NCBI RefSeq assembly: GCF_017569185.1
Contig: NZ_CP071869.1
Coordinates: forward strand, 496,001-560,000
Source of the DNA: Polaribacter cellanae
GTDB taxonomy: Bacteria > Bacteroidota > Bacteroidia > Flavobacteriales > Flavobacteriaceae
Direction: 5' to 3'
DNA length: 64,000 bases
Shown: in pieces, positions 1 to 64,000 of the stretch
Position numbering within the stretch: the first letter of the stretch is position 1
Layout: each line of letters opens with the position of its first letter
Translations under genes and position numbers: made by a program
Notes under the pieces: generated by a model
The model's input: the letters and a program-made list of their open reading frames with translations, nothing else
Database searches by the model: none
What the model was told of the DNA's origin: nothing

Positions 1-71
1 TAAGCATGTGCAAATATAGAGAATAATTGGTTTTTTGTTGATAGAAAGAATCATAAACTAAGAGTGTAGAT

Positions 72-206
72 TCAAGTACCAAGTGCAAGTTTTTGATTTT
101 GTTTAATAAATTGATAAAAAACCTCTTTAGGGGTTCTGTATCCTAACTTTTTTCTTGGTCTATTATTGAGTTTTTTTACCGTTTCAAAAATATCCTTTTG
201 TTTGAC
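72..206 (-). pseudogene. IS30-family transposase, C-terminal remnant
   Basis: Read on the minus strand, this gives about 44 residues ending in a stop. They contain LNNRPRKKLGYRTPKEVF, the hallmark C-terminal motif of IS30-family DDE transposases. Nothing upstream continues the frame, because at about 206 the sequence switches to a different element on the opposite strand. This is therefore the tail of a destroyed insertion sequence and is not functional. The family call rests on that motif only. Confidence 0.75.
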
Positions 207-211
207 ATTAT

Positions 212-409
212 CCAAGTGGTGTTTATGAAAAAGGAAAACCTGAAAGAAGTTATAATAGTAAAAAGAAAAAGGTCGTAACTGCGGTAGAATTAACTGATAA
301 AGGAAAAATAAAAAGAATGTATGCCTTGAAAATAGATAATTTTTCAGCCAAAGAATTAGAGAAAATATTTACCAAACATATTGATGAAAATGCAACAATA
401 ACAACTTAA
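212..409 (+). pseudogene. IS1595-type (ISXO2-like) transposase internal fragment
   Basis: The plus-strand frame reads about 65 residues without a start codon, including VVTAVELTDKGKIKRMYAL and FSAKELEKIFTKHIDENATI. This resembles the ISXO2-like DDE domain of IS1595-family transposases, which normally continues with a DxWxGY motif after the last block. Here a TAA follows the conserved TT instead. Both ends are missing, and the fragment abuts the IS30 remnant within 6 bp, which indicates nested insertion and deletion. The family assignment is from memory of the conserved block. Confidence 0.6.
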
Positions 410-501
410 ATATCTTTGATAATTTAATTCAAAGAATGGTCAAATCTGATAAAATGTATCAAAACAAAATTATATGTTCTTAACTACTGACCTCAATTCT
501 T

Positions 502-905
502 TTAATTCTGAATATTACACTTGAAAAGAACATTCATTCCAGCAATATTTTGAAATAGGTCGAGTACTTGTAATTTTCGTTCATCTAAAACAAGTCTGAA
601 ATGGCAACTCAACCAAATTGCATAGCTTTTAGTTTGTTTTTGTGTTTTTTCAAGTTCCACTTATTTTACTAATCTATTTTTACGTTTTGTCTCGACAACT
701 AGTAAAACTTGAGTATCTAACAAATTATTATTAAGACGAAAAAAGAAAACAGTCCGTTTCTAAAATCGTAGGTCGAAAACCATTATAAGTCTTAAAATAT
801 ATTTCGTCATATTTATTATTTTCAGAATATGCAAGTCGATTTAAAAGTGGAATTATAAATTTAGTTTAACTTCTCTTTCAGTTCTAATGATTGTTAAACC
901 ATTTT
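502..905 (-). pseudogene. Decayed coding stretch, frame-broken, unknown
   Basis: Protein-like sequence can be followed on the minus strand only by changing frame. One segment includes NGLTIIRTEREVKLN, the next LAYSENNKYDEIYFKTYNGF, and a third NNNLLDTQVLLVVETKR, which hits a stop and then continues in the same frame to a stop at 502-504. This looks like an old gene with at least two frameshifts and one nonsense codon. I do not recognise the family. It could instead be chance open sequence in AT-rich DNA. Confidence 0.3.
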
Positions 906-913
906 TGTAAGAG

Positions 914-1411
914 TTAAAATTCTAGTTCTATAGACGGACCAGTTTTACTTATGCCTTTTACATAATCTTTATTTTCGATTTTAAATAGGTCTGCATTAAG
1001 CCCCCATGGATCTTTCTCTTCTAAGTCTAAGTAACTAGATTTTATGGTTATCTTTTTATTAATAATTAATTTATTATCCTCATAAATTTCATAGTAAAAA
1101 ACCTTTTCTTTACCTATGTCTTCAATATTATCTTCGTAGGGAGAAAATCTTATATAAAACTTATTATTTGCATTAATTTTCAATTTTATAGGTTCTCCGT
1201 TTGTAGATATAGTTGAAATGGTATAAAATATTATACTTTCCTTATTATTATTTATTTTTTTATATACTTTTACAGATATATTTCTTTCTTTTTTAGATAT
1301 ATTTGTAATTGCAATTTCATAAGGAGGGTAAGAGTTTGATATTCCTTTATTACAACTAATCATTAAAAAAGCTAAAATTATGAAACATAAATAACTACTA
1401 ATTTTTTCCAT
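914..1411 (-). CDS. Small predicted lipoprotein, unknown function
   Basis: This 165-residue protein starts at an ATG and has a hydrophobic N-terminus ending in MISC, so Cys20 is a good lipobox cysteine and the mature protein should be lipid-anchored. The rest (ISVKVYKK, FYTISTIST, IIKSSYLDLEE-like strands) looks like a single small beta-rich domain, but I recognise no family. It lies in transposon debris. Its start codon is only about 23 bp from the first codons of a hydrophobic, lipobox-containing reading frame on the other strand, which suggests a rearrangement junction here. Confidence 0.6.
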   Translation of the reverse strand: MEKISSYLCFIILAFLMISCNKGISNSYPPYEIAITNISKKERNISVKVYKKINNNKESIIFYTISTISTNGEPIKLKINANNKFYIRFSPYEDNIEDIGKEKVFYYEIYEDNKLIINKKITIKSSYLDLEEKDPWGLNADLFKIENKDYVKGISKTGPSIELEF

Positions 1412-1456
1412 TTTTTACTTATTTATATTTTTTTCTTGTGAAAAAGAAGATTTAGA

Positions 1457-1488
1457 TTCTTCTTCTGAAATCTTCTTCTTCTGAAATC
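1457..1488 (+). repeat. Perfect 16-bp tandem duplication causing a frameshift
   Basis: The 16-bp unit TTCTTCTTCTGAAATC occurs twice in direct succession (1457-1472 and 1473-1488). Sixteen is not a multiple of three. The copies therefore separate the upstream frame, which carries a lipobox (FFSC at 1428-1439, then EKEDLDSSSEI), from the downstream frame that runs into the C10 protease. Removing one copy restores a single continuous frame. This looks like a recent slippage duplication. Confidence 0.85.
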
Positions 1489-1545
1489 AAAGATACTAAA
1501 AACATAGATAATACGAAAGATAAAATAAAAGAAGCTATTTCTTTT

Positions 1546-2694
1546 TTGAATACTAATTTTGTTTCTCAATCTATTTCAAAAGCAAAAGGCTTCAGTAAAA
1601 AAGAGAGTTTAGATAAATATTCTAACAAGAAAATAGAGATTATTCATGAATTAAATGATGAAGACGGAAATCCTTTTCTAAAATTAATTTGTTTTAAACC
1701 AAGTGGATATGCTTTAATAAGTAATTTAAAAAACGTGCCAAACCCACCTGTTTTATTTTATTCCCAAGAAAAATTTGATAAGGGGTCTGTTAGCCCTGCC
1801 TTGGTATCGTATGTGCAAGAATTTATATTAACTCATTCCAAAGATTCTCGTGCTCCTGATGATAATGAAGATGGAAATGGAGATGGATCATGGGATGATG
1901 GAAGAGATACAGGAGGTTCAGGTGATCCGAGAGACAGCCCTTATTATAACAAGGAAACCGTACTAAACACATGGGCAGAAACTATAGAAAAAGGACCTTT
2001 ATTATCTACCTATTGGCATCAAAGTCTTCCATATAGTAAAACTATTGAAAAATTTGAAGGAAAAGATACTAAAGTAGGTTGTGTTGCTATTGCTGTAGGG
2101 CAAATTATGAATTATAATAGAAAAAACAATCTAAAAAATTATAATTGGGATAAAATAAATGTAAATGCTGAAGATGGAAAACTTAAAACAGATGATTTAC
2201 CTAATTTTTTGCGTGATGTGGCAGAAGGGGTTCGTATGACATATGGAACAACAGAATCATCTTCAGATTTTGGGAAAGCTTTATCTTATTTTGGAAAAGC
2301 AGGTTATTCTCAAAGATGGTATAATTATGATTATAATATTTTCAAAAAATTTATTGATAATAATAAGCCCATATATATTAGTGCTTCTAATAAAAGAAAA
2401 GGTGTTTATTTTATAATTAGATGGGGGTGGAGTTATACTGGTCATGCTTGGGTAGGAGATGGTTATAAAATAATTAAACAAATGGAAAAAGTAAAAGTTG
2501 ATAGAGGAAATAAAGGTGGTATTAGTTATGTGAATCGTGTTTTTTCAACCTCGCAATATATACATATGAACTGGGGATGGGGTAAATATTATCAAAGTTC
2601 CAGTAAAGGAGGTGGTTGGTGTACGTATAATTATTTAAAAAGCCCCACCAATTCTCCTGAATATAAATGGAATAAAAAAATGATTACTTATTAA
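1546..2694 (+). CDS. C10 (streptopain-like) cysteine protease with a broken 5' end
   Basis: The open frame from a TTG at 1546 encodes 382 residues. An N-terminal region resembles the C10 propeptide (Spi-type inhibitor), then comes an acidic Gly/Asp linker near residues 105-125 (EDGNGDGSWDDGRD). The catalytic half has GCVAIAVGQIMNY, with Cys179 as nucleophile, GHAWVGDGY with His300, and HMNWGWG near the end. The family comprises secreted or lipid-anchored proteases. TTG is unlikely to be the natural start: the frame continues upstream to a 16-bp duplication, beyond which a second frame carries a lipobox. That second frame has no ATG, GTG or TTG between its stop at 1392 and the shift. The catalytic core looks intact, but export is probably lost, so treat it as a likely pseudogene. 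Confidence 0.75.
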   Translation: MNTNFVSQSISKAKGFSKKESLDKYSNKKIEIIHELNDEDGNPFLKLICFKPSGYALISNLKNVPNPPVLFYSQEKFDKGSVSPALVSYVQEFILTHSKDSRAPDDNEDGNGDGSWDDGRDTGGSGDPRDSPYYNKETVLNTWAETIEKGPLLSTYWHQSLPYSKTIEKFEGKDTKVGCVAIAVGQIMNYNRKNNLKNYNWDKINVNAEDGKLKTDDLPNFLRDVAEGVRMTYGTTESSSDFGKALSYFGKAGYSQRWYNYDYNIFKKFIDNNKPIYISASNKRKGVYFIIRWGWSYTGHAWVGDGYKIIKQMEKVKVDRGNKGGISYVNRVFSTSQYIHMNWGWGKYYQSSSKGGGWCTYNYLKSPTNSPEYKWNKKMITY

Positions 2695-2721
2695 AAATTA
2701 CACAAAAAAATAATAAAAAAA

Positions 2722-2745
2722 AACCTCACTAAATTTAGTGAGGTT
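2722..2745. terminator. Palindromic terminator after the C10 protease
   Basis: A perfect 24-bp palindrome (AACCTCACT arm and its complement) is followed by a T-run and preceded by an A-run. It can act as an intrinsic terminator in both directions, 28 bp after the protease stop codon. Confidence 0.8.
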
Positions 2746-2985
2746 TTTTAGAACTTGTCAACACTTTTCGTGCGATAATCTTACTAATTCATCTTAAAGA
2801 AAGTTTTCAGTTTTCACCAATTTTCATAATTGACGGATTTTAGGTAAAATTCGTTTTAGTTTTTCAGGCTCGGTAACTTGTTTGGCAATTTCAAACGCAA
2901 TTTTTTTCATTCAGCAGTTTTTTTCGTATTCTGACTAACGTAAAATTATATCACTGATTTACAGTTATTTGAAAATTATCATTAG

Positions 2986-3126
2986 TCAATCCAAATTTAT
3001 TAATTTGTTTTCTAATTTTTGAATCAAATCATCAGTTTGCCCAACAGCTACCCAATGACTACGGCTACCGATATCAATGCCAGCGGCATTTTTATTGACT
3101 ACATCTAAACTAATTTGTTCTTCCAT
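2986..3126 (-). pseudogene. IS110-family transposase, N-terminal remnant
   Basis: The frame encodes 46 residues from an ATG, including NKNAAGIDIGSRSHWVAVGQ. This is the start of the RuvC-like DEDD domain of IS110-family recombinases, with the first catalytic Asp in GIDIG. It stops after LENKLINLD, whereas an intact IS110 protein is over 300 residues. The bases between here and the protease terminator show no continuation that I can identify. The element is inactive, but its upstream non-coding end appears to be preserved. Confidence 0.75.
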
Positions 3127-3139
3127 ACTATTATAGATT

Positions 3140-3300
3140 TAAAAAGCTCTAAGAGAATGTGCTTTAGGCCGTAGAAATTATTCTGAACGGGATTACACCA
3201 AGTGTATCGCCAATGTACTGATGGCAAACATTCTAACCAGGGTTGCGCTCGTGCTTACATAAAAGCAACACTTTGAAAAACGGTCTTGCAAAGAGCTAAA
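3140..3300 (-). ncRNA. Possible relict bridge-RNA region of the IS110 element
   Basis: The 170-odd bases just upstream of the truncated IS110 transposase are richer in GC than the surroundings and strongly structured. AGCTCT (3145-3150) pairs with AGAGCT (3292-3297) to close the whole region. Inside are a GTTGC/GCAAC stem with a nested GCTT/AAGC hairpin and a TACAC/GTGTA hairpin. In IS110 elements this 5' non-coding end encodes the structured bridge RNA that specifies target and donor DNA. Position, size and folding fit that; identity is inferred. Confidence 0.4.
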
Positions 3301-3384
3301 GTTAATAAGCATAAAATTACGAAGTTTACGTTAGCCAACGTAGGGTCTATGAGGGATTGCTTATAGCGTTATTGTGGGCTGTTT

Positions 3385-3792
3385 TTATTCCGTTGGCATT
3401 TTTGACATATCCATATAGAACATTTCCCAAGTGTGTCCATCTAAATCTTCGATTGTTCGTTGTTGCATAAACCCATAATCCCTTAATTCGTTGGGTTCTA
3501 TGCCACCTGCTTTTAATCCGTTTTCCAAGATTTCATTCATTTCATCTATACTATCAGCAGATAAAGAATAAAGTCCGGCAATATTCGCTTTTGTGTCTGC
3601 AATAGGTTTGGTTGCAAAAGTTGAAAACTTTTCGTGTGCCATTAGCATTACGTAAATAGTATCGCTCCATACCATACATTTTGTGGTATCGTCTGAAAAT
3701 TGAGGATTGTTCGTAAATCCCAATGCAGTATAAAACGCCATTGATTTGTTCACGTCTTTTACCGCTAAATTGATAAAAATTTGTTTTGCCAT
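3385..3792 (-). CDS. VOC (glyoxalase/bleomycin-resistance fold) protein
   Basis: This 135-residue protein has the vicinal-oxygen-chelate fold: IFINLAVKDVNKSMAFYTAL opens the first beta-alpha-beta module, and DLDGHTWEMFYMD closes the second, with a typical Glu ligand in WEMFY. Many short VOC proteins of this kind are annotated as lactoylglutathione lyase relatives, but substrate cannot be inferred. It is the last gene of the ArsR-led minus-strand operon, 13 bp after the DoxX gene. A role in detoxification or antibiotic binding is an inference from that context. Confidence 0.8.
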   Translation of the reverse strand: MAKQIFINLAVKDVNKSMAFYTALGFTNNPQFSDDTTKCMVWSDTIYVMLMAHEKFSTFATKPIADTKANIAGLYSLSADSIDEMNEILENGLKAGGIEPNELRDYGFMQQRTIEDLDGHTWEMFYMDMSKMPTE

Positions 3793-3805
3793 TTTATTTC
3801 GATTT

Positions 3806-4180
3806 TTAGTTTATTGTTTGAATTTTGTTTTTATAATAGTAAGATAGTGCAAGTATGCCCAAGAAGGCCAAAGGCATCATCATATAACCGATGTTTTTAT
3901 CTACACAAGCGTGGCTGATGAACGCAAAAATAAGTGTAAATGAAAGTCCTGAATATGCCCATTCTTTAAGCTTTTCAGGTGTTTTTGGGTAAACAATCGC
4001 AATAACTCCAAGGACTTTTGCTATCGCTAAAGCGTATGCGAAATAATCGGGATAGCCCAAAGCTTTTGTTCCGATTGTCATATACTCTGGTGCAAAAACC
4101 CAAGTACTCATAGGCATAACGGCTTCCCAAAGTGCTATAATAATGGTAGCCGTCCAAAAAATGATTTTAGCTTTTTTCAT
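3806..4180 (-). CDS. DoxX-like small integral membrane protein
   Basis: The 124-residue protein has four predicted hydrophobic segments (about residues 7-26, 46-64, 75-92 and 98-116), the layout of the DoxX family. WEAVMP and the GYPDYFAYALAIAKVLG block after the first helix are family-like. Members are linked to thiol or redox homeostasis and often sit in small ArsR-regulated operons with SRPBCC proteins, as here. It starts 5 bp downstream of the preceding SRPBCC stop, consistent with co-transcription. The precise biochemical role is unknown. Confidence 0.8.
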   Translation of the reverse strand: MKKAKIIFWTATIIIALWEAVMPMSTWVFAPEYMTIGTKALGYPDYFAYALAIAKVLGVIAIVYPKTPEKLKEWAYSGLSFTLIFAFISHACVDKNIGYMMMPLAFLGILALSYYYKNKIQTIN

Positions 4181-4185
4181 TGTCT

Positions 4186-4680
4186 TTATGATTTTAAAAG
4201 TTTTGCTAAATGGTTTAATGTGGCTGTAAACCCTTCTTTGAAGCCCATTTGTATGTGCATCTCAAGGTCAGCAAGTTTTGCGTGTTTGATAGAAATCTTT
4301 ACCATTGTAATACCATCAGCTTCGCTAAAGTCCAAGTTCCAATTGGCAGAAGGCATTTGCTCATTAATGTTTTCGTCCTTATCCGCAAAAGCGTCCTTGA
4401 ATTGGAAATTGTCCTTGGGTGAAATTGACGTAAAGTCTTGAATGGACCAATGTTCCTCGCCTTCTGGGCCGACCATTGCGTAAAATCTTCGTCCGCCTTC
4501 TTCAAAGTTCATATACTTTGTTCTTGATTTCCAAGGATGCGGTGCCCACCATTGGTCAAGGATTTCCTGTTTTGTAAAAGCATCCCAAACCATGGGTTGG
4601 TCTGCATCAAATTCTCGGTTTACAAAAACGGTACTCGTTTTTTTGTCGACAGTAAAGTCGAATAACAGATTATTTTTCAT
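4186..4680 (-). CDS. SRPBCC / AHSA1-domain protein (first copy)
   Basis: This 164-residue protein belongs to the START/SRPBCC superfamily, AHSA1 subgroup. [27 protein letters not shown] is the diagnostic opening, with a Trp-rich binding-cavity loop ([10 protein letters not shown]) and a C-terminal helix ([17 protein letters not shown]). The fold binds hydrophobic ligands in a deep pocket. No ligand can be predicted. It is one of two SRPBCC genes in the same operon, 27 bp from arr. Confidence 0.85.
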
Positions 4681-4707
4681 TTTTCTTGTTTTTAAAATAT
4701 TACTAAT

Positions 4708-5190
4708 TTATTCATCGTTAAGAGAGTTTATTCCCTTTTCTTTTAAGGAAATCAAATGCTCCTTCATTGCCTGTATTTGTTCTTTTGGATGCCCTTGCCA
4801 TTTAGTAATTTCACCTACTACTAAAAATGGTTCTTCAGAACGATAAGACATTGTAGGATTTCCTTCAAATTTTTTATCAGTTAAATCTGGGTCATTTTCA
4901 ATCATACCCGTCGGTTCAACTAAATATATTCTCTCATAACCATTACCTAATGCTAATTCAGCTGCCCAAATAGCAGCATCTACAGTTGCAGACAAAAAAA
5001 TGTACTTTGCTTCCTTTTGTTGCCCATAATTAGAATTGTATCCAACTTTAATTAAATCCCCCAACTTTAAATCGGCTTTTGTGCCATGAAAGTAAGTTTG
5101 TTGGAATGGACGATGTACTGTAAAGGATTGCACCTTACTTTTTAATGTTCCAGTTTTATTAAGTCGACCTGAATTATCTTTATTATTCAT
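4708..5190 (-). CDS. arr: NAD-dependent rifampin ADP-ribosyltransferase
   Basis: The 160-residue protein matches the Arr family along its length: TYFHGTKADLKLGDLI, YNSNYG, RIYLVEPTG and the signature DLTDKKFEGNPTMSYRS, ending with GHPKEQIQAMKEHL. His35, Tyr63 and Asp100 probably correspond to the H-Y-D catalytic triad of mycobacterial Arr. The known reaction transfers ADP-ribose from NAD+ to the C23 hydroxyl of rifamycins, which inactivates them. It is a few residues longer at the N-terminus than classical Arr. The gene sits inside an ArsR-led chromosomal operon, not an integron cassette. Resistance in this organism is inferred, not shown. Confidence 0.9.
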   Translation of the reverse strand: MNNKDNSGRLNKTGTLKSKVQSFTVHRPFQQTYFHGTKADLKLGDLIKVGYNSNYGQQKEAKYIFLSATVDAAIWAAELALGNGYERIYLVEPTGMIENDPDLTDKKFEGNPTMSYRSEEPFLVVGEITKWQGHPKEQIQAMKEHLISLKEKGINSLNDE

Positions 5191-5207
5191 TTTGTAATTT
5201 TAAGATG

Positions 5208-5741
5208 TTATATCTTTTTCAGAATTTTTTCAAAAGTGTTCAAGTTGCGGGAAGTGAATTTGTCCTTTAAATTTTTACGACCCAAAATTTTTCCAAATTC
5301 AGAACCCAATGTATTTCCTTTTGGGACTTTCCAATAAAAATTGCTTGCTATAATAAGAGCATTTTCTCCATCAATTTTTTCGACATTTTCATATGTTTCC
5401 ATTAAAGTATTTTCAATTTCTTTTACGCCTACAAAGCTGTAAATGTGAAAATCGGGATGCTTTTCAAAAGGGTTTTTGTGAAAAATTGTCTCAATCTCCA
5501 TTTTGTTTTTTAAGAACAAAAAGGCTTCATAACTAAAGTAAGCGGACATTGCATTTTCCAATAAAGCTTTTAACTCATTTTTACCTTTGGCGGAAGTGAA
5601 CAAGATATTGCCCGAAGCCAATACCGATAATACATTTTCCATTCCTGCCTTCTCAAATACAGCGCAAGCTTCTGCCATTTTCATATTAGTTCCCTTGACA
5701 TTTACCCCCCGCAGAAAAGCACAATACGTTTTACGTTCCAT
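5208..5741 (-). CDS. DUF1697 family protein
   Basis: The 177-residue protein begins KTYCAFLRGVNVKGTNMKMAE. This is the typical DUF1697 opening (YxAFLRGINVGG.. followed by a helix and VLSVLASGNILF). Proteins of this family are cytoplasmic, about 170-180 residues, and biochemically uncharacterised. It lies 17 bp upstream of arr in the same operon and 11 bp after the second SRPBCC gene. No catalytic motif is evident, so no function is proposed. Confidence 0.85.
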   Translation of the reverse strand: MERKTYCAFLRGVNVKGTNMKMAEACAVFEKAGMENVLSVLASGNILFTSAKGKNELKALLENAMSAYFSYEAFLFLKNKMEIETIFHKNPFEKHPDFHIYSFVGVKEIENTLMETYENVEKIDGENALIIASNFYWKVPKGNTLGSEFGKILGRKNLKDKFTSRNLNTFEKILKKI

Positions 5742-5752
5742 ATCTTCTTGTT

Positions 5753-6163
5753 TTAAGTCTTTTCGGTATATGTCTTAAAATTATCAAGAATAGCTTGCCA
5801 TCCCTCTTTTTGCATTTCAACTGGGTTTTCGCTTTCAGGCTCAAAGACTACTATTATTTCAGTTTGGTTATTCAGTTTATTAAATTTTACATTAGCAGTT
5901 CTACCACCAAATTCATAAGTAAATTCTTTACCCTCAGTAACTTTGGTATATATAGCTTCAAAGTCAAACCCAAAACTACCATCTATTGCTTCCATTCTTG
6001 CTTTATATTCACCTCCAACCTTTAAATCATTAGTAGCATTTGGGCAATGCCAAGATGGGTCTGCAAAATTCCAATTGACAATGTGTTTTGGGTTAGTGTA
6101 GTAATCCCAAACTTTTTTCACGTCTGCCTCTATGGTTGCAGACACCTTAATCTCATTTTTCAT
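5753..6163 (-). CDS. SRPBCC / AHSA1-domain protein (second copy)
   Basis: This 136-residue protein has [36 protein letters not shown], typical of the AHSA1-like SRPBCC proteins often encoded next to ArsR repressors in Bacteroidetes (seen in sequence in blocks: [23 protein letters not shown]). It ends [13 protein letters not shown], the closing helix. Its start overlaps the ArsR gene by 11 bp, so the two are translationally coupled. The ligand is unknown. It is clearly paralogous to, but not nearly identical with, the 164-residue SRPBCC protein three genes downstream. Confidence 0.85.
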
Positions 6164-6485
6164 CTTTTTTGTTTTTAAGTGTTGATAATAAATTGTCTAA
6201 TTGTCCAAAACGGTTTTCCCAAATTTTTCTAAACTGTTCCAACCATTTATCGATTTCTTTCATCTTATCGATTTTCAACTCGTAGTAGATTTCTCGACCT
6301 TGTTGGTTTGCTTCTACGAGTTCACATTCGTTCAAAATCTGAATGTGTTTGGAAATGGTAGGTCGTGCTGCATCAAAATTTTCGGCGATTGCTCCTGCTG
6401 TCATTGTTTGTGATGTTAGCAATACCAAAATCGCTCGTCTTGTTGGGTCGGAAATTGCTTGAAAAATGTCTCTTCTTAATTTCAT
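6153..6485 (-). CDS. ArsR-family winged-helix repressor, first gene of the operon
   Basis: The 110-residue protein shows [18 protein letters not shown] and the recognition region [19 protein letters not shown], followed by a wing ([11 protein letters not shown]). This is the standard ArsR/SmtB fold. It has no CxC metal-binding box, so it probably belongs to the non-metal ArsR group that pairs with SRPBCC proteins. It heads a seven-gene operon, and two near-identical palindromic repeats occupy the region just before its start codon, suggesting autorepression. Confidence 0.9.
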
Positions 6486-6487
6486 TA

Positions 6488-6530
6488 TGAAGTTATTTGA
6501 CTACAAACATATGTGAAGTTATTTAACTAC
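6488..6530 (-). promoter_or_regulatory. Twin ArsR-type operators upstream of the arr operon
   Basis: Two 17-bp direct copies, TGAAGTTATTTGACTAC (6488-6504) and TGAAGTTATTTAACTAC (6514-6530), start 26 bp apart and lie directly before the ArsR start codon. Each contains a palindrome: AGTTA-TT-TAACT is perfect in the distal copy (6517-6528) and has one mismatch in the proximal copy. Spacing, symmetry and position are what a dimeric ArsR repressor needs. Binding is inferred. Confidence 0.65.
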
Positions 6531-6955
6531 GCAAATATTTTTCATTTTTTTTGCAGGAAGTAAAAATTTAGTTGGAATTGTTAATACAGTTGTACTTAAA
6601 TGGTTGCAAGTAACAAAAACCTAAAAAACTATATCCAAAAAAGAAAATAAAGAAAAAGTAAAAGAGACACTGGTGTCATGTCAACGTCATATCAACGTCA
6701 TATCAACGTCATATCAACGTCACGTCTAATAAATCTTAAACAATTTAAAAATAAATAACTTTATAAAATAAAGTAAAACAGAATTAAATAGCAATTACAT
6801 TTAAACAGTAAAACATTTTCATAAAAAAATAAATATACAAGAACAATAATCCACAATAACCACAATAACCACCAGAAATACAATACCTAAATATCAATAT
6901 TATTTTTGTACTATAATTTATATTATGTTAAATAGAAAATTTCAAAACCCCATCC
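6531..6955. other. Intergenic region without a gene
   Basis: About 425 bp between the ArsR operon promoter and the 3' end of the RDD gene. It is very AT-rich and contains a five-unit 11-bp tandem repeat plus short ACCACAATA-type repeats near 6850-6870. I see no convincing reading frame or RNA. Confidence 0.6.
6674..6728. repeat. Five tandem 11-bp repeats (CGTCATATCAA)
   Basis: Three exact units of CGTCATATCAA (6685-6695, 6696-6706, 6707-6717) are flanked by two variant units (TGTCATGTCAA at 6674-6684 and CGTCACGTCTA at 6718-6728). An 11-bp period puts each unit on nearly the same face of the helix. Function is unknown; protein-binding iterons or a simple slippage microsatellite are both possible. 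Confidence 0.8.
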
Positions 6956-7768
6956 CTACATTCTTTGGGTATAATAATTATAATCTTTTAATACAGTTTC
7001 TATAAACTCGGTGTCATTTTTATGTTTAGAAACAATTCCTGTAACTTCTTGTATTTTAGAACGAAGTTTTGTTTGTATTTTAAAATCGTTTAATTTCTTC
7101 GCGCTTTTAAACGTGTCTTTTATAATACGAACATCATTGTCAGACAATTGAATAACATTTGGGTATGTTGGTTTATATTCATTTTCTAGATTAACCAAAA
7201 TGGTATCAGAAAATTTCGCTTCATCTTTTAAATAAATAACTACTGTATTTGCAATAATATCTCCAAATCGCTGATTCTTATTGGTAAAGATAATTAGCAA
7301 TAAGCCCACCAATTTTCCGAATACAAACAGCAAACCAACAATAAGATCTTCGTTAGGCATTCCAACAGAAAAAATATAAATCGCAATTAAAACAAACAAG
7401 TTAAAATCTACAATTCTAAGAAACCAACGCATTATGTAATCGGAAATACTGGGTTTAAATCCATCTTCGTTAATTACTTTTATTTTTAGCAACTTTTTTC
7501 CAATGGTTTGTCCGTCCAACAAAATTTCGGTATACAAAGAATAAAATGTAATTGGAGCTAAAACCAACACACTAATCGCTTGCACTGTCCAATTATCACC
7601 ATTAAACATTTTTTCAATGGCTGTAAAGTCAAAAATTTTGTACACAATATACAAATACACAAACTTTAATACATTATCTACTGCAAATGCCAACAAGCGT
7701 AAACCAACATTGGCAAGCGTAAATTTAATGTTTACATTTTGTGCAGTTTTTATTTGGAGTGTTTTCAT
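6956..7768 (-). CDS. RDD-family integral membrane protein
   Basis: I place the start at the ATG of MKTLQIKTAQNVNIKFT (7766-7768), giving 270 residues. The longer frame to 7891 overlaps the divergent gene and adds unrelated sequence. The RDD signature is seen in LRLLAFAVDNVL and GQTIGKKLLKIKV, with three or more membrane segments up to about residue 175 and a cytoplasmic C-terminal tail. RDD proteins are of uncertain function, possibly transport. In Bacteroidetes the gene regularly sits divergently next to the SpoIIM/DUF4129/MoxR/DUF58 cluster, as here. Confidence 0.85.
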   Translation of the reverse strand: MKTLQIKTAQNVNIKFTLANVGLRLLAFAVDNVLKFVYLYIVYKIFDFTAIEKMFNGDNWTVQAISVLVLAPITFYSLYTEILLDGQTIGKKLLKIKVINEDGFKPSISDYIMRWFLRIVDFNLFVLIAIYIFSVGMPNEDLIVGLLFVFGKLVGLLLIIFTNKNQRFGDIIANTVVIYLKDEAKFSDTILVNLENEYKPTYPNVIQLSDNDVRIIKDTFKSAKKLNDFKIQTKLRSKIQEVTGIVSKHKNDTEFIETVLKDYNYYTQRM

Positions 7769-7790
7769 GCAATGGTTAAATTCGCTCTTA

Positions 7791-8756
7791 ATGAGAGAGG
7801 TCGCTTTTATAAAGCAAAATAAAGAAAAATGGCTTGAATTTGAACAAGTAATTTCAAATAAAAAGAAAAAAGGTCCAGACGATATAGCCAACCTGCATAT
7901 AAAAATTATGAACGATTTGGTATATGCACAAACCTATTATCCAAAAAGCAAGGTTACCTCTTACCTTAACAAACTAGCTAAGAGTAGTTTCGATAAAGTT
8001 TATTATTCTAAAAGAAGAGACCAAAACGTGTTTTTATACTTCTTTTTTGACAAAGTACCACTACTCGCCTATCAATACAGAAAGTACATTTATTTGTCTT
8101 TTGCCTTCTTTTTTATCTGTTTTTTTATTGGATTGCTTTCCACTTTTAATGATGAAAGTTTTGCAAGACAAATTTTAGGAAACGAATATGTAGACCAAAC
8201 TATCGAAAATATAGAAAGTGGCGATGCCATGGCTGTTTATAAAGGTGGTAGCAATTGGGGTACATTTATAGGAATTTACAACCATAATCAACGAATTGGC
8301 TTAAATATGTTTTTATCTGGCTTATTTTTAGGGTTGGGAACAGGCTATTATATTGTGGTAAACGCAATTATGGTGGCTGTTTTTCAAGCTTTTTTCTATC
8401 AATATAACAGTTTATTCGATAGTTTAAAAGGAATTTGGATTCATGGAACCTACGAAATATTCGGAATTATTATAGAAGCAGCAACAGGTTATATTATTGG
8501 GGCAAGTATTTTATTTCCAGGAACTTTAAAACGTTTTGAGTCCTTTAAAAAAGGCGTTCGAAATGCCTTTTACATTTTTATAAGTACCATTCCATTTACG
8601 TTAGCAGCCGCATTTTTAGAAGGCTATGTAACAAGATATTCCAATACAATGCCTACGATTTTTTGTTTTGCAATTATCTTTTTTAGCTTAGGAACCATTG
8701 GTTATTATTATTTAATACTGCCTTTTAAAGTGGCAAGAAAACACCAATTGCGTTAA
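7791..8756 (+). CDS. Stage II sporulation protein M (DUF95) family membrane protein
   Basis: The ATG of MREVAFIKQNKEKWLEFE is the preferred start and gives 321 residues. The frame extends upstream to 7617, but that part overlaps the RDD gene antisense. After a soluble N-terminal helix bundle (about 100 residues) there are several membrane segments, with GLGTGYYIVVNA and HGTYEIFGIIIEAATGY typical of SpoIIM/DUF95. The organism is not a spore former. In this family's operon the protein accompanies MoxR and DUF58, presumably in an envelope complex. It is co-transcribed with the next gene, whose ATG overlaps this stop by one base. Confidence 0.85.
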   Translation: MREVAFIKQNKEKWLEFEQVISNKKKKGPDDIANLHIKIMNDLVYAQTYYPKSKVTSYLNKLAKSSFDKVYYSKRRDQNVFLYFFFDKVPLLAYQYRKYIYLSFAFFFICFFIGLLSTFNDESFARQILGNEYVDQTIENIESGDAMAVYKGGSNWGTFIGIYNHNQRIGLNMFLSGLFLGLGTGYYIVVNAIMVAVFQAFFYQYNSLFDSLKGIWIHGTYEIFGIIIEAATGYIIGASILFPGTLKRFESFKKGVRNAFYIFISTIPFTLAAAFLEGYVTRYSNTMPTIFCFAIIFFSLGTIGYYYLILPFKVARKHQLR

Positions 8757-9502
8757 TGAAAAAAATAGCTTTACTTCTTTTTTGTTTGCTGGTTTCTGGA
8801 ATTTCAATTTCTCAGGAAACTGAAAAAGATTCCATAGAAGTTGTACGAGATTCTATAAAAGACTCGAAACCTGTTGTAAAAGACTCCACAATATATATAA
8901 AATCGATTGCCTATTCAGAAAAAAGAAAATTTACAGAGAATTTAAAGACAAAATATGCTGATAAAGATTTTATTTACACAGAAGAAGCTCCAGAAAAAAA
9001 CGACTCCCCTCCTATAAATTTAGTTTTTTTAAGAGCATTTGTTTCTTTTCTAAAAATAGTATTTCCTTTTTTATTAGCTGGCTTTATCATCTTTGTAATT
9101 CTTAAAATAGCTTTAGGAACAGAAATTGGCTTTTGGAACTTTAAAAAAGGAAAAAAGAAAACTGCAGAGAAATTGGTGTACCAAGATGAAGATATTCATA
9201 ACATAGATTTAGAATCTTTGTTAAATAAAGCAATTGCAAATAGTAATTACAGGCTTGCCATTCGTTATTATTATTTATCTGTTTTAAAAGTATTATCAAA
9301 TAAAAAACTAATCGATTATCACAAAGAAAAAACAAATACTGAATACACTTTTGAGCTAGTAAACAAAGAATTAAGAGAACAATTCTCTTACCTATCTTAT
9401 GTTTACACCTATGTTTGGTATGGAGAGTTTACGATAGATAAAGCGAATTTCGAGAATGTACAGCAGAAATATAAATCATTTAAAAACTCGGTTGGTAAAT
9501 GA
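8756..9502 (+). CDS. DUF4129 domain protein
   Basis: The 248-residue protein has an N-terminal signal peptide (MKKIALLLFCLLVSGISIS), an extracytoplasmic segment to about residue 90, one membrane span (FPFLLAGFIIFVILKIAL), and a cytoplasmic DUF4129 domain (YRLAIRYYYLSVLKVL, DYHKEKTNTEYTFEL, YVYTYVWYGEF). Some DUF4129 domains elsewhere are fused to transglutaminases. Here the domain stands alone within the MoxR operon. The start overlaps the preceding stop by 1 bp, and the end overlaps the next start by 4 bp (ATGA), showing translational coupling. Confidence 0.85.
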   Translation: MKKIALLLFCLLVSGISISQETEKDSIEVVRDSIKDSKPVVKDSTIYIKSIAYSEKRKFTENLKTKYADKDFIYTEEAPEKNDSPPINLVFLRAFVSFLKIVFPFLLAGFIIFVILKIALGTEIGFWNFKKGKKKTAEKLVYQDEDIHNIDLESLLNKAIANSNYRLAIRYYYLSVLKVLSNKKLIDYHKEKTNTEYTFELVNKELREQFSYLSYVYTYVWYGEFTIDKANFENVQQKYKSFKNSVGK

Positions 9503-10710
9503 TAAAATTCACGTACCTAAAATATAGCTCCATTTTAGTTTTGTTTGTATTATTTGCAAGCTGTAAAAAAACAAATTGGCAAGAAAACTTTCGAGAGAAA
9601 GAAAAAAGTCCGTTTGGAAACTACATTATTTCAGAAGAAGCCACCAACCTATTTCCAAGAGAAAGAATTACTTTTTTAGAGGAGAATTTTTACGATTATT
9701 TATTATTTGATAACCCTGAAGATTCTACAACAACAAGAAATTATATATTGATAAAGCACAGTGCTTATCATCAAACAAAAGAAGGAATAGACGAGTTGTT
9801 AAACTTTGTATCACAAGGAAATTCAGCATTTATAGCGTTGAACTTTTTTGATGAAAGGTTTAAAGAAGAACTCGAGTTTACTACTAATAATTTAGATAAA
9901 AATGTTTGGAATATTAGTGCTTTAAAAGAATTAAAAGGCGAGTTTTACTTAAAAAACCCTGCTTTTGGCAAAGAACCCTTTAAATTTGATAGAAATATAC
10001 GTAGAAATTATTTTCTTCAATATAGCGATACTAAAACAGAAGTCTTAGGAACCACAGTAGTTGGTGGAGAAAAAGTACCCAATTTTATAAAGGTTTATCA
10101 TGGAAAAGGCGCTTTTTATTTGCACACAAACCCTATTGTGTTTACAAATTATTATATGTTGAATGGTAAAGAACAGTATGCAGCAAACCTACTTTCTTAC
10201 TTACCAAATCAGGAAGTTTTATGGGATGCTCACATAAAATCGAGCAAATACTCTAGTAATCACAAAAGTCAGCCTTCGGTTTTTAAATTCTTTTTACAAC
10301 ACCCAACACTTACATGGTTTTTAGTGGTTTCTTTAATTGGTTTGTTACTATTTATGCTTTTTAACGCGAGAAGAAAACAGCGTGTAATTCCAGAGATTGA
10401 ACCCTTAAAAAATACCACAGTAGCATTTACTCAAACCATTGCCAATTTGTATTTGAATGAAGACAATCATAAGAATTTAGTAGATAAGAAAATTGGCTAT
10501 TTCTTGGAGAAAGTCCGTTCTAAATATTTGATAAACACCAACAATTTAAATGAAGATTTTATACATAAATTAGCGGCAAAATCTGGAAACGAACTACAGA
10601 AAACAAAATACTTAATCAATACTATTATTACTTTAAATAAAAGAGCCGAATGTTCTGAAGAAGAGTTAATAGGATTACATAAAATGATAAAAAATTTCTT
10701 TAATAAATAA
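9499..10710 (+). CDS. DUF4350 domain protein, membrane-anchored
   Basis: The 403-residue protein begins with a hydrophobic segment ending FASC (Cys22), a possible lipobox. Then comes an extracytoplasmic DUF4350-like region (FLEENFYDYLLFDNPEDSTT, IDELLNFVSQGNSAFIAL), a membrane span near residues 270-290 (TWFLVVSLIGLLLFMLF) and a cytoplasmic C-terminal helical part. DUF4350 proteins resemble a catalytically silent GATase-like fold and accompany MoxR/DUF58 genes. Function is unknown. It is 3 bp upstream of the MoxR gene. Confidence 0.8.
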   Translation: MIKFTYLKYSSILVLFVLFASCKKTNWQENFREKEKSPFGNYIISEEATNLFPRERITFLEENFYDYLLFDNPEDSTTTRNYILIKHSAYHQTKEGIDELLNFVSQGNSAFIALNFFDERFKEELEFTTNNLDKNVWNISALKELKGEFYLKNPAFGKEPFKFDRNIRRNYFLQYSDTKTEVLGTTVVGGEKVPNFIKVYHGKGAFYLHTNPIVFTNYYMLNGKEQYAANLLSYLPNQEVLWDAHIKSSKYSSNHKSQPSVFKFFLQHPTLTWFLVVSLIGLLLFMLFNARRKQRVIPEIEPLKNTTVAFTQTIANLYLNEDNHKNLVDKKIGYFLEKVRSKYLINTNNLNEDFIHKLAAKSGNELQKTKYLINTIITLNKRAECSEEELIGLHKMIKNFFNK

Positions 10711-10713
10711 TAT

Positions 10714-11718
10714 ATGGAAGCACAAAACAACGAACAAACTCCCGATAAAATTGAGTTTGAAAACAGAATCGATTTAAAGGAATTACAAGAAAATGTTTTT
10801 CTAATAAAACAACAGTTAAAAAAAGTAATTGTGGGGCAAAAAGACATGTTAGACTTGCTTTTGGTGGCGTTACTTTCAGACGGCCATATTTTAATTGAAG
10901 GAGTTCCAGGAGTTGCTAAAACCATTACTGCAAAACTACTTTCTAAGACCATTGCTGTAGATTTTAGTCGAATTCAGTTTACGCCAGATTTAATGCCATC
11001 AGATATTTTAGGAACTTCTGTTTACAATCTACAAACCACAGAGTTTGAGTTTAAAAAAGGGCCTATTTTCTCGAACATGATTTTAATTGATGAAATTAAT
11101 CGTGCTCCAGCCAAGACACAAGCAGCTTTGTTTGAAGTAATGGAAGAAAAACAAGTAACAATCGATGGTACAACCTATACAATGGAAGAACCTTTTGTAG
11201 TTTTGGCGACACAAAACCCAATAGAACAAGAAGGAACCTATCGTTTGCCAGAAGCGCAATTAGATCGTTTTTTGTTTAAAATTAATGTAGGTTATCCGAA
11301 TGCAGCAGAAGAATTTGAGATTATATTAAAAGAGCAAGCTTTATTAAACACCACTAAAATTAGTAAAATAGAAACAGTTATTTCTGCTTCGAAAATTATC
11401 GAGTTTAGAGGTTTGATCAATCAAATTACCATTGAAGAAAATCTATTAAAATACATTGCAAATATTGTGGTGAACACACGTTCTAATTCCTTTTTATATT
11501 TAGGAGCTTCACCAAGAGCAAGTATTGCTATATTAGGCGCATCAAAAGCTTTTGCAGCAATTGAAGGAAGAGATTTTGTAACACCAGAAGATATTAAAAG
11601 AGCCACAATTCCGGTTTTACAACACAGGGTAATTGTAACACCAGAAAGAGAAATGGAAGGTTTAACCAGTAAACAAATTATAGAACAAATTATTGAAACT
11701 GTGGAGATTCCACGTTAG
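10714..11718 (+). CDS. MoxR-family AAA+ ATPase
   Basis: The 334-residue protein has Walker A EGVPGVAKT (about residues 62-70), Walker B ILIDEINRAPAK, sensor 1 LATQNPIEQEGTYRLPEAQLDR and a C-terminal AAA lid with GASPRA. These are classical MoxR features. MoxR ATPases act with von Willebrand or DUF58 partners as chaperones in the maturation of enzymes or envelope systems. Here the likely partner is the DUF58 protein encoded next. The substrate is not identifiable from sequence. Confidence 0.92.
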   Translation: MEAQNNEQTPDKIEFENRIDLKELQENVFLIKQQLKKVIVGQKDMLDLLLVALLSDGHILIEGVPGVAKTITAKLLSKTIAVDFSRIQFTPDLMPSDILGTSVYNLQTTEFEFKKGPIFSNMILIDEINRAPAKTQAALFEVMEEKQVTIDGTTYTMEEPFVVLATQNPIEQEGTYRLPEAQLDRFLFKINVGYPNAAEEFEIILKEQALLNTTKISKIETVISASKIIEFRGLINQITIEENLLKYIANIVVNTRSNSFLYLGASPRASIAILGASKAFAAIEGRDFVTPEDIKRATIPVLQHRVIVTPEREMEGLTSKQIIEQIIETVEIPR

Positions 11719-11730
11719 TTTTTTAGAGGA

Positions 11731-11770
11731 CAGTATTCAGTCTGCAGTTGGCAGTCTCAGTCCCAGTTTA
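11731..11770. repeat. Degenerate CAGT(N)3 short repeats
   Basis: Between the MoxR and DUF58 genes the sequence cycles through CAGTATT, CAGTCTG, CAGTTGG, CAGTCT, CAGTCC, CAGT with a period of 6-7 bp. Similar low-complexity tracts, on either strand, occur near 46174 and 47286, so this looks like a dispersed repeat type and not part of a gene. Confidence 0.6.
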
Positions 11771-11800
11771 AAATTAAACAATTAATATTTACACAATATT

Positions 11801-13135
11801 TTGAAGTATTTTTACAAAACTTTATTTCTTCACAATAAATTCTTCTATTATTTAGGAGGTATTGCTGTACTCTTTGTGTTCGGTTTTTTTATACCTGTAT
11901 TTTTTGAAATTTCTAAAGTATTACTGTTTGTGCTTAGTTTTTTAGTTTTTGTGGATTTATTTCTACTTTACAAAATCAAAAAAGGAGTTACAATCACACG
12001 TTTTTTACCTGAAAGATTGTCTAATGGCGATGAAAATAAAATAACACTAAAAACTAATAATTATTATTCTTTTAAAACTCACATTTCTATTATTGAAGAG
12101 TTGCCTTTTCAGTTTCAAAAAAGAGATTTTATTTTTCGATTGACCTTAACTCCAAAAGAAGAAAAAAAACTTCATTATAATTTAAAACCAACAGAAAGAG
12201 GAGTTTACAATTTCGGTCATATCAATGCGTATGTGAATTCACCTTTACAATTAGTAACTAAAAAATACATTCTTGGAGAAGAAAAAGTATTAAAATGCTA
12301 CCCTTCTTTCTTAAAACTAAGAGATTTCGATATTACTTCTTTTACGAATCAATCTATTTCTTACGGAACAAAAAAAATAAGAAGAATTGGGAATTCTTTA
12401 GAATTCGAGCAAATTAAAGAATATGTTTCTGGAGACGATATTAGAACCCTAAATTGGAAAGCAACTGCGAAAAGTAACCAATTAATGGTCAACCAATATG
12501 TAGAAGAAAAATCGCAACCTGTATATTCGATTATCGATAAAGGACGTGCAATGCAAATGCACTTTAACGAATTAAGTTTGTTAGATTATGCCATTAATGC
12601 AACCTTGGCAATTAGTAATGTAATCTTAAAAAAGCAAGACAAAGCTGGTATGCTTACGTTTTCTAAAAAATTAGAAGATTGGGTTGTCGCAGAAAAACGA
12701 AGCTCACAAATGTCTTTGATTTCAGAAAGGCTGCACAATATTAAAACAGACTTTTCGGAATCCGATTTTAGCACATTATATTCCGTAATAAAAAGAAAAA
12801 TAACGCATAGAAGTTTACTAATTATTTATACAAACTTCGAAACGATGGATGGTTTAAATCGACAGCTTACCTATTTACGTGCTTTGGCAAAAAATCATTT
12901 AGTTTTGGTAGTTTTCTTTAAAAACACTGATTTACAGACTTTAATAAATACAAAGGCAAACAATATACAAGATGTGTATGACAGTATTATTGCAGAAAAG
13001 TTTATGTACGAAAAAGTAAGAATTGTAAACGAACTAAAAAAATACGGGATTCAATCTGTATTAACATCTCCAAAAAACTTAACAGGAGATACTATTAACA
13101 AGTATTTAGAATTGAAGGCTAGAAGGCTTTTCTAA
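11801..13135 (+). CDS. DUF58 domain protein (MoxR partner)
   Basis: The 444-residue protein starts at a TTG; no in-frame ATG lies near the first hydrophobic segment. Two membrane spans (FFYYLGGIAVLFVFGFFI and VLLFVLSFLVFVDLFLL) precede a beta-rich region. The DUF58 signature then appears around FEQIKEYVSGDDIRTLNWKATAK, followed by a vWA-like region with DKGRAMQM. DUF58 proteins are encoded next to MoxR ATPases and are thought to be their clients or adaptors. Distance to MoxR is 82 bp, occupied by short repeats. Confidence 0.88.
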   Translation: MKYFYKTLFLHNKFFYYLGGIAVLFVFGFFIPVFFEISKVLLFVLSFLVFVDLFLLYKIKKGVTITRFLPERLSNGDENKITLKTNNYYSFKTHISIIEELPFQFQKRDFIFRLTLTPKEEKKLHYNLKPTERGVYNFGHINAYVNSPLQLVTKKYILGEEKVLKCYPSFLKLRDFDITSFTNQSISYGTKKIRRIGNSLEFEQIKEYVSGDDIRTLNWKATAKSNQLMVNQYVEEKSQPVYSIIDKGRAMQMHFNELSLLDYAINATLAISNVILKKQDKAGMLTFSKKLEDWVVAEKRSSQMSLISERLHNIKTDFSESDFSTLYSVIKRKITHRSLLIIYTNFETMDGLNRQLTYLRALAKNHLVLVVFFKNTDLQTLINTKANNIQDVYDSIIAEKFMYEKVRIVNELKKYGIQSVLTSPKNLTGDTINKYLELKARRLF

Positions 13136-13174
13136 TTTTATAAAAACAACTAATATTAACTAAATAATTAAAAA

Positions 13175-13516
13175 ATGAGTAATTTAAAATTGAAATTAAA
13201 AAAAGTAGATGCAACAAAGTACGGAATTATCGTAGGAAGTGTTATGGCATTGTTAACATTTATAATCCTATCTTTAGGTTTTTTATTTACAAGTTTAATA
13301 GGATTTGGAAGTGGTGTAGATAGTACTGGATTAGGGATGATGTTAGGAGGAGGAATATTTATGGTAATTCTTGGTCCAGTTTTATATTTTGTAGTAGGAT
13401 TTCTTTTCGGTTGGATTGGATGTATGATACTTAATTTTATATTAAAAAAATCTGGAGGTTTAGATATTGAATTTGAAAAATCTGGTTTTGAGATTTCTGA
13501 AATAGGTAAAGAATAA
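13175..13516 (+). CDS. Small membrane protein, DUF3566-like
   Basis: The 113-residue protein has two long hydrophobic segments: GIIVGSVMALLTFIILSLGF (about residues 18-37) and LGGGIFMVILGPVLYFVVGF plus FGWIGCMIL (about 57-90). A glycine-rich loop separates them, and the C-terminal tail is acidic. This resembles the DUF3566 type of small transmembrane protein. It follows DUF58 by 39 bp and may be the last gene of the MoxR operon. Function is unknown. Confidence 0.6.
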   Translation: MSNLKLKLKKVDATKYGIIVGSVMALLTFIILSLGFLFTSLIGFGSGVDSTGLGMMLGGGIFMVILGPVLYFVVGFLFGWIGCMILNFILKKSGGLDIEFEKSGFEISEIGKE

Positions 13517-13525
13517 ACTAATCTT

Positions 13526-13657
13526 AGGCTGTCTTAAAAGTAAATTTAACCGTTATTTTTAGCGAGGTCGAAAAATCTAAAATATTTAAATTCAATAAAT
13601 AAGATTTCTCCATTGCAGTCGAAATTACAAATTCTAATTTTTTTTTTAAAACAGCCT
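13526..13657. repeat. 132-bp inverted-repeat intergenic element
   Basis: AGGCTGTCTTAAAA at the left end is mirrored by the complement of AGGCTGTTTTAAAA at the right end (one mismatch in 14). Internally, GGTCGAAAAATCT (13565-13577) can pair with the AGATTTCTCC region (13601-13610), and a GTCGAAAT motif follows. The element fills the space between two convergent genes. From memory, similar GGTCGAAA...AGATTTCTCC palindromes are dispersed in Flavobacteriaceae genomes. It could act as a bidirectional terminator or as a miniature mobile element. Confidence 0.6.
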
Positions 13658-13662
13658 TTTTT

Positions 13663-14205
13663 TTACTTCTTTTCTAAAATACGTTCTTGCCAATTTCCAC
13701 TATAAGAAATCGCAGTTCTATTACTACTATTTATTCTTAAATCGCTTCTTTTATTAACAAATAACGTAAGTATTGCATTGTAGTTATCATTTTTGTCATT
13801 AAAAGAATATTTTAAAATATAGGCACGTTTCTTAACATCAAAAACCTTATTATTCTTGTCTGGAACTCCTTCAAATTTAATACCACTTTCAGAATTGTAT
13901 CCTCTAGCCATTTGCTGTTGTCCATAATAAGGTAAATCTATATGCAAACTATCTCTTTTAATTCGGAAAAAATTAGAATTTCCGACAAGATTAATATTAC
14001 TTGCAGTGCTTCCTGGAGGTAATAAATTTTCTATACCCCTTACATTATTATTTAATCCTAAAGGTCTTGCCCAATTAAAAGTTATTTCAATTTCTTTATT
14101 GTTTAGGGTTTCTTTTAATTCGTTTATTTCGTGTGGAGTTGCTGTGTTTTTAGTACTTCCACAATTCATAAAAATTACTAAAACACTTAATATTGCTATT
14201 CTCAT
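13663..14205 (-). CDS. DUF4251 family lipoprotein
   Basis: This 180-residue protein has a short signal ending FMNC (Cys15), so it is probably lipid-anchored. The body matches DUF4251, a Bacteroidetes family: ARPLGLNN, FFRIKRDSLHIDLPYYG, SGIKFEGVPD, DVKKRAYILKYSF and a final DLRINSSNRTAISYSG. Function is unknown. It converges on the small membrane protein gene, with the palindromic element between them. Confidence 0.75.
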   Translation of the reverse strand: MRIAILSVLVIFMNCGSTKNTATPHEINELKETLNNKEIEITFNWARPLGLNNNVRGIENLLPPGSTASNINLVGNSNFFRIKRDSLHIDLPYYGQQQMARGYNSESGIKFEGVPDKNNKVFDVKKRAYILKYSFNDKNDNYNAILTLFVNKRSDLRINSSNRTAISYSGNWQERILEKK

Positions 14206-14359
14206 AATATTCTAATTTATAAACTTTTAATACTCTAATTTACAAAATCTGCTTTTAAAAACTCATAAAAAAAAATATAAATTTAAAATATTTTTTTTCA
14301 ATTTTTTAATATTTTGTTTCAACAAATTAAACGTTATTTTTGACAACCAAAAACAACCA

Positions 14360-15064
14360 ATGAGTGTAACAATCATTTTTGAAGATGAACACATCTTATG
14401 CGTGAGTAAACCCAATAATATGTTGGTACATCATGCACACCATTCTAGAAATATTGCTGAAGAAACTTCACTTTTACAATTAATTAAAGACGAAAAAGGA
14501 CTGAAAGTATATCCCATTCATAGATTAGATAGAAAAACATCTGGAATTATTTTGTTAGCAAAAGAAAAAGAGTTTGTTTCTAAGTTTCAAAAACTGTTTA
14601 CCAATAACAAAATTGAAAAAACATATTATGGAATTGTACGTGGTTTTTCTCCTGATGAAAAAACAATCGATTCTCCAGTAAAAGGAGGAGACGCCAACAC
14701 ACATAAAGAAGCTTTAACTTATTTACAAACGTTAGAAAAAATAACTTTAAATATTCCTGTAAAACCTTACAATTCTTCAAGATATAGTTTGGTGGAATTA
14801 AAACCAAAAACAGGAAGAATGCACCAGTTAAGAGTCCATGCGAATAAAATTAGTTATCCATTAATTGGCGACCCCAAATATGGCGATAAAAACCATAATG
14901 TAATGTTTGAGGAAAATTTTAATTGTAAAAAAATGTTTTTGCATGCTGGAAAATTGGAGTTTACACATCCGTTTTCTTCCGAAAAATTAATTTTAAAGGC
15001 GAATTTTCCAAAAGACTGGATTTCTTTATTTAAAGAGTTTTCTTGGAAAAATCCACTACAGTAA
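14360..15064 (+). CDS. RluA-family RNA pseudouridine synthase (TruC-like)
   Basis: The 234-residue cytoplasmic protein has IIFEDEHILCVSKPNNMLVH, the catalytic motif HRLDRKTSG with Asp57, and PKTGRMHQLRVHANKISYPLIGDPKYG (motif III). There is no S4 domain, and the length is close to TruC, which makes pseudouridine 65 in tRNA. Assignment to TruC over another RluA subgroup is likely but not certain. It stands alone, with a start directly after a short AT-rich leader. Confidence 0.85.
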   Translation: MSVTIIFEDEHILCVSKPNNMLVHHAHHSRNIAEETSLLQLIKDEKGLKVYPIHRLDRKTSGIILLAKEKEFVSKFQKLFTNNKIEKTYYGIVRGFSPDEKTIDSPVKGGDANTHKEALTYLQTLEKITLNIPVKPYNSSRYSLVELKPKTGRMHQLRVHANKISYPLIGDPKYGDKNHNVMFEENFNCKKMFLHAGKLEFTHPFSSEKLILKANFPKDWISLFKEFSWKNPLQ

Positions 15065-15107
15065 ACAAGTAAAGAGATTTTTTAAGAGAAAAAATTTGTA
15101 AAAAATG

Positions 15108-15293
15108 CTATTGCTCAATAGACAAAAAACGAAAATCGATTAACTTTCCTTGTTTAAAAGTTGGCGAAACTTCTATAGGGTTACAACAAACCTCGCAATC
15201 TTCTATATAGGTTTGACTGTGAATACTCGCATCTAAAATCATAGAAATTTCTTCCCAACAGTAAGGACATTGAAAAAAATGTTGCTGCTCCAC
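15108..15293 (-). CDS. CPXCG-motif small zinc-ribbon protein
   Basis: This 61-residue protein has FQCPYCWEEI (Cys9 and Cys12) and EDCEVCCNPIEVSP (Cys33, Cys36, Cys37). It belongs to the conserved CPXCG-motif-containing cysteine-rich family found in Proteobacteria and Bacteroidetes. The four outer cysteines probably bind one zinc ion. It is a single gene convergent with the pseudouridine synthase. Its function is not known. Confidence 0.85.
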   Translation of the reverse strand: MEQQHFFQCPYCWEEISMILDASIHSQTYIEDCEVCCNPIEVSPTFKQGKLIDFRFLSIEQ

Positions 15294-15421
15294 TACTCTA
15301 TTTCTTTTAAAACTAATATTATTTTTTGCCAGAACACAATTTACCTATTGTCTATTTTTTTAAAATTTTAGAAGTCCTAATAAAAAAATCTTCTCTAAAT
15401 TTTCTACTCCATAAGTAGAAC

Positions 15422-17410
15422 TTAATAAACTAATAATTCTTCAATAGATTTTTCCAATCGGCTCTTACCTAAATATTCTTTTTCTAAATCTGGCTGAAAA
15501 GGAATGGGAGTTTCTAAACTTGCAACTCTTTTTACAGGTGCATCTAAAAACTCAAAACAATTTTCGTTAATTAGCGCAGAAATATCGCTTGAAATTCCCC
15601 CAAAAAGAGAATCTTCTTGAACAATGATTGCTTTTCCTGTTTTCTTTACAGATTTGTAAATAGTATCTACATCTAAAGGTTGCAATGTACGTAAATCGAT
15701 AATATCCGCAGAAATATCAGGTTTTTTTTCTAAAGCTTCTAGAACCCAATGAATTCCAGCTCCATAACTAATAATTGTAATTTTATTTCCTTCTTGTAAA
15801 AGCGCTGCTTTACCAATTTCTGTTGTAAAATAATTTTCGGAAACTTCTTGATAAACAGACCTATACAGGGCTTTGTGCTCGAAAAACAAAACAGGGTTTG
15901 GGTCGTTAATCGCTTCAATTAATAATCCTTTTGCATCTTGAGGAAATGCAGGATATACCACTTTTAAGCCAGGTGTCTTTGTAAACCAAGCTTCGTTGGT
16001 TTGGCTATGAAATGGTCCAGCTCCAACTCCTGCTCCACAAGGCATTCTTACAACAACATCTGCATTTTCGTTCCATCTATAATTAGATTTTGCCAATAAA
16101 TTTACAATCGGGTTAAAACCTGAGGAAACAAAATCTGCAAACTGCATTTCTACAACTGCTTTCATTCCATTTACAGATAAGCCATAAGCAGCAGAAACAA
16201 TGGCAGATTCGCAAATTGGTGTATTTCTAACACGTTTTTTTCCAAATTTTTCTACAAAACCATCTGTAATTTTAAAAACACCCCCATATTCAGCAATGTC
16301 TTGCCCCATAATTACCAAATCGTCGTATTTTTCCATAGATTGATACAAACCTTCAGAAACAGCATCAATAAAACGAACATTCTTTTTTTCTAAAGATGGA
16401 GAAATTGCTTTGTAATCGTATTTTTTATAAACATCACTCAGCTCTATTTTTTGGTTTGAAACAATAGCTTTTTCTGCATATGCTGTTTTTAAACCCTCAT
16501 TTATTTCTTGAATAATTTCTTCTTTATAGGAAATTTCTAATTTTTCGGTTAAAATATTTTCTTGTTTTAAAAATGCTTGATAATTTTCTAATGGATCTTT
16601 TGCCGCCCATAAATCTAACAAATCTTGTGGAACGTATTTTGTTCCACTCGCTTCTTCATGACCTCGCATTCGAAATGTTTTAAATTCCAACAAAATAGGT
16701 CGTGGTTTCTTTCGAACACTTTTTGCAATTTCGCTTACTTTCGAAAATACTTCTAGAATATTATTACCATCGATTATATAACTTTCTATTCCATAACCAA
16801 TTCCTTTATCTGCAATATGTTCGCAATTAAATTGCTCGGAAGTTGGTGTAGACAAGCCATAACCATTATTTTCCACACAAAATAAAACGGGTAAATTCCA
16901 AACTGAGGCTACATTTAAAGCTTCGTGAAAATCGCCTTCACTTGTACCACCTTCACCTGAAAAAACGGCGCAAAGTTTGCTGTTGTTTTTTAGTATGTTG
17001 GCGAGTGCAATTCCATCTGCAATACCCAATTGAGGTCCTAAATGCGAAATCATGCCTACAATATTGTATTCTTGTGTTCCAAAATGAAAACTTCGATCTC
17101 TACCTTTGGTAAAACCGCTCATTTTTCCTTGCCATTGAGAAAATAAACGATGTAGAGGAATTTCTCTTGTGGTAAAAACGCCTAAATTTCTGTGCATTGG
17201 TAAAATATATTCTTCTTTATACAAAGCAGAAGTTACTCCTACAGAAATTGCTTCTTGCCCTATTCCAGAAAACCATTTCGAAATTTTACCTTGACGTAAA
17301 AGAATTAACATTTTTTCCTCAATTAAACGAGGTTTTAGCATATTTTTATACAATTCTAATAACTTCTTTTTATTGATAGAATTTGTAGTATAGATAATTT
17401 TATCAGTCAT
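15422..17410 (-). CDS. 2-oxoacid (branched-chain type) dehydrogenase E1, alpha-beta fusion
   Basis: The 662-residue protein joins an alpha-type E1 (residues 1 to about 330) with a beta-type E1 (about 350-662). The alpha half has FSGIGQEAISVG, the thiamine-diphosphate motif GEGGTSEGDFHEALN...ENNGYG, and RGHEEASG. The beta half has MGQDIAEYGGVFKITDGF, TPICESAIVSAAYG and a C-terminal transketolase-like domain. It catalyses ThDP-dependent decarboxylation of a 2-oxoacid and acylation of lipoyl-E2, most likely branched-chain 2-oxoacids. E2 and E3 are not in this window. It lies downstream of an Lrp regulator but is separated from it by a terminator-like hairpin. Confidence 0.9.
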   Translation of the reverse strand: MTDKIIYTTNSINKKKLLELYKNMLKPRLIEEKMLILLRQGKISKWFSGIGQEAISVGVTSALYKEEYILPMHRNLGVFTTREIPLHRLFSQWQGKMSGFTKGRDRSFHFGTQEYNIVGMISHLGPQLGIADGIALANILKNNSKLCAVFSGEGGTSEGDFHEALNVASVWNLPVLFCVENNGYGLSTPTSEQFNCEHIADKGIGYGIESYIIDGNNILEVFSKVSEIAKSVRKKPRPILLEFKTFRMRGHEEASGTKYVPQDLLDLWAAKDPLENYQAFLKQENILTEKLEISYKEEIIQEINEGLKTAYAEKAIVSNQKIELSDVYKKYDYKAISPSLEKKNVRFIDAVSEGLYQSMEKYDDLVIMGQDIAEYGGVFKITDGFVEKFGKKRVRNTPICESAIVSAAYGLSVNGMKAVVEMQFADFVSSGFNPIVNLLAKSNYRWNENADVVVRMPCGAGVGAGPFHSQTNEAWFTKTPGLKVVYPAFPQDAKGLLIEAINDPNPVLFFEHKALYRSVYQEVSENYFTTEIGKAALLQEGNKITIISYGAGIHWVLEALEKKPDISADIIDLRTLQPLDVDTIYKSVKKTGKAIIVQEDSLFGGISSDISALINENCFEFLDAPVKRVASLETPIPFQPDLEKEYLGKSRLEKSIEELLVY

Positions 17411-17465
17411 AAAATATAGATTTCATAATCAAAACAAACTTACTGATAAAGAAGTATAATCCATA

Positions 17466-17500
17466 AAAAAATCTCTATCATTTTATAGATAGAGATTTTT
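17466..17500 (-). terminator. Hairpin between the Lrp regulator and E1 genes
   Basis: AAATCTCTATC and GATAGAGATTT form a stem around an 8-base loop, with A/T runs on both sides. On the minus strand it follows the Lrp gene stop by about 27 bp and would end that transcript before the E1 gene. Confidence 0.75.
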
Positions 17501-17526
17501 ACGACGTTTTATTTGTTGAAATGCGA

Positions 17527-18006
17527 CTATAATTCTTTAAAAATAGCGTGCATCATTCTCTTTTTATCATTAATACTTTCTTCTAAAGCAATCATTGTTT
17601 CTGTTCTGTTTACTCCAGGAACATCATCTATTTGATAAATAATGTCTTTTGCATCGTTTGTTCCTTTAGCTCTTACTTTACAGAAAATATTATATTTTCC
17701 TGCAGTTACATAAGCTACAGTTACGTTTGGAATTGATCTTAAATTTTCGATAACACTCTGTGTCATAGATGTTTTTTCTAAATACACACCAACATGAGCG
17801 ATAAAAGAATAGCCCATTTTTTCGTAGTTTAATGTTAGTGTAGAGCCTTGAATAATACCTTCGTCTTCCATTTTTTTAACACGAACATGAATGGTTCCTG
17901 CAGAAACTAATAGCTGTTTTGCGATGTCTGTAAAAGGTGTTCTTGCATTTTCAATTAAAATATCTAAAATTTGATGGTCGATTTCGTCTAAGATAAACTT
18001 TTTCAT
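17527..18006 (-). CDS. Lrp/AsnC family transcriptional regulator
   Basis: The 159-residue protein has an N-terminal HTH (DEIDHQILDILIENARTPFTDIAKQL, then VSAGTIHVRVKKMEDEGII) and a C-terminal RAM/ACT-like ligand domain (NVTVAYVTAGKYNIFCKVRAKGT, GVNRTETMIALE). Family members form octamers and respond to amino acids. Its position just upstream of a branched-chain-type E1 gene would suit control by leucine or related amino acids, but that is inference. It seems to be monocistronic. Confidence 0.92.
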   Translation of the reverse strand: MKKFILDEIDHQILDILIENARTPFTDIAKQLLVSAGTIHVRVKKMEDEGIIQGSTLTLNYEKMGYSFIAHVGVYLEKTSMTQSVIENLRSIPNVTVAYVTAGKYNIFCKVRAKGTNDAKDIIYQIDDVPGVNRTETMIALEESINDKKRMMHAIFKEL

Positions 18007-18082
18007 ATATTATGTATTATTCAATTAATAGTGCAAATTTATGAATAAAATTTAATTGAACAATAAGAATAATGAGAAATAT

Positions 18083-19138
18083 CTAAAATTTTTCGCTTTC
18101 GAAAACGATTTCGGAGTGTCCTATTTTCGACTTTAACACTTTTTCGTCTACTTTTACCAATTTTGAAACTAATTTGTTGTTCATAATTATGTCTTGATAT
18201 TGATAAGCAACATCATCTTTAGAATTTGGATACCTATGAATTACGTCGTAGAAAATTTTATTATTATTAGGTATTGAAAAGTATTCTTTATAAAGATTAA
18301 AATTAATGGCAGTTGCAATATGATAAATTCCTTGTAAAATTGAAAAAAATGTATATTTTCTACTCTCTTCTCTTATATAATCGTTTGGAAAATGCCCAGA
18401 TTCAATTAAAATGGTGTTAAAACCTAATTTTTGAAAATTATCTCCAGTTGCTGTCGGGTAAAATTCGTCTGTATATCTACCCACATAATTAGGAATTACA
18501 TTTTGTAGCATTTTATTCATCGCTACAATTACATTCATGGTTTCTGTTCTTCCTTTTGTTAAAGACCTGGTTACTTCTTCTGAAGGCGCTAAAAAAGAAA
18601 TAGTTGCAGGATTTTTAGTGCCTTCGACATTAAAAATAGTTCTTTGATCGTGTAAATTAAAGCAAAATTGTGGATTGAATTCTTCTAAAATTTTACGCAA
18701 CAATTTACTTTCCTTTGCTTTTTTATCTACTGCGTCTCTGTTTAAGTCTATACCATTCGCATTTATTCTTGTGTACACTTGGGCTCCATCTGGGTTTAAC
18801 ATAGGTATAAAAACCAATGTACATGCTTTTAAAATTGTCGAAAGCTCTTCTCTATTATTTAAAAAACAATTGAATAAATCGAATAATGCTTTGGTTCCTG
18901 TGCTTTCGTTTCCATGCATTTGCGACCACAAAAGAATTTTTTTAGAACCTGTTCCGATTTTTAATTGCTGAATTGGTTTTTCTTCTTCAGAAGTTCCAAT
19001 TTGTGTTACTTCGAAAGTTGGTTGGTATTTTTTAAAAAGATTTTCGATGTCTTTATAAGTAATCCATTTTCCAGAAAGAGTACTTTCTTTTTCATTTTGA
19101 TAAATAGATTCTAAAAATTCGTTGGCTAATATCTTCAT
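18083..19138 (-). CDS. M14-family zinc carboxypeptidase
   Basis: This 351-residue protein has the M14 zinc motif MHGNESTG (His75, Glu78), the substrate-binding sequence GIDLNRDAV, and a third ligand in NLHDQR. A later IESGHFPNDY may hold the catalytic glutamate region. No signal peptide is present, so it should be cytoplasmic, which is unusual for digestive M14 enzymes but common for the peptidoglycan- or peptide-recycling subgroup. It reads away from the XRE repressor gene, with a palindrome-rich region between. Confidence 0.85.
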   Translation of the reverse strand: MKILANEFLESIYQNEKESTLSGKWITYKDIENLFKKYQPTFEVTQIGTSEEEKPIQQLKIGTGSKKILLWSQMHGNESTGTKALFDLFNCFLNNREELSTILKACTLVFIPMLNPDGAQVYTRINANGIDLNRDAVDKKAKESKLLRKILEEFNPQFCFNLHDQRTIFNVEGTKNPATISFLAPSEEVTRSLTKGRTETMNVIVAMNKMLQNVIPNYVGRYTDEFYPTATGDNFQKLGFNTILIESGHFPNDYIREESRKYTFFSILQGIYHIATAINFNLYKEYFSIPNNNKIFYDVIHRYPNSKDDVAYQYQDIIMNNKLVSKLVKVDEKVLKSKIGHSEIVFESEKF

Positions 19139-19175
19139 TGTATAAGAACAAAATTATAACGTAAAAGTACTGCAT

Positions 19176-19469
19176 TCACAATTGTAATCAAACTAAAATG
19201 TTACAATTGTAAATTGCAAGATTGTTACAAATGTAAATTACAGTTTTGTAACAATTTGTTACTTTTGTAAACTAACGAATTTTCATTCGTTACAAAACAC
19301 AATCAGCATAATTGATATAATCGATATTATCTATTTATTAAAATTAAATAATTGTTTTTTAGTATATTACAATTGTTACTTAAAGTTATTAATTAATATA
19401 TATTATAACTTCCATAAAGAAAACAAACTTTAACATTGTAATTAAATATAGTTTTTTTTACATTTGTAA
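19176..19469. promoter_or_regulatory. Cluster of TTACA-N2-TGTAA palindromes (putative XRE operators)
   Basis: Exact or near matches to TTACA-NN-TGTAA occur at 19201-19212, 19225-19236 and 19458-19469, with variants at 19176-19187 (TCACAATTGTAA) and 19366-19377 (TTACAATTGTTA). Related symmetric sites are TTACAGTTTTGTAA at 19238-19251, GTAACAATTTGTTAC at 19248-19262 and TTACTTTTGTAA at 19259-19270. They fill the intergenic region between the divergent M14 and XRE genes and are likely operators for the XRE repressor. Confidence 0.6.
19436..19466 (+). promoter_or_regulatory. Bacteroidetes-type promoter of the XRE gene
   Basis: TTG at 19436-19438 and TACATTTG at 19459-19466 are 20 bp apart. They fit the Flavobacterium consensus TTG-N17..23-TANNTTTG. 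The -7 box lies inside the palindrome TTACATTTGTAA (19458-19469), so a bound repressor would block it, and the start codon is 20 bp downstream. Confidence 0.5.
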
Positions 19470-19486
19470 TACGTTAATAAGTTACA

Positions 19487-19837
19487 ATGATAAACAATGT
19501 TGAATTTACTGAAAGACTAAAAAAAGTAATGGAATACCACCAATTATCTGCTTCTACTTTTGCAGATAAAGTAGGTGTGCAACGTTCCAGTATTTCGCAC
19601 ATTTTGTCAGGAAGAAATAAACCGAGTCTAGATTTTATTTTAAAAGTAACTTCCGAATTTTTGGATGTAGATATTCATTGGTTATTAAATGGAAAAGGAA
19701 ACTATCCTAAAATAGAAAACTCGAGTACTACTCCATCTCCTTCTTTATTTGACGACACTAATCCTGTATCAGGAAAAAGGATTCAAAGAATTGTGGTTTT
19801 TTATAACGATGGTACTTTTGATGAGTATAAAAAGTAA
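19487..19837 (+). CDS. XRE-family (CI-like) helix-turn-helix regulator
   Basis: The 116-residue protein has an N-terminal HTH_3 domain: FTERLKKVMEYHQLSASTFADKVGV then RSSISHILSGRNKPSLDFILK (recognition helix), ending WLLNGKGNYPK. The C-terminal 40 residues (RIQRIVVFYNDGTFDEYKK) have no protease or S24 domain. A probable dimeric repressor. The upstream region is packed with palindromes, one covering its own -7 box, so autorepression is likely. The target set beyond itself and the divergent M14 gene is unknown. Confidence 0.88.
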   Translation: MINNVEFTERLKKVMEYHQLSASTFADKVGVQRSSISHILSGRNKPSLDFILKVTSEFLDVDIHWLLNGKGNYPKIENSSTTPSPSLFDDTNPVSGKRIQRIVVFYNDGTFDEYKK

Positions 19838-20207
19838 GAAGTATTTATGAAATTTGTCAAGGGAGTATGTTCGCTTACTATATTACTCATTCTCCTAATT
19901 TAAAACTATATAAATTAACGTGAGTTTTATTTAAGAAATAATGTATAATTGTGTTTTATATACTAACAACCAGTATTTTATGTTTTTTTGTATTTCTACG
20001 ATAGGGGGAAATTTCTTAATTTATAATTACAATTTATAGGCACATTCAGAAAATAGGTTATTTTTAAAAATGCAGCTAAAATTGCGGGCATAATTATTTA
20101 AATTCTACCCTCAATTTTTGTTTTAAAGCTGTTTTAAGGGTTCAGTTTCTTAAAAATTTCCCAACAAGACATACCTCTCCCATAAAACTATATTCAATGC
20201 TTCAAAT
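19838..20207. other. Intergenic region between the XRE gene and the insertion sequence
   Basis: 370 bp of AT-rich sequence. It should contain the left end of the insertion sequence, but I could not identify terminal inverted repeats or a target duplication. An 18-codon hydrophobic frame at 19848-19904 is too short to support. No other gene is seen. Confidence 0.5.
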
Positions 20208-21564
20208 TTAGGCTACTTGTTGTGCTGTTTTAGCTATTTTTCTTCGGCCAATTTCAAGAGCATTCCCTGTGTGTATTCCAAAGAATATCCATAGAATTTC
20301 ATTCTTTTTAGTTTTGGCTTTTATTTTTCGTAAGTGATAATATTCTTTATCCTTTCCAAAAGAACCTTCTAATCTTGTAGCTCTTTCTTTTGCGATAATA
20401 GCTCTAAGTTGCTTTTTTTCTTTATGATTTTTCGGCTTTTTTCCCTTGGGGATAAAGTCTGTTTCTATGTTCTTAGAACTACAGTGTTTTCTATTTTTAT
20501 TGGTGGCATAAATTTTATCTGCTCCAGCTATTTTTACTTTTTTTCGAGTTAATCCTTGTGCTTTTTGGACTGTTTGAATAAAACGATTTCCTTCATGAAA
20601 TGCATTAAAGTTAATATGTTCGATAAAGCTAATTCCATCAATTTGAACTTTGTTAACTTTTGCTCCAAATTCAACAGGTTTTACTTCCTTTCCTCGAACA
20701 ATAGGACGAATATAATCCTTTTGAATGCTTACAATTCTATCTTTGATTTTTTCTCCTGTATCAAAATGATCTTTTTGTTGTTTGTAAATCCTTTGAATTG
20801 TATTTATTCGCTTATAATACAAAGCTATAAACTCAATATTGTGATTTTCTGACAACTCTTTTTCAAAGTTGATAAATTTACTTAACAGATTGAGTAAACC
20901 TCGGGTTAATGAAATACGTTTCGACTTGGTTTTTCTTCGCATTTTACTAAATCCTTGATAACGTTTTTTCCACTTGATATATTTACTTCTAATCATTTTA
21001 ACCCCTAATATAGAGCAGGTTTTACGTAATTGATTGTACAACCAATGAACCGACTCCCAAAGTAATTTTTGGATGCTAGGGTAACGAACTTCACTTTCAT
21101 AACAAGTAGCATCCATTACAATTTGATTGGGGTTTTCAATTTCGTTTTTCCAAGAGTTGAATAGAATTTTTTCTATGGAATTAATATCGAGTTTCTCTGC
21201 TAATTCACAACGTATTTGGCTCACTATTTTATAGTTTGTTAAGCGTTCAAAACCTAGTTCTATATCACAGAAAAATTGATAGTCTAAATTCGAGTTTAGT
21301 TGCTCAATCAATTTTCTATCTGAACAATTAGCATAATGTTTTAAAAACATTAAACCTAGTCTTCCTTTAGGACTAAAAAGATAGTTTCTCCCTTTTGATT
21401 GTTCAGAAATACCAAAAGAGCTAACTAAATCATTCCAAGGAATTGCAGAGTAGATTTTACCTAAATCTCCCTCTAAAAATCGCGCATAATGAGCATCATA
21501 ATTCTCGCTGAGGGGAAAAAATTGAAATGCGGTGTTGCATTTCAGAAATTCTTCGTACTTTCAT
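20208..21564 (-). pseudogene. IS5/IS1182-type transposase with a frameshift at the start
   Basis: A long frame (380 residues from an internal ATG at 21350, open upstream to about 21558) encodes a DDE transposase. It has a DUF772-like N-terminal block (DRKLIEQLNSNLDYQFFCDIELG), the first catalytic Asp region MDATCYESEVRYPS, and a C-terminal RATRLEGSFGKDKEYYHL block. The sequence upstream, KCNTAFQFFPLSENYDAHYA, belongs to the same protein. The only plausible ATG (21562-21564) is out of frame because of one extra A (ATGAAAG instead of ATGAAG). With that base removed, the protein would be 451 residues. Family subgrouping between IS5 and IS1182 is uncertain. Confidence 0.75.
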
Positions 21565-21578
21565 AATTATCGAAATTA

Positions 21579-21618
21579 AAACCCCGTTTTTTGCCTATAT
21601 TGGCCATTTTCGGGGTTT
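21579..21618. repeat. AAACCCCG/CGGGGTTT hairpin at the insertion-sequence 5' end
   Basis: An 8-bp perfect stem (21579-21586 and 21611-21618) with a 24-base loop lies just upstream of the transposase start. A second imperfect stem (CAACAAATCCCT with AGGGATGCGTTG, about 21637-21670) follows. These may limit read-through into the transposase or mark the element's right end. Confidence 0.5.
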
Positions 21619-21807
21619 ATTATAGCTACAAAATACAACAAATCCCTCGTAAAAACAAGGGATGCGTTGTTTTATGAAAGCGCCTTTATAAAATCTTTCT
21701 TCCTGCTTCATCTAAATAATATTGATTTTTTTAAGAAAAAACAATTAGAAACCAATAATCAGGTGGTAATATATCGAACTTACCTTAAATTAAGAAAAAA
21801 AATATTA

Positions 21808-24252
21808 CTATTCCAACAACTTAGCCATTGCTTCTTTAATAATGGCAACGTGTTTTATTTTGTTAGAATTTTTAGATTTCTCTTGTTCTTGTACCATCGT
21901 TCGCATTAAATTGATGACAACTTTATCGAAATTAAAACTTTTGTATTGATTTCCTTTTACAACCATATCCGAAACTAAATTCTGAATTGCCTCAGTATCA
22001 TTACTTTTAGAAATCTTTTTAAATGCTGTTTGATATAGTGCTTTTGTAGTATCATCTCCAAATAAAAACATTCCAGAAACTACACTTTTTGCGATAAAAG
22101 GTAATTCTGTATCGTCATTAGACTGAATAAATATTCGTGTTAAAGGTGTTGCTAAAATTTTACGAACTTCATCTGGTAATTCTTTCGATTTTTTAAACGC
22201 CAATGGTTTATCTATATAATACATAGCCACCAAGGCTTTTCCTAAAACTGCATACGATTTGCTTTCCAATGCATTTATAAAAATTGGTTTTACTTCAGGA
22301 TCTATTAATTTTCCTAAAGTTTCTATTGCACTTGCTCGAACTAATGTTTTTGGGTCTTTAGTTGCTAATTGTTTAATTTTTTCAATCGCATTTCTCTTCG
22401 CAGATTTGTTAATTAAGTCTATGTTTTCTAACGCTAAAATTCTTATTTTGTAAGCAGGGTCATCCATTGCTTCTACAATTGCATTAAAAGCTTTTTTCTC
22501 TTCTTGTTTTTTTGCAACTTCTAGTAAAGCTTCTCTTCTATGTGCAAAAAACTGTGCATTTTTCAATTGAAAAATATAATCATTCAATACCTTATTTTCG
22601 TTAATTTCACATAACAAAACACCATCTGCATTTACTTGAATAAATGTAGGTTGCTTGTTAAATGAAAATGTAAACGAAGCATCATTTCCATTCACAAAAA
22701 CATGATGCCTGGTTCTTTTGGTTCCTTCGAAAATATCGATAGCAAAAGGAAATTGAAAGGTTTCTGCTTGTTGTTGCAGAATATTTACAGTTACGGTTTT
22801 TCTTATCATATTGTAATCGTAAGAAATTTCGATATTCGGGTGTCCTTTTCCAAAAAACCACTGATTAAAAAACCAGTTTAAATCTTTTCCTGTAACTTCT
22901 TCAAAAATTAAACGTAATTGATGTGCTTCTGCAGTTTGGTATTTATACTTCGTTAAATATGCTTTTAGACTTGCGAAAAAAGCTTCGTCTCCAACATAAT
23001 TTCGCAACATGTGTAAAATAGCACCACCTTTATTGTAGCTTACTAAATCGAACATGTCTTCTTTATCGTTATAATTATAACGAATTAGACTTTTATCTTT
23101 ATTTTGCCCTTCAAAATACAACTTTGTATTTTCGAATTGATACATTTCTACGTCTTCTTTTCCGTATTTATGTGCTCTCCAAAGATATTCGCCGTAATTC
23201 GCAAAAGATTCATTTAAAGCCAAGTTGCTCCAACTTTCTGTAGTTACTAAGTCGCCAAACCAATGATGAAACAATTCGTGAGCAATCGTATTTTCTTGTT
23301 TATTTTCGTCTATTAATTGTCCTGCAGTTTGGTAGGCTTGATCTCCATGAACCACTGCTGTTGTATTTTCCATAGCTCCAGAAACGTAATCTCTTACGAC
23401 AATTTGGCTGTATTTGCTCCAAGGAAATTCTACACCTAATTTGTCTGAGAAAAACTGCATCATTTCTGGGGTATTTCCAAAAATTTCTTTTGCAAAAGGC
23501 GCATATTCTTTTTCTACATAATAATTTACGGGAATATTTTTATAAATATCTTTTATTACTTCAAACTCGCCAACTCCCAAGAAAAACAAATAAGGAGCAT
23601 GTTTTTTATCGAATTTCCAATAATCGGTTCTGTTGTTTCCGTTTTTTGTTTGATTTACCAGCAAACCATTCGAAAGTGTTTTGTATTTGTTAGGAACTGT
23701 AATGTAAATTTCTTGTGATGTTTTTTGGTTTGGAGCATCAATCGTTGGAAACCAACAGCTACTGCCTTCGGTTTCTCCTTGGGTCCAAACTTGGGTGGGT
23801 TTGTTTCTATCTGCTCCATTGGCATTGATAAAATATAGACCTTTAGAAGTAGAAATAGTATTAGTTGCTTTGTCTTTTACTTTTTCTGGACGAGCTGTAT
23901 ATTCGATATAAATTGTAAATTCTTCGTCTTTTGTATAGTTTTTTGGTAAATCTACCCTTAATTGAAAATCGTCGTTTGTAAAATTTAATTTTTTATCATT
24001 TAAAGTTACTTGTTTAATTACCATCGCTTTTGCATCTAAAACAAGTTTGTTTGTGCTGTAAAAGTGCGGTTTTAATGTAAGCCAAGCTTCTCCATTTAAT
24101 TCTTTTTTATCAAAATTAAAATCTACCTTTAATTTTGTATGAACTAAATCGTAAACTTTCTCTCTTTCTGCTTTATAATTTGTAGAATTTTGTGCAAAAC
24201 TAAAACTAACAATAAATAGAAAAATGTAAAAAAAGGATTTCTGAATCTTCAT
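21808..24252 (-). CDS. M1-family aminopeptidase, secreted
   Basis: This 814-residue protein starts with a signal peptide (MKIQKSFFYIFLFIVSFSFA). The M1 features are all present: a beta-saddle N-domain, GAMEN at residues 292-296, the zinc motif HELFHHWFGDL from His325, and the downstream NESFANY glutamate. The C-terminal third is a helical HEAT-like region (KAFNAIVEAMDDPAYKIRILAL, LVRASAIETLGKL). It removes N-terminal amino acids from peptides, here in the periplasm or outside. It is monocistronic. A 3' flank of about 190 bp separates it from the insertion sequence. Confidence 0.93.
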   Translation of the reverse strand: MKIQKSFFYIFLFIVSFSFAQNSTNYKAEREKVYDLVHTKLKVDFNFDKKELNGEAWLTLKPHFYSTNKLVLDAKAMVIKQVTLNDKKLNFTNDDFQLRVDLPKNYTKDEEFTIYIEYTARPEKVKDKATNTISTSKGLYFINANGADRNKPTQVWTQGETEGSSCWFPTIDAPNQKTSQEIYITVPNKYKTLSNGLLVNQTKNGNNRTDYWKFDKKHAPYLFFLGVGEFEVIKDIYKNIPVNYYVEKEYAPFAKEIFGNTPEMMQFFSDKLGVEFPWSKYSQIVVRDYVSGAMENTTAVVHGDQAYQTAGQLIDENKQENTIAHELFHHWFGDLVTTESWSNLALNESFANYGEYLWRAHKYGKEDVEMYQFENTKLYFEGQNKDKSLIRYNYNDKEDMFDLVSYNKGGAILHMLRNYVGDEAFFASLKAYLTKYKYQTAEAHQLRLIFEEVTGKDLNWFFNQWFFGKGHPNIEISYDYNMIRKTVTVNILQQQAETFQFPFAIDIFEGTKRTRHHVFVNGNDASFTFSFNKQPTFIQVNADGVLLCEINENKVLNDYIFQLKNAQFFAHRREALLEVAKKQEEKKAFNAIVEAMDDPAYKIRILALENIDLINKSAKRNAIEKIKQLATKDPKTLVRASAIETLGKLIDPEVKPIFINALESKSYAVLGKALVAMYYIDKPLAFKKSKELPDEVRKILATPLTRIFIQSNDDTELPFIAKSVVSGMFLFGDDTTKALYQTAFKKISKSNDTEAIQNLVSDMVVKGNQYKSFNFDKVVINLMRTMVQEQEKSKNSNKIKHVAIIKEAMAKLLE

Positions 24253-24343
24253 AAAAATAATTTACTTCTATAAGGAGTCAAAAATAGTAAATAAAGGTAG
24301 CTTTGTTGTTAATGCGTAGTTAATATTTATAATTGTACTTTAT

Positions 24344-24434
24344 TACACAGAGTTTTACAGAGAAAACACAGAGATTTACGGAGTTATATTGAGATAATTT
24401 TAAGATACAAATTTCACAGATTTCTGCGGATTTG
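24344..24434. repeat. Degenerate CACAGAG-type low-complexity repeats
   Basis: The tract cycles through ACACAGAGTTTTACAGAG, AAAACACAGAG, ATTTACGGAG and then ATTTCACAGATTTCTGCGG. It is part of the 400-bp gene-free region (24253-24654) upstream of the M1 gene. It is the same style of dispersed short repeat as the CAGT tracts elsewhere in the window. Otherwise this region holds only the terminator near 24600. Confidence 0.5.
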
Positions 24435-24598
24435 TCTTGTGAAATACAAAAAAAACCTAAAATGTCATGAACTTCAGAAATATTGTGCGGATTTATTACT
24501 AATTTTTTTTAGATAATATTTTTTTACTTTCTTAAATTCGTGTATTTATGGTATTTTTTTCACAAGAATGTAAAACATTTAATAGAATTTTAAAACAA

Positions 24599-24634
24599 AA
24601 AACACCCCAATTTCTAATGAAACTGAGGTGTTTT
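24599..24634 (-). terminator. Terminator after the DUF4252 lipoprotein gene
   Basis: AAAACACC and GGTGTTTT form the outer stem, extended inward with two mismatches around the loop TAAT, and flanked by A/T runs. It lies about 20 bp beyond the stop codon of the minus-strand gene. Confidence 0.7.
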
Positions 24635-24654
24635 AAAAAATATTTTCTGAAATT

Positions 24655-25197
24655 TTATTTTTCTTTAAAAATGTTTGCAAATTGTTCTAAAGAAGCTCCA
24701 TCTTCATCGAATTTAACGCTGTTTAGCATTTCAATTATTTTAGTAGGATTCATATTATCGCCTAATAATCTTGCGACTCCAACTCCGCTTTTGTCTTCAT
24801 AACCGAAAAGAATTACTTCGTCTAAAGAGTCTGTATTTCCAGTATAATACACCTTCATATTCATTCCATTCATTTTCATAGTCATCAAATTTTTATAAGC
24901 TTTGCTAGAAAAAACATTTTTTAAAGTTGCTTTTTCTTTTTGATATGTAGCTTCGTTATCTGCTGTTTTAACAAAATAAGCAACATTAATTTTTTTAATG
25001 CTTTTTATGGTTTCTTTTACATCGTTAGAAACATCTGTTTTTAGAGTTAATAGAGAACTTACAGGTAAGTCTCCATTTACAAAACCTTCTTTTTCTTGAA
25101 CGTCTATAAAATATTGTTGAAGTGATTTTTCGTCTTTACAAGAACTTGCAAAAACAACCAAAAACAACAAAGTACATATTGTGGTTAATTTTCTCAT
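24655..25197 (-). CDS. DUF4252 domain lipoprotein
   Basis: The 180-residue protein has a lipoprotein signal ending ASSC (Cys20). The remainder shows the DUF4252 pattern (FVNGDLPVSSLLTLK, VAYFVKTADNEATYQKE, VILFGYEDKSGVGVARLLGDNMNPTKIIEML). The family is confined largely to Bacteroidetes and is uncharacterised, and it regularly accompanies an ECF sigma factor and a small membrane anti-sigma-like protein, as here. It is the last gene of that cluster. The gap to the paralogous gene contains a 10-bp hairpin. Confidence 0.85.
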   Translation of the reverse strand: MRKLTTICTLLFLVVFASSCKDEKSLQQYFIDVQEKEGFVNGDLPVSSLLTLKTDVSNDVKETIKSIKKINVAYFVKTADNEATYQKEKATLKNVFSSKAYKNLMTMKMNGMNMKVYYTGNTDSLDEVILFGYEDKSGVGVARLLGDNMNPTKIIEMLNSVKFDEDGASLEQFANIFKEK

Positions 25198-25212
25198 TGT
25201 ATTTTTTTTAAT

Positions 25213-25254
25213 AAACTTGTAGCACTTATCTTATCTAATAAACACTACAAGTTT
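25213..25254 (-). terminator. Hairpin between the two DUF4252 genes
   Basis: AAACTTGTAG (25213-25222) and CTACAAGTTT (25245-25254) form a perfect 10-bp stem with a 22-base loop, followed on the minus strand by an A-rich stretch instead of a U-tract. It may be a processing or attenuation site and not a full terminator. Confidence 0.4.
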
Positions 25255-25280
25255 TAGGTTTGTAATTGAGGGGGTAAAAT

Positions 25281-25799
25281 TTACTTTTTACTTTTTCCGT
25301 TTGTAAATGTATCTGCTAAATCCGACATTTTATTAATATCTATATTTCCTGTTAAAGAAACGATTTTAGCATCTAAAGTACCTTTCGTTTTTTTATCTAC
25401 ATCTTTAATAAACATTAGAACTTCACTAACAAAATCTTTGTTTTTTGTAGATTTTACATAAATTTTAATACGAGAATCGTCTTCCTTAATTCGCATTAAC
25501 TCTGTTAAGTTTTGCGATTTAATTGCTTTTCCTACTATAAAATCCATTTTTTCTGCAATAGATTTATTGTCTGTAGAAAAAACTTTTAAACTATTTAAGT
25601 CTTTAATCATTTCAAAAACTTGCATAGCTTTATTATCTTTTAATTTTTCTGGTTTAAATTTAGATAAAAGTTCGAACATGTCTTTGTTTACAACAACCAT
25701 ATCTACTCCATCGATATCTTCTAATGAGTCGAAAAACGACTGTGCGCTTGTTGCCATTGGTACAACTATAAACGCTAATAATATTATTAATTTTTTCAT
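25281..25799 (-). CDS. DUF4252 domain protein with signal peptide
   Basis: The 172-residue protein has a signal peptide (MKKLIILLAFIVVPMATSA) without a lipobox cysteine, then a DUF4252 body (DGVDMVVVNKDMFELLSKF, FSTDNKSIAEKMDFIV, NKDFVSEVLMFIKDVDK, LDAKIVSLTGNIDINKMSDL). It is a diverged paralogue of the adjacent lipoprotein. It should be periplasmic or outer-membrane associated. It lies 41 bp after the anti-sigma-like gene and is probably in the same transcript. Confidence 0.85.
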   Translation of the reverse strand: MKKLIILLAFIVVPMATSAQSFFDSLEDIDGVDMVVVNKDMFELLSKFKPEKLKDNKAMQVFEMIKDLNSLKVFSTDNKSIAEKMDFIVGKAIKSQNLTELMRIKEDDSRIKIYVKSTKNKDFVSEVLMFIKDVDKKTKGTLDAKIVSLTGNIDINKMSDLADTFTNGKSKK

Positions 25800-25840
25800 G
25801 ATTTTTCTTGTTTACTTGGTTTTACTAATTGTTACTTGGT

Positions 25841-26275
25841 TTATTTTAATATCTTATTTACACTTTCTTCATATGTATATAAAGTAGCGACTGCATTTTC
25901 TCCTTTTTTTAAATTTGTAGAAAGCAATTCGAGTCCTTTACTTACTTGTGCATAAATTTTTTCGGCTTCTTTTCTTTGTTGATGTTTGTTGTATTGTTGT
26001 TTTCCAACAAATACACTAAACAGTAATAGTATTGATGCTGCAACAGAAAACCATTTAAAGTTTTTCTTATTCGATTTCTTAGGTTCTAACTTTATGGTTT
26101 TCGTGTATTTCTCTTCTTTAGCAGATCCAAAATAATTAAATATATATGCATACTCTTGCAAATGGGGTGCCACAATTCCTTCTTTAAAATAGTTTTTTAA
26201 GGCTGCTTCTTCCTGCAAAGTAGTTTCTGCGTTTAAATATTTTTCTATTAATTTTTCTATGTTAGCTAACTCCAT
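25841..26275 (-). CDS. Small membrane protein, probable anti-sigma factor
   Basis: This 144-residue protein has a cytoplasmic N-terminal segment of about 70 residues (IEKLIEKYLNAETTLQEEAALKNYF, a motif common in Bacteroidetes anti-sigma-like proteins). One membrane span (FSVAASILLLFSVFVG) and a periplasmic tail with a coiled-coil look follow. Its start overlaps the upstream ECF sigma gene by 14 bp, the usual arrangement for a cognate anti-sigma factor. It lacks the FecR domain. Function is inferred from context. Confidence 0.7.
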   Translation of the reverse strand: MELANIEKLIEKYLNAETTLQEEAALKNYFKEGIVAPHLQEYAYIFNYFGSAKEEKYTKTIKLEPKKSNKKNFKWFSVAASILLLFSVFVGKQQYNKHQQRKEAEKIYAQVSKGLELLSTNLKKGENAVATLYTYEESVNKILK

Positions 26276-26771
26276 AGTTGTGTTTTTTAATTAATTCTTC
26301 TCTTATTGTTTTTCTCGCTCTCGATAATGCAACTCTTACTGCTGTAGGTTTCATATTTACCATTTTACAGATTTCCTCAAAATCGTATTCTTCTATATCT
26401 CTAAGTTGAATAATAATTTTTTGTTGCTCTGGTAAATTTTCTATCAATTTGTGTACTTGGTTTACACTGTCTTGATATTCCAATTTTTTATCTAAAGACG
26501 TATTTTTCTCTTTATAATTACTGTGTACCAATGTTAAATTACTTGCTTGTTTCGATTTTAAACGATCGTAACAATAATTCTTGGTCATTGTCATTGCAAA
26601 TGCTTCTACATTATTATAGTCTGCGATTTTTTCTTTACTTTTCCATAATTTATAAAACAGTTCTTGTGTAGCATCTTCGGCTTCTTCTGTAGAAACTAAC
26701 AATCGTTTTGCTAAACGAAATACCTTGTCTTTAAATGGTAAAACAACTTTTAAAAAGTCTGACTGGTTCAT
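26262..26771 (-). CDS. ECF RNA polymerase sigma factor
   Basis: The 169-residue protein has sigma region 2 (FRLAKRLLVSTEEAEDATQELFYKLW, with YCYDRLK) and region 4 (LPEQQKIIIQLRDIEEYDFEEICKMV then TAVRVALSRARKTIREEL). This is a standard sigma-70 ECF layout without extra domains. It heads a four-gene minus-strand cluster with an anti-sigma-like protein and two DUF4252 proteins, and is divergent from two S41 protease genes, which may be in the same regulon. Confidence 0.92.
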   Translation of the reverse strand: MNQSDFLKVVLPFKDKVFRLAKRLLVSTEEAEDATQELFYKLWKSKEKIADYNNVEAFAMTMTKNYCYDRLKSKQASNLTLVHSNYKEKNTSLDKKLEYQDSVNQVHKLIENLPEQQKIIIQLRDIEEYDFEEICKMVNMKPTAVRVALSRARKTIREELIKKHNYGVS

Positions 26772-26940
26772 TTTTATTGGTTCATTTATTTTGTAAATCT
26801 ATCGCTTTTCTCCTTTCTTATTTTTGGATTTACATTATTACGACGAGTTGCAATTTATTTTGTTACACGATATTTTAAAAATAATACTAATTATGTTTAA
26901 ATTGCGTTAAATTTAGTACGGAAACTATATCTATTTATTA

Positions 26941-28398
26941 ATGAAAAACTATTTAAAAGCTTTTTACATTCTATTTTTAGCCTTTTCTTTTACACAATGT
27001 TCTAAAGAATATAAAGTTCCAGACGATTTAGTTGTTCAAGATTTTGTTTGGAAAGGTTTAAATGCTTATTACTTGTACCAAGATCAAATTAAAGATTTAT
27101 CTGATAGACGTTTTAATTCGGATATTCAATTGAACAATTATTTAAGCACTTTTTTAGATTATAATGAATTGTTTTCGTCTTTGTTAATTGCAAATGACAA
27201 AAAATCTACTTTAATAGAAGATTATAACGTTCTTTTAAAGGAGACTCCTTTAAGAACAGCAATTACAAACGGAATGGAATTTGGAATTATTGCAGAACAA
27301 GGAAATCCAGACAATGTAATTGGCTATGTAACACATGTTTTACCAAATTCTAATGCAGCATCAAAAAATATTGAACGTGGAGAGTTTTTTAATGCTGTTA
27401 ATGGTGTACAACTAACAAGAGCCAATTTCCGAGATTTATTATTGGGTGGAGCAGATACTTTTATTTTAAATATGGTAAATTTCAATGGAACTACGATTAC
27501 ACCGAATGCAAAAACAGTTTCTTTAACTCGAGAAAACTATACATATCCTGCAACTTTTATAGAAAAAACAATTCCAATTGGAGCAGATAATGTTGGGTAT
27601 TTGATGTATAATAACGATTTCTCTAAAAATTATATCAACGAATTAAATACCACTTTCTTAAATTTTAAAAACAATGCTGTTAACGAACTTGTTTTAGATT
27701 TGCGTTATAACATAGGTACAGGAAGTTTTGTTAGAAATATGGCTAAATTGGCAAGTTTAATTACAGGGCAATTTGCAGATGAAATTTTTATAAAAGAAAA
27801 ATGGAATTCGAAAGCACAATCTTGGTTTGAGCAAAATCAGCCAGATTCTTTGGTAACAAAATTTCCATCCAAACTAAATGAAACTACAAATTTTAATAGT
27901 CTAAACTTAAAAGATGTTTACATTATATTAAATGGAGATAATTTTTCTGGTTCTTCTACAGTAGAATTATTAATAAACAGCTTAAAACCTTATATTAATG
28001 TACATTTAATTGGTACACAAACAGCTGGAAACAATACAGGCTCTATTACTTTATATAACTCCGATGATTACGATTTTGGAAACAGAAATAAGTCTCACAC
28101 AGTAGCTTTACAACCAATTGTGTTAAGTTTTTATAATAAAGACGACCAAACTTATAAAAACGGATTTACTCCCAACATAAATTTGTGCCCAAATGAAAAT
28201 ATTTTAAACCTTGGAGTTCTTGGAGAAAGATCAGATCCTATTTTAGATCGTGTTTTAACCTACATAACTTCAGGAAACACTGGTACAAATGTTGTTTGTA
28301 ACCCTAATAATTTCGAATATATTTACAACTCGATTAATGCACAAAGAGCTATAGATAAAGGAGTTTTTATAAAACAAGATTTACCTAATACAAATTAA
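26941..28398 (+). CDS. S41-family lipoprotein with a degenerate catalytic dyad
   Basis: This 485-residue protein has a lipoprotein signal ending FTQC (Cys20), a PDZ-like region (EFGIIAEQGN, NAVNGVQLTRANF) and an S41 (C-terminal-processing peptidase) domain. Aligned with the adjacent paralogue, the nucleophile Ser is kept (Ser339 in FSGSSTVELLINSL). The general-base Lys, 25 residues later, is Asn364 (TAGNNTGS). Loss of this Lys should abolish the Ser-Lys dyad, so it is probably a pseudoprotease or binding protein. It begins 169 bp from the divergent ECF sigma gene and is 2 bp upstream of the second S41 gene. Confidence 0.85.
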   Translation: MKNYLKAFYILFLAFSFTQCSKEYKVPDDLVVQDFVWKGLNAYYLYQDQIKDLSDRRFNSDIQLNNYLSTFLDYNELFSSLLIANDKKSTLIEDYNVLLKETPLRTAITNGMEFGIIAEQGNPDNVIGYVTHVLPNSNAASKNIERGEFFNAVNGVQLTRANFRDLLLGGADTFILNMVNFNGTTITPNAKTVSLTRENYTYPATFIEKTIPIGADNVGYLMYNNDFSKNYINELNTTFLNFKNNAVNELVLDLRYNIGTGSFVRNMAKLASLITGQFADEIFIKEKWNSKAQSWFEQNQPDSLVTKFPSKLNETTNFNSLNLKDVYIILNGDNFSGSSTVELLINSLKPYINVHLIGTQTAGNNTGSITLYNSDDYDFGNRNKSHTVALQPIVLSFYNKDDQTYKNGFTPNINLCPNENILNLGVLGERSDPILDRVLTYITSGNTGTNVVCNPNNFEYIYNSINAQRAIDKGVFIKQDLPNTN

Positions 28399-28400
28399 AA

Positions 28401-29888
28401 ATGAAGAAAATATTTTTTGCAAGTTTTTTATCGATTCTATTTATATCTACTGGCTGTAGTAAAAAAGAAGAAAACGACGTTTTAGATCCAGAATTCGTAG
28501 TAACAGTAAATGATGAGATTAATTTTTTTATACGAAAAGGATTAAATAAGTACTATTTATGGAAAAAAGATGTTCCAGATTTAGCGGATAATAGATTTAG
28601 TAATTTAGAAGAAATTTACACTTATTTTAGAAAGTACGATTCTCCTAAAAATACGTTTAAAAATTTACTATCTCAACCAGGAACTATCGATCGTTTTTCT
28701 TGGATTGTAGACGATTACGTAGCTTTAGAAAATTCTTTTAAAGGTATAAATACTACAACAGGAATGGAGTTTGGTTTACGTAAATATAAAAATAGTAGCA
28801 CCAAAGTTTATGGATATGTTAGATACGTAGTTCCGAAATCTAGCGCAGCAACAGAAAATGTAAAAAGAGGAATGCTTTTTAATTCCGTTAATGGAACACA
28901 GCTTACAAAAAGCAATTTTAGAACACTATTATTTGGCGATAACACTGCTTTGTCAATTAGCTTGGCTAATTTTAATAATGGAAACCCAACTGCAAATGGA
29001 ACAACAATTTCTTTAACAAAAACAGAAATTCAAGAAAATCCTGTGGCAGTTGCAAAAGTAATTCCAGAAGGAAGCAAAAAAATAGGTTATTTACTGTACA
29101 ACCAATTTGCACGAAACTACGATGGACAGTTAAACGCTGCTTTTAACAAGTTTAAGAGCGAAAAAGTAAACGATTTAATTATCGATTTAAGATATAATGG
29201 AGGTGGTTCTGTTTCAACAGCCTCTTATTTAGGAAGTATGGTTACAGGACAATTTGGTGGACAAGTTTATTCGAAAGAAATTTGGAATAAAGGCATAACT
29301 AAAGTTAGCCCTGCAAGTCGATTTATTAATAACTTTCCTACTAAAATTAAAAATATAGATTCTAATGGAAATGTTGTTTTAGACGAAACTATAAATAGTT
29401 TAGGTTTATCTAGAGTTTATTTTATTGTGTCTGGAAGTACAGCATCTGCATCTGAACTGGTAATTAATTCTCTAAGTTCTTATATAGATGTAAAAATAGT
29501 TGGAACCACAACTGTTGGAAAGCAAGTAGGCTCTATAACATTATACGATTCCGAAAATTTAACTAGAAATGGTAAAAATTTAAATGTAAAGCACACCTAT
29601 GCAATGCAGCCAATTGTTTTGGAAATTACGAATAAAGATGGAAAGAATTATCCTAAAGGAATTAATCCAAAAACCGATTTTAATGGAATTATTTTAGCGG
29701 AAGATGTCGAAAACTTAGGTATTTTAGGAGAACGTTCGGATCCTCTTTTAAATAGGACTTTAACTTATATTTCTACAGGTATGAAACCATTTGGAAAAAA
29801 TAAGGCTTCCTTTACTCCTACTGAAGAAATCTTCAATTCGAAATTGGCAACACCAGCAAGCAATAATATGTATACCGATTTTAAATAA
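28401..29888 (+). CDS. S41-family lipoprotein protease
   Basis: The 495-residue protein has a lipoprotein signal (Cys19, STGC), an N-terminal helical region, a PDZ-like part (EFGLRKYKNS, FNSVNGTQLTKSNF) and the S41 core. The catalytic dyad is intact: Ser349 in STASASELVINS and Lys374 in VGKQVGS are 25 residues apart, the same spacing as in E. coli Prc. RYNGGGSV matches the family's GG loop. It is likely an outer-membrane or periplasmic endoprotease. It is a tandem duplicate of the preceding gene, 2 bp apart, and is followed by a terminator. Confidence 0.92.
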   Translation: MKKIFFASFLSILFISTGCSKKEENDVLDPEFVVTVNDEINFFIRKGLNKYYLWKKDVPDLADNRFSNLEEIYTYFRKYDSPKNTFKNLLSQPGTIDRFSWIVDDYVALENSFKGINTTTGMEFGLRKYKNSSTKVYGYVRYVVPKSSAATENVKRGMLFNSVNGTQLTKSNFRTLLFGDNTALSISLANFNNGNPTANGTTISLTKTEIQENPVAVAKVIPEGSKKIGYLLYNQFARNYDGQLNAAFNKFKSEKVNDLIIDLRYNGGGSVSTASYLGSMVTGQFGGQVYSKEIWNKGITKVSPASRFINNFPTKIKNIDSNGNVVLDETINSLGLSRVYFIVSGSTASASELVINSLSSYIDVKIVGTTTVGKQVGSITLYDSENLTRNGKNLNVKHTYAMQPIVLEITNKDGKNYPKGINPKTDFNGIILAEDVENLGILGERSDPLLNRTLTYISTGMKPFGKNKASFTPTEEIFNSKLATPASNNMYTDFK

Positions 29889-29914
29889 AAAAATATATTT
29901 TATTTTGAAAGAAT

Positions 29915-29938
29915 CCAGCTATTTTGCTGGTTTTTTTT
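29915..29938 (+). terminator. Terminator after the S41 pair
   Basis: CCAGC-TATTTT-GCTGG stem-loop followed by eight T residues, 26 bp after the stop codon. A strong intrinsic terminator for the S41 operon. Confidence 0.85.
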
Positions 29939-29941
29939 GGT

Positions 29942-30844
29942 TTACAGCAAACTTGTTTGTCCGTTTTTGTCTGTTTTTTTCTCATTCGGAATTTTTAAAC
30001 CTAAATTAAATGCTAGGTTTATTTTTTTGATAAAATGAGCTGCCAATAAAGGGGAAGCCAATTCTATATTCTGATGAATAAAAAAATGGATATTCTGCAA
30101 GCCAGCTTCTTTCCATTGCTTTAATTTATCTACCCAATCGTTTAAACGATCGTAATCTGTAGCGTGATTTGTGCCAACATATCTTATAAATGCTTCGTTA
30201 TTTGTTAAACACATGTGCATCATATCTCTTCTACCAGCAGTATCTACCAAAACATTGGCAATATTATTTTCTTCTAAAAGTAGATAAAAATCGTTCGCAA
30301 TTCCTTTGTCTTCAAACCAATCTTTGTGCCTTACTTCTACTGCTAATGGAAGATTTTTTGGCCAACTCTCCACAAAATTTTGGAGAATACTAAAATTCTT
30401 TGGACCAAAATTTGCGTGCAATTGTAAAAAAATAGTTCCTAATTTTTCTTGAAGATTACTAAAATTATCGATGTAAGAATTGGTAATCTCTTCCACTCCA
30501 TTTAAACGCTTCCAATGGCTAATTTCTTGACCTAATTTTGGGAAGAACTTAAAATTATCTGGAGTTTTCAATTTCCATTTTTCAAATTGTTGTGCTGGAA
30601 AATTTCTGTAAAAAGTAGCATTTAATTCAATAGAATTAAATTGTGTAGAATAATATTCGAGTTCGTCTTTGGTGCCTCTTGGATAAAAACCTTTTAAATC
30701 TGCTCTGTTCCATTTTGCACAACCTACATAAATAGAAGTTTTTTCAAGTTTATTATACCTTTTTAAAACACGAAAAGTATTTTTATGTGTTTCTGGTAAT
30801 GTAAAATCTATGAGTTCTGGATTTTCTACTTTTCCGAATTTCAT
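29942..30844 (-). CDS. DUF72 domain protein
   Basis: The 300-residue cytoplasmic protein matches DUF72 (TIM-barrel-like). It has SIYVGCAKWNRADLKGFYPRGT with the motif YYSTQFNSIELNATFYR, then KFFPKLGQEISHWKRLN, PLAVEVRHKDWF and YVGTNHATDYDRLNDWV. The family is widespread and has no established activity. The gene reads toward the S41 terminator, with its stop 4 bp from the end of the T-run, so the hairpin may serve both strands. Confidence 0.88.
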   Translation of the reverse strand: MKFGKVENPELIDFTLPETHKNTFRVLKRYNKLEKTSIYVGCAKWNRADLKGFYPRGTKDELEYYSTQFNSIELNATFYRNFPAQQFEKWKLKTPDNFKFFPKLGQEISHWKRLNGVEEITNSYIDNFSNLQEKLGTIFLQLHANFGPKNFSILQNFVESWPKNLPLAVEVRHKDWFEDKGIANDFYLLLEENNIANVLVDTAGRRDMMHMCLTNNEAFIRYVGTNHATDYDRLNDWVDKLKQWKEAGLQNIHFFIHQNIELASPLLAAHFIKKINLAFNLGLKIPNEKKTDKNGQTSLL

Positions 30845-31063
30845 TTTTTTGTTTTAAAATTATTTTCAGCCCCCTCAGGTTTTTTAAATCTGAAGGTTTT
30901 TTAGAAGCTTTTAACATTACAAAAAATTTACTTATTTAATAAAATTAATAAACAAGTATGCACTTCCCGAAATTTCAGGAGAAACATTTGTTTGAGCTCT
31001 TTTTTCATTTTTTTTTGAAAAAAAGCGAGTGTTAAAATAAGGAAATAGCTTCCAAAAAAAAAA

Positions 31064-32032
31064 TTAAATGTTCAACTTCTCTACATCTTCAATTCCCTCT
31101 TCGATTTCCTGATCTGTAAGAACGTCTGGTCTAAATTCGCTCATTAATTCTTCTCGTTTTGTTTTTGCATATTTAAAACCAGATTTCCACCATTTACGCA
31201 TTAAATTTTCGTCGAAAACTAACGAATTTGTAGTTAAAATGGTTGGTGTATAATATAAATTTAACTTTACGTTTTTATTGGTTGCAGCTAATTTACCAAT
31301 AGTAATATTGTGCCTTTCTACGTGTGTTAACATAAAATCGAACACCTCAAACAATAACGAAAATGGGTTCTTAGAAGGCAATCTGTTAAATTGAGTAACT
31401 TCTGTTTCTAAGATAATCGCATCAATTTCTGTAGCTCCACGCAAAATAGCCTCTCTTATTGGCACTAAAGAACCAAAACCACCATCTGCATATTGGCAGT
31501 AATCTTTTTCTAACAAACTCATAAAAGGAACGTAATTGCAAGATCCCCAAATCCAGTCGCAAAAATCATCATAAGTACAGTCGTTTATAGATTTATACTC
31601 AATTTGGTTTGCTGTTAAATTAGAAACCGTAACCACTACCTCTTTGTTTGCAGCTCTAATTTTAACATACATTTCTTTGGTTATTTTTCTTTTGATAAGA
31701 GAACGTAAATTCTTGCTTTCTCCAAACGTTTTTCTACCATTTATAATATTCCACAAAGTATTTAAATGATTTATTGAAATGACTTTTTCACCAGCTACTT
31801 TTCTAATTTTAAACGGATTGTTACTAAAAATTGTTTCTTGATTAACGTTTGTGTATAATTCTTTTAACTCATCTAGCATTCCTAATGCAAGATGAGAAAC
31901 CATTAAACTTCCTGTAGATGTTCCTAAAAACAAATCGTATTCTTTCCCTTCTTTTTTCATTAAGTATTGCGCAACTCCGCCAGCAAATGCGCCTTTGCTT
32001 CCACCTCCAGAAATTACCAATGCTTTTTTCAT
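31064..32032 (-). CDS. Patatin-like phospholipase
   Basis: The 322-residue protein begins KALVISGGGSKGAFAGGVAQYLM, holding the glycine-rich oxyanion-hole motif GGGSKG. It continues to the nucleophile elbow GTSTGS (GxSxG) and the catalytic Asp in ADGGFGSLVP. It hydrolyses acyl ester bonds, probably of phospholipids. No signal peptide or transmembrane domain is present, so it is cytoplasmic, like RssA or CapV-type enzymes. No cyclase gene is adjacent, so there is no reason to invoke a CBASS system. It is a single gene. Confidence 0.9.
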   Translation of the reverse strand: MKKALVISGGGSKGAFAGGVAQYLMKKEGKEYDLFLGTSTGSLMVSHLALGMLDELKELYTNVNQETIFSNNPFKIRKVAGEKVISINHLNTLWNIINGRKTFGESKNLRSLIKRKITKEMYVKIRAANKEVVVTVSNLTANQIEYKSINDCTYDDFCDWIWGSCNYVPFMSLLEKDYCQYADGGFGSLVPIREAILRGATEIDAIILETEVTQFNRLPSKNPFSLLFEVFDFMLTHVERHNITIGKLAATNKNVKLNLYYTPTILTTNSLVFDENLMRKWWKSGFKYAKTKREELMSEFRPDVLTDQEIEEGIEDVEKLNI

Positions 32033-32385
32033 TTTTTATTTATTTGTTAAAAAAAATCTCTACCCTTTTTGTTTAAAGACTTGCTATAAAATTGTTATTC
32101 CCTTAAAAAAGGGAATCTAAAAATAAAGTTTTTTTATGACCACTTTTATTTAAAAGTATTATTATGAATGTATCTAATATCATTTCTGCATTAAAATTAG
32201 CGTTAAAACACGCTTTTTTCCTTTTTACTTTAAAATAAAAAAACACCATAACTAATATTTCTGTTTTCTTTCTTATAGATAAAAAAAATCATTATTTTTT
32301 TTTACAGTAATTTCAAAACAGAAATGGTGTAAAATTTAATTGGTCTTAAAAAAAACTTTATTTTAGTCGCATAAAAATATTAAAA
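32033..32385. other. Promoter-containing intergenic region
   Basis: 353 bp, divergent between the patatin and BNR-lipoprotein genes. It is very AT-rich. It has a short ATTCCC/GGGAAT hairpin at 32097-32116 and a weak promoter-like pair, TTG at 32340-32342 and TATTTTAG at 32359-32366, only 16 bp apart. No reading frame or structured RNA is evident. Confidence 0.4.
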
Positions 32386-33429
32386 ATGAAAAGAATTATC
32401 GAGTTTATTTTTGTTTTCCTTTTTTTAATGTCTTGTAGGCAAGAATATCTACCAAGAAATATAGATACAATTTCTATTAAAGAATTTAAAATAGAAGGTT
32501 CTAGCATTCGTGCAATTCAGGCTGTAGATAGCGTAAGTGTTTTCTATGCAGGTTCAAATGGAGATGTTGGTTTTACGACAAATAGTGGCACTTTATGGAA
32601 TGCTTTGCATATTAAATACCAAGATTCTGTCGTTCCACATTTTAGAAGTTTAGCCTTTAATGGAGATAGTTATTTTGCGTTATCCATTGGAAATCCTGCA
32701 TTATTATACAAAATTTCTGAAGGAAATTCTACTTTAGTTTACAAAGAACAAGACGAAAAAGTATTTTACGATGCACTTAGTTTTTTTGATGATAATTTAC
32801 ACGGAATTGCAATTGGAGACCCCACAAAAAACTGTGCCTCTATAATTATAACAGAAGATGGTGGAGAAACTTGGCATAAAATTCCGTGCGATAATTTACC
32901 AAAAATCGAAAAAGATGAAGCTTTTTTTGCAGCAAGTAACACCAATATCGCTACCATTGGAAGCACAGTTTGGATTGCTTCTGGAGGTGGAAAAGCGAGA
33001 GTTTTAAAATCTACCAATTATGGCAAATCTTGGCAAATTTTCGAGACTCCTTTTGTGCAAGGAAATGGTCCACAAGGAATTTATTCCATCGATCTTTATG
33101 ACGAAAATAACGGAATTGCAGTGGGTGGAGATTACTCTAAACCACAAGAAAACATAGCAAACAAAGCAATTACAACAGATGGAGGAAAAACTTGGACAAT
33201 CGTTGCAGACGGAAAAAGCCCCAATTATAAAAGTTGTGTACAATATGTGCCAAATACAAATGGAAAAGAAGTTTTTGCAGTAGGTAAAACTGGTGTTTCT
33301 TTTTCTAACGATGGTGGAAAAACTTGGAAAGATATTTCTAAAGAAAGTTACTACAGCATCCAATTTGTAGACGAAAATAATGCTTGGTTAAGTGGGCATC
33401 ATAAAATTGGTAAATTAAACTTGTACTAA
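32386..33429 (+). CDS. BNR/YCF48-type beta-propeller lipoprotein
   Basis: This 347-residue protein has a lipoprotein signal (Cys17, LMSC) and repeated Asp-box motifs of the form S.DGGKTW: EDGGETWHKI, TDGGKTWTIV and NDGGKTWKDI. It is preceded by the related GDVGFTTNSGTLW. This indicates a beta-propeller of the BNR or photosynthesis-assembly YCF48 type. Bacteroidetes members are often called oxidoreductases without evidence. It is likely a surface or periplasmic binding protein. It is the first gene of a three-gene operon with a lipoprotein and pepT. Confidence 0.85.
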   Translation: MKRIIEFIFVFLFLMSCRQEYLPRNIDTISIKEFKIEGSSIRAIQAVDSVSVFYAGSNGDVGFTTNSGTLWNALHIKYQDSVVPHFRSLAFNGDSYFALSIGNPALLYKISEGNSTLVYKEQDEKVFYDALSFFDDNLHGIAIGDPTKNCASIIITEDGGETWHKIPCDNLPKIEKDEAFFAASNTNIATIGSTVWIASGGGKARVLKSTNYGKSWQIFETPFVQGNGPQGIYSIDLYDENNGIAVGGDYSKPQENIANKAITTDGGKTWTIVADGKSPNYKSCVQYVPNTNGKEVFAVGKTGVSFSNDGGKTWKDISKESYYSIQFVDENNAWLSGHHKIGKLNLY

Positions 33430-33433
33430 TTTT

Positions 33434-33994
33434 ATGAAACATTTTATACTAGGAATTGTAACTATACTCCTACTTTTCTCTTGCAACCAAAAAACAGAAC
33501 TTCAAAAAGAATGCAATTGTAAAGTTGTATTTGTAGAGAATTTAGAAGAAGTAAAAGATGCTAAAAATCTATTTTCTTTACAAATTCCAAAAGATTGGAA
33601 AACAAACTTATATACAGATGCTCGCCAATCGTCTATTTATTCTGCAGATACCATTAAAGAACTTACAGAATCGTTACTTTTAGATGTAAATTATATGAGT
33701 GGATTTGTTAATTTTAACGATATTTTTAAATTAAAAATTGAACAAGAAAATTTATCAAAAAAACTAATTCAAAGAAAAGCGAAAGAAATTAACTTTTTAA
33801 ATAAACCTAGTTATTATACAATTTCTATTGGTAAAAAAAGTACTTTTAAGTACCAGGTTTTGCAAATATTTACGAAATTAGATGCGAAAAATTTATTAAT
33901 GGTAACTGCCCAAATATATGGAGATTCCTTAGTAAATAAAAGAATTTGTAAAGCAATTAGTTTGTTAGAAAAAATAAAAATACATAAAAAATGA
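33434..33994 (+). CDS. Predicted lipoprotein, unknown function
   Basis: This 186-residue protein has a signal ending LFSC (Cys17), followed by an early Cys pair (KECNCKVVF). The body (FSLQIPKDWKTNLYTDARQSSIYSAD, GKKSTFKYQVLQIFTK) resembles small PsbP-like or stress lipoproteins, but I cannot assign a family. It starts 4 bp after the BNR gene and overlaps pepT by 4 bp (ATGA), so the three genes are translated from one message. Confidence 0.7.
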   Translation: MKHFILGIVTILLLFSCNQKTELQKECNCKVVFVENLEEVKDAKNLFSLQIPKDWKTNLYTDARQSSIYSADTIKELTESLLLDVNYMSGFVNFNDIFKLKIEQENLSKKLIQRKAKEINFLNKPSYYTISIGKKSTFKYQVLQIFTKLDAKNLLMVTAQIYGDSLVNKRICKAISLLEKIKIHKK

Positions 33995-35232
33995 TTGAGA
34001 AAAAACACATTACAGACAGGTTTATAAAATATGTTACAATAGATACAGAATCAGACCCAAATAATACTGCTTTTCCCAGTTCAGAAAATCAGTGGAATTT
34101 GGCAAAAGTACTTGTAAAAGATTTAACAGATATTGGGCTGGAAGATATTACTTTAGACGAAAACTGTTACATTATGGCTACTTTGCCAAGTAATATAGAA
34201 TATAGAGTGCCAACCATTGGTTTTGTGGCTCATATAGATACAAGTCCAGATTTTACAGGGAAAAACGTAAAGCCACAAATTGTAGAAAACTATCAAGGAA
34301 ATGATATTATTTTAAATGAGGAAGAGAACATTGTACTTTCTCCAGATTATTTCGAAGATTTATTACAATATAAAGGTCAGACGATTATTACCACAGATGG
34401 AACCACACTTTTGGGTGCAGATGATAAAGCTGGAGTTACAGAAATTGTAACTGCGATGGAATATTTAATAAAACATCCAGAAATTAAACACGGAAAAATT
34501 AGAATTTGTTTTACTCCAGATGAAGAAGTTGGTAAAGGGGCACATAAATTCGATGTTAATAAATTCGATGCAGAATGGGCATATACAATAGATGGTAGCC
34601 AAATTGGAGAATTAGAATACGAAAACTTTAACGCAGCAAGTGCCAAGGTAACAATTACAGGAAAAATTGTACATCCAGGTTATGCAAAAGGAAAAATGAT
34701 AAATTCTATGCTTATTGCAAACGAATTTATTGCGTCACTTCCACCAGAAGAAGTCCCTGAAAAAACAAGCGATTATGAGGGGTTCTTTCATTTACATGAT
34801 TTGAATGGAAATGTAGAAAAAACAGTATTAGAATATATTATTCGCGATCACGATTTAGATTTGTTTGAAAAAAGAAAATATCTAATGCAAAGAATTGCAT
34901 TTGATTTTAACGAACGATTCAATAAAGATTTGGTGGAAGTAGAAATTAAGAACCAATATTTTAATATGAAGGAAAAAATTGTTCCTGTAATGCATATTGT
35001 AGATATTGTAGAAGAAGTAATGAAAGAAATAGGAATTAAACCTTTAATAAAAGCAATTCGTGGAGGAACAGATGGCTCTCAACTTTCATATAAAGGCTTA
35101 CCTTGCCCTAACATATTTGCTGGAGGCCATAACTTTCATGGACGTTTTGAATATGTTCCTGTAGAATCTATGGTAAAAGCAACAGAAGTAATTGTAGGAA
35201 TAGCAAAAAAAGTACCTGAAAAATATGCATAA
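33991..35232 (+). CDS. pepT: Peptidase T (tripeptide aminopeptidase)
   Basis: The 413-residue M20B peptidase has GFVAHIDTSPDF (first zinc ligand His81 and Asp83), LLGADDKAGVTEI (bridging Asp), FTPDEEVGKGA (catalytic Glu) and IRGGTDGSQLSYKGLPCPN near the end. The length is standard for PepT. It releases N-terminal residues from tripeptides in the cytoplasm. Its start overlaps the preceding lipoprotein stop by 4 bp, and an inverted-repeat terminator follows immediately. Confidence 0.95.
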   Translation: MIEKKHITDRFIKYVTIDTESDPNNTAFPSSENQWNLAKVLVKDLTDIGLEDITLDENCYIMATLPSNIEYRVPTIGFVAHIDTSPDFTGKNVKPQIVENYQGNDIILNEEENIVLSPDYFEDLLQYKGQTIITTDGTTLLGADDKAGVTEIVTAMEYLIKHPEIKHGKIRICFTPDEEVGKGAHKFDVNKFDAEWAYTIDGSQIGELEYENFNAASAKVTITGKIVHPGYAKGKMINSMLIANEFIASLPPEEVPEKTSDYEGFFHLHDLNGNVEKTVLEYIIRDHDLDLFEKRKYLMQRIAFDFNERFNKDLVEVEIKNQYFNMKEKIVPVMHIVDIVEEVMKEIGIKPLIKAIRGGTDGSQLSYKGLPCPNIFAGGHNFHGRFEYVPVESMVKATEVIVGIAKKVPEKYA

Positions 35233-35234
35233 AA

Positions 35235-35258
35235 AAGTCTCCAGAAAACTGGAGACTT
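35235..35258. terminator. Bidirectional terminator between pepT and plsC
   Basis: AAGTCTCCAG and CTGGAGACTT form a perfect 10-bp stem with an AAAA loop. The T-run lies on the minus-strand side, so it serves plsC best while still following pepT closely. Confidence 0.75.
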
Positions 35259-35375
35259 ATATCATAGCGTATGCTATTAGATGTAAATTTTTAATAATAA
35301 AGCCCCTAATCTTTATTAAAAAAGCTATTTACATTTTACAAACGTAATCATTTTTTATTTATTACATACAAAAAA

Positions 35376-35915
35376 TTAAGATAATTCAGGGTTTTTTCCC
35401 TTTATATTCTTATAAAAAGCCTTAAAGTGTCTAAAATCGGCATCTTTATCGTCTGTTGTATAGTAAGGTTCAGAGATTTTTACCTTTTTATTTTCAAAAT
35501 CTAAGGTAGCCATTACAATAGGTACACTTGCCCCTTTTGCGATGTAATAGAAACCAGTTTTCCAATTTTTTACCTTTTTTCTTGTGCCTTCAGGAGATAA
35601 ACCTAATCTAAATTCTTCTTTATTATTAAAAATATCAATAATGGCATCTACCAAATTATTATTTTTAGATCTATCTACAGGTGTTCCTCCTAATGCTTTA
35701 AAGAAATAGCCAAAAGGCCATTTAAAAAGAGAATTCTTTCCCACAAAATGCACCATAGTTCCTAAGGTCATTCTGGTTAATATTGCAATAGGAAAATCTA
35801 CCCAACTTGTATGAGGGGCAGCAATAACTATATATTTTTTAGGATGTTTTGGAAACTCACCTTCAATTTTCCAACCCAAAATTGTATATAAAATAAACTT
35901 AGCGAATCTTTTCAT
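35376..35915 (-). CDS. 1-acyl-glycerol-3-phosphate acyltransferase-like protein
   Basis: The 179-residue protein has the acyltransferase block I APHTSWVDFP (His35, Asp40: HX4D), GGTPVDRSKNN (block II) and SPEGTRKK (block III, PEGT). It is shorter than PlsC of E. coli and typical of the compact Bacteroidetes PlsC relatives. It should transfer an acyl group to lysophosphatidate or a related acceptor at the inner membrane. It is a single gene. Confidence 0.88.
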   Translation of the reverse strand: MKRFAKFILYTILGWKIEGEFPKHPKKYIVIAAPHTSWVDFPIAILTRMTLGTMVHFVGKNSLFKWPFGYFFKALGGTPVDRSKNNNLVDAIIDIFNNKEEFRLGLSPEGTRKKVKNWKTGFYYIAKGASVPIVMATLDFENKKVKISEPYYTTDDKDADFRHFKAFYKNIKGKNPELS

Positions 35916-36007
35916 TATAAATAGTAAAACAATTGTTTACAAAAACATTTTATAATGGTTTTATGTTATGTTTTAAAGTGATAAATTTAAGGACTTAAAT
36001 CTATATA

Positions 36008-37351
36008 ATGAACGAAATATTTATTTACTTACTAATTGCAATTTTATTTGCTGTAATTGGCTTATTTATAGGGAAATTACTTTCAAAATTAAATTTCGAA
36101 AAAGACAAAACTTCTTTAGAAAAAGAAAAATCTGCCTTAGAAGAACGAGTTGCATTGTTGCAACAATCTAAAGATATGGTAGAAAATAATTTTATCGAGT
36201 TGCAAAAAGAGATTAAAACAATTCAGCAAGAAAAAGAAAAATTAATAACTGCAAACACGAGACAAGAATCGGAAGTAGATAATTTACGTGTAAAATTACA
36301 AGAGAATAAAGGTGAAGTAGAGAAACTAAATGAAAAATTCACAAAAGAGTTTGAAAACTTGGCCAATAAAATTTTAGATGAAAAATCGACAAAATTCACG
36401 CTTCAGAATAAAGAAAATTTAAAAATTATCTTGAACCCACTTCAAGAAAAAATTAAAGTTTTCGAAGATAAAGTAGACAAAACACACAAAGAAAGTATCG
36501 ATTATCATGCTGCTTTACGTCAGCAAATTTTAGGCTTAAAAGAATTAAACCAACAAATGAGTAAAGAAACCTTAAACCTTACCAAAGCATTAAAAGGAGA
36601 CAATAAAATGCAAGGAAATTGGGGTGAATTGGTGTTAGAGCGTGTGTTGGAGAAATCTGGTTTAGAGAAAGATAGAGAGTATTATGTACAGCAAAGCTTT
36701 ACTAACGAAGATGGTAAGAGGGTTTTGCCAGATGTTGTAATTCATTTGCCAGATAACAAGAAAATGATTGTAGATTCTAAAGTTTCTTTAGTTGCCTACG
36801 AACAATATATAAATGAAGAAGATGAACTTCTAAAAGAGAGTTTTTTAAAACAACATGTAGCTTCATTAAAAAGACATGTAGAGCAATTGAGTGATAAAAA
36901 ATACGAAGATATTTATGGAATAGAATCTCCAGATTTTGTATTGCTTTTTATTCCTATAGAACCTGCTTTTGCAGTTGCTTTAAATACAGATACCAATTTG
37001 TACAATAAAGCATTCGAAAGAAATATTGTAATTGTTACACCTTCTACTCTATTGGCGACTTTACGCACGATTGATACTATGTGGAATAACGAAAAACAAC
37101 AACGAAATGCTTTAGAAATTGCAAAACAAGCAGGTGCTTTGTACGACAAATTTAATGGTTTATTAAGCGATTTAATTGGGGTTGGTAAAAAGATAGATGC
37201 TTCTAAGACAGATTATAATGCTGCTATGAACAAGCTGTTTGAAGGAAGAGGAAACTTAATTTCTAGCGTAGAAAAATTGAAAAAAATGGGTGCAAAAGCT
37301 AAAAAAGCACTTCCAGAAAATATTATAGAACGTGCGAACTCCGAAGATTAA
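36008..37351 (+). CDS. rmuC: DNA recombination protein RmuC
   Basis: The 447-residue protein has an N-terminal membrane anchor (IYLLIAILFAVIGLFIGKLL). A long coiled coil spans about residues 30-130, and the RmuC domain follows: KALKGDNKMQGNWGELVLERVLEKSGL, VIHLPDNKKMIVDSKVSLVAYEQY, ESPDFVLLFIPIEPAF and NIVIVTPSTLLATLRTI. RmuC limits inversions at short inverted repeats and belongs to a PD-(D/E)XK nuclease superfamily. The length and domain order are normal. It is monocistronic. Confidence 0.92.
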   Translation: MNEIFIYLLIAILFAVIGLFIGKLLSKLNFEKDKTSLEKEKSALEERVALLQQSKDMVENNFIELQKEIKTIQQEKEKLITANTRQESEVDNLRVKLQENKGEVEKLNEKFTKEFENLANKILDEKSTKFTLQNKENLKIILNPLQEKIKVFEDKVDKTHKESIDYHAALRQQILGLKELNQQMSKETLNLTKALKGDNKMQGNWGELVLERVLEKSGLEKDREYYVQQSFTNEDGKRVLPDVVIHLPDNKKMIVDSKVSLVAYEQYINEEDELLKESFLKQHVASLKRHVEQLSDKKYEDIYGIESPDFVLLFIPIEPAFAVALNTDTNLYNKAFERNIVIVTPSTLLATLRTIDTMWNNEKQQRNALEIAKQAGALYDKFNGLLSDLIGVGKKIDASKTDYNAAMNKLFEGRGNLISSVEKLKKMGAKAKKALPENIIERANSED

Positions 37352-37448
37352 AGATATTTAAACTTCTTTTGAGTTCTTTTTTATATTGATATCGTTAAAA
37401 CGAAAGGCGAATTTATCTTAATTTTACTAAAAATAAATACCTAAAATT

Positions 37449-37706
37449 ATGTCAAATAAAGAAAGAGCAAGTGCAGAAAATGTTACCAAAGGAAATTCAG
37501 GAGATGTTCACGAAAGAGGTTTACATCCTTTAAAGGGAACTGTAAAAAAAGACGAATATAAAGATAAAGACAGTCGTAAAGATCGTTTAAAAGGCGAAGA
37601 CAAAGACAAACTAAAAGATCAAGTACACAGTGCAACTGATAATTCTAACGATAGAATTGCAGATAAAATTCAGAATTCAGACAATAAGAAAGCCGATAAA
37701 AAATAA
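37449..37706 (+). CDS. Small charged, disordered-looking protein
   Basis: This 85-residue protein is composed almost wholly of Lys, Asp, Glu, Ser and Asn (DEYKDKDSRKDRLKGEDKDK), without hydrophobic segments or cysteines. It is likely intrinsically disordered. It sits 117 bp upstream of csbD, a stress-associated gene, and both have their own short leaders, so a shared stress role is plausible. I recognise no family. The compact start (ATGTCAAATAAAGAAAG) after an A-rich leader supports it being a real gene. Confidence 0.65.
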   Translation: MSNKERASAENVTKGNSGDVHERGLHPLKGTVKKDEYKDKDSRKDRLKGEDKDKLKDQVHSATDNSNDRIADKIQNSDNKKADKK

Positions 37707-37823
37707 AGACTTTTCTTTTGAGTTACAATTTCAATTAATAACGTCAATTTTCGATATAAGTTTCCTTTAAATTTGTAGTGTTATAAACCAGTACTAACAT
37801 TTTAGTACATAAAAAAGACAATT

Positions 37824-38009
37824 ATGAATTCAGATACAAATGAAGGTAAGTGGAAACAGATCAAAGGAGAATTTAAAGAAGAACTTGGTAAAATTACCAA
37901 TAACGAATCTACTGAAGCAGAAGGGTCTTTTGATAAATTAGTTGGAAAAATTCAAGAAAAATATGGCGAAACTCGCGAAAAAATAGAAAAAGAAATAAAA
38001 AGTTGGTAA
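37824..38009 (+). CDS. CsbD family stress protein
   Basis: The 61-residue protein matches CsbD: WKQIKGEFKEELGKITNNES, then FDKLVGKIQEKYGETREKIEKEI, with the usual tandem helix repeats. Family members are abundant general-stress proteins of unknown activity (sigma-B regulon in Bacillus). It is the last of two small stress-type genes and is followed by a strong terminator. Confidence 0.88.
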   Translation: MNSDTNEGKWKQIKGEFKEELGKITNNESTEAEGSFDKLVGKIQEKYGETREKIEKEIKSW

Positions 38010-38040
38010 TTCAACTTTAAAAATTGATTAGAAAAAGACA

Positions 38041-38076
38041 AAAAAGCATCAAGTTTAAAAATTTGATGCTTTTTTT
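38041..38076 (+). terminator. Terminator after csbD
   Basis: AAGCATCAA and TTGATGCTT form a stem with flanking A-run and T-run, 32 bp after the csbD stop. Nothing else lies between it and the glyA 3' end. Confidence 0.8.
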
Positions 38077-38221
38077 ATGTTTATATCACACAAAAGTGAA
38101 ATACCTAAAGCTAAATATAATTGCGTTAGTTTGAAAAAAATCATTCAAAAAACTGATAACCATTAAAGGAAATCAGGTTTTTAAAATTATGTTTTTATAC
38201 CTTATCAGAAGGCATTGCCTT

Positions 38222-39496
38222 TTACATTACGAATAATCTTCTTGCACTCATCATTTCGTTTACACGTTCTCCAATGGCGTGTAAAGCATCTTCATTATTA
38301 GCATTTTTAATTGCTTCATCAATAAAATTAACAACAGCAACCATATCTTCCTCTTTTAAGCCACGAGTTGTAATTGCAGGAGTTCCAATACGAATTCCAG
38401 AAGTAACAAATGGCGATTTATCATCAAAAGGAACCATGTTTTTATTTACGGTAATGTCTGCTTTTCCAAGAGCGATTTCTGCATCTTTTCCAGAAATATC
38501 TTTATTTCTTAAATCGATTAACATACAGTGGTTGTCTGTTCCTCCAGAAATAATATGATAACCTCTAGCAACAAATTCTTTAGCCATTGTAGCTGCATTT
38601 TGTTTTACTTGAATTTGATATTCTAAAAACTCATCTGTTAAAGCTTCACCAAAAGCAATTGCTTTTGCAGCAATCACGTGCTCTAAAGGTCCACCTTGGT
38701 TTCCAGGGAAAACAGCAGAATTTAACAACATCGACATCATTTTTGGTTTTCCACTTTTTAAAGTTTCTCCAAATGGGTTTTCGAAATCTTTACCAATCAT
38801 AATCATTCCTCCTCTTGGGCCACGTAATGTTTTGTGGGTTGTAGTGGTAACAATATGACAATGAGGCAATGGGTCGTTTAAAATTCCTTTGGCAATTAAA
38901 CCAGCAGGGTGCGAAATATCTGCCATTAAAACTGCACCAACATTATCTGCAATTTCTCTAAACTTCTTAAAATCGATATCTCTAGAATATGCAGATGCAC
39001 CAGCGATAATTAATTTTGGTTTGTGTTCTTTTGCTTGTTGCTCTAAGTGATTGTAATCGATGGTTCCTGTTTTTTTATCTACACCATAAAATACAGGGTT
39101 GTATAATTTACCAGAGAAATTTACAGGAGAACCATGCGTTAAATGCCCTCCATGAGATAAATCGAAACCTAAAATTGTATCTCCAGGTTTTAAACAGGCA
39201 GCAAAAACAGCTGTATTTGCTTGAGAGCCAGAATGTGGTTGTACGTTTACATATTCCGCACCAAATAATTGTTTTGCTCTGTCAATCGCAATTTGCTCGA
39301 CAATATCTACAATTTCACAACCTCCATAATATCTTTTCCCAGGATATCCTTCAGCATATTTATTGGTTAAAATAGAACCTTGCGCTTGCATAACTTGGTC
39401 ACTCACGAAGTTTTCTGAAGCGATTAATTCTAACCCACTTAATTGTCTTTCTTTTTCTTCCTGAATAAGGTCGAAAATTTGATTGTCTAATTGCAT
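38222..39496 (-). CDS. glyA: Serine hydroxymethyltransferase
   Basis: The 424-residue PLP enzyme shows [12 protein letters not shown] at the N-terminus, [31 protein letters not shown] and the PLP-Lys motif [15 protein letters not shown] with Lys222. It interconverts serine and glycine with tetrahydrofolate. The length matches the family. It is a single gene; a TATTTTTG box (read on the minus strand, 39519-39526) lies 23 bp upstream of the ATG and fits the Bacteroidetes -7 element. Confidence 0.97.
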
Positions 39497-39518
39497 TATC
39501 TTTGTTTTATATAAGCAT

Positions 39519-39526
39519 CAAAAATA
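39519..39526 (-). promoter_or_regulatory. glyA -7 promoter element
   Basis: TATTTTTG on the minus strand fits TANNTTTG and would place transcription start about 10-15 bp before the glyA ATG. I find no clear TTG -33 element in the 17-23 bp window, so this is a partial match. Confidence 0.35.
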
Positions 39527-39662
39527 ACAAAAAACAACATTGAATTGAATAAGTTTTTTGTATATTTTCAACAACTTATTAAGATTTATGCAATTCAAAA
39601 AAAAGGGATGTTAAAAATTAGTTATTCGTGATAATTCTTTTTAAAAATGAAAAAAATTTGCA

Positions 39663-39670
39663 TAGATTTG
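39663..39670 (+). promoter_or_regulatory. fahA -7 promoter element
   Basis: TAGATTTG fits the TANNTTTG consensus, 22 bp upstream of the fahA ATG. The upstream TTG element is not obvious at the expected distance. Confidence 0.35.
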
Positions 39671-39692
39671 AACAAATTAAAGAATTTACAGA

Positions 39693-40970
39693 ATGATCAT
39701 AACAGCAAATAATCCGAATAGAAAATCCTGGTTGAAAGTAAAGGAAGAATCTGACTTTCCAATTCAGAATATTCCATTTGGAGTTTTTATCACAAGAGAC
39801 GATATTATAACCATTGGAAGTAGAATTGGCGATTTTGCCATTGATTTAGGCGCATTTCATCAATTAGGATATTTTGAAGGAATACCTTTAACAGACGATA
39901 TTTTTCTACAAGATAACCTAAACGATTTTATTGCAGACGGACGTAAAACATGGCGTTTGGTAAGAAATAGAATTGCAGAAGTTTTCGATGTTACCAATGG
40001 AAGCTTACGTGATAATGCAGAGCATAAAGATAAAATTATCTTTAGAATGGACGAAGTAGAAATGTTATTACCAGTTTCTGTTGGAGATTATACCGATTTT
40101 TATGCAAGTAAAGAGCATGCTACAAATGTAGGTTCTTTATTTAGAGATCCAGAAAATGCACTATTCCCAAATTGGTTGCATATTCCTATTGGTTATCATG
40201 GAAGAAGTTCTTCTATAATTCCATCTGGAGTGCCAATTAGAAGACCTTATGGACAAACAAAACCAGATGAAGGCAGTAATATACCTAATTTTGGACCTTC
40301 GAAATTATTAGATTTTGAGTTAGAAATGGCTTTTATAACTACAGATGCAAATGTTTTAGGAGATAGAATTTCTATTGAAGATGCAGAAGAATATATTTTT
40401 GGTTTGGTGCAATTTAACGATTGGTCTGCAAGAGACATTCAAGGTTGGGAATATGTACCTTTAGGGCCTTTTTTAGGAAAAAGCTTTGCTTCTACGATTT
40501 CTCCTTGGATTGTAACTTTAGATGCTTTAGAGCCTTTTAGAACGGAAAATCCTAAACAAGTTTACGAGCCATTACCTTATTTAAAACAAGAAGGAAAAGG
40601 AAGTTACGATATACATTTACAAGTAGGAATTATGCCAGAAAATGGTGAGGAAACTATTGTTGCAAATTCTAATTTTAAATATATGTATTGGACAATAGCA
40701 CAGCAATTAACACATCATACAGTAAATGGTTGTCCTGTGGAAGCTGGAGATATGATGGGTTCTGGAACCATTTCTGGTCCAACAAAAGATAGCTATGGGT
40801 CTATGTTAGAACTAACTTGGAAAGGACAAAACCCAATTACTTTAAAAGATGGTACAACACGTAAATTTATTAATGATAATGATACTGTAATAATGCGTGC
40901 ACATTGTAAAAATGATGAGATTCGCATTGGTTTTGGAGAATGTATTGGTAAAGTTTTACCTGCAAAATAA
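39693..40970 (+). CDS. fahA: Fumarylacetoacetase
   Basis: The 425-residue protein has the FAH N-terminal domain (FGVFITRDDIITIGSRIGDFAIDLG) and the catalytic domain (YTDFYASKEHATNVGSLFR, PIGYHGRSSSIIPSG, LDFELEMAFI with metal ligands, FNDWSARDIQGWEYVPLGPFL, and MGSGTISG). It cleaves 4-fumarylacetoacetate to fumarate and acetoacetate, the last step of tyrosine breakdown. Other tyrosine catabolism genes are not adjacent. It is monocistronic with a terminator. Confidence 0.96.
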   Translation: MIITANNPNRKSWLKVKEESDFPIQNIPFGVFITRDDIITIGSRIGDFAIDLGAFHQLGYFEGIPLTDDIFLQDNLNDFIADGRKTWRLVRNRIAEVFDVTNGSLRDNAEHKDKIIFRMDEVEMLLPVSVGDYTDFYASKEHATNVGSLFRDPENALFPNWLHIPIGYHGRSSSIIPSGVPIRRPYGQTKPDEGSNIPNFGPSKLLDFELEMAFITTDANVLGDRISIEDAEEYIFGLVQFNDWSARDIQGWEYVPLGPFLGKSFASTISPWIVTLDALEPFRTENPKQVYEPLPYLKQEGKGSYDIHLQVGIMPENGEETIVANSNFKYMYWTIAQQLTHHTVNGCPVEAGDMMGSGTISGPTKDSYGSMLELTWKGQNPITLKDGTTRKFINDNDTVIMRAHCKNDEIRIGFGECIGKVLPAK

Positions 40971-40994
40971 ATTACACTTGATATCAAGTTTAGT

Positions 40995-41026
40995 AAACCT
41001 CACTCCTTTTTTTAGTTGTGAGGTTT
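40995..41026. terminator. Terminator after fahA
   Basis: AAACCTCAC and GTGAGGTTT form a 9-bp stem around a T-rich loop, then TTTATTTTTTT follows, 25 bp after the fahA stop. Confidence 0.8.
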
Positions 41027-41097
41027 TTATTTTTTTACTTCGAGGTTTAGCAAAATTTATTTATAGAAATATATTTAGATTTTTTTTTGCAAAATAG

Positions 41098-41135
41098 AAT
41101 TAGTTTAAGGTTCTAACTTGAACCTTAAACTAATT
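41098..41135. terminator. Perfect 16-bp inverted repeat, likely second terminator
   Basis: AATTAGTTTAAGGTTC (41098-41113) and its exact complement (41120-41135) enclose a six-base loop TAACTT, followed by TTTTTA. The long perfect stem between convergent genes suggests a bidirectional terminator for the minus-strand ligase operon. Confidence 0.65.
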
Positions 41136-41190
41136 TTTTATAAAATTAACTATCAGTAATTTTAATATTATTTTCTTTCTAATAAACTAC

Positions 41191-42231
41191 CTACAAAGTC
41201 GCTAGCTTACTATTCAATAAATAGTCAGTGTACATGCTTTTATAATACACTTTCTTTTCAATAGACTCTATTACAGGAGTTGCAAAATCTTCCTCATACA
41301 TTTCGCCAATTACATTTAACCCTCCAGGACTAAACACATTAATTTCCATTAATTTATCGCCCACAATATCAATTCCTACTAAAAACATACCATCTTGCAC
41401 CAATTTTGGTCTTACAATGTCTGCTAGTTTCATAATTTGATCCGTTATTTTTACGGGTTGTGGCTTTCCTCCTGCATGGATATTGCTTCGAATATCGCCA
41501 GAAGCGTTTACACGTTGCATCATTGCATATTTTCCATTTACTTGTAAAGGTTCTCCATTCATTAAAAATAAACGGGTGTCTCCTTTTGTAGCTTCCGTTA
41601 AATACTCTTGTGCGATTACAAAGCCATCTCTACAAATAGCATCGATTGTTTGTGTTAGATTGTGCTCGTTTTTTTTATCCATCATAAAAACATTGGTTCC
41701 TCCAGAACCTTGTAAAGGCTTTAAAATCATTTTTTGTTTTTGCTCTTTAAAAAACTCTTTAATTTCTAAATGATCTCTGGTTACAATTGTTTTAGGACGT
41801 AAAATTTCTGGGAAATGCTGAAAATACATTTTATTGACTGCACCTGCCAAACTTTTTGGGTGATTTAAAACAATAACACCATTTCTCATGGCAATTTCTC
41901 CAAAAATAAAAGCGGCGTTTTGTGCCCAATCTCTTTCGTTAATCTCGTCTGCTGGATTGTTTCTTAAAAACAGTACCTCTAAATCTTCTGAAGTTATTGT
42001 AGAAAATTCTTGATTCTGTACTGCTTTAAAATAAGTTTCTTGTGAATTAAATTTTTTGTCTTTTACAGATTTACATCTAACAGACAAATGTCCTCTGGAA
42101 GCATAAGCCAATTCTCCTACTCCAATAAAATAGACTTCGTGCCCACGTTTATATGCTGCATAACCCAATGCAGGAGTTGTATAATTCGGTTTTTCTGTTT
42201 TATGGTCGTTTATTATAAATGCTATTTTCAT
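41191..42231 (-). CDS. Glutathione-synthetase-like ATP-grasp ligase 1
   Basis: The 346-residue protein has a GshB-like pre-ATP-grasp domain (MKIAFIINDH, EVYFIGVGELAY, LFLRNNPADEIN). The ATP-grasp core follows: MILKPLQGSGGTNVFMM, AQEYLTEATKGDTRLFLMNG, SNIHAGGKPQPV, VGIDIVGDKLMEINVFSPGGL with the metal-binding ME.N. It should form an amide bond between a carboxylate (via acyl phosphate) and an amine. No GshA is nearby, and the organism has bshA, so glutathione is an unlikely product. It is the last gene of the operon with the QEGLA and N-formylglutamate amidohydrolase genes, 53 bp after QEGLA. Confidence 0.88.
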   Translation of the reverse strand: MKIAFIINDHKTEKPNYTTPALGYAAYKRGHEVYFIGVGELAYASRGHLSVRCKSVKDKKFNSQETYFKAVQNQEFSTITSEDLEVLFLRNNPADEINERDWAQNAAFIFGEIAMRNGVIVLNHPKSLAGAVNKMYFQHFPEILRPKTIVTRDHLEIKEFFKEQKQKMILKPLQGSGGTNVFMMDKKNEHNLTQTIDAICRDGFVIAQEYLTEATKGDTRLFLMNGEPLQVNGKYAMMQRVNASGDIRSNIHAGGKPQPVKITDQIMKLADIVRPKLVQDGMFLVGIDIVGDKLMEINVFSPGGLNVIGEMYEEDFATPVIESIEKKVYYKSMYTDYLLNSKLATL

Positions 42232-42284
42232 CTCTTTTTTTATTTACTATACTATTTAAAAAAGATTCGTCTATAGATTTAATT

Positions 42285-44123
42285 TTAATCTGCTAACTCT
42301 ATAATATCTAAACCTTTATATAGTTTTTTTAATCTTTTTTGTACATTTTTTCTTTCTAAAAAACGAGGCAATTCTGGTTTTACTAAAACGTTTCTATATA
42401 AAAGTTCTTCAATTAATGCTGTGTGTGTAATATTGAATTTCCCTGTATATAAATTCTCTAAACTTCCTCCTTCTTTTAAATACTTTAGCAAATCTATTAA
42501 TCCTGCTAAGTACACTGCATCTTTTGTTAAACCACCACCTCTATAAACTCTCATGGTTATATAATAGGCGATTCTTTCTGAAAATGCATATTTCTTACAA
42601 AGTTTCTTAAAAGTTTCAATAAATGTTAACCCATTTACCATAGATTGTACCCCAATTACTCTTCCTGCCAATAATCTTAAACGGTTTACAGTTAAACCTC
42701 CAACCAAATATTCTGCAATTACTGCAAGACCTTCTTGTAGTTGGTCATATCCTTCAAAACCTTCGTACATTTGCTTTAAAGGCTGGCGTTTTCCATTGCA
42801 ATACGTTAAAATGTGTGTGGCAACTTCATGCTGAATTAAAGCATCACACCTATTGGCATCTAAAGAAATTTCATCATTAATTAACAATTTTGTTTTGCTA
42901 ACCATAATTCCTGCAACATCATTTCTTATTTCTACAGTTAAATCTAAATTCGGAAACTTACTATTATAATAATCTATTTCCTTTTGCGCGTGTTCTGCAA
43001 ATTCTGTACAATTAAAACGACTTTCACTTTTCCTGGTTTCTCTCTTTGGAAAAGCTTTTAGAATCTTTTTAGCTTCTTTTAATACGTTTTTGTTGATAAC
43101 GCCATACAAACTTTCGCCTACAAATCTAAAATTATCTGTTCCACGTTCTTCTAACATGGTTAGTTGCTTTTCTATTTCTAAACGCTTTCCTCTTAAAATA
43201 AAAGCAATGGTTGGGTCTTCAATTTCATCTATAGGAATGTTGTATAGTTTTCGCTTTTCCAACTCTGGATCTATCGAAATTAATCGATATTTAAACGATG
43301 GAAGTTTCTTGAATTTATTCTCTTTAAATTTCTTCCATTCCTCGTTACTATTTACAGGAGTTGTTCTTAAAAGGAAAGACATTCTCTCGCTAATTGCTGC
43401 TAATTGCGTGTCCGATTCTCGGGTTACTCTGTCTATATGCGTTTTTCCAAGCATTAAATAATTCTCGAAACTATCTGTGGTTTGTACTCTAATAAATTCG
43501 TAAACTGCTCTTTTTATGGTTTCTGAAAAAACGCCATAAAATACTCTAAAAAACAAGGAATAAAGCTCGTTTGTAAGTGTATTTTTATATAAAACTGGTA
43601 CTTGAATTCCAATAATTAGCATTCCTGTTTTTTTGGAAGTATCTAAATCTACAAGTGGTTCTAAGTGTTTTGGATGTTTAGGGTTATGATCGCTTACATA
43701 CGCAGAAACATTTGGGTATGTAAGATTTAATTTATTAAAACCTTCTTCCAATGCCTTTGCGGTTTCTGAAGCAATTTTAACAGGACAATTAATATGAAAT
43801 TTCGTGCTCGTATTTTCGCTATCTGGCCAAACTTCTAGAGCTAAAAAAGTTTCAAATTTTTCTGATACAATTAATCTTATGGCTTCTAAAAGCTTTGTGA
43901 TATCTATACTTTCATCAACGATTAAGTAAGAAGCTTGTGTTTTTAATAATCTTGAGAAATAAACATCTGGTTCTTTAAATCTATAAACACAAATAAAAGG
44001 TAAAAATTTATCGATATGTAAAATTCCGTTATTTGGTAATTCGTAATTTAAAGGTGAATCGCTATGTATTTTCTCACAAATTTCTTGTATTATATTTGAA
44101 TCTATATGCTTGTTTTTACTCAT
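42285..44123 (-). CDS. QEGLA-motif (DUF1704) metallopeptidase-like protein
   Basis: The 612-residue protein matches the family named flavohemoglobin expression-modulating QEGLA motif protein (DUF1704/KIAA0895-like). It has a metal-binding HEVATH (HExxxH, His432-His437) and the name-giving YDQLQEGLAVIAEYLVGG about 40 residues later, as in gluzincin-like peptidases where a distal Glu is the third ligand. The C-terminus carries the VYRGGGLTKDAVYLAGL block. It is cytoplasmic. The named link to flavohemoglobin is from family annotation, not visible here. Its start overlaps the N-formylglutamate amidohydrolase gene by 8 bp. Confidence 0.88.
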   Translation of the reverse strand: MSKNKHIDSNIIQEICEKIHSDSPLNYELPNNGILHIDKFLPFICVYRFKEPDVYFSRLLKTQASYLIVDESIDITKLLEAIRLIVSEKFETFLALEVWPDSENTSTKFHINCPVKIASETAKALEEGFNKLNLTYPNVSAYVSDHNPKHPKHLEPLVDLDTSKKTGMLIIGIQVPVLYKNTLTNELYSLFFRVFYGVFSETIKRAVYEFIRVQTTDSFENYLMLGKTHIDRVTRESDTQLAAISERMSFLLRTTPVNSNEEWKKFKENKFKKLPSFKYRLISIDPELEKRKLYNIPIDEIEDPTIAFILRGKRLEIEKQLTMLEERGTDNFRFVGESLYGVINKNVLKEAKKILKAFPKRETRKSESRFNCTEFAEHAQKEIDYYNSKFPNLDLTVEIRNDVAGIMVSKTKLLINDEISLDANRCDALIQHEVATHILTYCNGKRQPLKQMYEGFEGYDQLQEGLAVIAEYLVGGLTVNRLRLLAGRVIGVQSMVNGLTFIETFKKLCKKYAFSERIAYYITMRVYRGGGLTKDAVYLAGLIDLLKYLKEGGSLENLYTGKFNITHTALIEELLYRNVLVKPELPRFLERKNVQKRLKKLYKGLDIIELAD

Positions 44124-44961
44124 GTAAATTGTATTCTTTATAAAATTCTTCTGCGTGTTTTTTTAACTCCGTTTTTAAATATTGCTCTACAGACTTTACC
44201 ACTTCTGGATACATTATTTGTGCTAATTCATCACAATAAATTTTAGCAATTTCGGTTGCTAAAACCAATGTATTCTTAAAATTCTGAGTAATATATTTTA
44301 AGAAATATCCATTTCCTTGAAAAGTATCGTTAATTTTTGAAGTCGCATTTATGCCATTTGGGAAAGGTGTTTTTTCTAACGTTTCTCTCCAAGATTCTAT
44401 TACTTTTCCAAAACGATTGTTATCTACATTGCTTGTTCCTAAATTCCAAGCTGGTACTTCTCTATCCCATCGTTTCCAGTTGTAAGAATGCATATCATAC
44501 ACTACACATATACCAAATTTTTCTTCTAATTTTTCGATTAATGCGTGTACAACTTTATAGAAGTTGGTGTGTTTCTGTAAACTTTTTTCTATTTGATTTT
44601 CTGTTAACGGATTTTTCCACAACTGTTTTCCCCAAGCATCTGTATAAATGGCATTATCTGGTGCTCTGTTTAGATCATACTCGAAACGAGAATCCATTCC
44701 AGCAATAACTATAGGATGCGATTTTACCATTTCTTTCGTTTCTGGGTCTTCTTCAAACCAGCGTTCGTAAGCTGTATGCAAACAATTATCCCATAATTCT
44801 TTTCTAAATTGATGCCCATCATGCACAGCTCCACAAGCATAATGCACATATTTATCAATTTTTATAGTAAAAGAATAGTCACTTGAAACTGCTTCAAAAG
44901 TTTCTTCGTTTTTAATCTTCGTTACAATTTCTTCAACAGTTAATTTTAACATATTAACCAA
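44116..44961 (-). CDS. N-formylglutamate amidohydrolase-like protein
   Basis: This 281-residue protein matches the N-formylglutamate amidohydrolase (HutG2/FGase) family: YACGAVHDGHQFRKEL, AGMDSRFEYDLNRAPDNAIY, VVYDMHSYNWKRWDREVPAWNLGTSN and NGINATSKINDTFQGNGYFLKYI. The DRAP-like and DMHS motifs supply metal ligands. The canonical enzyme releases formate from N-formylglutamate in histidine breakdown, but no hut genes are present. Its place between a QEGLA protein and a TerB-like protein suggests hydrolysis of another acyl- or peptidyl-glutamate bond. It overlaps both neighbours by 8 bp. Confidence 0.85.
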   Translation of the reverse strand: MVNMLKLTVEEIVTKIKNEETFEAVSSDYSFTIKIDKYVHYACGAVHDGHQFRKELWDNCLHTAYERWFEEDPETKEMVKSHPIVIAGMDSRFEYDLNRAPDNAIYTDAWGKQLWKNPLTENQIEKSLQKHTNFYKVVHALIEKLEEKFGICVVYDMHSYNWKRWDREVPAWNLGTSNVDNNRFGKVIESWRETLEKTPFPNGINATSKINDTFQGNGYFLKYITQNFKNTLVLATEIAKIYCDELAQIMYPEVVKSVEQYLKTELKKHAEEFYKEYNLHE

Positions 44962-45280
44962 TAATTTTCTTTAAAATTCCAAATACTTTTTTCTCGTAAA
45001 AATCGACAGAACCATCAGCAAAAAATACATTTTTAATGTTTCTTAATAATTCATCTTTTTCTGATTGTGTAAAATCGTTTTCGGAAAAATATTGCTGAAT
45101 TTTATCTAAATTTTCCTCCTCTGAATCCACTACAACTTCTGTATGAATTTTATGAAACGTCTTTTCATCGACTTTAGAAAGTATAAATTCTTGTTCGTTT
45201 TTATCTTCTATATGATTGCAATGTGCTGCGTATAAAAGCACATAAGCTTCAAATTCTTTTCTGGTCCAATCTAAATTCAT
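44954..45280 (-). CDS. TerB-like small protein
   Basis: I use the ATG at 45278-45280 (MNLDWTRKEFEAYVLLYAA), giving 108 residues. The longer frame upstream runs antisense-free into the sulfurtransferase gene in another frame and is not credible. The helical protein ends KNVFFADGSVDFYEKKVFGILKKI. This resembles the TerB-type repeat in which an ADG-x-V-x-x-x-E turn joins two helices. TerB domains bind membranes or metals in stress-response operons. It starts 2 bp after the sulfurtransferase stop and overlaps the amidohydrolase by 8 bp, so it is an integral part of the operon. The family call is tentative. Confidence 0.65.
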   Translation of the reverse strand: MNLDWTRKEFEAYVLLYAAHCNHIEDKNEQEFILSKVDEKTFHKIHTEVVVDSEEENLDKIQQYFSENDFTQSEKDELLRNIKNVFFADGSVDFYEKKVFGILKKIIG

Positions 45281-45282
45281 AA

Positions 45283-46122
45283 TTATAATGCTATTGGTAA
45301 ATTGTTTGTACTGCCCCACTCTGTCCAAGAACCATCGTAAACTGCAACATTTTTTACTCCTGCAATTGCTGCGCCTAACGCTAAAATTGATGCTGTAATG
45401 CCAGAACCACAAGTAAAAATTATTTGTTCTTTATTTTTATAGTCCTTAAAAATGTTTTTTAATTCTTCTGCGGATTTCATTTTACCACTTTGCTGCATTT
45501 CAATAAAAGGTAAACTCACAGAATTAGGAATGTGTCCGCTTTTTAAATCGTTTCTTGGTTCTGGTTCTGTTCCGTAAAAACGACCTTTTGAACGAGCATC
45601 TGCTATTAAAATGGCTTTATTTTCTATGGAATTTAGCACATCGTTTGTAAACTTTAATTTTTCTGGTTTGTAATAGACTTTAAAATTTCCTTTTTTAGGT
45701 TGATGTGTTTTAGGTGTTTCAATAGGATAATTTTTTGATTTCCATTCTGGAAAGCCTCCATCTAGAATAGCAATATTTTTAAAACCCATTAATTGAAACA
45801 TCCACCAAACTCTTGGTGAAGAATAAGTACCTAAATCGTCATAACAAACTAATACAGAATCTTTATTTATGCCTAATTCTTGGGCTTTTTCTTGAAATTC
45901 TTTGGGAGCTAAAACTGTATTTGGAAAAGGTACTTTCTTATCTGAAAACACATTTTTTAAATCAAAAAAAAGGGCTCCTTTAATCTGTTTTTTATCTGTA
46001 GAATTTTGTGATTTGTCAGTCACTTTCGGAATTGTACAATCTAAAATAATTAAATTTTCGTTCTCTAAATTGTTGTACAACCAATCTACAGAAACCAAAG
46101 GAGAGCTTATATGTAAGGACAT
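45283..46122 (-). CDS. Two-domain sulfurtransferase (rhodanese/MST type)
   Basis: The 279-residue protein contains two rhodanese domains. The N-terminal one (VSVDWLYNNLENENLIILDCT, VCYDDLGTYSSPRVWWMFQLMG) lacks an active Cys. The C-terminal one has the catalytic Cys238 in FTCGSGITAS and ends VAVYDGSWTEWGS. The CGSGxTA loop fits 3-mercaptopyruvate sulfurtransferase better than thiosulfate sulfurtransferase (which has CRKGVT). It moves a sulfane sulfur from the donor to a thiol acceptor. As first gene of the packed operon it may link sulfur chemistry to the ligase product, which is inference. Confidence 0.9.
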   Translation of the reverse strand: MSLHISSPLVSVDWLYNNLENENLIILDCTIPKVTDKSQNSTDKKQIKGALFFDLKNVFSDKKVPFPNTVLAPKEFQEKAQELGINKDSVLVCYDDLGTYSSPRVWWMFQLMGFKNIAILDGGFPEWKSKNYPIETPKTHQPKKGNFKVYYKPEKLKFTNDVLNSIENKAILIADARSKGRFYGTEPEPRNDLKSGHIPNSVSLPFIEMQQSGKMKSAEELKNIFKDYKNKEQIIFTCGSGITASILALGAAIAGVKNVAVYDGSWTEWGSTNNLPIAL

Positions 46123-46173
46123 AGCAAATGTGTTTTAAAATTTTAGTATTTTTTGAGAAACTCTCAATAAAAA

Positions 46174-46203
46174 CTTCTAGCTTCCAACTTCCAACTTCCA
46201 ACT
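46174..46203. repeat. Four 7-bp CTTCCAA-type tandem units
   Basis: CTTCTAG then three exact CTTCCAA units (46181-46201), in the gap between the two ligase-cluster transcripts. This is the same type of short, text-like repeat as at 11731 and 47286. Confidence 0.7.
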
Positions 46204-46208
46204 AAAAA

Positions 46209-47243
46209 CTAAGCTTCATCAACCAACTTCTTTAAGCTTGATTTTCGTCTAAAAGCAGCATCTTTTTCCAACACTTTACTTTCCATAAAATTAACTACCT
46301 TTTCTTGAACTCTTGTTTTATAAACTTTGTTCATATACGTAATTCCTCCAGGAGACATTACATTTACTTCTACTAATTTGCCTCCAATTACGTCAATACC
46401 CACAAAATAGAGTCCGTCTTTTACTAATTTTGGTCCAATTCTATTACACAATTTTTTTTCTTCTGCAGTTAGTTTATGTTTGGCAATACTTCCACCAGCA
46501 GAAACATTAGATCTATGATCTTTTTCCCCTGGAATTCTACGCATTGCACCAATTGGAACTCCATTTAAAATTAATACACGAACGTCTCCTTGATTTGCTC
46601 CTTCTATATATTCTTGCAGAATTACATAATCTGAACCACCATCGCTTTTGCTTATGTAAAAATCTAACAACGAATTAATATTTCCCATTGCCGATTTTTC
46701 AATTAAAATAACTCCAGAGCCACCAAAACCGTTCAAAGGTTTTAAAATCATTTTATCGGAAGGAGATTCCTCTATCATTTTAATTAAATAATCTTTGTTT
46801 TTAGAAACGTGTGTTACAGGAATAATCTCGTTGTTTGGATCTTCGAAAACAGCTGTATATAGTTTGTTATTAGCTTCACGCATTCCTTGTACAGAATTTA
46901 TAATGAAAACATCGTCTTTAACAGAGTCTAAGAAATTTAGCATTAAAGGATCTAAAGGTGGTTCTGCACGCATAAAAATAACATCGAAACCTGCCAAAGG
47001 AAGCATTTCTTCTCTTGTAGTTGTTTTGTTATAAAACGACTTTATATTGGATGGAACTTTTTCTGTTCTGTTTAAAATGGTACAAAAAGCGTTGGTAACA
47101 CTGTTTCTAATGGTTAAATTAGAAGGTGTACAAATGGCAACTCCATGCCCTCTTTTTACACATTCGTGAATTAAGGTTAATGATGTATCGTTTTCTGGAG
47201 ATTTTATGTTCTCCCATGGATACATTAAAAAACATACGTTCAT
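46209..47243 (-). CDS. Glutathione-synthetase-like ATP-grasp ligase 2
   Basis: The 344-residue protein is closer to classical GshB: MNVCFLMYPWENIKSPENDTS, FMRAEPPLDPLMLNFLDSV, MILKPLNGFGGSGVILIEK, LQEYIEGANQGDVRVLILNG, RSNVSAGGSIAKHKLT and VGIDVIGGKLVEVNVMSPGGI. All ATP-grasp nucleotide and metal positions look intact. It is paralogous to ligase 1, five genes downstream. The likely substrate pair is a gamma- or alpha-linked peptide and an amino acid; glycine is only one option. It lies 86 bp upstream of the sulfurtransferase gene. Confidence 0.9.
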   Translation of the reverse strand: MNVCFLMYPWENIKSPENDTSLTLIHECVKRGHGVAICTPSNLTIRNSVTNAFCTILNRTEKVPSNIKSFYNKTTTREEMLPLAGFDVIFMRAEPPLDPLMLNFLDSVKDDVFIINSVQGMREANNKLYTAVFEDPNNEIIPVTHVSKNKDYLIKMIEESPSDKMILKPLNGFGGSGVILIEKSAMGNINSLLDFYISKSDGGSDYVILQEYIEGANQGDVRVLILNGVPIGAMRRIPGEKDHRSNVSAGGSIAKHKLTAEEKKLCNRIGPKLVKDGLYFVGIDVIGGKLVEVNVMSPGGITYMNKVYKTRVQEKVVNFMESKVLEKDAAFRRKSSLKKLVDEA

Positions 47244-47285
47244 ATTTATTTTTTTAAAATTTTTAATTTCTTATTAAATAGAAAG

Positions 47286-47361
47286 CTTAGATCTTAAATC
47301 TGCGACTAAAAACTGCAACTGCCTACTAAATACTAAGACTGCTACTGCCAACTGAAGACTA
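47286..47361. repeat. Degenerate CAGT/CTGC short repeats
   Basis: A 76-bp tract reads as units such as CTGCGACTAAAAA, CTGCAA, CTGCCTACTAAATACTAAGA, CTGCTA, CTGCCAACTGAAGA. On the opposite strand this is AGTCTTCAGTTGGCAGTAGC, very like the tract at 11731-11770. It runs up to and includes the stop codon of the symporter gene. Confidence 0.6.
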
Positions 47362-48684
47362 CTTCACTTTATCATAATTATCGTCCCAATTTTTAGGTTT
47401 TGGTTCGTGTAATTTACCCAAAGATTTCGCAACCAACATAGATACAGTTGCATCTCCAGTAACATTTACAGTAGTTCTACACATATCTAAAGGTCTGTCT
47501 ACTGCAAAAATAAGTGCCAAACCAATGGGCAATAATTCCGCAGGAAAACCAATAGATTCTAAAACAATTACTAACATAACCATACCTGCACTTGGTACAG
47601 CTGCAGAACCTATAGAGGCTAATAAAGCTGTTAAAACAATTACTAATTGATTCGAAAAAGTTAAACCTTCTGGCCAAATAACTTGCATAATAAAAACGGC
47701 TGCAATACCTTGATATAAACTTGTTCCATCCATATTAATCGTTGCTCCAACTGGTAAAACAAACCCTGAAACTTCTTTATCTACGCCCAAATGTTCTTCT
47801 ACTCTCTCCATAGTTACTGGTAAAGTTGCTGCACTCGAACTTGTAGAAAATGCTAACAATTGTGCTGGACTTATTTGCTTTAAAAACCACATTGGCGATT
47901 TTTTTGTGTACACACTTACTAAAATTAAGTAGAAACCAATCATTAAAATTAAACCTCCAACTACACACAAAGCATAAACTAATAGTTTTAAGAGAATTTC
48001 GGTATCATCAAAAGCGATAATTACGTTTGCCAACAATGCAAAAACGGCATAAGGAGCAAAAAGCATAATTAAATCGACCATTTTCATAACCATTTCATTT
48101 AAAGAATCAAAGAAATCCATTAAAGGTTTGGCTTTTTTCTCTGGAATTAATAGTAATGAAATCCCTACAAACATGGCAAAGAATATAATTTGTAACATAC
48201 TTGCATCTGCAAAAGACTGAAAAATATTACTTGGAAAAATATCTACCAAAGCTTGCAAAGGACCTGCATCTTTTTGGGCAGATGCTTTTACCAACTTATC
48301 TGTAACTCCAGAATCTGATTCGTATTTTAATTTGATTTTTTCTATGGTATCTGGCGACATTCCAACACCAGGTTCAATTAAATTTACAATTCCTAAACCA
48401 ATAATAATGGCTATTAAAGTGGTTCCTACATAAATAGAAATTGTTCTTAGCCCCATTTCCTTAATTTTAGAAATATCTTTTAAATCGGATATCCCTTTAA
48501 TTAAAGAGGCTAAAATTAGTGGAACAGCTATTAGTTTTAATAAATTAATAAATATGGTTCCAAAAGGTTTTATCCAATCTGTAACAAATCCTTTTCCTCC
48601 ATCTAAAGTATTCATAATAAATCCAAAAATGATACCAAGTACCATTCCTATTAAAATTTTCCAGTGTAATGCTAAATTTTTCAT
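47359..48684 (-). CDS. Dicarboxylate/amino acid:cation symporter (DAACS, GltP-like)
   Basis: The 441-residue membrane protein has the SLC1/DAACS signature: FNLLKLIAVPLILASLIKGI-like second helix (seen as FINLLKLIAVPLILASLIKG), AFSTSSSAATLPVT (serine-rich hairpin HP1), GATINMDGTSLYQG and RTTVNVTGDATVSMLVA. It moves glutamate, aspartate or C4-dicarboxylates with H+ or Na+. It lies immediately upstream of ligase 2 on the same strand, 115 bp away, and may feed an acidic amino acid to the ligase pathway. Confidence 0.92.
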   Translation of the reverse strand: MKNLALHWKILIGMVLGIIFGFIMNTLDGGKGFVTDWIKPFGTIFINLLKLIAVPLILASLIKGISDLKDISKIKEMGLRTISIYVGTTLIAIIIGLGIVNLIEPGVGMSPDTIEKIKLKYESDSGVTDKLVKASAQKDAGPLQALVDIFPSNIFQSFADASMLQIIFFAMFVGISLLLIPEKKAKPLMDFFDSLNEMVMKMVDLIMLFAPYAVFALLANVIIAFDDTEILLKLLVYALCVVGGLILMIGFYLILVSVYTKKSPMWFLKQISPAQLLAFSTSSSAATLPVTMERVEEHLGVDKEVSGFVLPVGATINMDGTSLYQGIAAVFIMQVIWPEGLTFSNQLVIVLTALLASIGSAAVPSAGMVMLVIVLESIGFPAELLPIGLALIFAVDRPLDMCRTTVNVTGDATVSMLVAKSLGKLHEPKPKNWDDNYDKVK

Positions 48685-48807
48685 TAATTAGTTTAAATTA
48701 TTAAGAACTTGAAAGGTAAAAAAAATAATTAAAAATAGGTGTGACTTTATTCTTATATTGTGTCAGATTTATAGAAAACATCCATATTAATTTTAAAAAA
48801 CATAAAA

Positions 48808-49446
48808 ATGGCAGGTATTTTAGACTTATTAAATAGTGATTTAGGAAAACAGATCGTTTCTGGTGTAGCAGGTTCTACTGGAAATGATTCCAACAAAACA
48901 AATAGTGTTTTAACAATGGCTTTGCCAGTTTTAATGAAAGCTATGGAAAGAAATGCAGCTACTCCAGAAGGTGCACAAGGCTTACAAAAAGCATTAGAAA
49001 CAAAACACGATGGAAGTATTTTAGACAATCTTGGAAGTTTATTTGGTGGTGGAGTTGATGAAAGCGTGAAAAAAGATGGAGAAAATATTTTAGGGCATAT
49101 TTTAGGTCAAAAACAACAAGGTGTAGAAAAAGTTATTAGTCAGAAATCTGGTTTAGATGCAGGTTCTGTTGCAAATATTTTAAAAGTTGCTGCTCCAATT
49201 TTAATGGGTGTTTTAGGAAAACAAAAGAAAGAACAAAATGTTAGTGATTCTTCTGGTTTAGGTAGTTTATTAGGTGGAATGTTAGGTGGAAATGACACGA
49301 AAAATGAACAAAGTTTCTTGGAAAAAATCTTAGACGCAGATGGAGATGGAAGCGTTGTAGATGATGTTGCTGGAATGTTTTTAGGAGGAAGTAATAAAAA
49401 ATCTGGTGGACTTGGTGGTTTGTTAGGTGGTCTTTTTGGGAAATAA
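48808..49446 (+). CDS. DUF937 domain protein
   Basis: This 212-residue protein begins MAGILDLLNSDLGKQIVSGVAG and contains a DUF937 helix pattern (VAAPILMGVLGKQKKEQ). Its C-terminal half has Gly/Leu-rich repeats (LGSLLGGMLGG, LGGLLGGLFGK) and a short DADGDGS segment that could bind calcium. The family resembles YidB-like helical bundle proteins. It has no signal peptide. Function is unknown. It is monocistronic with a terminator 20 bp after its stop. Confidence 0.85.
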   Translation: MAGILDLLNSDLGKQIVSGVAGSTGNDSNKTNSVLTMALPVLMKAMERNAATPEGAQGLQKALETKHDGSILDNLGSLFGGGVDESVKKDGENILGHILGQKQQGVEKVISQKSGLDAGSVANILKVAAPILMGVLGKQKKEQNVSDSSGLGSLLGGMLGGNDTKNEQSFLEKILDADGDGSVVDDVAGMFLGGSNKKSGGLGGLLGGLFGK

Positions 49447-49468
49447 TATTTTCTGATTATAAAATAAA

Positions 49469-49502
49469 AAAAAGGTCTTTTATTAATTTGAAAGACCTTT
49501 TT
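49469..49502. terminator. Bidirectional terminator between DUF937 and the surface-protein gene
   Basis: AAAGGTCTTT and AAAGACCTTT are a perfect 10-bp inverted repeat with a TATTAATTTG loop, flanked by A and T runs, ending the convergent DUF937 and T9SS genes. Confidence 0.85.
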
Positions 49503-49524
49503 AGATTGAGGTAAATTTAACCTT

Positions 49525-52500
49525 TTACTTTTTCATAAACTTTTTGGTTACTTTTTTTCCTTCACTTGTTTCTATACTTAATAAATAAACGCCATTTTTT
49601 AGATTAGAGACATCTACTCTATTACTTCTAGTTTCTCTAATTTTGCTTCCTATAATATTAAAAATTGTAATCTTTTTAATATCTAATGTTGTCGAAATAT
49701 TTAAAAATTGATTTGTAGGGTTTGGGTAAACATCAAAATTAATTAAACTAATTTCTTCATTGGATAAAATCCCTGAACATTGTGCAACTGTTTCTACAAT
49801 ATTATTTTTAGTATTTAAAACCCAATTGTTTATTACTGAATTTGAATCATCATCCACAAAAATACATTTTAGATTAGGTGCTGTATCTGTTTCTACATTG
49901 CCAATTGTAGATAAATTTCCGTTTCTTAAATCTAAACTTGTAATATCTAGCCCACCAACATAGACAGAAATTATATTTTTATTATCAGAAAAGTTTAATT
50001 CCGTTAATTTAGAAGAAAAAGCTGTGAAATATCTTAGTACTGTATTTTTAGTTAAATCTATCTTTTCTATTAATGTTTCACTCATATCAAATTCTTGTAT
50101 TGCTGTAAAATTAGAAATACTTAAACTTGTTATTTTGTTATTAGATATATTTAATCTTCTTAACGCAATAGAAACTGTTGGTATTATTAAAGATGTCAAC
50201 TTATTATTACGAACATCTAAATAGTCTAAACTTGCATTATTACCTAAAATTAAATTTGTTAATTGATTGTTTCCTAAATACAAAGCAGTAAAATTATTAC
50301 TATAACTTAAATCTAAAGTTGTTAACTGATTACCAAAACAAATAAGCGTTTTTAATTGAGTAAAATCCTCTATTCCTGTTAGATTAGAAATATTTGAATT
50401 TCTAACATCCAGTTGGCTAATAGAATTAATATTAGAAGTTAAAACTTGTCCATCTAAAACATCATCTAAATTAAGATCAATTAATTTTTGCTCAAAATTA
50501 GCATCTGGTATGTTGGTTATTTTAGCAAAAGTTGCAGTAATGCTCTTGTCTGCATCCATTGTAACAGTTAATGGATTTGTAGTTCCTGTTGCATCTCCAG
50601 TCCACTCTATAAATTTAAAACCTGTATTTGCAGTTGCTGTTAAACTAACTGTTGCTCCATCTGCATAAGTTCCGTTTGTAGGATTTGGGTTTGTTGCAAT
50701 AGTTCCATTTACAGCAGTTGTGGTTAATGTTCGTTTAATTTGACTAAATTTTGCAGTTATGTTTTTATCTGCATCCATGGTAATTGTAAGAGGATTTGTG
50801 TTGCCAGAAGCATCACCAGACCAACCAGAAAACTCAAAACCTGTAACAGCAGTTGCTGTTAAAATTACACTTGCACCATCATTATAAACTCCGTTTGTAG
50901 GGTTTGGGTTTGTAGCAACAGTTCCATTATTTGCTGTTATTGTTAAAGTTCTATCCATTGAAACTGAAGAACCAAACTCATAAGGCCCTAAATCTACATT
51001 GCTATTAAATATTCTTGAATTTCCTAGAATATCTGTATTTAATGTTGACGGAATTTTAGAATTATCACCAGAATCTACTGCTGGAGATAAATTTGTTAGT
51101 GTAAAATCTCTAGAAGTTTCGTTTGTAAAATTAGGGTTTGTAGCAATAATGTTTGCTTTATTTGCACCAGCAACTTGAGACATAAAGTCTTGTGCAATAC
51201 AATTATAAGCACTTAAATTTCCATTTGCTTGCGAAGTACTATTTCCTATTGATTTTAAAAATGAATTAGAATTCGAAAAATTAGAATAAAATATAGAATT
51301 AGATGCTTCTAAATTTACATTTCCCCCAGCATTTTTAGATGCATTTACAACAGAAGAATTAGAATTTCCATTAGATATGTAATTGTTATGCGCAAAAGTT
51401 GAATTTACAATTTTTACATTTTGTGTAGAATTTAAATCTTGTCGAAACCAAATTGCACTTCCTGGTGAAGTAGCATCGCCTACATTGTCTAATTTATTAT
51501 CATAAATTAAACAGTTTAAAATATTTATATCTAAAGTTTTTCCTGCTTTTGCTCTAGAATAAAGCATTACCCCAAAAAGACCTAAATTATTTTTTATAAT
51601 GGTATTTTCAATATGTAAAGTTCCTTCAGAATCTATCATTCTTATAGCTCCACCTCTATTTGTTACTCCGTCTTTAATTGAACAATTTTTTATAGTTAAA
51701 TTTTTTATTCCTGTATTTACGAAAATTCCACTTCCTTCTTTAAAATCTGTAGAAGTACCAGTTGCTTGTCCATCTTGAATTGTAAAACCATCGATTATAG
51801 AATTATCTCCTTGTATTTTTATAACATTATAAGAATTTTCTCCTCTATTATTTCCTGAAAAGGCGACTCCTGTATCATCTGCGTTTAAATCTCCAGATAA
51901 AATAGTAACATTGGTTTTGGCATCTCTTTGAGATAGCATCGTTTCATTACCAACAAACCCACCATACACTTTTAAACCATTTATTCCAAAAGCTTTACTC
52001 CTGTCTGAAGCATGAGGAATATAAGTTCCTTTTGCAACCCAAACTTCACTAAAATTTGTATCAGCCTTACTTAATCCTTCGTTTAAATCTGTATAGGCAT
52101 CTGCCCAAGAATTTCCATTATTTGCGCCAGTTGCAGTTTTATTTACATAAATAGTAGCTCTTGGTGGAATAATATTAAAATATTGCACGCTCACTTTTTG
52201 TGATGCTAAATCTAAATAAGCTACATATAATTTATCTTGTGTAGCATTCAATTTTATTTGAGAACTTGGTGTAATTCCTGTAAAATTTAAGTTGATGTTT
52301 AAATCTGTTTTTACATTAGTACCTGCATTGTAAGAATATATTTTTAAATCGCTTGAAGGGTTGTAATGCATTACAAAATAAGAAGCTCCTAAAGTTTTAT
52401 ATTCTAAACCATAAATTCTATGACTTGGTATTTGATTATCACCAGTAATAGATGCCTCATTTTGAAAACGTAATTGTCTTTGTGCATTACTTCCTCTTCT

Positions 52501-53280
52501 ATAATCATATAAAAATTTACTTGTATCTCCTCCAGAAGCTGCTGCTATCCCTTCAGAAAAACCATTATCTCCACCCACATTTAAAACTTCTTTAAAAAAG
52601 GTTTGATTCCATGCAGAACCATCATATTCTAAAACTTTTAATCTAATTCGAGATCTATTTACAAAAGAGGAATATTCTCCTTTGGTAAATGTGTTCGCAT
52701 TTCCTAAATCAAAAGAATTACTAAAAATGTTGGTATCTATTTCTTTAGTCCAACTTGCACCTCTTTTTGCATATAATTGAAATTTTATATTATACCAAGG
52801 CGTATTATTTGTTTGAGAACCAACTACAGGTTTCCCATTCTCATCTAATTTAAAAACGATTTTATTGTGTGGCGTAATATTACCAATACTTGTTGCTTCT
52901 GAAACCCAGTTTGTTCCATTAAAACTAATTAAATCTATTTTATTAGAAGTCATATTTTTATACACAACCCAAGGTTGGTTGGTTATGGGATGAATTTCTA
53001 TATGAACCATTTCTGGAATCATACCCGCTGTTGAACTAACATCTCCAAGTTCTACCCATTTAGTTCCATCGAATTTTTTAACATGTAATTTACCATCAGA
53101 AGCTTTGTCTGAATAGGCAACAAAAGGACTATTATTAGCATCAATTGCAATAGATACTTTTGCAGCTGCTGTAGTAAATTCTGCTGTTCCTTCTAATTGC
53201 CATGTTTGAGAATAAAGTGTTTTAGTTGCTAATAAATTAAATAGCAAAAAAGAGGTTAAGAATAGTAATTTTTGTTTCAT
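49525..53280 (-). CDS. Large T9SS-exported surface protein (right-handed beta-helix, InlB-type repeats, leucine-rich repeats)
   Basis: The 1251-residue protein has a signal peptide (MKQKLLFLTSFLLFNLLATKTLYS) and a beta-propeller-like N-terminal region (about 30-370). A right-handed beta-helix follows at about 380-760 (VYGGFVGNETMLSQRDAKTN, NVIKIQGDNSIIDGFTIQDG). Two about 73-residue divergent InlB B-repeats come next, at about 775-920 (GYSxG-like WSGDASGNTNPLTITMDADKNI and WTGDATGTTNPLTVTMDADKSI). After these are leucine-rich repeats (about 940-1160), then a type A T9SS sorting domain (FDVYPNPTNQFLNI ... GVYLLSIETSEGKKVTKKFMKK). It should be secreted by the type IX system and attached to the cell surface, perhaps as an adhesin or glycan-binding protein. 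A pair of LytTR-like repeats lies upstream. Confidence 0.88.
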   Translation of the reverse strand: MKQKLLFLTSFLLFNLLATKTLYSQTWQLEGTAEFTTAAAKVSIAIDANNSPFVAYSDKASDGKLHVKKFDGTKWVELGDVSSTAGMIPEMVHIEIHPITNQPWVVYKNMTSNKIDLISFNGTNWVSEATSIGNITPHNKIVFKLDENGKPVVGSQTNNTPWYNIKFQLYAKRGASWTKEIDTNIFSNSFDLGNANTFTKGEYSSFVNRSRIRLKVLEYDGSAWNQTFFKEVLNVGGDNGFSEGIAAASGGDTSKFLYDYRRGSNAQRQLRFQNEASITGDNQIPSHRIYGLEYKTLGASYFVMHYNPSSDLKIYSYNAGTNVKTDLNINLNFTGITPSSQIKLNATQDKLYVAYLDLASQKVSVQYFNIIPPRATIYVNKTATGANNGNSWADAYTDLNEGLSKADTNFSEVWVAKGTYIPHASDRSKAFGINGLKVYGGFVGNETMLSQRDAKTNVTILSGDLNADDTGVAFSGNNRGENSYNVIKIQGDNSIIDGFTIQDGQATGTSTDFKEGSGIFVNTGIKNLTIKNCSIKDGVTNRGGAIRMIDSEGTLHIENTIIKNNLGLFGVMLYSRAKAGKTLDINILNCLIYDNKLDNVGDATSPGSAIWFRQDLNSTQNVKIVNSTFAHNNYISNGNSNSSVVNASKNAGGNVNLEASNSIFYSNFSNSNSFLKSIGNSTSQANGNLSAYNCIAQDFMSQVAGANKANIIATNPNFTNETSRDFTLTNLSPAVDSGDNSKIPSTLNTDILGNSRIFNSNVDLGPYEFGSSVSMDRTLTITANNGTVATNPNPTNGVYNDGASVILTATAVTGFEFSGWSGDASGNTNPLTITMDADKNITAKFSQIKRTLTTTAVNGTIATNPNPTNGTYADGATVSLTATANTGFKFIEWTGDATGTTNPLTVTMDADKSITATFAKITNIPDANFEQKLIDLNLDDVLDGQVLTSNINSISQLDVRNSNISNLTGIEDFTQLKTLICFGNQLTTLDLSYSNNFTALYLGNNQLTNLILGNNASLDYLDVRNNKLTSLIIPTVSIALRRLNISNNKITSLSISNFTAIQEFDMSETLIEKIDLTKNTVLRYFTAFSSKLTELNFSDNKNIISVYVGGLDITSLDLRNGNLSTIGNVETDTAPNLKCIFVDDDSNSVINNWVLNTKNNIVETVAQCSGILSNEEISLINFDVYPNPTNQFLNISTTLDIKKITIFNIIGSKIRETRSNRVDVSNLKNGVYLLSIETSEGKKVTKKFMKK

Positions 53281-53346
53281 AATGGAAATAATTTAAGTTA
53301 TGAAACAAAAATGTTGATTTACAGCAACTAAACACCTGTTTATTTA

Positions 53347-53376
53347 GTGAACGGTTTGTTTTTTTTTGTGAACCGT
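53347..53376 (-). promoter_or_regulatory. Putative LytTR direct-repeat operator
   Basis: Read toward the surface-protein gene, ACGGTTCAC (53376-53368) and ACCGTTCAC (53355-53347) are 9-bp direct repeats differing at one base, separated by 12 bp (21 bp start to start). That matches the spacing of known LytTR sites such as AgrA and closely fits their consensus with the central GTT. The pair ends 67 bp upstream of the surface-protein ATG, and the regulator gene is next door. Confidence 0.6.
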
Positions 53377-53379
53377 AAA

Positions 53380-54135
53380 TTAATTAAAGATGGTATTTAT
53401 CATTTTTAGAAAAGCATCTTTACGATCTCTAGCGATTGGAATGGTTTTATTATTTTGCATTACCACATGTAAACCATCTTTTTTTACAACCTCATTCATA
53501 AACTTTAAATTGATCAAATAAGAACGATGTGGCTTGTAAAATAAGGGTTTGTCTTTTAATTGGTCTGCAAAATGTTTAAGAGTTTTGCAGATTAATTCCG
53601 ATTTTCCATTCATTAGATGTACTTTGGTGTACACACCATCTGCTTCGAAATATAAAATATCTTCATGTGAAGCAAAAATAATCCCTTTTGGGATTTCCAA
53701 CGCAATTTTATTTAAAGATAATTGCTGAAAAGCTTTCTCTAAATTTTGTAATTTATGGTTGATATTCTCCTCTTCAATTACCTTTTTAGCATTTTGTAAA
53801 GCCAATTTTAACTCCTCTATATCAATTGGTTTCATTAAATAATCGATGGCAGATAAACGAAAAGCTTCAATAGCATATTGGCTATAAGCTGTTGTGAAAA
53901 TAATTTGAAAATTTATTTTTTCATTTTTAAAGAAATCTAATATTTCTAAACCCGAATTTTGAGGCATTTCTATGTCTAAAAATACAATTTGAGGTGCTGT
54001 ATTTTTTATTAGCTCTACACCTTCTACCAAATTAGAAGCCTCTAAAATAGTGTTAATTCCAGTACATTCTTCTTGTAATAGATTTGCTAAAACGTTTCTG
54101 GCTCTGCTTTCATCATCAATAATTAATATTTTCAT
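53380..54135 (-). CDS. LytTR-family response regulator
   Basis: The 251-residue protein has a receiver domain (MKILIIDDESRARNVLANLL, phospho-acceptor Asp54 in IVFLDIEMP, FTTAYSQYAIEAFRLSAIDYLMKPI). A short coiled linker and a LytTR DNA-binding domain follow (DILYFEADGVYTKVHLMNG, KPLFYKPHRSYLINLKFMNEVVKKDGLHVVMQNNKTIPIARDRK). It should bind direct repeats such as those at 53347-53376. Its gene is 2 bp downstream of the kinase gene, so they are co-translated. Confidence 0.93.
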   Translation of the reverse strand: MKILIIDDESRARNVLANLLQEECTGINTILEASNLVEGVELIKNTAPQIVFLDIEMPQNSGLEILDFFKNEKINFQIIFTTAYSQYAIEAFRLSAIDYLMKPIDIEELKLALQNAKKVIEEENINHKLQNLEKAFQQLSLNKIALEIPKGIIFASHEDILYFEADGVYTKVHLMNGKSELICKTLKHFADQLKDKPLFYKPHRSYLINLKFMNEVVKKDGLHVVMQNNKTIPIARDRKDAFLKMINTIFN

Positions 54136-54137
54136 GG

Positions 54138-56918
54138 TTATTGATTTATGGGAATTTTAATGATAATTTTTGTACCGGTTGCAATTTCATTTTCAGATAA
54201 ATCTTCTATCAAGATTTCTAAATTAGAATTATTTGCAAGGTTTAATAAGTTTATTCTTTTTTGATTGGCAGAAGTGGCAAAAGATTTGTGCTTTCCAACT
54301 CTTTTTTTATTGATTTCTGCAGCTGCCTCTCTTCCAATTCCATTGTCTAAAATGGTACAAATTAATGTGGAAGAATAGTTATCTTTTTCAAATAAAATAT
54401 CTAATTTCTTATTATCAATTTTATGTAATAAACCATGTTTTAAAGCATTCTCTACATAAGGTTGCAATAATAAAGAAGGTATATATATTTGCTCTAAATT
54501 TAAACCATCATCAATGACAATATTGAAAACAAAATCGTCGTTAAATCGATCTTTTTCGAGTTCTAAATACAATCTTAATGCTTTAATTTCTTCTGCTAAT
54601 GTTACAGTATCATTCTGGCTTTGTTCTAAATAAATTCGAATTAATTTAGAGAATTTCACTAAATATTGTCGTGCTAATTTTTTTTCATTTAAAATGATAA
54701 AATCCTGTATAGAATTTAACGCATTAAAGATAAAATGAGGGTTCATTTGCGAACGTAAATTCTCTAATTGAGAATACACCAATTCTTTCGTTATTTTTTC
54801 TTTTTCTAATGCAATTTTCTGCTCTTTTCTTAAACGTTTATTCTGTTTTTTGAAATATATAAAAATTAAAAACACCACTAAAAAAAGCATTAACAATAAA
54901 AACCAGAATGTTTTGTAGAAAGGTTTTGTTACAGTAATTGGCAATAATAAAACGTTAGAATATGCTGTTTGAAATTTATTTTTTGCTCTAACTTTTAAAA
55001 GAAATTTTCCTGATGGAAGTGTGTTAAATGTAATGAAGTTAATTCCGTTTTCGATTGCATTCCAATTATTAGAAAACCTCTCTAATAAGTATTCATAACC
55101 TACATTTTCTTTAGATTGAAAACCGTTACTATTAAATTCTACTTTAAAATTACTTTCTAACTCTTTTAATTTTAATTCTTTCGGAAATTCTTTTACAGAA
55201 TCATTAACAATCAATTGCGTAAAATACAATTCAGGAATTTTTCTTTTTTTAAACACCTTATGTTTGTTAAAACTTAATAAACCCTTATTTGTTGTTATAA
55301 ATACTAAAGAATCTAAAACTGCAATATTATCAATTGCATAAGAATTTAAACCATCGATTTTTGCAAGTGTGTTTAGTGTTTTGTTGGTTTTATCGTATTT
55401 CTGTAAACCATTTTCTGTAGAAATCCACAATTCATTTTTATATGCCTCAATTTGATTTATTACATTAGAAGTCAATCCATTTTTAACAACTAAACTATCT
55501 ACAAAAGTATTGTTTTTAAAAGCAAACACCCCTTTATTATGTGTTGCTACCCAAATGGTTCCATCTTCTAATTCTGCTAATTTAGAACCATAAACTCGCT
55601 TGTTTTTATATTTTAGATACGTTCCCTTTTCTTTATCGATGTCGTATTTTAAAAAACCATCTATCATTGTAGCATAATAGCTATTCTCTTTTTTTGCATA
55701 TAAAGCGGCATAGGTTCTTTTATGAATTAAATGTTTGTATTGTTTCGATGTAATATTTATTTGAGACAAACTATTGGGTGTACTTACTAAATAATTATCA
55801 TTATTTATAAAATCTACAGACTTCCAAGCCGCACTTTCATTAATTGATTTGAAAGAATTATTATTAAGATTATAGTTTACAGCATAATTGGAAGTTCCTA
55901 TTAAAAGAGAATTGTTTTTAGGAATGTAATAAAACGTTTTTACAGCAGTATTTGAGATAAAGTTTAGTTTTTTTATGGCTTTTGTTGAAATATGATATTC
56001 TTCTACTGTGCCATTACTACTGGCTAAAAAAAGTGTTTTATCATTTTTTTTTCTAAGCGTAGTTATCTTATCAAATAATTGATTGTACACTTTAATTTCT
56101 TTATTAGAAATAATATAAATACCATTTCTTAAAGTCGAAAACCAGTAATTTTCATTTTTATCTAAGACTACTTCTGTAACATAATTGTCTTTAAAATAGC
56201 GATCGTTAATTATTAACCGATTATCTTTTATTGATGTTGAAAAAACCCCCTTATTAGATAATAAAAATAGTGTGTTTTTAATGATAGTAACTTTATGAAT
56301 TAAAATTCCATTCAAATATTCAGGAACGTTAATTTGTGTGTTTTTACTTGTATTTAACTCACTTATTTTTAAACTAAGTTCTTTTTCACTTTGTGCTAAG
56401 ATGTATTTTTTTTCATGCAATTTAAAACCAATTTTACGACCTCTAACATATTCGTCTTTTGAACCTAAGCTACTTACAAATACTTTTTCTTTATTAATAT
56501 CTGTAATTTTAAATAAATTATAATTGGAAGAAAAATGAAAATCTTTAAAATTATCATTTAATTCCTCTGTAGGAATACCATCTGTATTTTTTAAAACTCT
56601 TTCGTTTTTTTTAGTTGTAAGATTTGTAAAAGAAATGTATTTATTATTAATAGTTACCAAATAATTCTCAAGAAAATAGTAATCTACAAGGGTATTTATA
56701 TCTTCGAAATCTTTAAATAAATGAAGTTTATTGTTTTCTACGTAAAAAAATTGGCCTGCTAAATTATTACACCAAACTCTTCCTTTTAAATCTGTTTTTA
56801 GTCCAAATAAAGATCGTCCACGTTTTAAAGGATTGTCTAAAAGTTGGTATTCTCTTCCATTGTATTTAAATAAACCTTTATCTGCCGCCAACCAAATGAA
56901 GCCGTCTTTATCTGTCAA
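54138..56918 (-). CDS. Propeller-type sensor histidine kinase, N-terminus damaged
   Basis: The 926-residue frame from a TTG encodes two-component regulator propeller repeats (DKDGFIWLAADKGLFKYNG, DKNENYWFSTLRNGIYIIS, LEDGTIWVATHNKGVFAF). A Y_Y_Y domain, one membrane span near residues 665-685 and a LytS-type His_kinase domain with NPHFIFN (about His728) and ATP-binding DNGIGREAA follow. The first propeller motif continues upstream of the TTG to HLTEKDGLPDIEFYDLLTDK, then meets a stop. No signal peptide is encoded, although the sensor must be exported. A GTG at 56980-56982 would come in frame if the run of eight A's after it had seven. The gene is therefore truncated or frameshifted at its 5' end. 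Confidence 0.85.
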   Translation of the reverse strand: MTDKDGFIWLAADKGLFKYNGREYQLLDNPLKRGRSLFGLKTDLKGRVWCNNLAGQFFYVENNKLHLFKDFEDINTLVDYYFLENYLVTINNKYISFTNLTTKKNERVLKNTDGIPTEELNDNFKDFHFSSNYNLFKITDINKEKVFVSSLGSKDEYVRGRKIGFKLHEKKYILAQSEKELSLKISELNTSKNTQINVPEYLNGILIHKVTIIKNTLFLLSNKGVFSTSIKDNRLIINDRYFKDNYVTEVVLDKNENYWFSTLRNGIYIISNKEIKVYNQLFDKITTLRKKNDKTLFLASSNGTVEEYHISTKAIKKLNFISNTAVKTFYYIPKNNSLLIGTSNYAVNYNLNNNSFKSINESAAWKSVDFINNDNYLVSTPNSLSQINITSKQYKHLIHKRTYAALYAKKENSYYATMIDGFLKYDIDKEKGTYLKYKNKRVYGSKLAELEDGTIWVATHNKGVFAFKNNTFVDSLVVKNGLTSNVINQIEAYKNELWISTENGLQKYDKTNKTLNTLAKIDGLNSYAIDNIAVLDSLVFITTNKGLLSFNKHKVFKKRKIPELYFTQLIVNDSVKEFPKELKLKELESNFKVEFNSNGFQSKENVGYEYLLERFSNNWNAIENGINFITFNTLPSGKFLLKVRAKNKFQTAYSNVLLLPITVTKPFYKTFWFLLLMLFLVVFLIFIYFKKQNKRLRKEQKIALEKEKITKELVYSQLENLRSQMNPHFIFNALNSIQDFIILNEKKLARQYLVKFSKLIRIYLEQSQNDTVTLAEEIKALRLYLELEKDRFNDDFVFNIVIDDGLNLEQIYIPSLLLQPYVENALKHGLLHKIDNKKLDILFEKDNYSSTLICTILDNGIGREAAAEINKKRVGKHKSFATSANQKRINLLNLANNSNLEILIEDLSENEIATGTKIIIKIPINQ

Positions 56919-56997
56919 TAAATCGTAAAATTCGATATCTGGTAAACCATCTTTCTCAGTTAAATGCTGTATTTTTTTTCACAAAGTTGGTTTGTAT

Positions 56998-57005
56998 CAA
57001 AAATA
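56998..57005 (-). promoter_or_regulatory. -7 promoter element of the kinase-regulator operon
   Basis: TATTTTTG on the minus strand fits TANNTTTG and lies 16 bp before the out-of-frame GTG (56980-56982). No TTG element is seen at 17-23 bp. If it is the promoter, there is no room for a coding signal peptide upstream of it. Confidence 0.35.
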
Positions 57006-57068
57006 CAATTATTTAGAAAAAAAAGTAAAAAAAGTTAGTGAGTGGTGCTTTTCTATTAGTGAGCGTTG

Positions 57069-58199
57069 TTATTTTACCTTATAACAAGATTTGTAAATTT
57101 CTTCGTACACAGGTAAAATATTTTCTAATGAGAATTGTTTGGTATGCTCTTTCGCATTTTGCTTAAATTTCTCTAAAATAGCATCGTCTTTTAAAATTGA
57201 AATGGCATTTTTAGCCATATCTTCTACATCTCCTAAATTACTTAAATAACCCGTTTTTCCTTGAATATTAACTTCTGGCAAACCACCTGTATTTGTAGAA
57301 ATAACAGATGTTCCTGCAGCCATTGCTTCTAAAGCTGCCAAACCAAAACTCTCTGTTTGTGATGGTAATAGAAAAACATCTGTATAACATAAAATCTTAG
57401 CTACTTCTGTACTGTTCCCTAAAAAGAAAACATCGTCTGCAATTTTTAATTCTTTGGCTAATTTTTTGGCTTTTATTTTTTCTGGACCTTCGCCAATCAT
57501 TAATAATTTAGCCGGAATTTCTTTTTTTACTTCAGCAAAAATTTTAATGACATCTTCTACCCTTTTTACAGGTCTAAAATTACTAATATGTGTTAAAATT
57601 CGTTCATTCGGTTTTGCTAATGCACTTCTTTTACATTCTTCTTTGTGAGCATTGTCGTATTTTTCTGTATCAATAAAATTATAAACAACTTGAATATTCT
57701 TAGTTATATTAAACAATTTATTGGTAGTTTCTTTTAGGTTATTAGAAACTGCAGTAACCACATCCGAGTTATTAATGCTAAATTCTACAGCTGTTTTATA
57801 GGTTGGATGACTTCCAACCAATGTAATGTCTGTTCCATGAAGTGTGGTTACCACTCTAACATCTAACCCTTTTTCTCTTAACATTTGCTTTGCCATAAAA
57901 GCAGCATACGCATGTGGAATTGCATAATGTACGTGTAAAACTTCTAAGTCGTATTTCCTTACAATTTCTACCATTTTACTCGATAAAGCTAATTCGTAAG
58001 GTTGATATTCGAATAATGGATATTCTTCGATTACAACTTGATGAAAATGCAATTGATGAGAAAGAAAATCTAAGCGAACTGGTTGGTTATACGTAATAAA
58101 ATGAACTTCATGCCCTTTATTTGCTAGTGCCATTCCTAATTCTGTAGCTACTACTCCACTTCCACCAAATGTTGGATAACAAACAATCCCTATTTTCAT
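57069..58199 (-). CDS. bshA: Bacillithiol biosynthesis glycosyltransferase BshA
   Basis: The 376-residue GT4 enzyme matches BshA: MKIGIVCYPTFGGSGVVATELGMALANKGHEVHF in the N-terminal domain (seen in blocks PTFGGSGVVATELG, HEVHFITYNQPVRL), EVLHVHYAIPHAYAA, and the C-terminal ISNFRPVKRVEDV and TESFGLAALEAMAAGTSVIST. It joins UDP-GlcNAc to L-malate, the first step to bacillithiol (the low-molecular thiol of Firmicutes and many Bacteroidetes). bshB and bshC are not in the window. It lies about 150 bp downstream of the transketolase half-gene, with a terminator between. Confidence 0.95.
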   Translation of the reverse strand: MKIGIVCYPTFGGSGVVATELGMALANKGHEVHFITYNQPVRLDFLSHQLHFHQVVIEEYPLFEYQPYELALSSKMVEIVRKYDLEVLHVHYAIPHAYAAFMAKQMLREKGLDVRVVTTLHGTDITLVGSHPTYKTAVEFSINNSDVVTAVSNNLKETTNKLFNITKNIQVVYNFIDTEKYDNAHKEECKRSALAKPNERILTHISNFRPVKRVEDVIKIFAEVKKEIPAKLLMIGEGPEKIKAKKLAKELKIADDVFFLGNSTEVAKILCYTDVFLLPSQTESFGLAALEAMAAGTSVISTNTGGLPEVNIQGKTGYLSNLGDVEDMAKNAISILKDDAILEKFKQNAKEHTKQFSLENILPVYEEIYKSCYKVK

Positions 58200-58273
58200 A
58201 TATTATTTTGAAAAATTTATTAATTGTAAATATAAAGCTAATCTTACAGTTGAAATCAAAATAAATGCATAAA

Positions 58274-58307
58274 AAAAGAGCTTTTCTATATTTTAAAAAG
58301 CTCTTTT
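58274..58307 (-). terminator. Terminator between the transketolase half and bshA
   Basis: AAAAGAGCTTTT (58274-58285) and AAAAAGCTCTTTT (58295-58307) form a stem around a short TATA-rich loop with T-runs on both strands. It ends the minus-strand transketolase transcript, so bshA must have its own promoter. Confidence 0.75.
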
Positions 58308-58349
58308 ATATATTTTTTTAGATTCTGAAATAAATTCAGGATTAGTTCA

Positions 58350-59195
58350 CTAATAATCTCCTAAAGTTGCAGGGTTTTGAGCCAAAGCATTTTCTAACTG
58401 CTCGTCATTTGGTGCTTTTCCATGCCAAGCATGTGTGTGCATCATAAAATCTACTCCATTCCCCATTTCTGTATGTAATAAAATACAAACTGGTTTTCCT
58501 TTTCCTGTTAATGATTTTGCTTCTTTTAAAGCTTCTAAAATTGTGTTGATATCATTTCCTTTTTCTACATCTAAAACCAACCAATCAAAAGCTTCGAACT
58601 TTGCTTTTAAATTTCCCATTGGTAAAACATCGTCTGTAGCTCCATCTATTTGCTTTTCGTTTAAATCGATAGTACAAATAATATTATCTACTTTTTTTGC
58701 AGATGCATACATAATTGCTTCCCAGTTTTGCCCTTCTTGCAATTCTCCATCTCCATGTAAAGTATAAATAATTTTATTGTCTCCATTTAACTTTTTAGCT
58801 TCTGCAGCACCTAACGCAACAGACATTCCCTGTCCTAGAGAACCAGATGCAATTCTTACTCCTGGCAAACCTTCATGAGTTGTTGGATGTCCTTGTAAAC
58901 GAGAATCTAACAACCTAAATGTTGCTAATTCTTCTACTGGAAAAAAACCACTATGTGCCAATACACTATAAAATACTGGAGAAATATGTCCGTTTGATAA
59001 AAAGAATACATCTTCGTTTTTACCATCCATTTTAAAGTCTGTAGAATAGTCCATTACTTCTTGATAAAGACATGTAATAAACTCTGCACAACCTAAAGAA
59101 CCTCCTGGATGTCCAGAATTTACTTTGTGTACCATTCTTAATATATCTCTACGAACTTGTTGTGTAAAATCTTGTAATTGTTGTGTTGTTGACAT
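58350..59195 (-). CDS. Transketolase, N-terminal (ThDP-binding) subunit
   Basis: The 281-residue protein covers only the PP domain of transketolase: MVHKVNSGHPGGSLGCAEFI, DVFFLSNGHISPVFYSVLA, ASGSLGQGMSVALGAAEAKK, the ThDP-Mg motif GDGELQEGQNWEAIMYA and MMHTHAWHGKAPND. Split transketolases are common in Bacteroidetes, but the C-terminal half is normally the next gene. Here a terminator and bshA follow. The second subunit must be elsewhere, or the enzyme could be non-functional. Confidence 0.92.
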   Translation of the reverse strand: MSTTQQLQDFTQQVRRDILRMVHKVNSGHPGGSLGCAEFITCLYQEVMDYSTDFKMDGKNEDVFFLSNGHISPVFYSVLAHSGFFPVEELATFRLLDSRLQGHPTTHEGLPGVRIASGSLGQGMSVALGAAEAKKLNGDNKIIYTLHGDGELQEGQNWEAIMYASAKKVDNIICTIDLNEKQIDGATDDVLPMGNLKAKFEAFDWLVLDVEKGNDINTILEALKEAKSLTGKGKPVCILLHTEMGNGVDFMMHTHAWHGKAPNDEQLENALAQNPATLGDY

Positions 59196-59418
59196 TTTAT
59201 GATTTTATTTTTATCCTGACAAAAATACAAAAGTGATTGAATTTGTATGGATTTTAAAAAATATTTATTGAAGTTTTATTAACAGTTTATTTATTCTTTT
59301 ATAATTGATTTTTTTTATTGAGATTGAGTAAGTGCGTTAGGGATTGAAATGGAAATCCTTTTGCCTTTTTTTAGGCAAAAGATTGTATTGGAAAGCCCGC
59401 TCGAACGCCCAAAAATAA

Positions 59419-60678
59419 TTACGTTTTTTGCTTTTTCTTTTTTGCTGCTGGAAACAACACATTATTTAAAATTAGGCGATAACCTGGAGAAGTTGGGTGT
59501 AAATCTAACTCTGTTTTTGGGTCGCCAACTCTGTGTGTGTAGTCTTCTGGATCATGTCCTCCATAAAAAGTGAACATTCCTTTTCCTTTGGTTCCATGGA
59601 TATAACGTGCTTCTCGGTTTACTTTATTTTCTCCTAAAACCAATACATTACTTTTAACGGTACTTCTATCGAAAGAAGTAGTTTGTCCCATAAAACCTTT
59701 AACTAAAACTGTATGATTTTGAGTTAACATGGTTGGCACTGGATCCCATTTTGCGGAAAATTCTACCAAAGAGAAATAATCGGATGTTTTAGGAATTTTG
59801 CGTTTACGAGTCATATCTATTGTAGAAAACTCGTAAGTTGTTGGATTTCTAATTAATTCGAAATTTTTAAAAGCAAAGGTTTTATTAAAATTTATTTTCG
59901 ATTGGTAATTGGGTGTGGTTGCATCTCCATCGAACATTGCTTCTGCAATATCTACGCCTTCTGCAGATAAGGCAATATCGAAACTATCGGTTGCAGAACA
60001 CATAGCAAACATAAAGCCACCACCAACAACGTAATCTCTAATTTTTTTAGCAACTGCTAATTTTTCTTGTGATACTTTAGAATACCCTAATTCTTTGGCT
60101 AATTTTTCGGCTCTTTGTTTTCCTTTAATATACCAAGGTGCAGTTCTAAAGGAACCATAAAACCGACCATACTGCCCTGTAAAATCTTCGTGATGTAAAT
60201 GCAACCACTCGTAAATTAATAATTTATCTTCTAAAACTTCTTTATCGTAAACTATATCAAAAGGAATTTCGGCATAGGTTAAAACCATGGTTACAGCATC
60301 GTCCCAAGGCATTTTATCTTTTGGAGAATAGACTGCAATTTTTGGTGCTTTTTCTAGAGTTACTGCATCTTGATTGGAGCTTGGAGCTGCAATTTTTTGT
60401 AAAATAATTTGTGCTTTTGCATCGGAAATTACTTGATAAGAAACGCCACGAATTTTACATTCGTTTTCTACAATTTTGTTGTTTTCTATTAAAAATGCAC
60501 CTCCATCGTAATTTAATAACCATTTCGATTTTAAACCTGCTTCTAAAGAGAAATAGACAATTCCGTACGCTTTTAAGTGGTTTTTTTGATTATCGTTACT
60601 CATAGGAACATATATAAATGATGCCCAAATTGAGTTTGAGAGGAATAAGAATGTAAGTATTGTTAAATTTTTTTTCAT
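59419..60678 (-). CDS. Secreted protein, family often labelled asparagine synthetase B
   Basis: I take the ATG of MKKNLTILTFLFLSNSIWA (60676-60678), giving 419 residues with a signal peptide. The frame to 60702 only adds codons overlapping the toxin gene. Conserved blocks include HLKAYGIVYFSLEAG, KWLLNYDGGAF, PKIAVYSPKDKMPWDDAVTMVLTYAEIPFD, EWLHLHHEDFTGQYGRF, TKGKGMFTFYGGHDPEDYTH and LDLHPTSPGYRLILNNVLFPAA. It shows none of the glutaminase or ATP-pyrophosphatase motifs of asparagine synthetase, so the common label is doubtful. The GATase-like C-terminal pattern (FTFYGGHDPEDY) hints at an alpha/beta hydrolase-like fold. It is exported, and its function is unknown. Confidence 0.7.
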   Translation of the reverse strand: MKKNLTILTFLFLSNSIWASFIYVPMSNDNQKNHLKAYGIVYFSLEAGLKSKWLLNYDGGAFLIENNKIVENECKIRGVSYQVISDAKAQIILQKIAAPSSNQDAVTLEKAPKIAVYSPKDKMPWDDAVTMVLTYAEIPFDIVYDKEVLEDKLLIYEWLHLHHEDFTGQYGRFYGSFRTAPWYIKGKQRAEKLAKELGYSKVSQEKLAVAKKIRDYVVGGGFMFAMCSATDSFDIALSAEGVDIAEAMFDGDATTPNYQSKINFNKTFAFKNFELIRNPTTYEFSTIDMTRKRKIPKTSDYFSLVEFSAKWDPVPTMLTQNHTVLVKGFMGQTTSFDRSTVKSNVLVLGENKVNREARYIHGTKGKGMFTFYGGHDPEDYTHRVGDPKTELDLHPTSPGYRLILNNVLFPAAKKKKQKT

Positions 60679-60682
60679 TAAA

Positions 60683-61102
60683 CTATTTTTTAAGACCAGC
60701 AATATAACTTTCTGCTGTCATTACTGGAAGTGCTGAATTTTTAAAATCTTTTAAATCTCGTGTAATTATAAAAGCACAATTTGCATCTATAGCAGAATAG
60801 TATTGCAAGCCGTCTTCAAAATCAGGGAAAGTTACATCACTTAAAGCAAGTTCGATTATCTTATCGCTTAAAGAAATAATCTCAACTAAAACTTTAAATT
60901 TAGCAATAGCTTCTCTTGCTAATTCTTTTGATTTTAAATTGGAAATAATATAATGTGTGTTGGCAATAGTTAATGCCGAAACTACCAGTTTTAGTTTTCC
61001 TTCATCTGACAATGTAAAAATTTTTTCTGCGTATTTATAGAATGGTTTTCTTTCCAAGAGTAAGTCAACAACTATATTTGTATCTATAAATAGGATTTGC
61101 AT
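60683..61102 (-). CDS. PIN-domain protein, VapC-like toxin
   Basis: The 139-residue protein begins MQILFIDTNIVVDLLLERKPFY, with the first PIN catalytic Asp7. A conserved later acidic block (SDVTFPDFEDGLQYYSAIDANCAFIITRDLKDF) supplies the remaining Asp/Glu of the metal site. PIN toxins of the VapC type cut specific tRNA or rRNA. It directly follows an 84-residue antitoxin-like gene with no gap, forming a type II toxin-antitoxin pair. The activity is inferred. Confidence 0.88.
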   Translation of the reverse strand: MQILFIDTNIVVDLLLERKPFYKYAEKIFTLSDEGKLKLVVSALTIANTHYIISNLKSKELAREAIAKFKVLVEIISLSDKIIELALSDVTFPDFEDGLQYYSAIDANCAFIITRDLKDFKNSALPVMTAESYIAGLKK

Positions 61103-61357
61103 TTATTTATATTTTTCGATAATATAATCCCTATACATTTGTTTTTCATCAATATCTCCATCGTATTTAGCAATACCGCTTAAACTTTTTACAAAAGAAG
61201 ATGTTTCTATGTCATCTGATTTACTTTTCTTTAATTTAGTTAATACTGCTAAATAATTTTCAATAAGTTTAGACAAACTTGTTTGATGCTCTTTTGCATA
61301 CAATTTTGCCTGTTCAATAACAGATTTATCTAATTTAAGTGTGAGTTTTGAATCCAT
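61103..61357 (-). CDS. Antitoxin-like protein (DUF6364 type)
   Basis: I choose the ATG at 61355-61357 (MDSKLTLKLDKSVIEQAKLYAKEHQ), giving 84 residues; a TTG three codons earlier is the alternative. The N-terminus is a ribbon-helix-helix-like DNA-binding segment, and the C-terminus (YDGDIDEKQMYRDYIIEKY) would wrap the toxin. This resembles DUF6364 antitoxins of PIN-domain toxins. It is directly upstream of and adjacent to the PIN gene. Confidence 0.8.
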   Translation of the reverse strand: MDSKLTLKLDKSVIEQAKLYAKEHQTSLSKLIENYLAVLTKLKKSKSDDIETSSFVKSLSGIAKYDGDIDEKQMYRDYIIEKYK

Positions 61358-61511
61358 AATAATCAATTATACGTACAAATATAATGTAATTTTACGTGTT
61401 AATATTTTATTTTTTTACTTTGATTGGTACTATTACAATTATAAACATAAATTAATAATGTCTAAATTAAGTATGAGATCATAAAAAATGTTAGTATATG
61501 TAAAGAGTTTT

Positions 61512-62330
61512 TCAAAATAAATCAACCGAATTAAAGTTATCGTTTTTAGTATTTGTAGGATTTGATAAAGAAACTTCTATTACTTCTTTACTATACTGTT
61601 TAAAAAATAAATTTAAACTGTTTTTTAAATCATCGATAAAATGACCAAGGTTTTTAGAAGATGCAATAGTAATTGTTGTAGAATCTTTCTCATTAAAGAT
61701 TTTTGTATTCATAAATATGGAAAAATCAACTAATTCAAAATCAATTTCCTCTTTTATATTTAGTCTTGCATCATATAATTCTCCTTCTATAATTATCAAA
61801 GGAATATAAAAATTACATTGTCTTAAATTCGAATCATTAAACTTATTTTTAATATAATTGCATGCTTTTAATAAACTTAATGAAGAATTGTAAGCAATAT
61901 CTTTGCTGTCTCTGTAAGCAATTACAACATTGTAACCAGCACTATTTATATCTGGAAAAATGTTATTAAATTGTAAATTCTCATTAACGTTAGAGTTTTC
62001 AAAAAGAATTTCCGCATTTCTTGTTGCAAATGGCTTAAAACGATTTAACTTGGAATTTATTAGATTATCATTTTTAAAAACTATCCAAGGTTTGTCTGTT
62101 GATTTTTTACATTCTATAACAAATGAAAAATTAAAAGAAACACCATTTATTATTTTTCCATAATAAGCAATAATATCTAATTCTCTGTATTTATTGGTAT
62201 CAATATCTTTATAAAGTATAGATTGTGTTATTTTGAAACCCTTTTTCTGAAATAAATTTGCAACTTTCATCTCAAATGGATATCCATTTTTTAAAATCCA
62301 CTTTTTTAAACTTGCTTCTTTTTCATTCAT
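61512..62330 (-). CDS. PD-(D/E)XK-like nuclease-fold protein
   Basis: The 272-residue protein starts with FEMKVANLFQKKGFKITQS (Glu20), then YRELDIIAYYG (Asp52) and SFVIECKKSTDKPW (Glu73-x-Lys75). The order E ... D-(x)20-E-x-K is the PD-(D/E)XK catalytic layout of restriction-like endonucleases, Mrr-type. The C-terminal 150 residues (LRQCNFYIPLIIIEGELYDA, TITIASSKNLGHFIDDL) are of unknown fold. It lies between a VapBC-like pair and dnaB, with no methyltransferase. A stand-alone defence or repair nuclease is possible; no partner is visible. Confidence 0.65.
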   Translation of the reverse strand: MNEKEASLKKWILKNGYPFEMKVANLFQKKGFKITQSILYKDIDTNKYRELDIIAYYGKIINGVSFNFSFVIECKKSTDKPWIVFKNDNLINSKLNRFKPFATRNAEILFENSNVNENLQFNNIFPDINSAGYNVVIAYRDSKDIAYNSSLSLLKACNYIKNKFNDSNLRQCNFYIPLIIIEGELYDARLNIKEEIDFELVDFSIFMNTKIFNEKDSTTITIASSKNLGHFIDDLKNSLNLFFKQYSKEVIEVSLSNPTNTKNDNFNSVDLF

Positions 62331-62347
62331 TTTATAAAGTTAATGAA

Positions 62348-63868
62348 TTAAAATGGCATTTCATCATCATCATTACCAAATGCATCTTTTGGATCTACGC
62401 CTCCTGCTCCTGCAAAAGGGTCTTCAGGGAAATCTGCATTCATAGAAGATTGGAATTCAGAACTAAAACCTTCCTCTAAATCCGAGAATTTTGCCAAATG
62501 TCCTGTAAACTTTAGACGAATATTATCCAAACCACCATTCCTGTGTTTGGCAACAATAAATTCTCCTTGTCCTTCACATGGTGTGTGTTCATCATCATCC
62601 CATTCTGTCATTCCATAATATTCTGGACGAAAAATAAAACTTACAATATCTGCATCTTGCTCAATCGCACCAGATTCACGTAAATCGGATAATAAAGGTC
62701 TTTTAGATCCTCCACGTGTTTCTACAGCCCTTGATAATTGAGAAAGTGCAATTACTGGAACAGATAATTCTTTTGCTAAGGCTTTTAGGTTTCTAGAAAT
62801 CATAGAAATTTCTTGTTCACGGTTTCCTCCTGCTTTTCCTCCAGCTGTCATTAATTGTAAATAGTCAATTACTATAATTCGTACATTATGTTGCGAAACT
62901 AATCTTCTTGCTTTTGCACGTAAATCGAAAATTGATAATGATGGTGTATCATCTATAAAAATAGGCGCATCTGATAATTTCTTAACTTTTACGTTTAATT
63001 GTTCCCATTCATGTGGCTCTAAATTTCCTTTTCTTAATTTTTCTGAAGTTAAACCTGTTTCCGAAGAAATCATACGAGTAATTAATTGTACAGAAGACAT
63101 CTCCAAAGAAAATACTGCAACTCCATGATTAAAATCTATCGCCATATTTTTTGCCATGGAAATTACAAATGCTGTTTTTCCCATACCAGGTCTTGCTGCT
63201 ATAATTACTAAATCGGAGGGTTGCCAACCAGAAGTTAGTGCATCTAGTTTGGTAAAACCTGTTGCCAAGCCAGACATTCCTTCTTTGTTACCAATTTCTT
63301 GAATTTTTCTTAAGGCTTGCTTTACTAAAGAACCTGCATCTTCTGAACTCTTTTTTAGATTTCCTTGTGTAACTTCGAACAATTTCCCCTCTGCATCGTC
63401 TAATAAATCGAAAACATCTGTACTATCGTCGTACGCATTTTCTATTATTTCACTAGAAATTGAAATTAATTTACGCTGAATGTATTTTTGTAGAATAATT
63501 CTTGCATGAAATTCGATATGTGCAGAGGAAGCTACTTTTTGCGTTAAACGTATTAAGAAAAAATCGCCTCCAACAAAATCTAACTTTCCGTTCTTTTTTA
63601 ACAAATTAGAAACAGTTAACAAGTCGATTGGTTCTGAATTTTGAAATAATTCGTAAATCGCTGCGTAAATTTCGTGATGTTTTGCATCGTAAAAAGCCTC
63701 TGCACTTAAAATGTCAATTACATCGTCAATTCCTTTTTTGTCAATCATCATTGCTCCCAAAACAGCTTCTTCCAATTCCACTGCCTGTGGAGGAATCTTC
63801 CCTTTTTCGAGACTAATAATTCTTGCCTTATCTATCTTTTTTCCTGCGACAGCATTCGTTTTTTCCAT
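62348..63868 (-). CDS. dnaB: Replicative DNA helicase DnaB
   Basis: The 506-residue protein has a DnaB N-terminal domain (PPQAVELEEAVLGAMMIDKKGIDDV, HHEIYAAIYELFQNSEPIDLLTV) and the RecA-like core. Walker A is IIAARPGMGKTAF (about residues 223-233), followed by VFSLEMSSVQLITRM, IVIDYLQLM and ALSQLSRAVETRGGSKRP. It unwinds DNA at the fork as a hexamer. The acidic C-terminal tail is typical of Bacteroidetes DnaB. The length is normal. Confidence 0.96.
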   Translation of the reverse strand: MEKTNAVAGKKIDKARIISLEKGKIPPQAVELEEAVLGAMMIDKKGIDDVIDILSAEAFYDAKHHEIYAAIYELFQNSEPIDLLTVSNLLKKNGKLDFVGGDFFLIRLTQKVASSAHIEFHARIILQKYIQRKLISISSEIIENAYDDSTDVFDLLDDAEGKLFEVTQGNLKKSSEDAGSLVKQALRKIQEIGNKEGMSGLATGFTKLDALTSGWQPSDLVIIAARPGMGKTAFVISMAKNMAIDFNHGVAVFSLEMSSVQLITRMISSETGLTSEKLRKGNLEPHEWEQLNVKVKKLSDAPIFIDDTPSLSIFDLRAKARRLVSQHNVRIIVIDYLQLMTAGGKAGGNREQEISMISRNLKALAKELSVPVIALSQLSRAVETRGGSKRPLLSDLRESGAIEQDADIVSFIFRPEYYGMTEWDDDEHTPCEGQGEFIVAKHRNGGLDNIRLKFTGHLAKFSDLEEGFSSEFQSSMNADFPEDPFAGAGGVDPKDAFGNDDDEMPF

Positions 63869-64000
63869 GGTTACAAATGTACTTTTTTACTTTGGTAGCG
63901 CTTACAAATTGATAACTTTTATTTGTACACAAATATTGTAAACTAAATTGTTATTATCTTGTTAATAACCAGCGAACTTCTATTTTGAATTCTTATTTTT
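63869..64000. other. dnaB upstream region
   Basis: About 130 bp of AT-rich sequence to the window edge. On the minus strand TACATTTG (63874-63881) fits TANNTTTG but lies only about 6 bp from the dnaB ATG. If it is the promoter, the message would be nearly leaderless. No other gene is visible. Confidence 0.4.

Follow-up and report, generated by a model that had tools for sequence, protein, structure and literature searches.

A conserved operon of GshB-like ATP-grasp ligases and MATCAP- and FGase-type hydrolases in a Polaribacter genome

Introduction

The pairing of ATP-grasp amidoligases with peptidases is already known as a general kind of system, and so are the components of the locus described here. 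In 2009, Iyer et al. reportedly predicted operons of ATP-grasp amidoligases and peptidases in which the peptidases are of unrelated folds. The three-gene core described below may already be among the operons listed in that work.

In Pseudomonas, the bacterial ATP-grasp ligase RimK and the peptidase RimB write and erase glutamates on ribosomal protein S6 (PMC11957791). The rlo operon of Pseudomonas aeruginosa (RloA, RloB, RloC) contains an ATP-grasp protein and proteases that cleave polyglutamate, the latter needed in hypo-osmotic medium (PMC12239564). Animal MATCAP/TMCP enzymes cut off C-terminal tyrosine and shorten polyglutamate chains; the survey in this 2023 TMCP paper covered eukaryotes only (PMC10499314). 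For the bacterial QEGLA family (QEGLA, DUF1704, PF08014, TIGR02421), a partial literature search returned no relevant paper besides one table row from Photobacterium damselae (PMC10308900). There, a gshB-like gene (RS17020) and a QEGLA gene (RS17025) with neighbouring locus tags are among the genes most induced in low salt, rising 38.4-fold and 27.5-fold, respectively, in 1% versus 3% NaCl (PMC10308900). Here we analyze a locus that carries both kinds of gene. It lies in a window of 64,000 nucleotides (C1:496001-560000) from the complete 4.14-Mb chromosome of the flavobacterium Polaribacter cellanae.

Results

Seven genes, all on the minus strand, occupy positions 41191-48684 of the window. 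Each was found where a preliminary description had placed it, and the family assignments stood except for one TerB-like label. In the direction of transcription, the first gene encodes a glutamate/aspartate symporter of the GltP-type SDF family (47359..48684; PF00375, E 9e-125). It is followed by ligase A, a GshB-like ATP-grasp amidoligase of 344 residues (46209..47243; PF02951 and PF02955), a double rhodanese resembling 3-mercaptopyruvate sulfurtransferase (MST; 45283..46122; PF00581 in two stretches) and an all-helical protein of 108 residues (44954..45280). The last three genes encode an FGase-like zinc hydrolase of 278 residues (44116..44952; PF05013, E 1.4e-14), a long QEGLA/MATCAP protein of 612 residues that resembles HExxxH metallocarboxypeptidases (42285..44123) and ligase B, a second GshB-like ATP-grasp amidoligase, of 346 residues (41191..42231; PF02951 and PF02955). 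Three of the spacings proposed earlier are correct: 2 bp between the MST and 108-residue genes, an 8-bp overlap of the FGase and QEGLA genes (ATGAGTAA) and 53 bp between the QEGLA and ligase B genes. The fourth, an 8-bp overlap of the 108-residue gene with the FGase gene, was not upheld; it depends on initiation at a TTG (44961). Nine bases downstream of this TTG, the ATG at 44952 leaves a 1-bp gap to the 108-residue gene. As homologues share this ATG, we assign 278 residues to the FGase. A DUF937 protein gene (48808-49446) is divergent from the symporter gene and neighbours the operon in many Polaribacter. Elsewhere in the window, an IS5/ISNCY-like transposase (20208-21350) scores under the equivalog cut-offs.

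The 612-residue protein is a clear member of the MATCAP/QEGLA family, with 323.6 bits against PF08014 (cut-off 27, E 2e-96), and carries HEVATH and QEGLA motifs. It does not reach the QEGLA equivalog TIGR02421 (323.3 bits vs 338.65). HExxxH is present in 61 of 61 MATCAPs, and all have the distal QEG or a close variant, in which EG is invariant. A profile of the long MATCAPs matches the human MATCAP structures 7z5g, 7z5h and 7z6s (E 2.5e-11). The profile was needed for this match: as single sequences, neither the MATCAP nor the FGase matched any PDB sequence. The MATCAP domain spans approximately residues 264–601. Residues from about 1 to 214 probably form an additional FGase/M14-like domain with no conserved zinc ligands. 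Profile comparison of this N-terminal domain with the FGase gave an hhalign probability of 8% (E 0.004). By Foldseek, a weak model (pLDDT 60) matched the FGase structure 2q7s (probability 1.00, E 0.035) and M14 carboxypeptidases (E 0.0016-0.003). The domain, as modeled, probably mirrors the fusion of FGase to MATCAP that occurs in type I loci (below). The separate FGase of the window belongs to the wider FGase family only, scoring 19.8 bits against the HutG equivalog TIGR02017 (cut-off 278.75). The motifs HxG, SRFxxDxNR and DxHxYN are invariant in its group.

The best-scoring models for both ligases are those of glutathione synthetase, and both ligases pass NCBIfam PRK12458. Ligase A lies above the cut-off of the GshB equivalog PRK05246 (280.9 vs 272) and ligase B below it; both are below the cut-off of TIGR01380. 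The RimK-family cut-off of 143.4 is missed by the two proteins (80.6 and 93.1). A third, RimK-like ATP-grasp protein is encoded elsewhere in the genome (L092, C1:4132284-4132730), and a RimK-type system may thus coexist with the ligase-MATCAP system. Both ligases keep the ATP-grasp positions of E. coli GshB (R86, K125, K160, D208, R210, R225, R233, N235, D273, E281 and N283), and the catalytic residues are kept throughout the two clades to which they belong. The region around T288 is changed. SPTC in E. coli GshB is SPGG, SPGA or SPGT in both clades, with SPGG in ligase B, suggesting that the acceptor is likely to differ from that of GshB.

The genome content points in the same direction. Neither of the gshA families PF04107 and PF04262 was found in the complete genome, in which the positive controls were detected. 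The gene bshA, for the first step of bacillithiol synthesis, is located at 57069-58199 of the window (NCBIfam TIGR03999, 566.6 bits), which supports a predicted non-glutathione thiol in the host organism. The preliminary description had considered glutathione an unlikely product for want of a gshA gene nearby and in view of bshA; the genome-wide absence of these two gshA families and the presence of bshA bear this out.

To define which of the genes belong together, we compared about 60 loci from the genus, the class, the phylum, named genomes and plasmid records. The conserved unit is smaller than the seven genes. It is a core of three, which encode a GshB-like ATP-grasp ligase, a hydrolase of the FGase type and a metallocarboxypeptidase of the QEGLA family, now named MATCAP by Pfam. 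Of 395 evenly sampled Bacteroidota genomes, 19 have MATCAP. The GshB-like ligase adjoins it in 18 of the 19, and an FGase is adjacent or fused to it in 15. In the three loci of this sample that have a ligase and no FGase, the ligase instead has a hydrolase of the AstE/AspA family as its neighbour. In a fourth FGase-less locus, outside the sample, an AstE/AspA hydrolase is found a few genes downstream; all four loci examined in this way are type II. The probability of such MATCAP-ligase adjacency arising by chance is below 1e-30 by a rough binomial estimate, and the gene arrangement is not a chance one. Across the loci the core genes are coupled, commonly with overlaps of 4 to 8 bp, and no partner of MATCAP is more constant than the ligase. 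The three core genes are also found, in identical order, on plasmids of Shinella, Mesorhizobium, Pararhizobium, Aminobacter and Sinorhizobium. Conserved co-occurrence, which had been proposed as a check on the cluster, holds for the ligase/hydrolase operon, with 18 of 19 pairings; a lack of co-occurrence in other genomes, which would have refuted the earlier interpretation, was not observed. The near fusion of the genes, also remarked on earlier, likewise reflects a conserved, translationally coupled operon. No candidate protein substrate is co-located with the core.

Some loci depart from this pattern. Stand-alone, divergent QEGLA proteins with neither ligase nor FGase are encoded in Pseudoalteromonas, Aeromonas and one Bacteroidota genome (L067, L069, L070), and they form a separate clade in the MATCAP tree. 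A Vibrio plasmid (L093) has a type I fusion with no ligase beside it. A DUF413 (MaoP) gene is located just upstream of the type I genes both on this plasmid (L093:5530-5889) and in Photobacterium (L066:7640-7981). In one type II operon, a gene for a retropepsin-like aspartyl protease lies upstream, and CBS-domain and AstE/AspA genes lie downstream (L041:7429-8718, 12101-15899). The ligase gene appears to be split by a frameshift in L059:11828-12870 and L089:8777-9807, possibly through sequencing error or decay. An apparent MATCAP-ligase fusion of 914 residues in L081 was rejected: the MATCAP is in a different frame (6089-8050), and within the long frame ligase is encoded only towards the C-terminus, the N-terminal portion being a shadow frame produced by high GC content.

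The core exists in two co-evolving forms. In type I, the order is ligase A, FGase and a short MATCAP of 382–400 residues. Many type I loci, among them those of Photobacterium and of several Bacteroidota, encode a single fused FGase-MATCAP protein of 660–667 residues, which links the two hydrolases to each other. In type II, found in Bacteroidota (Gelidibacter, Winogradskyella and others) and on Rhizobiales plasmids, the order is FGase, a long MATCAP of 607–660 residues and ligase B. The MATCAP tree and the ligase tree both split, with strong support, into these same two groups; ligase A of the window falls in the type I clade and ligase B in the type II clade (support 100/99 in the ligase tree). 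Pairing follows the same division. Wherever the contig extends far enough, ligase B follows the long MATCAP. Where an FGase accompanies a short or fused MATCAP, ligase A lies upstream, with two exceptions, one at a contig edge and one on a Vibrio plasmid. The order of locus tags in P. damselae fits the type I pair in two other Photobacterium records (L066, L094). Judged from annotation and adjacent locus tags, RS17020 and RS17025 are very probably such a pair.

The window carries a composite of the two forms: ligase A, with the upstream portion of a type I operon, is joined to the MATCAP and second ligase of type II. Of the 147 genomes searched in the genus, 54 have ligase A, and the Polaribacter ligase A loci that were inspected are mostly plain type I operons. 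The composite also occurs in two other Polaribacter, Lacinutrix, Winogradskyella and two further flavobacterial genera (G531, G544), and it recurs with or without the MST and TerB-like genes. The full seven-gene order, which the preliminary description had not seen described, is found again in two further Polaribacter and Winogradskyella, and in Lacinutrix with one extra gene. In the majority of flavobacterial loci the GltP gene precedes ligase A, with a median gap of 56 bp in the 26 loci in which the two adjoin.

The MST and TerB-like genes, located between ligase A and the FGase, are accessories. They occur in some Flavobacteriaceae only; most loci elsewhere, and every one in Rhizobiales and Photobacterium, lack them. 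The proposal that all seven genes form one pathway is not sustained by this distribution. A sulfur step and a Ter association had also been proposed; with both genes restricted to a few Flavobacteriaceae loci, these ideas lose their basis. The MST-like protein itself scores 218.7 against the MST equivalog cut-off of 250. The 108-residue protein matches no Pfam or NCBIfam family, TerB included. Its AlphaFold model (pLDDT 90.6) has 2h5n, a structure classed as TerB-like, as its best PDB match by Foldseek (probability 1.00, TM 0.58–0.60, E 0.07). The TerB-like label thus fails at the family level, and the predicted fold bears a weak resemblance to TerB.

Discussion

Based on these observations, we propose, at about even confidence, that the core is a cytosolic system that makes and breaks amide bonds, working like RimK/RimB or the tubulin ligase/MATCAP pair. 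The GshB-like ligase would spend ATP to couple a soluble substrate, through its carboxylate, to an amino acid. Terminal residues would be taken off by the MATCAP-type metallocarboxypeptidase, and the FGase-type zinc hydrolase, or its AstE/AspA replacement, would cleave a second amide bond, that of an acyl-acidic amino acid. The most likely product would be an acidic one, either a short peptide or a C-terminal tail, and its amount would vary with osmotic conditions; glutamate is a plausible constituent. In the composite locus, the two ligases would probably add two different residues, or serve two substrates with shared hydrolases. Gene content, active sites, pairing, fusion and the absence of the gshA families PF04107 and PF04262 were computed here; the low-salt co-induction and the activity of animal MATCAPs come from the literature. 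We infer the substrate, the direction, the osmotic role in Polaribacter and the type I identity of the P. damselae pair.

A system that adds and removes amino acids and is tied to osmotic state is favoured because of the co-induction in P. damselae, the animal MATCAP activity and the precedents of RimK/RimB and rlo. Against this reading are the lack of a co-located candidate protein substrate, the MATCAPs that stand alone (L067, L069, L070), the ligase-less fusion of Vibrio L093 and the fact that no reported activity was found for any bacterial member. Ligation and hydrolysis could instead be steps of a one-way synthesis. The ligase or ligases would then build a dedicated small metabolite by coupling an acidic amino acid or dipeptide that bears an N-acyl group such as formyl, acetyl or succinyl, and FGase and MATCAP would act in its maturation, by deprotection and trimming, rather than as erasers. 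The FGase and AstE/AspA families, which replace each other in the operon, do act on N-acyl glutamate or aspartate; the translational coupling of hydrolases and ligases suggests a fixed stoichiometry, and a glutamate/aspartate symporter is linked to the operon in Flavobacteriaceae. However, across the compared loci the core lacks any conserved companion gene for an acyltransferase, an exporter or resistance, and the so far characterized carboxypeptidases of the MATCAP kind trim protein tails (PMC10499314). We consider one-way synthesis a tentative and somewhat unlikely alternative.

The symporter linkage in Flavobacteriaceae could also be read as a sign of salvage, in which the hydrolases, two of the three core enzymes, dismantle an acidic peptide, either taken up or damaged, and the ligase reuses one of the pieces. 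We give this reading little weight: the most constant partner of MATCAP is the ligase, and a conserved peptide importer is missing from the compared loci. Even less probable is a low-molecular thiol pathway, to glutathione or a different thiol, in which the sulfurtransferase would carry out the sulfur step. It would explain why both ligases score best against glutathione synthetase models and why ligase A exceeds the PRK05246 cut-off. Against it are the absence of the gshA families PF04107 and PF04262, the presence of bshA, the altered SPTC loop in both ligase clades and the lack of the sulfurtransferase in most loci outside some Flavobacteriaceae. That the genes are merely unrelated neighbours, as the patchy distribution of MST, the TerB-like gene and GltP might suggest, has next to no probability and is already refuted for the three-gene core by its conservation across phyla in fixed order, with fusion and matching trees; the MST and TerB-like genes may still be such neighbours.

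The make-and-break proposal can be extended, although we regard the extension as distinctly doubtful. A bacterial cycle controlled by salinity, run by a GshB-like ligase and a MATCAP carboxypeptidase, may add residues to, and remove them from, the C-terminus or side chains of a cytosolic target; the processing of tubulin by eukaryotic MATCAPs may be descended from this cycle, and the two ligases of the window, with shared erasers, may write a two-residue tag.

These results suggest a shared, testable function for the family annotated as ‘flavohemoglobin expression-modulating QEGLA motif’ and for a group of genes annotated as glutathione synthase, and they place the MATCAP tubulin carboxypeptidases in a bacterial context. 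What was published as a low-salinity ‘GshB’ response in a fish pathogen may be something other than glutathione synthesis. Should the cycle be confirmed, the core would join RimK/RimB as another bacterial pairing of ligase and peptidase, one whose peptidases are unrelated to RimB. In a partial literature search, we found no paper that combines the low-salt co-induction and the link to animal MATCAPs with the pairing rule, the replacement of FGase by AstE/AspA and the composite with two ligases. A Brucella sigma-factor paper that names an FGase was set aside, as it concerns a predicted promoter site only and shows no link to the ligase-MATCAP operon.

Among the known systems, E. coli GshB shares its fold and catalytic residues with the two ligases. 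It differs in that the acceptor-side loop of the ligases is changed, they are tied to hydrolases and the genome has no gshA of PF04107 or PF04262. The rlo operon also combines an ATP-grasp protein with peptidases, and its proteases matter in hypo-osmotic conditions (PMC12239564). However, RloA is secreted and rlo includes a membrane protein with an inactive transglutaminase, whereas the window enzymes look cytosolic, with no signal peptide evident by inspection. The detyrosination and deglutamylation of tubulin resemble the proposed cycle in that a carboxypeptidase of the MATCAP (TMCP) family opposes an ATP-grasp ligase, tubulin tyrosine ligase; the bacterial core has another ATP-grasp subfamily and an extra FGase. 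In RimK/RimB, as in the core, an ATP-grasp ligase that adds amino acids is encoded together with an opposing peptidase, and a RimB-RimK fusion exists (PMC11957791). RimB is a retropepsin, a type of protease not found among the seven window genes, and RimK/RimB acts on S6, whereas the core combines a GshB-like ligase with the MATCAP and FGase metallo-enzymes.
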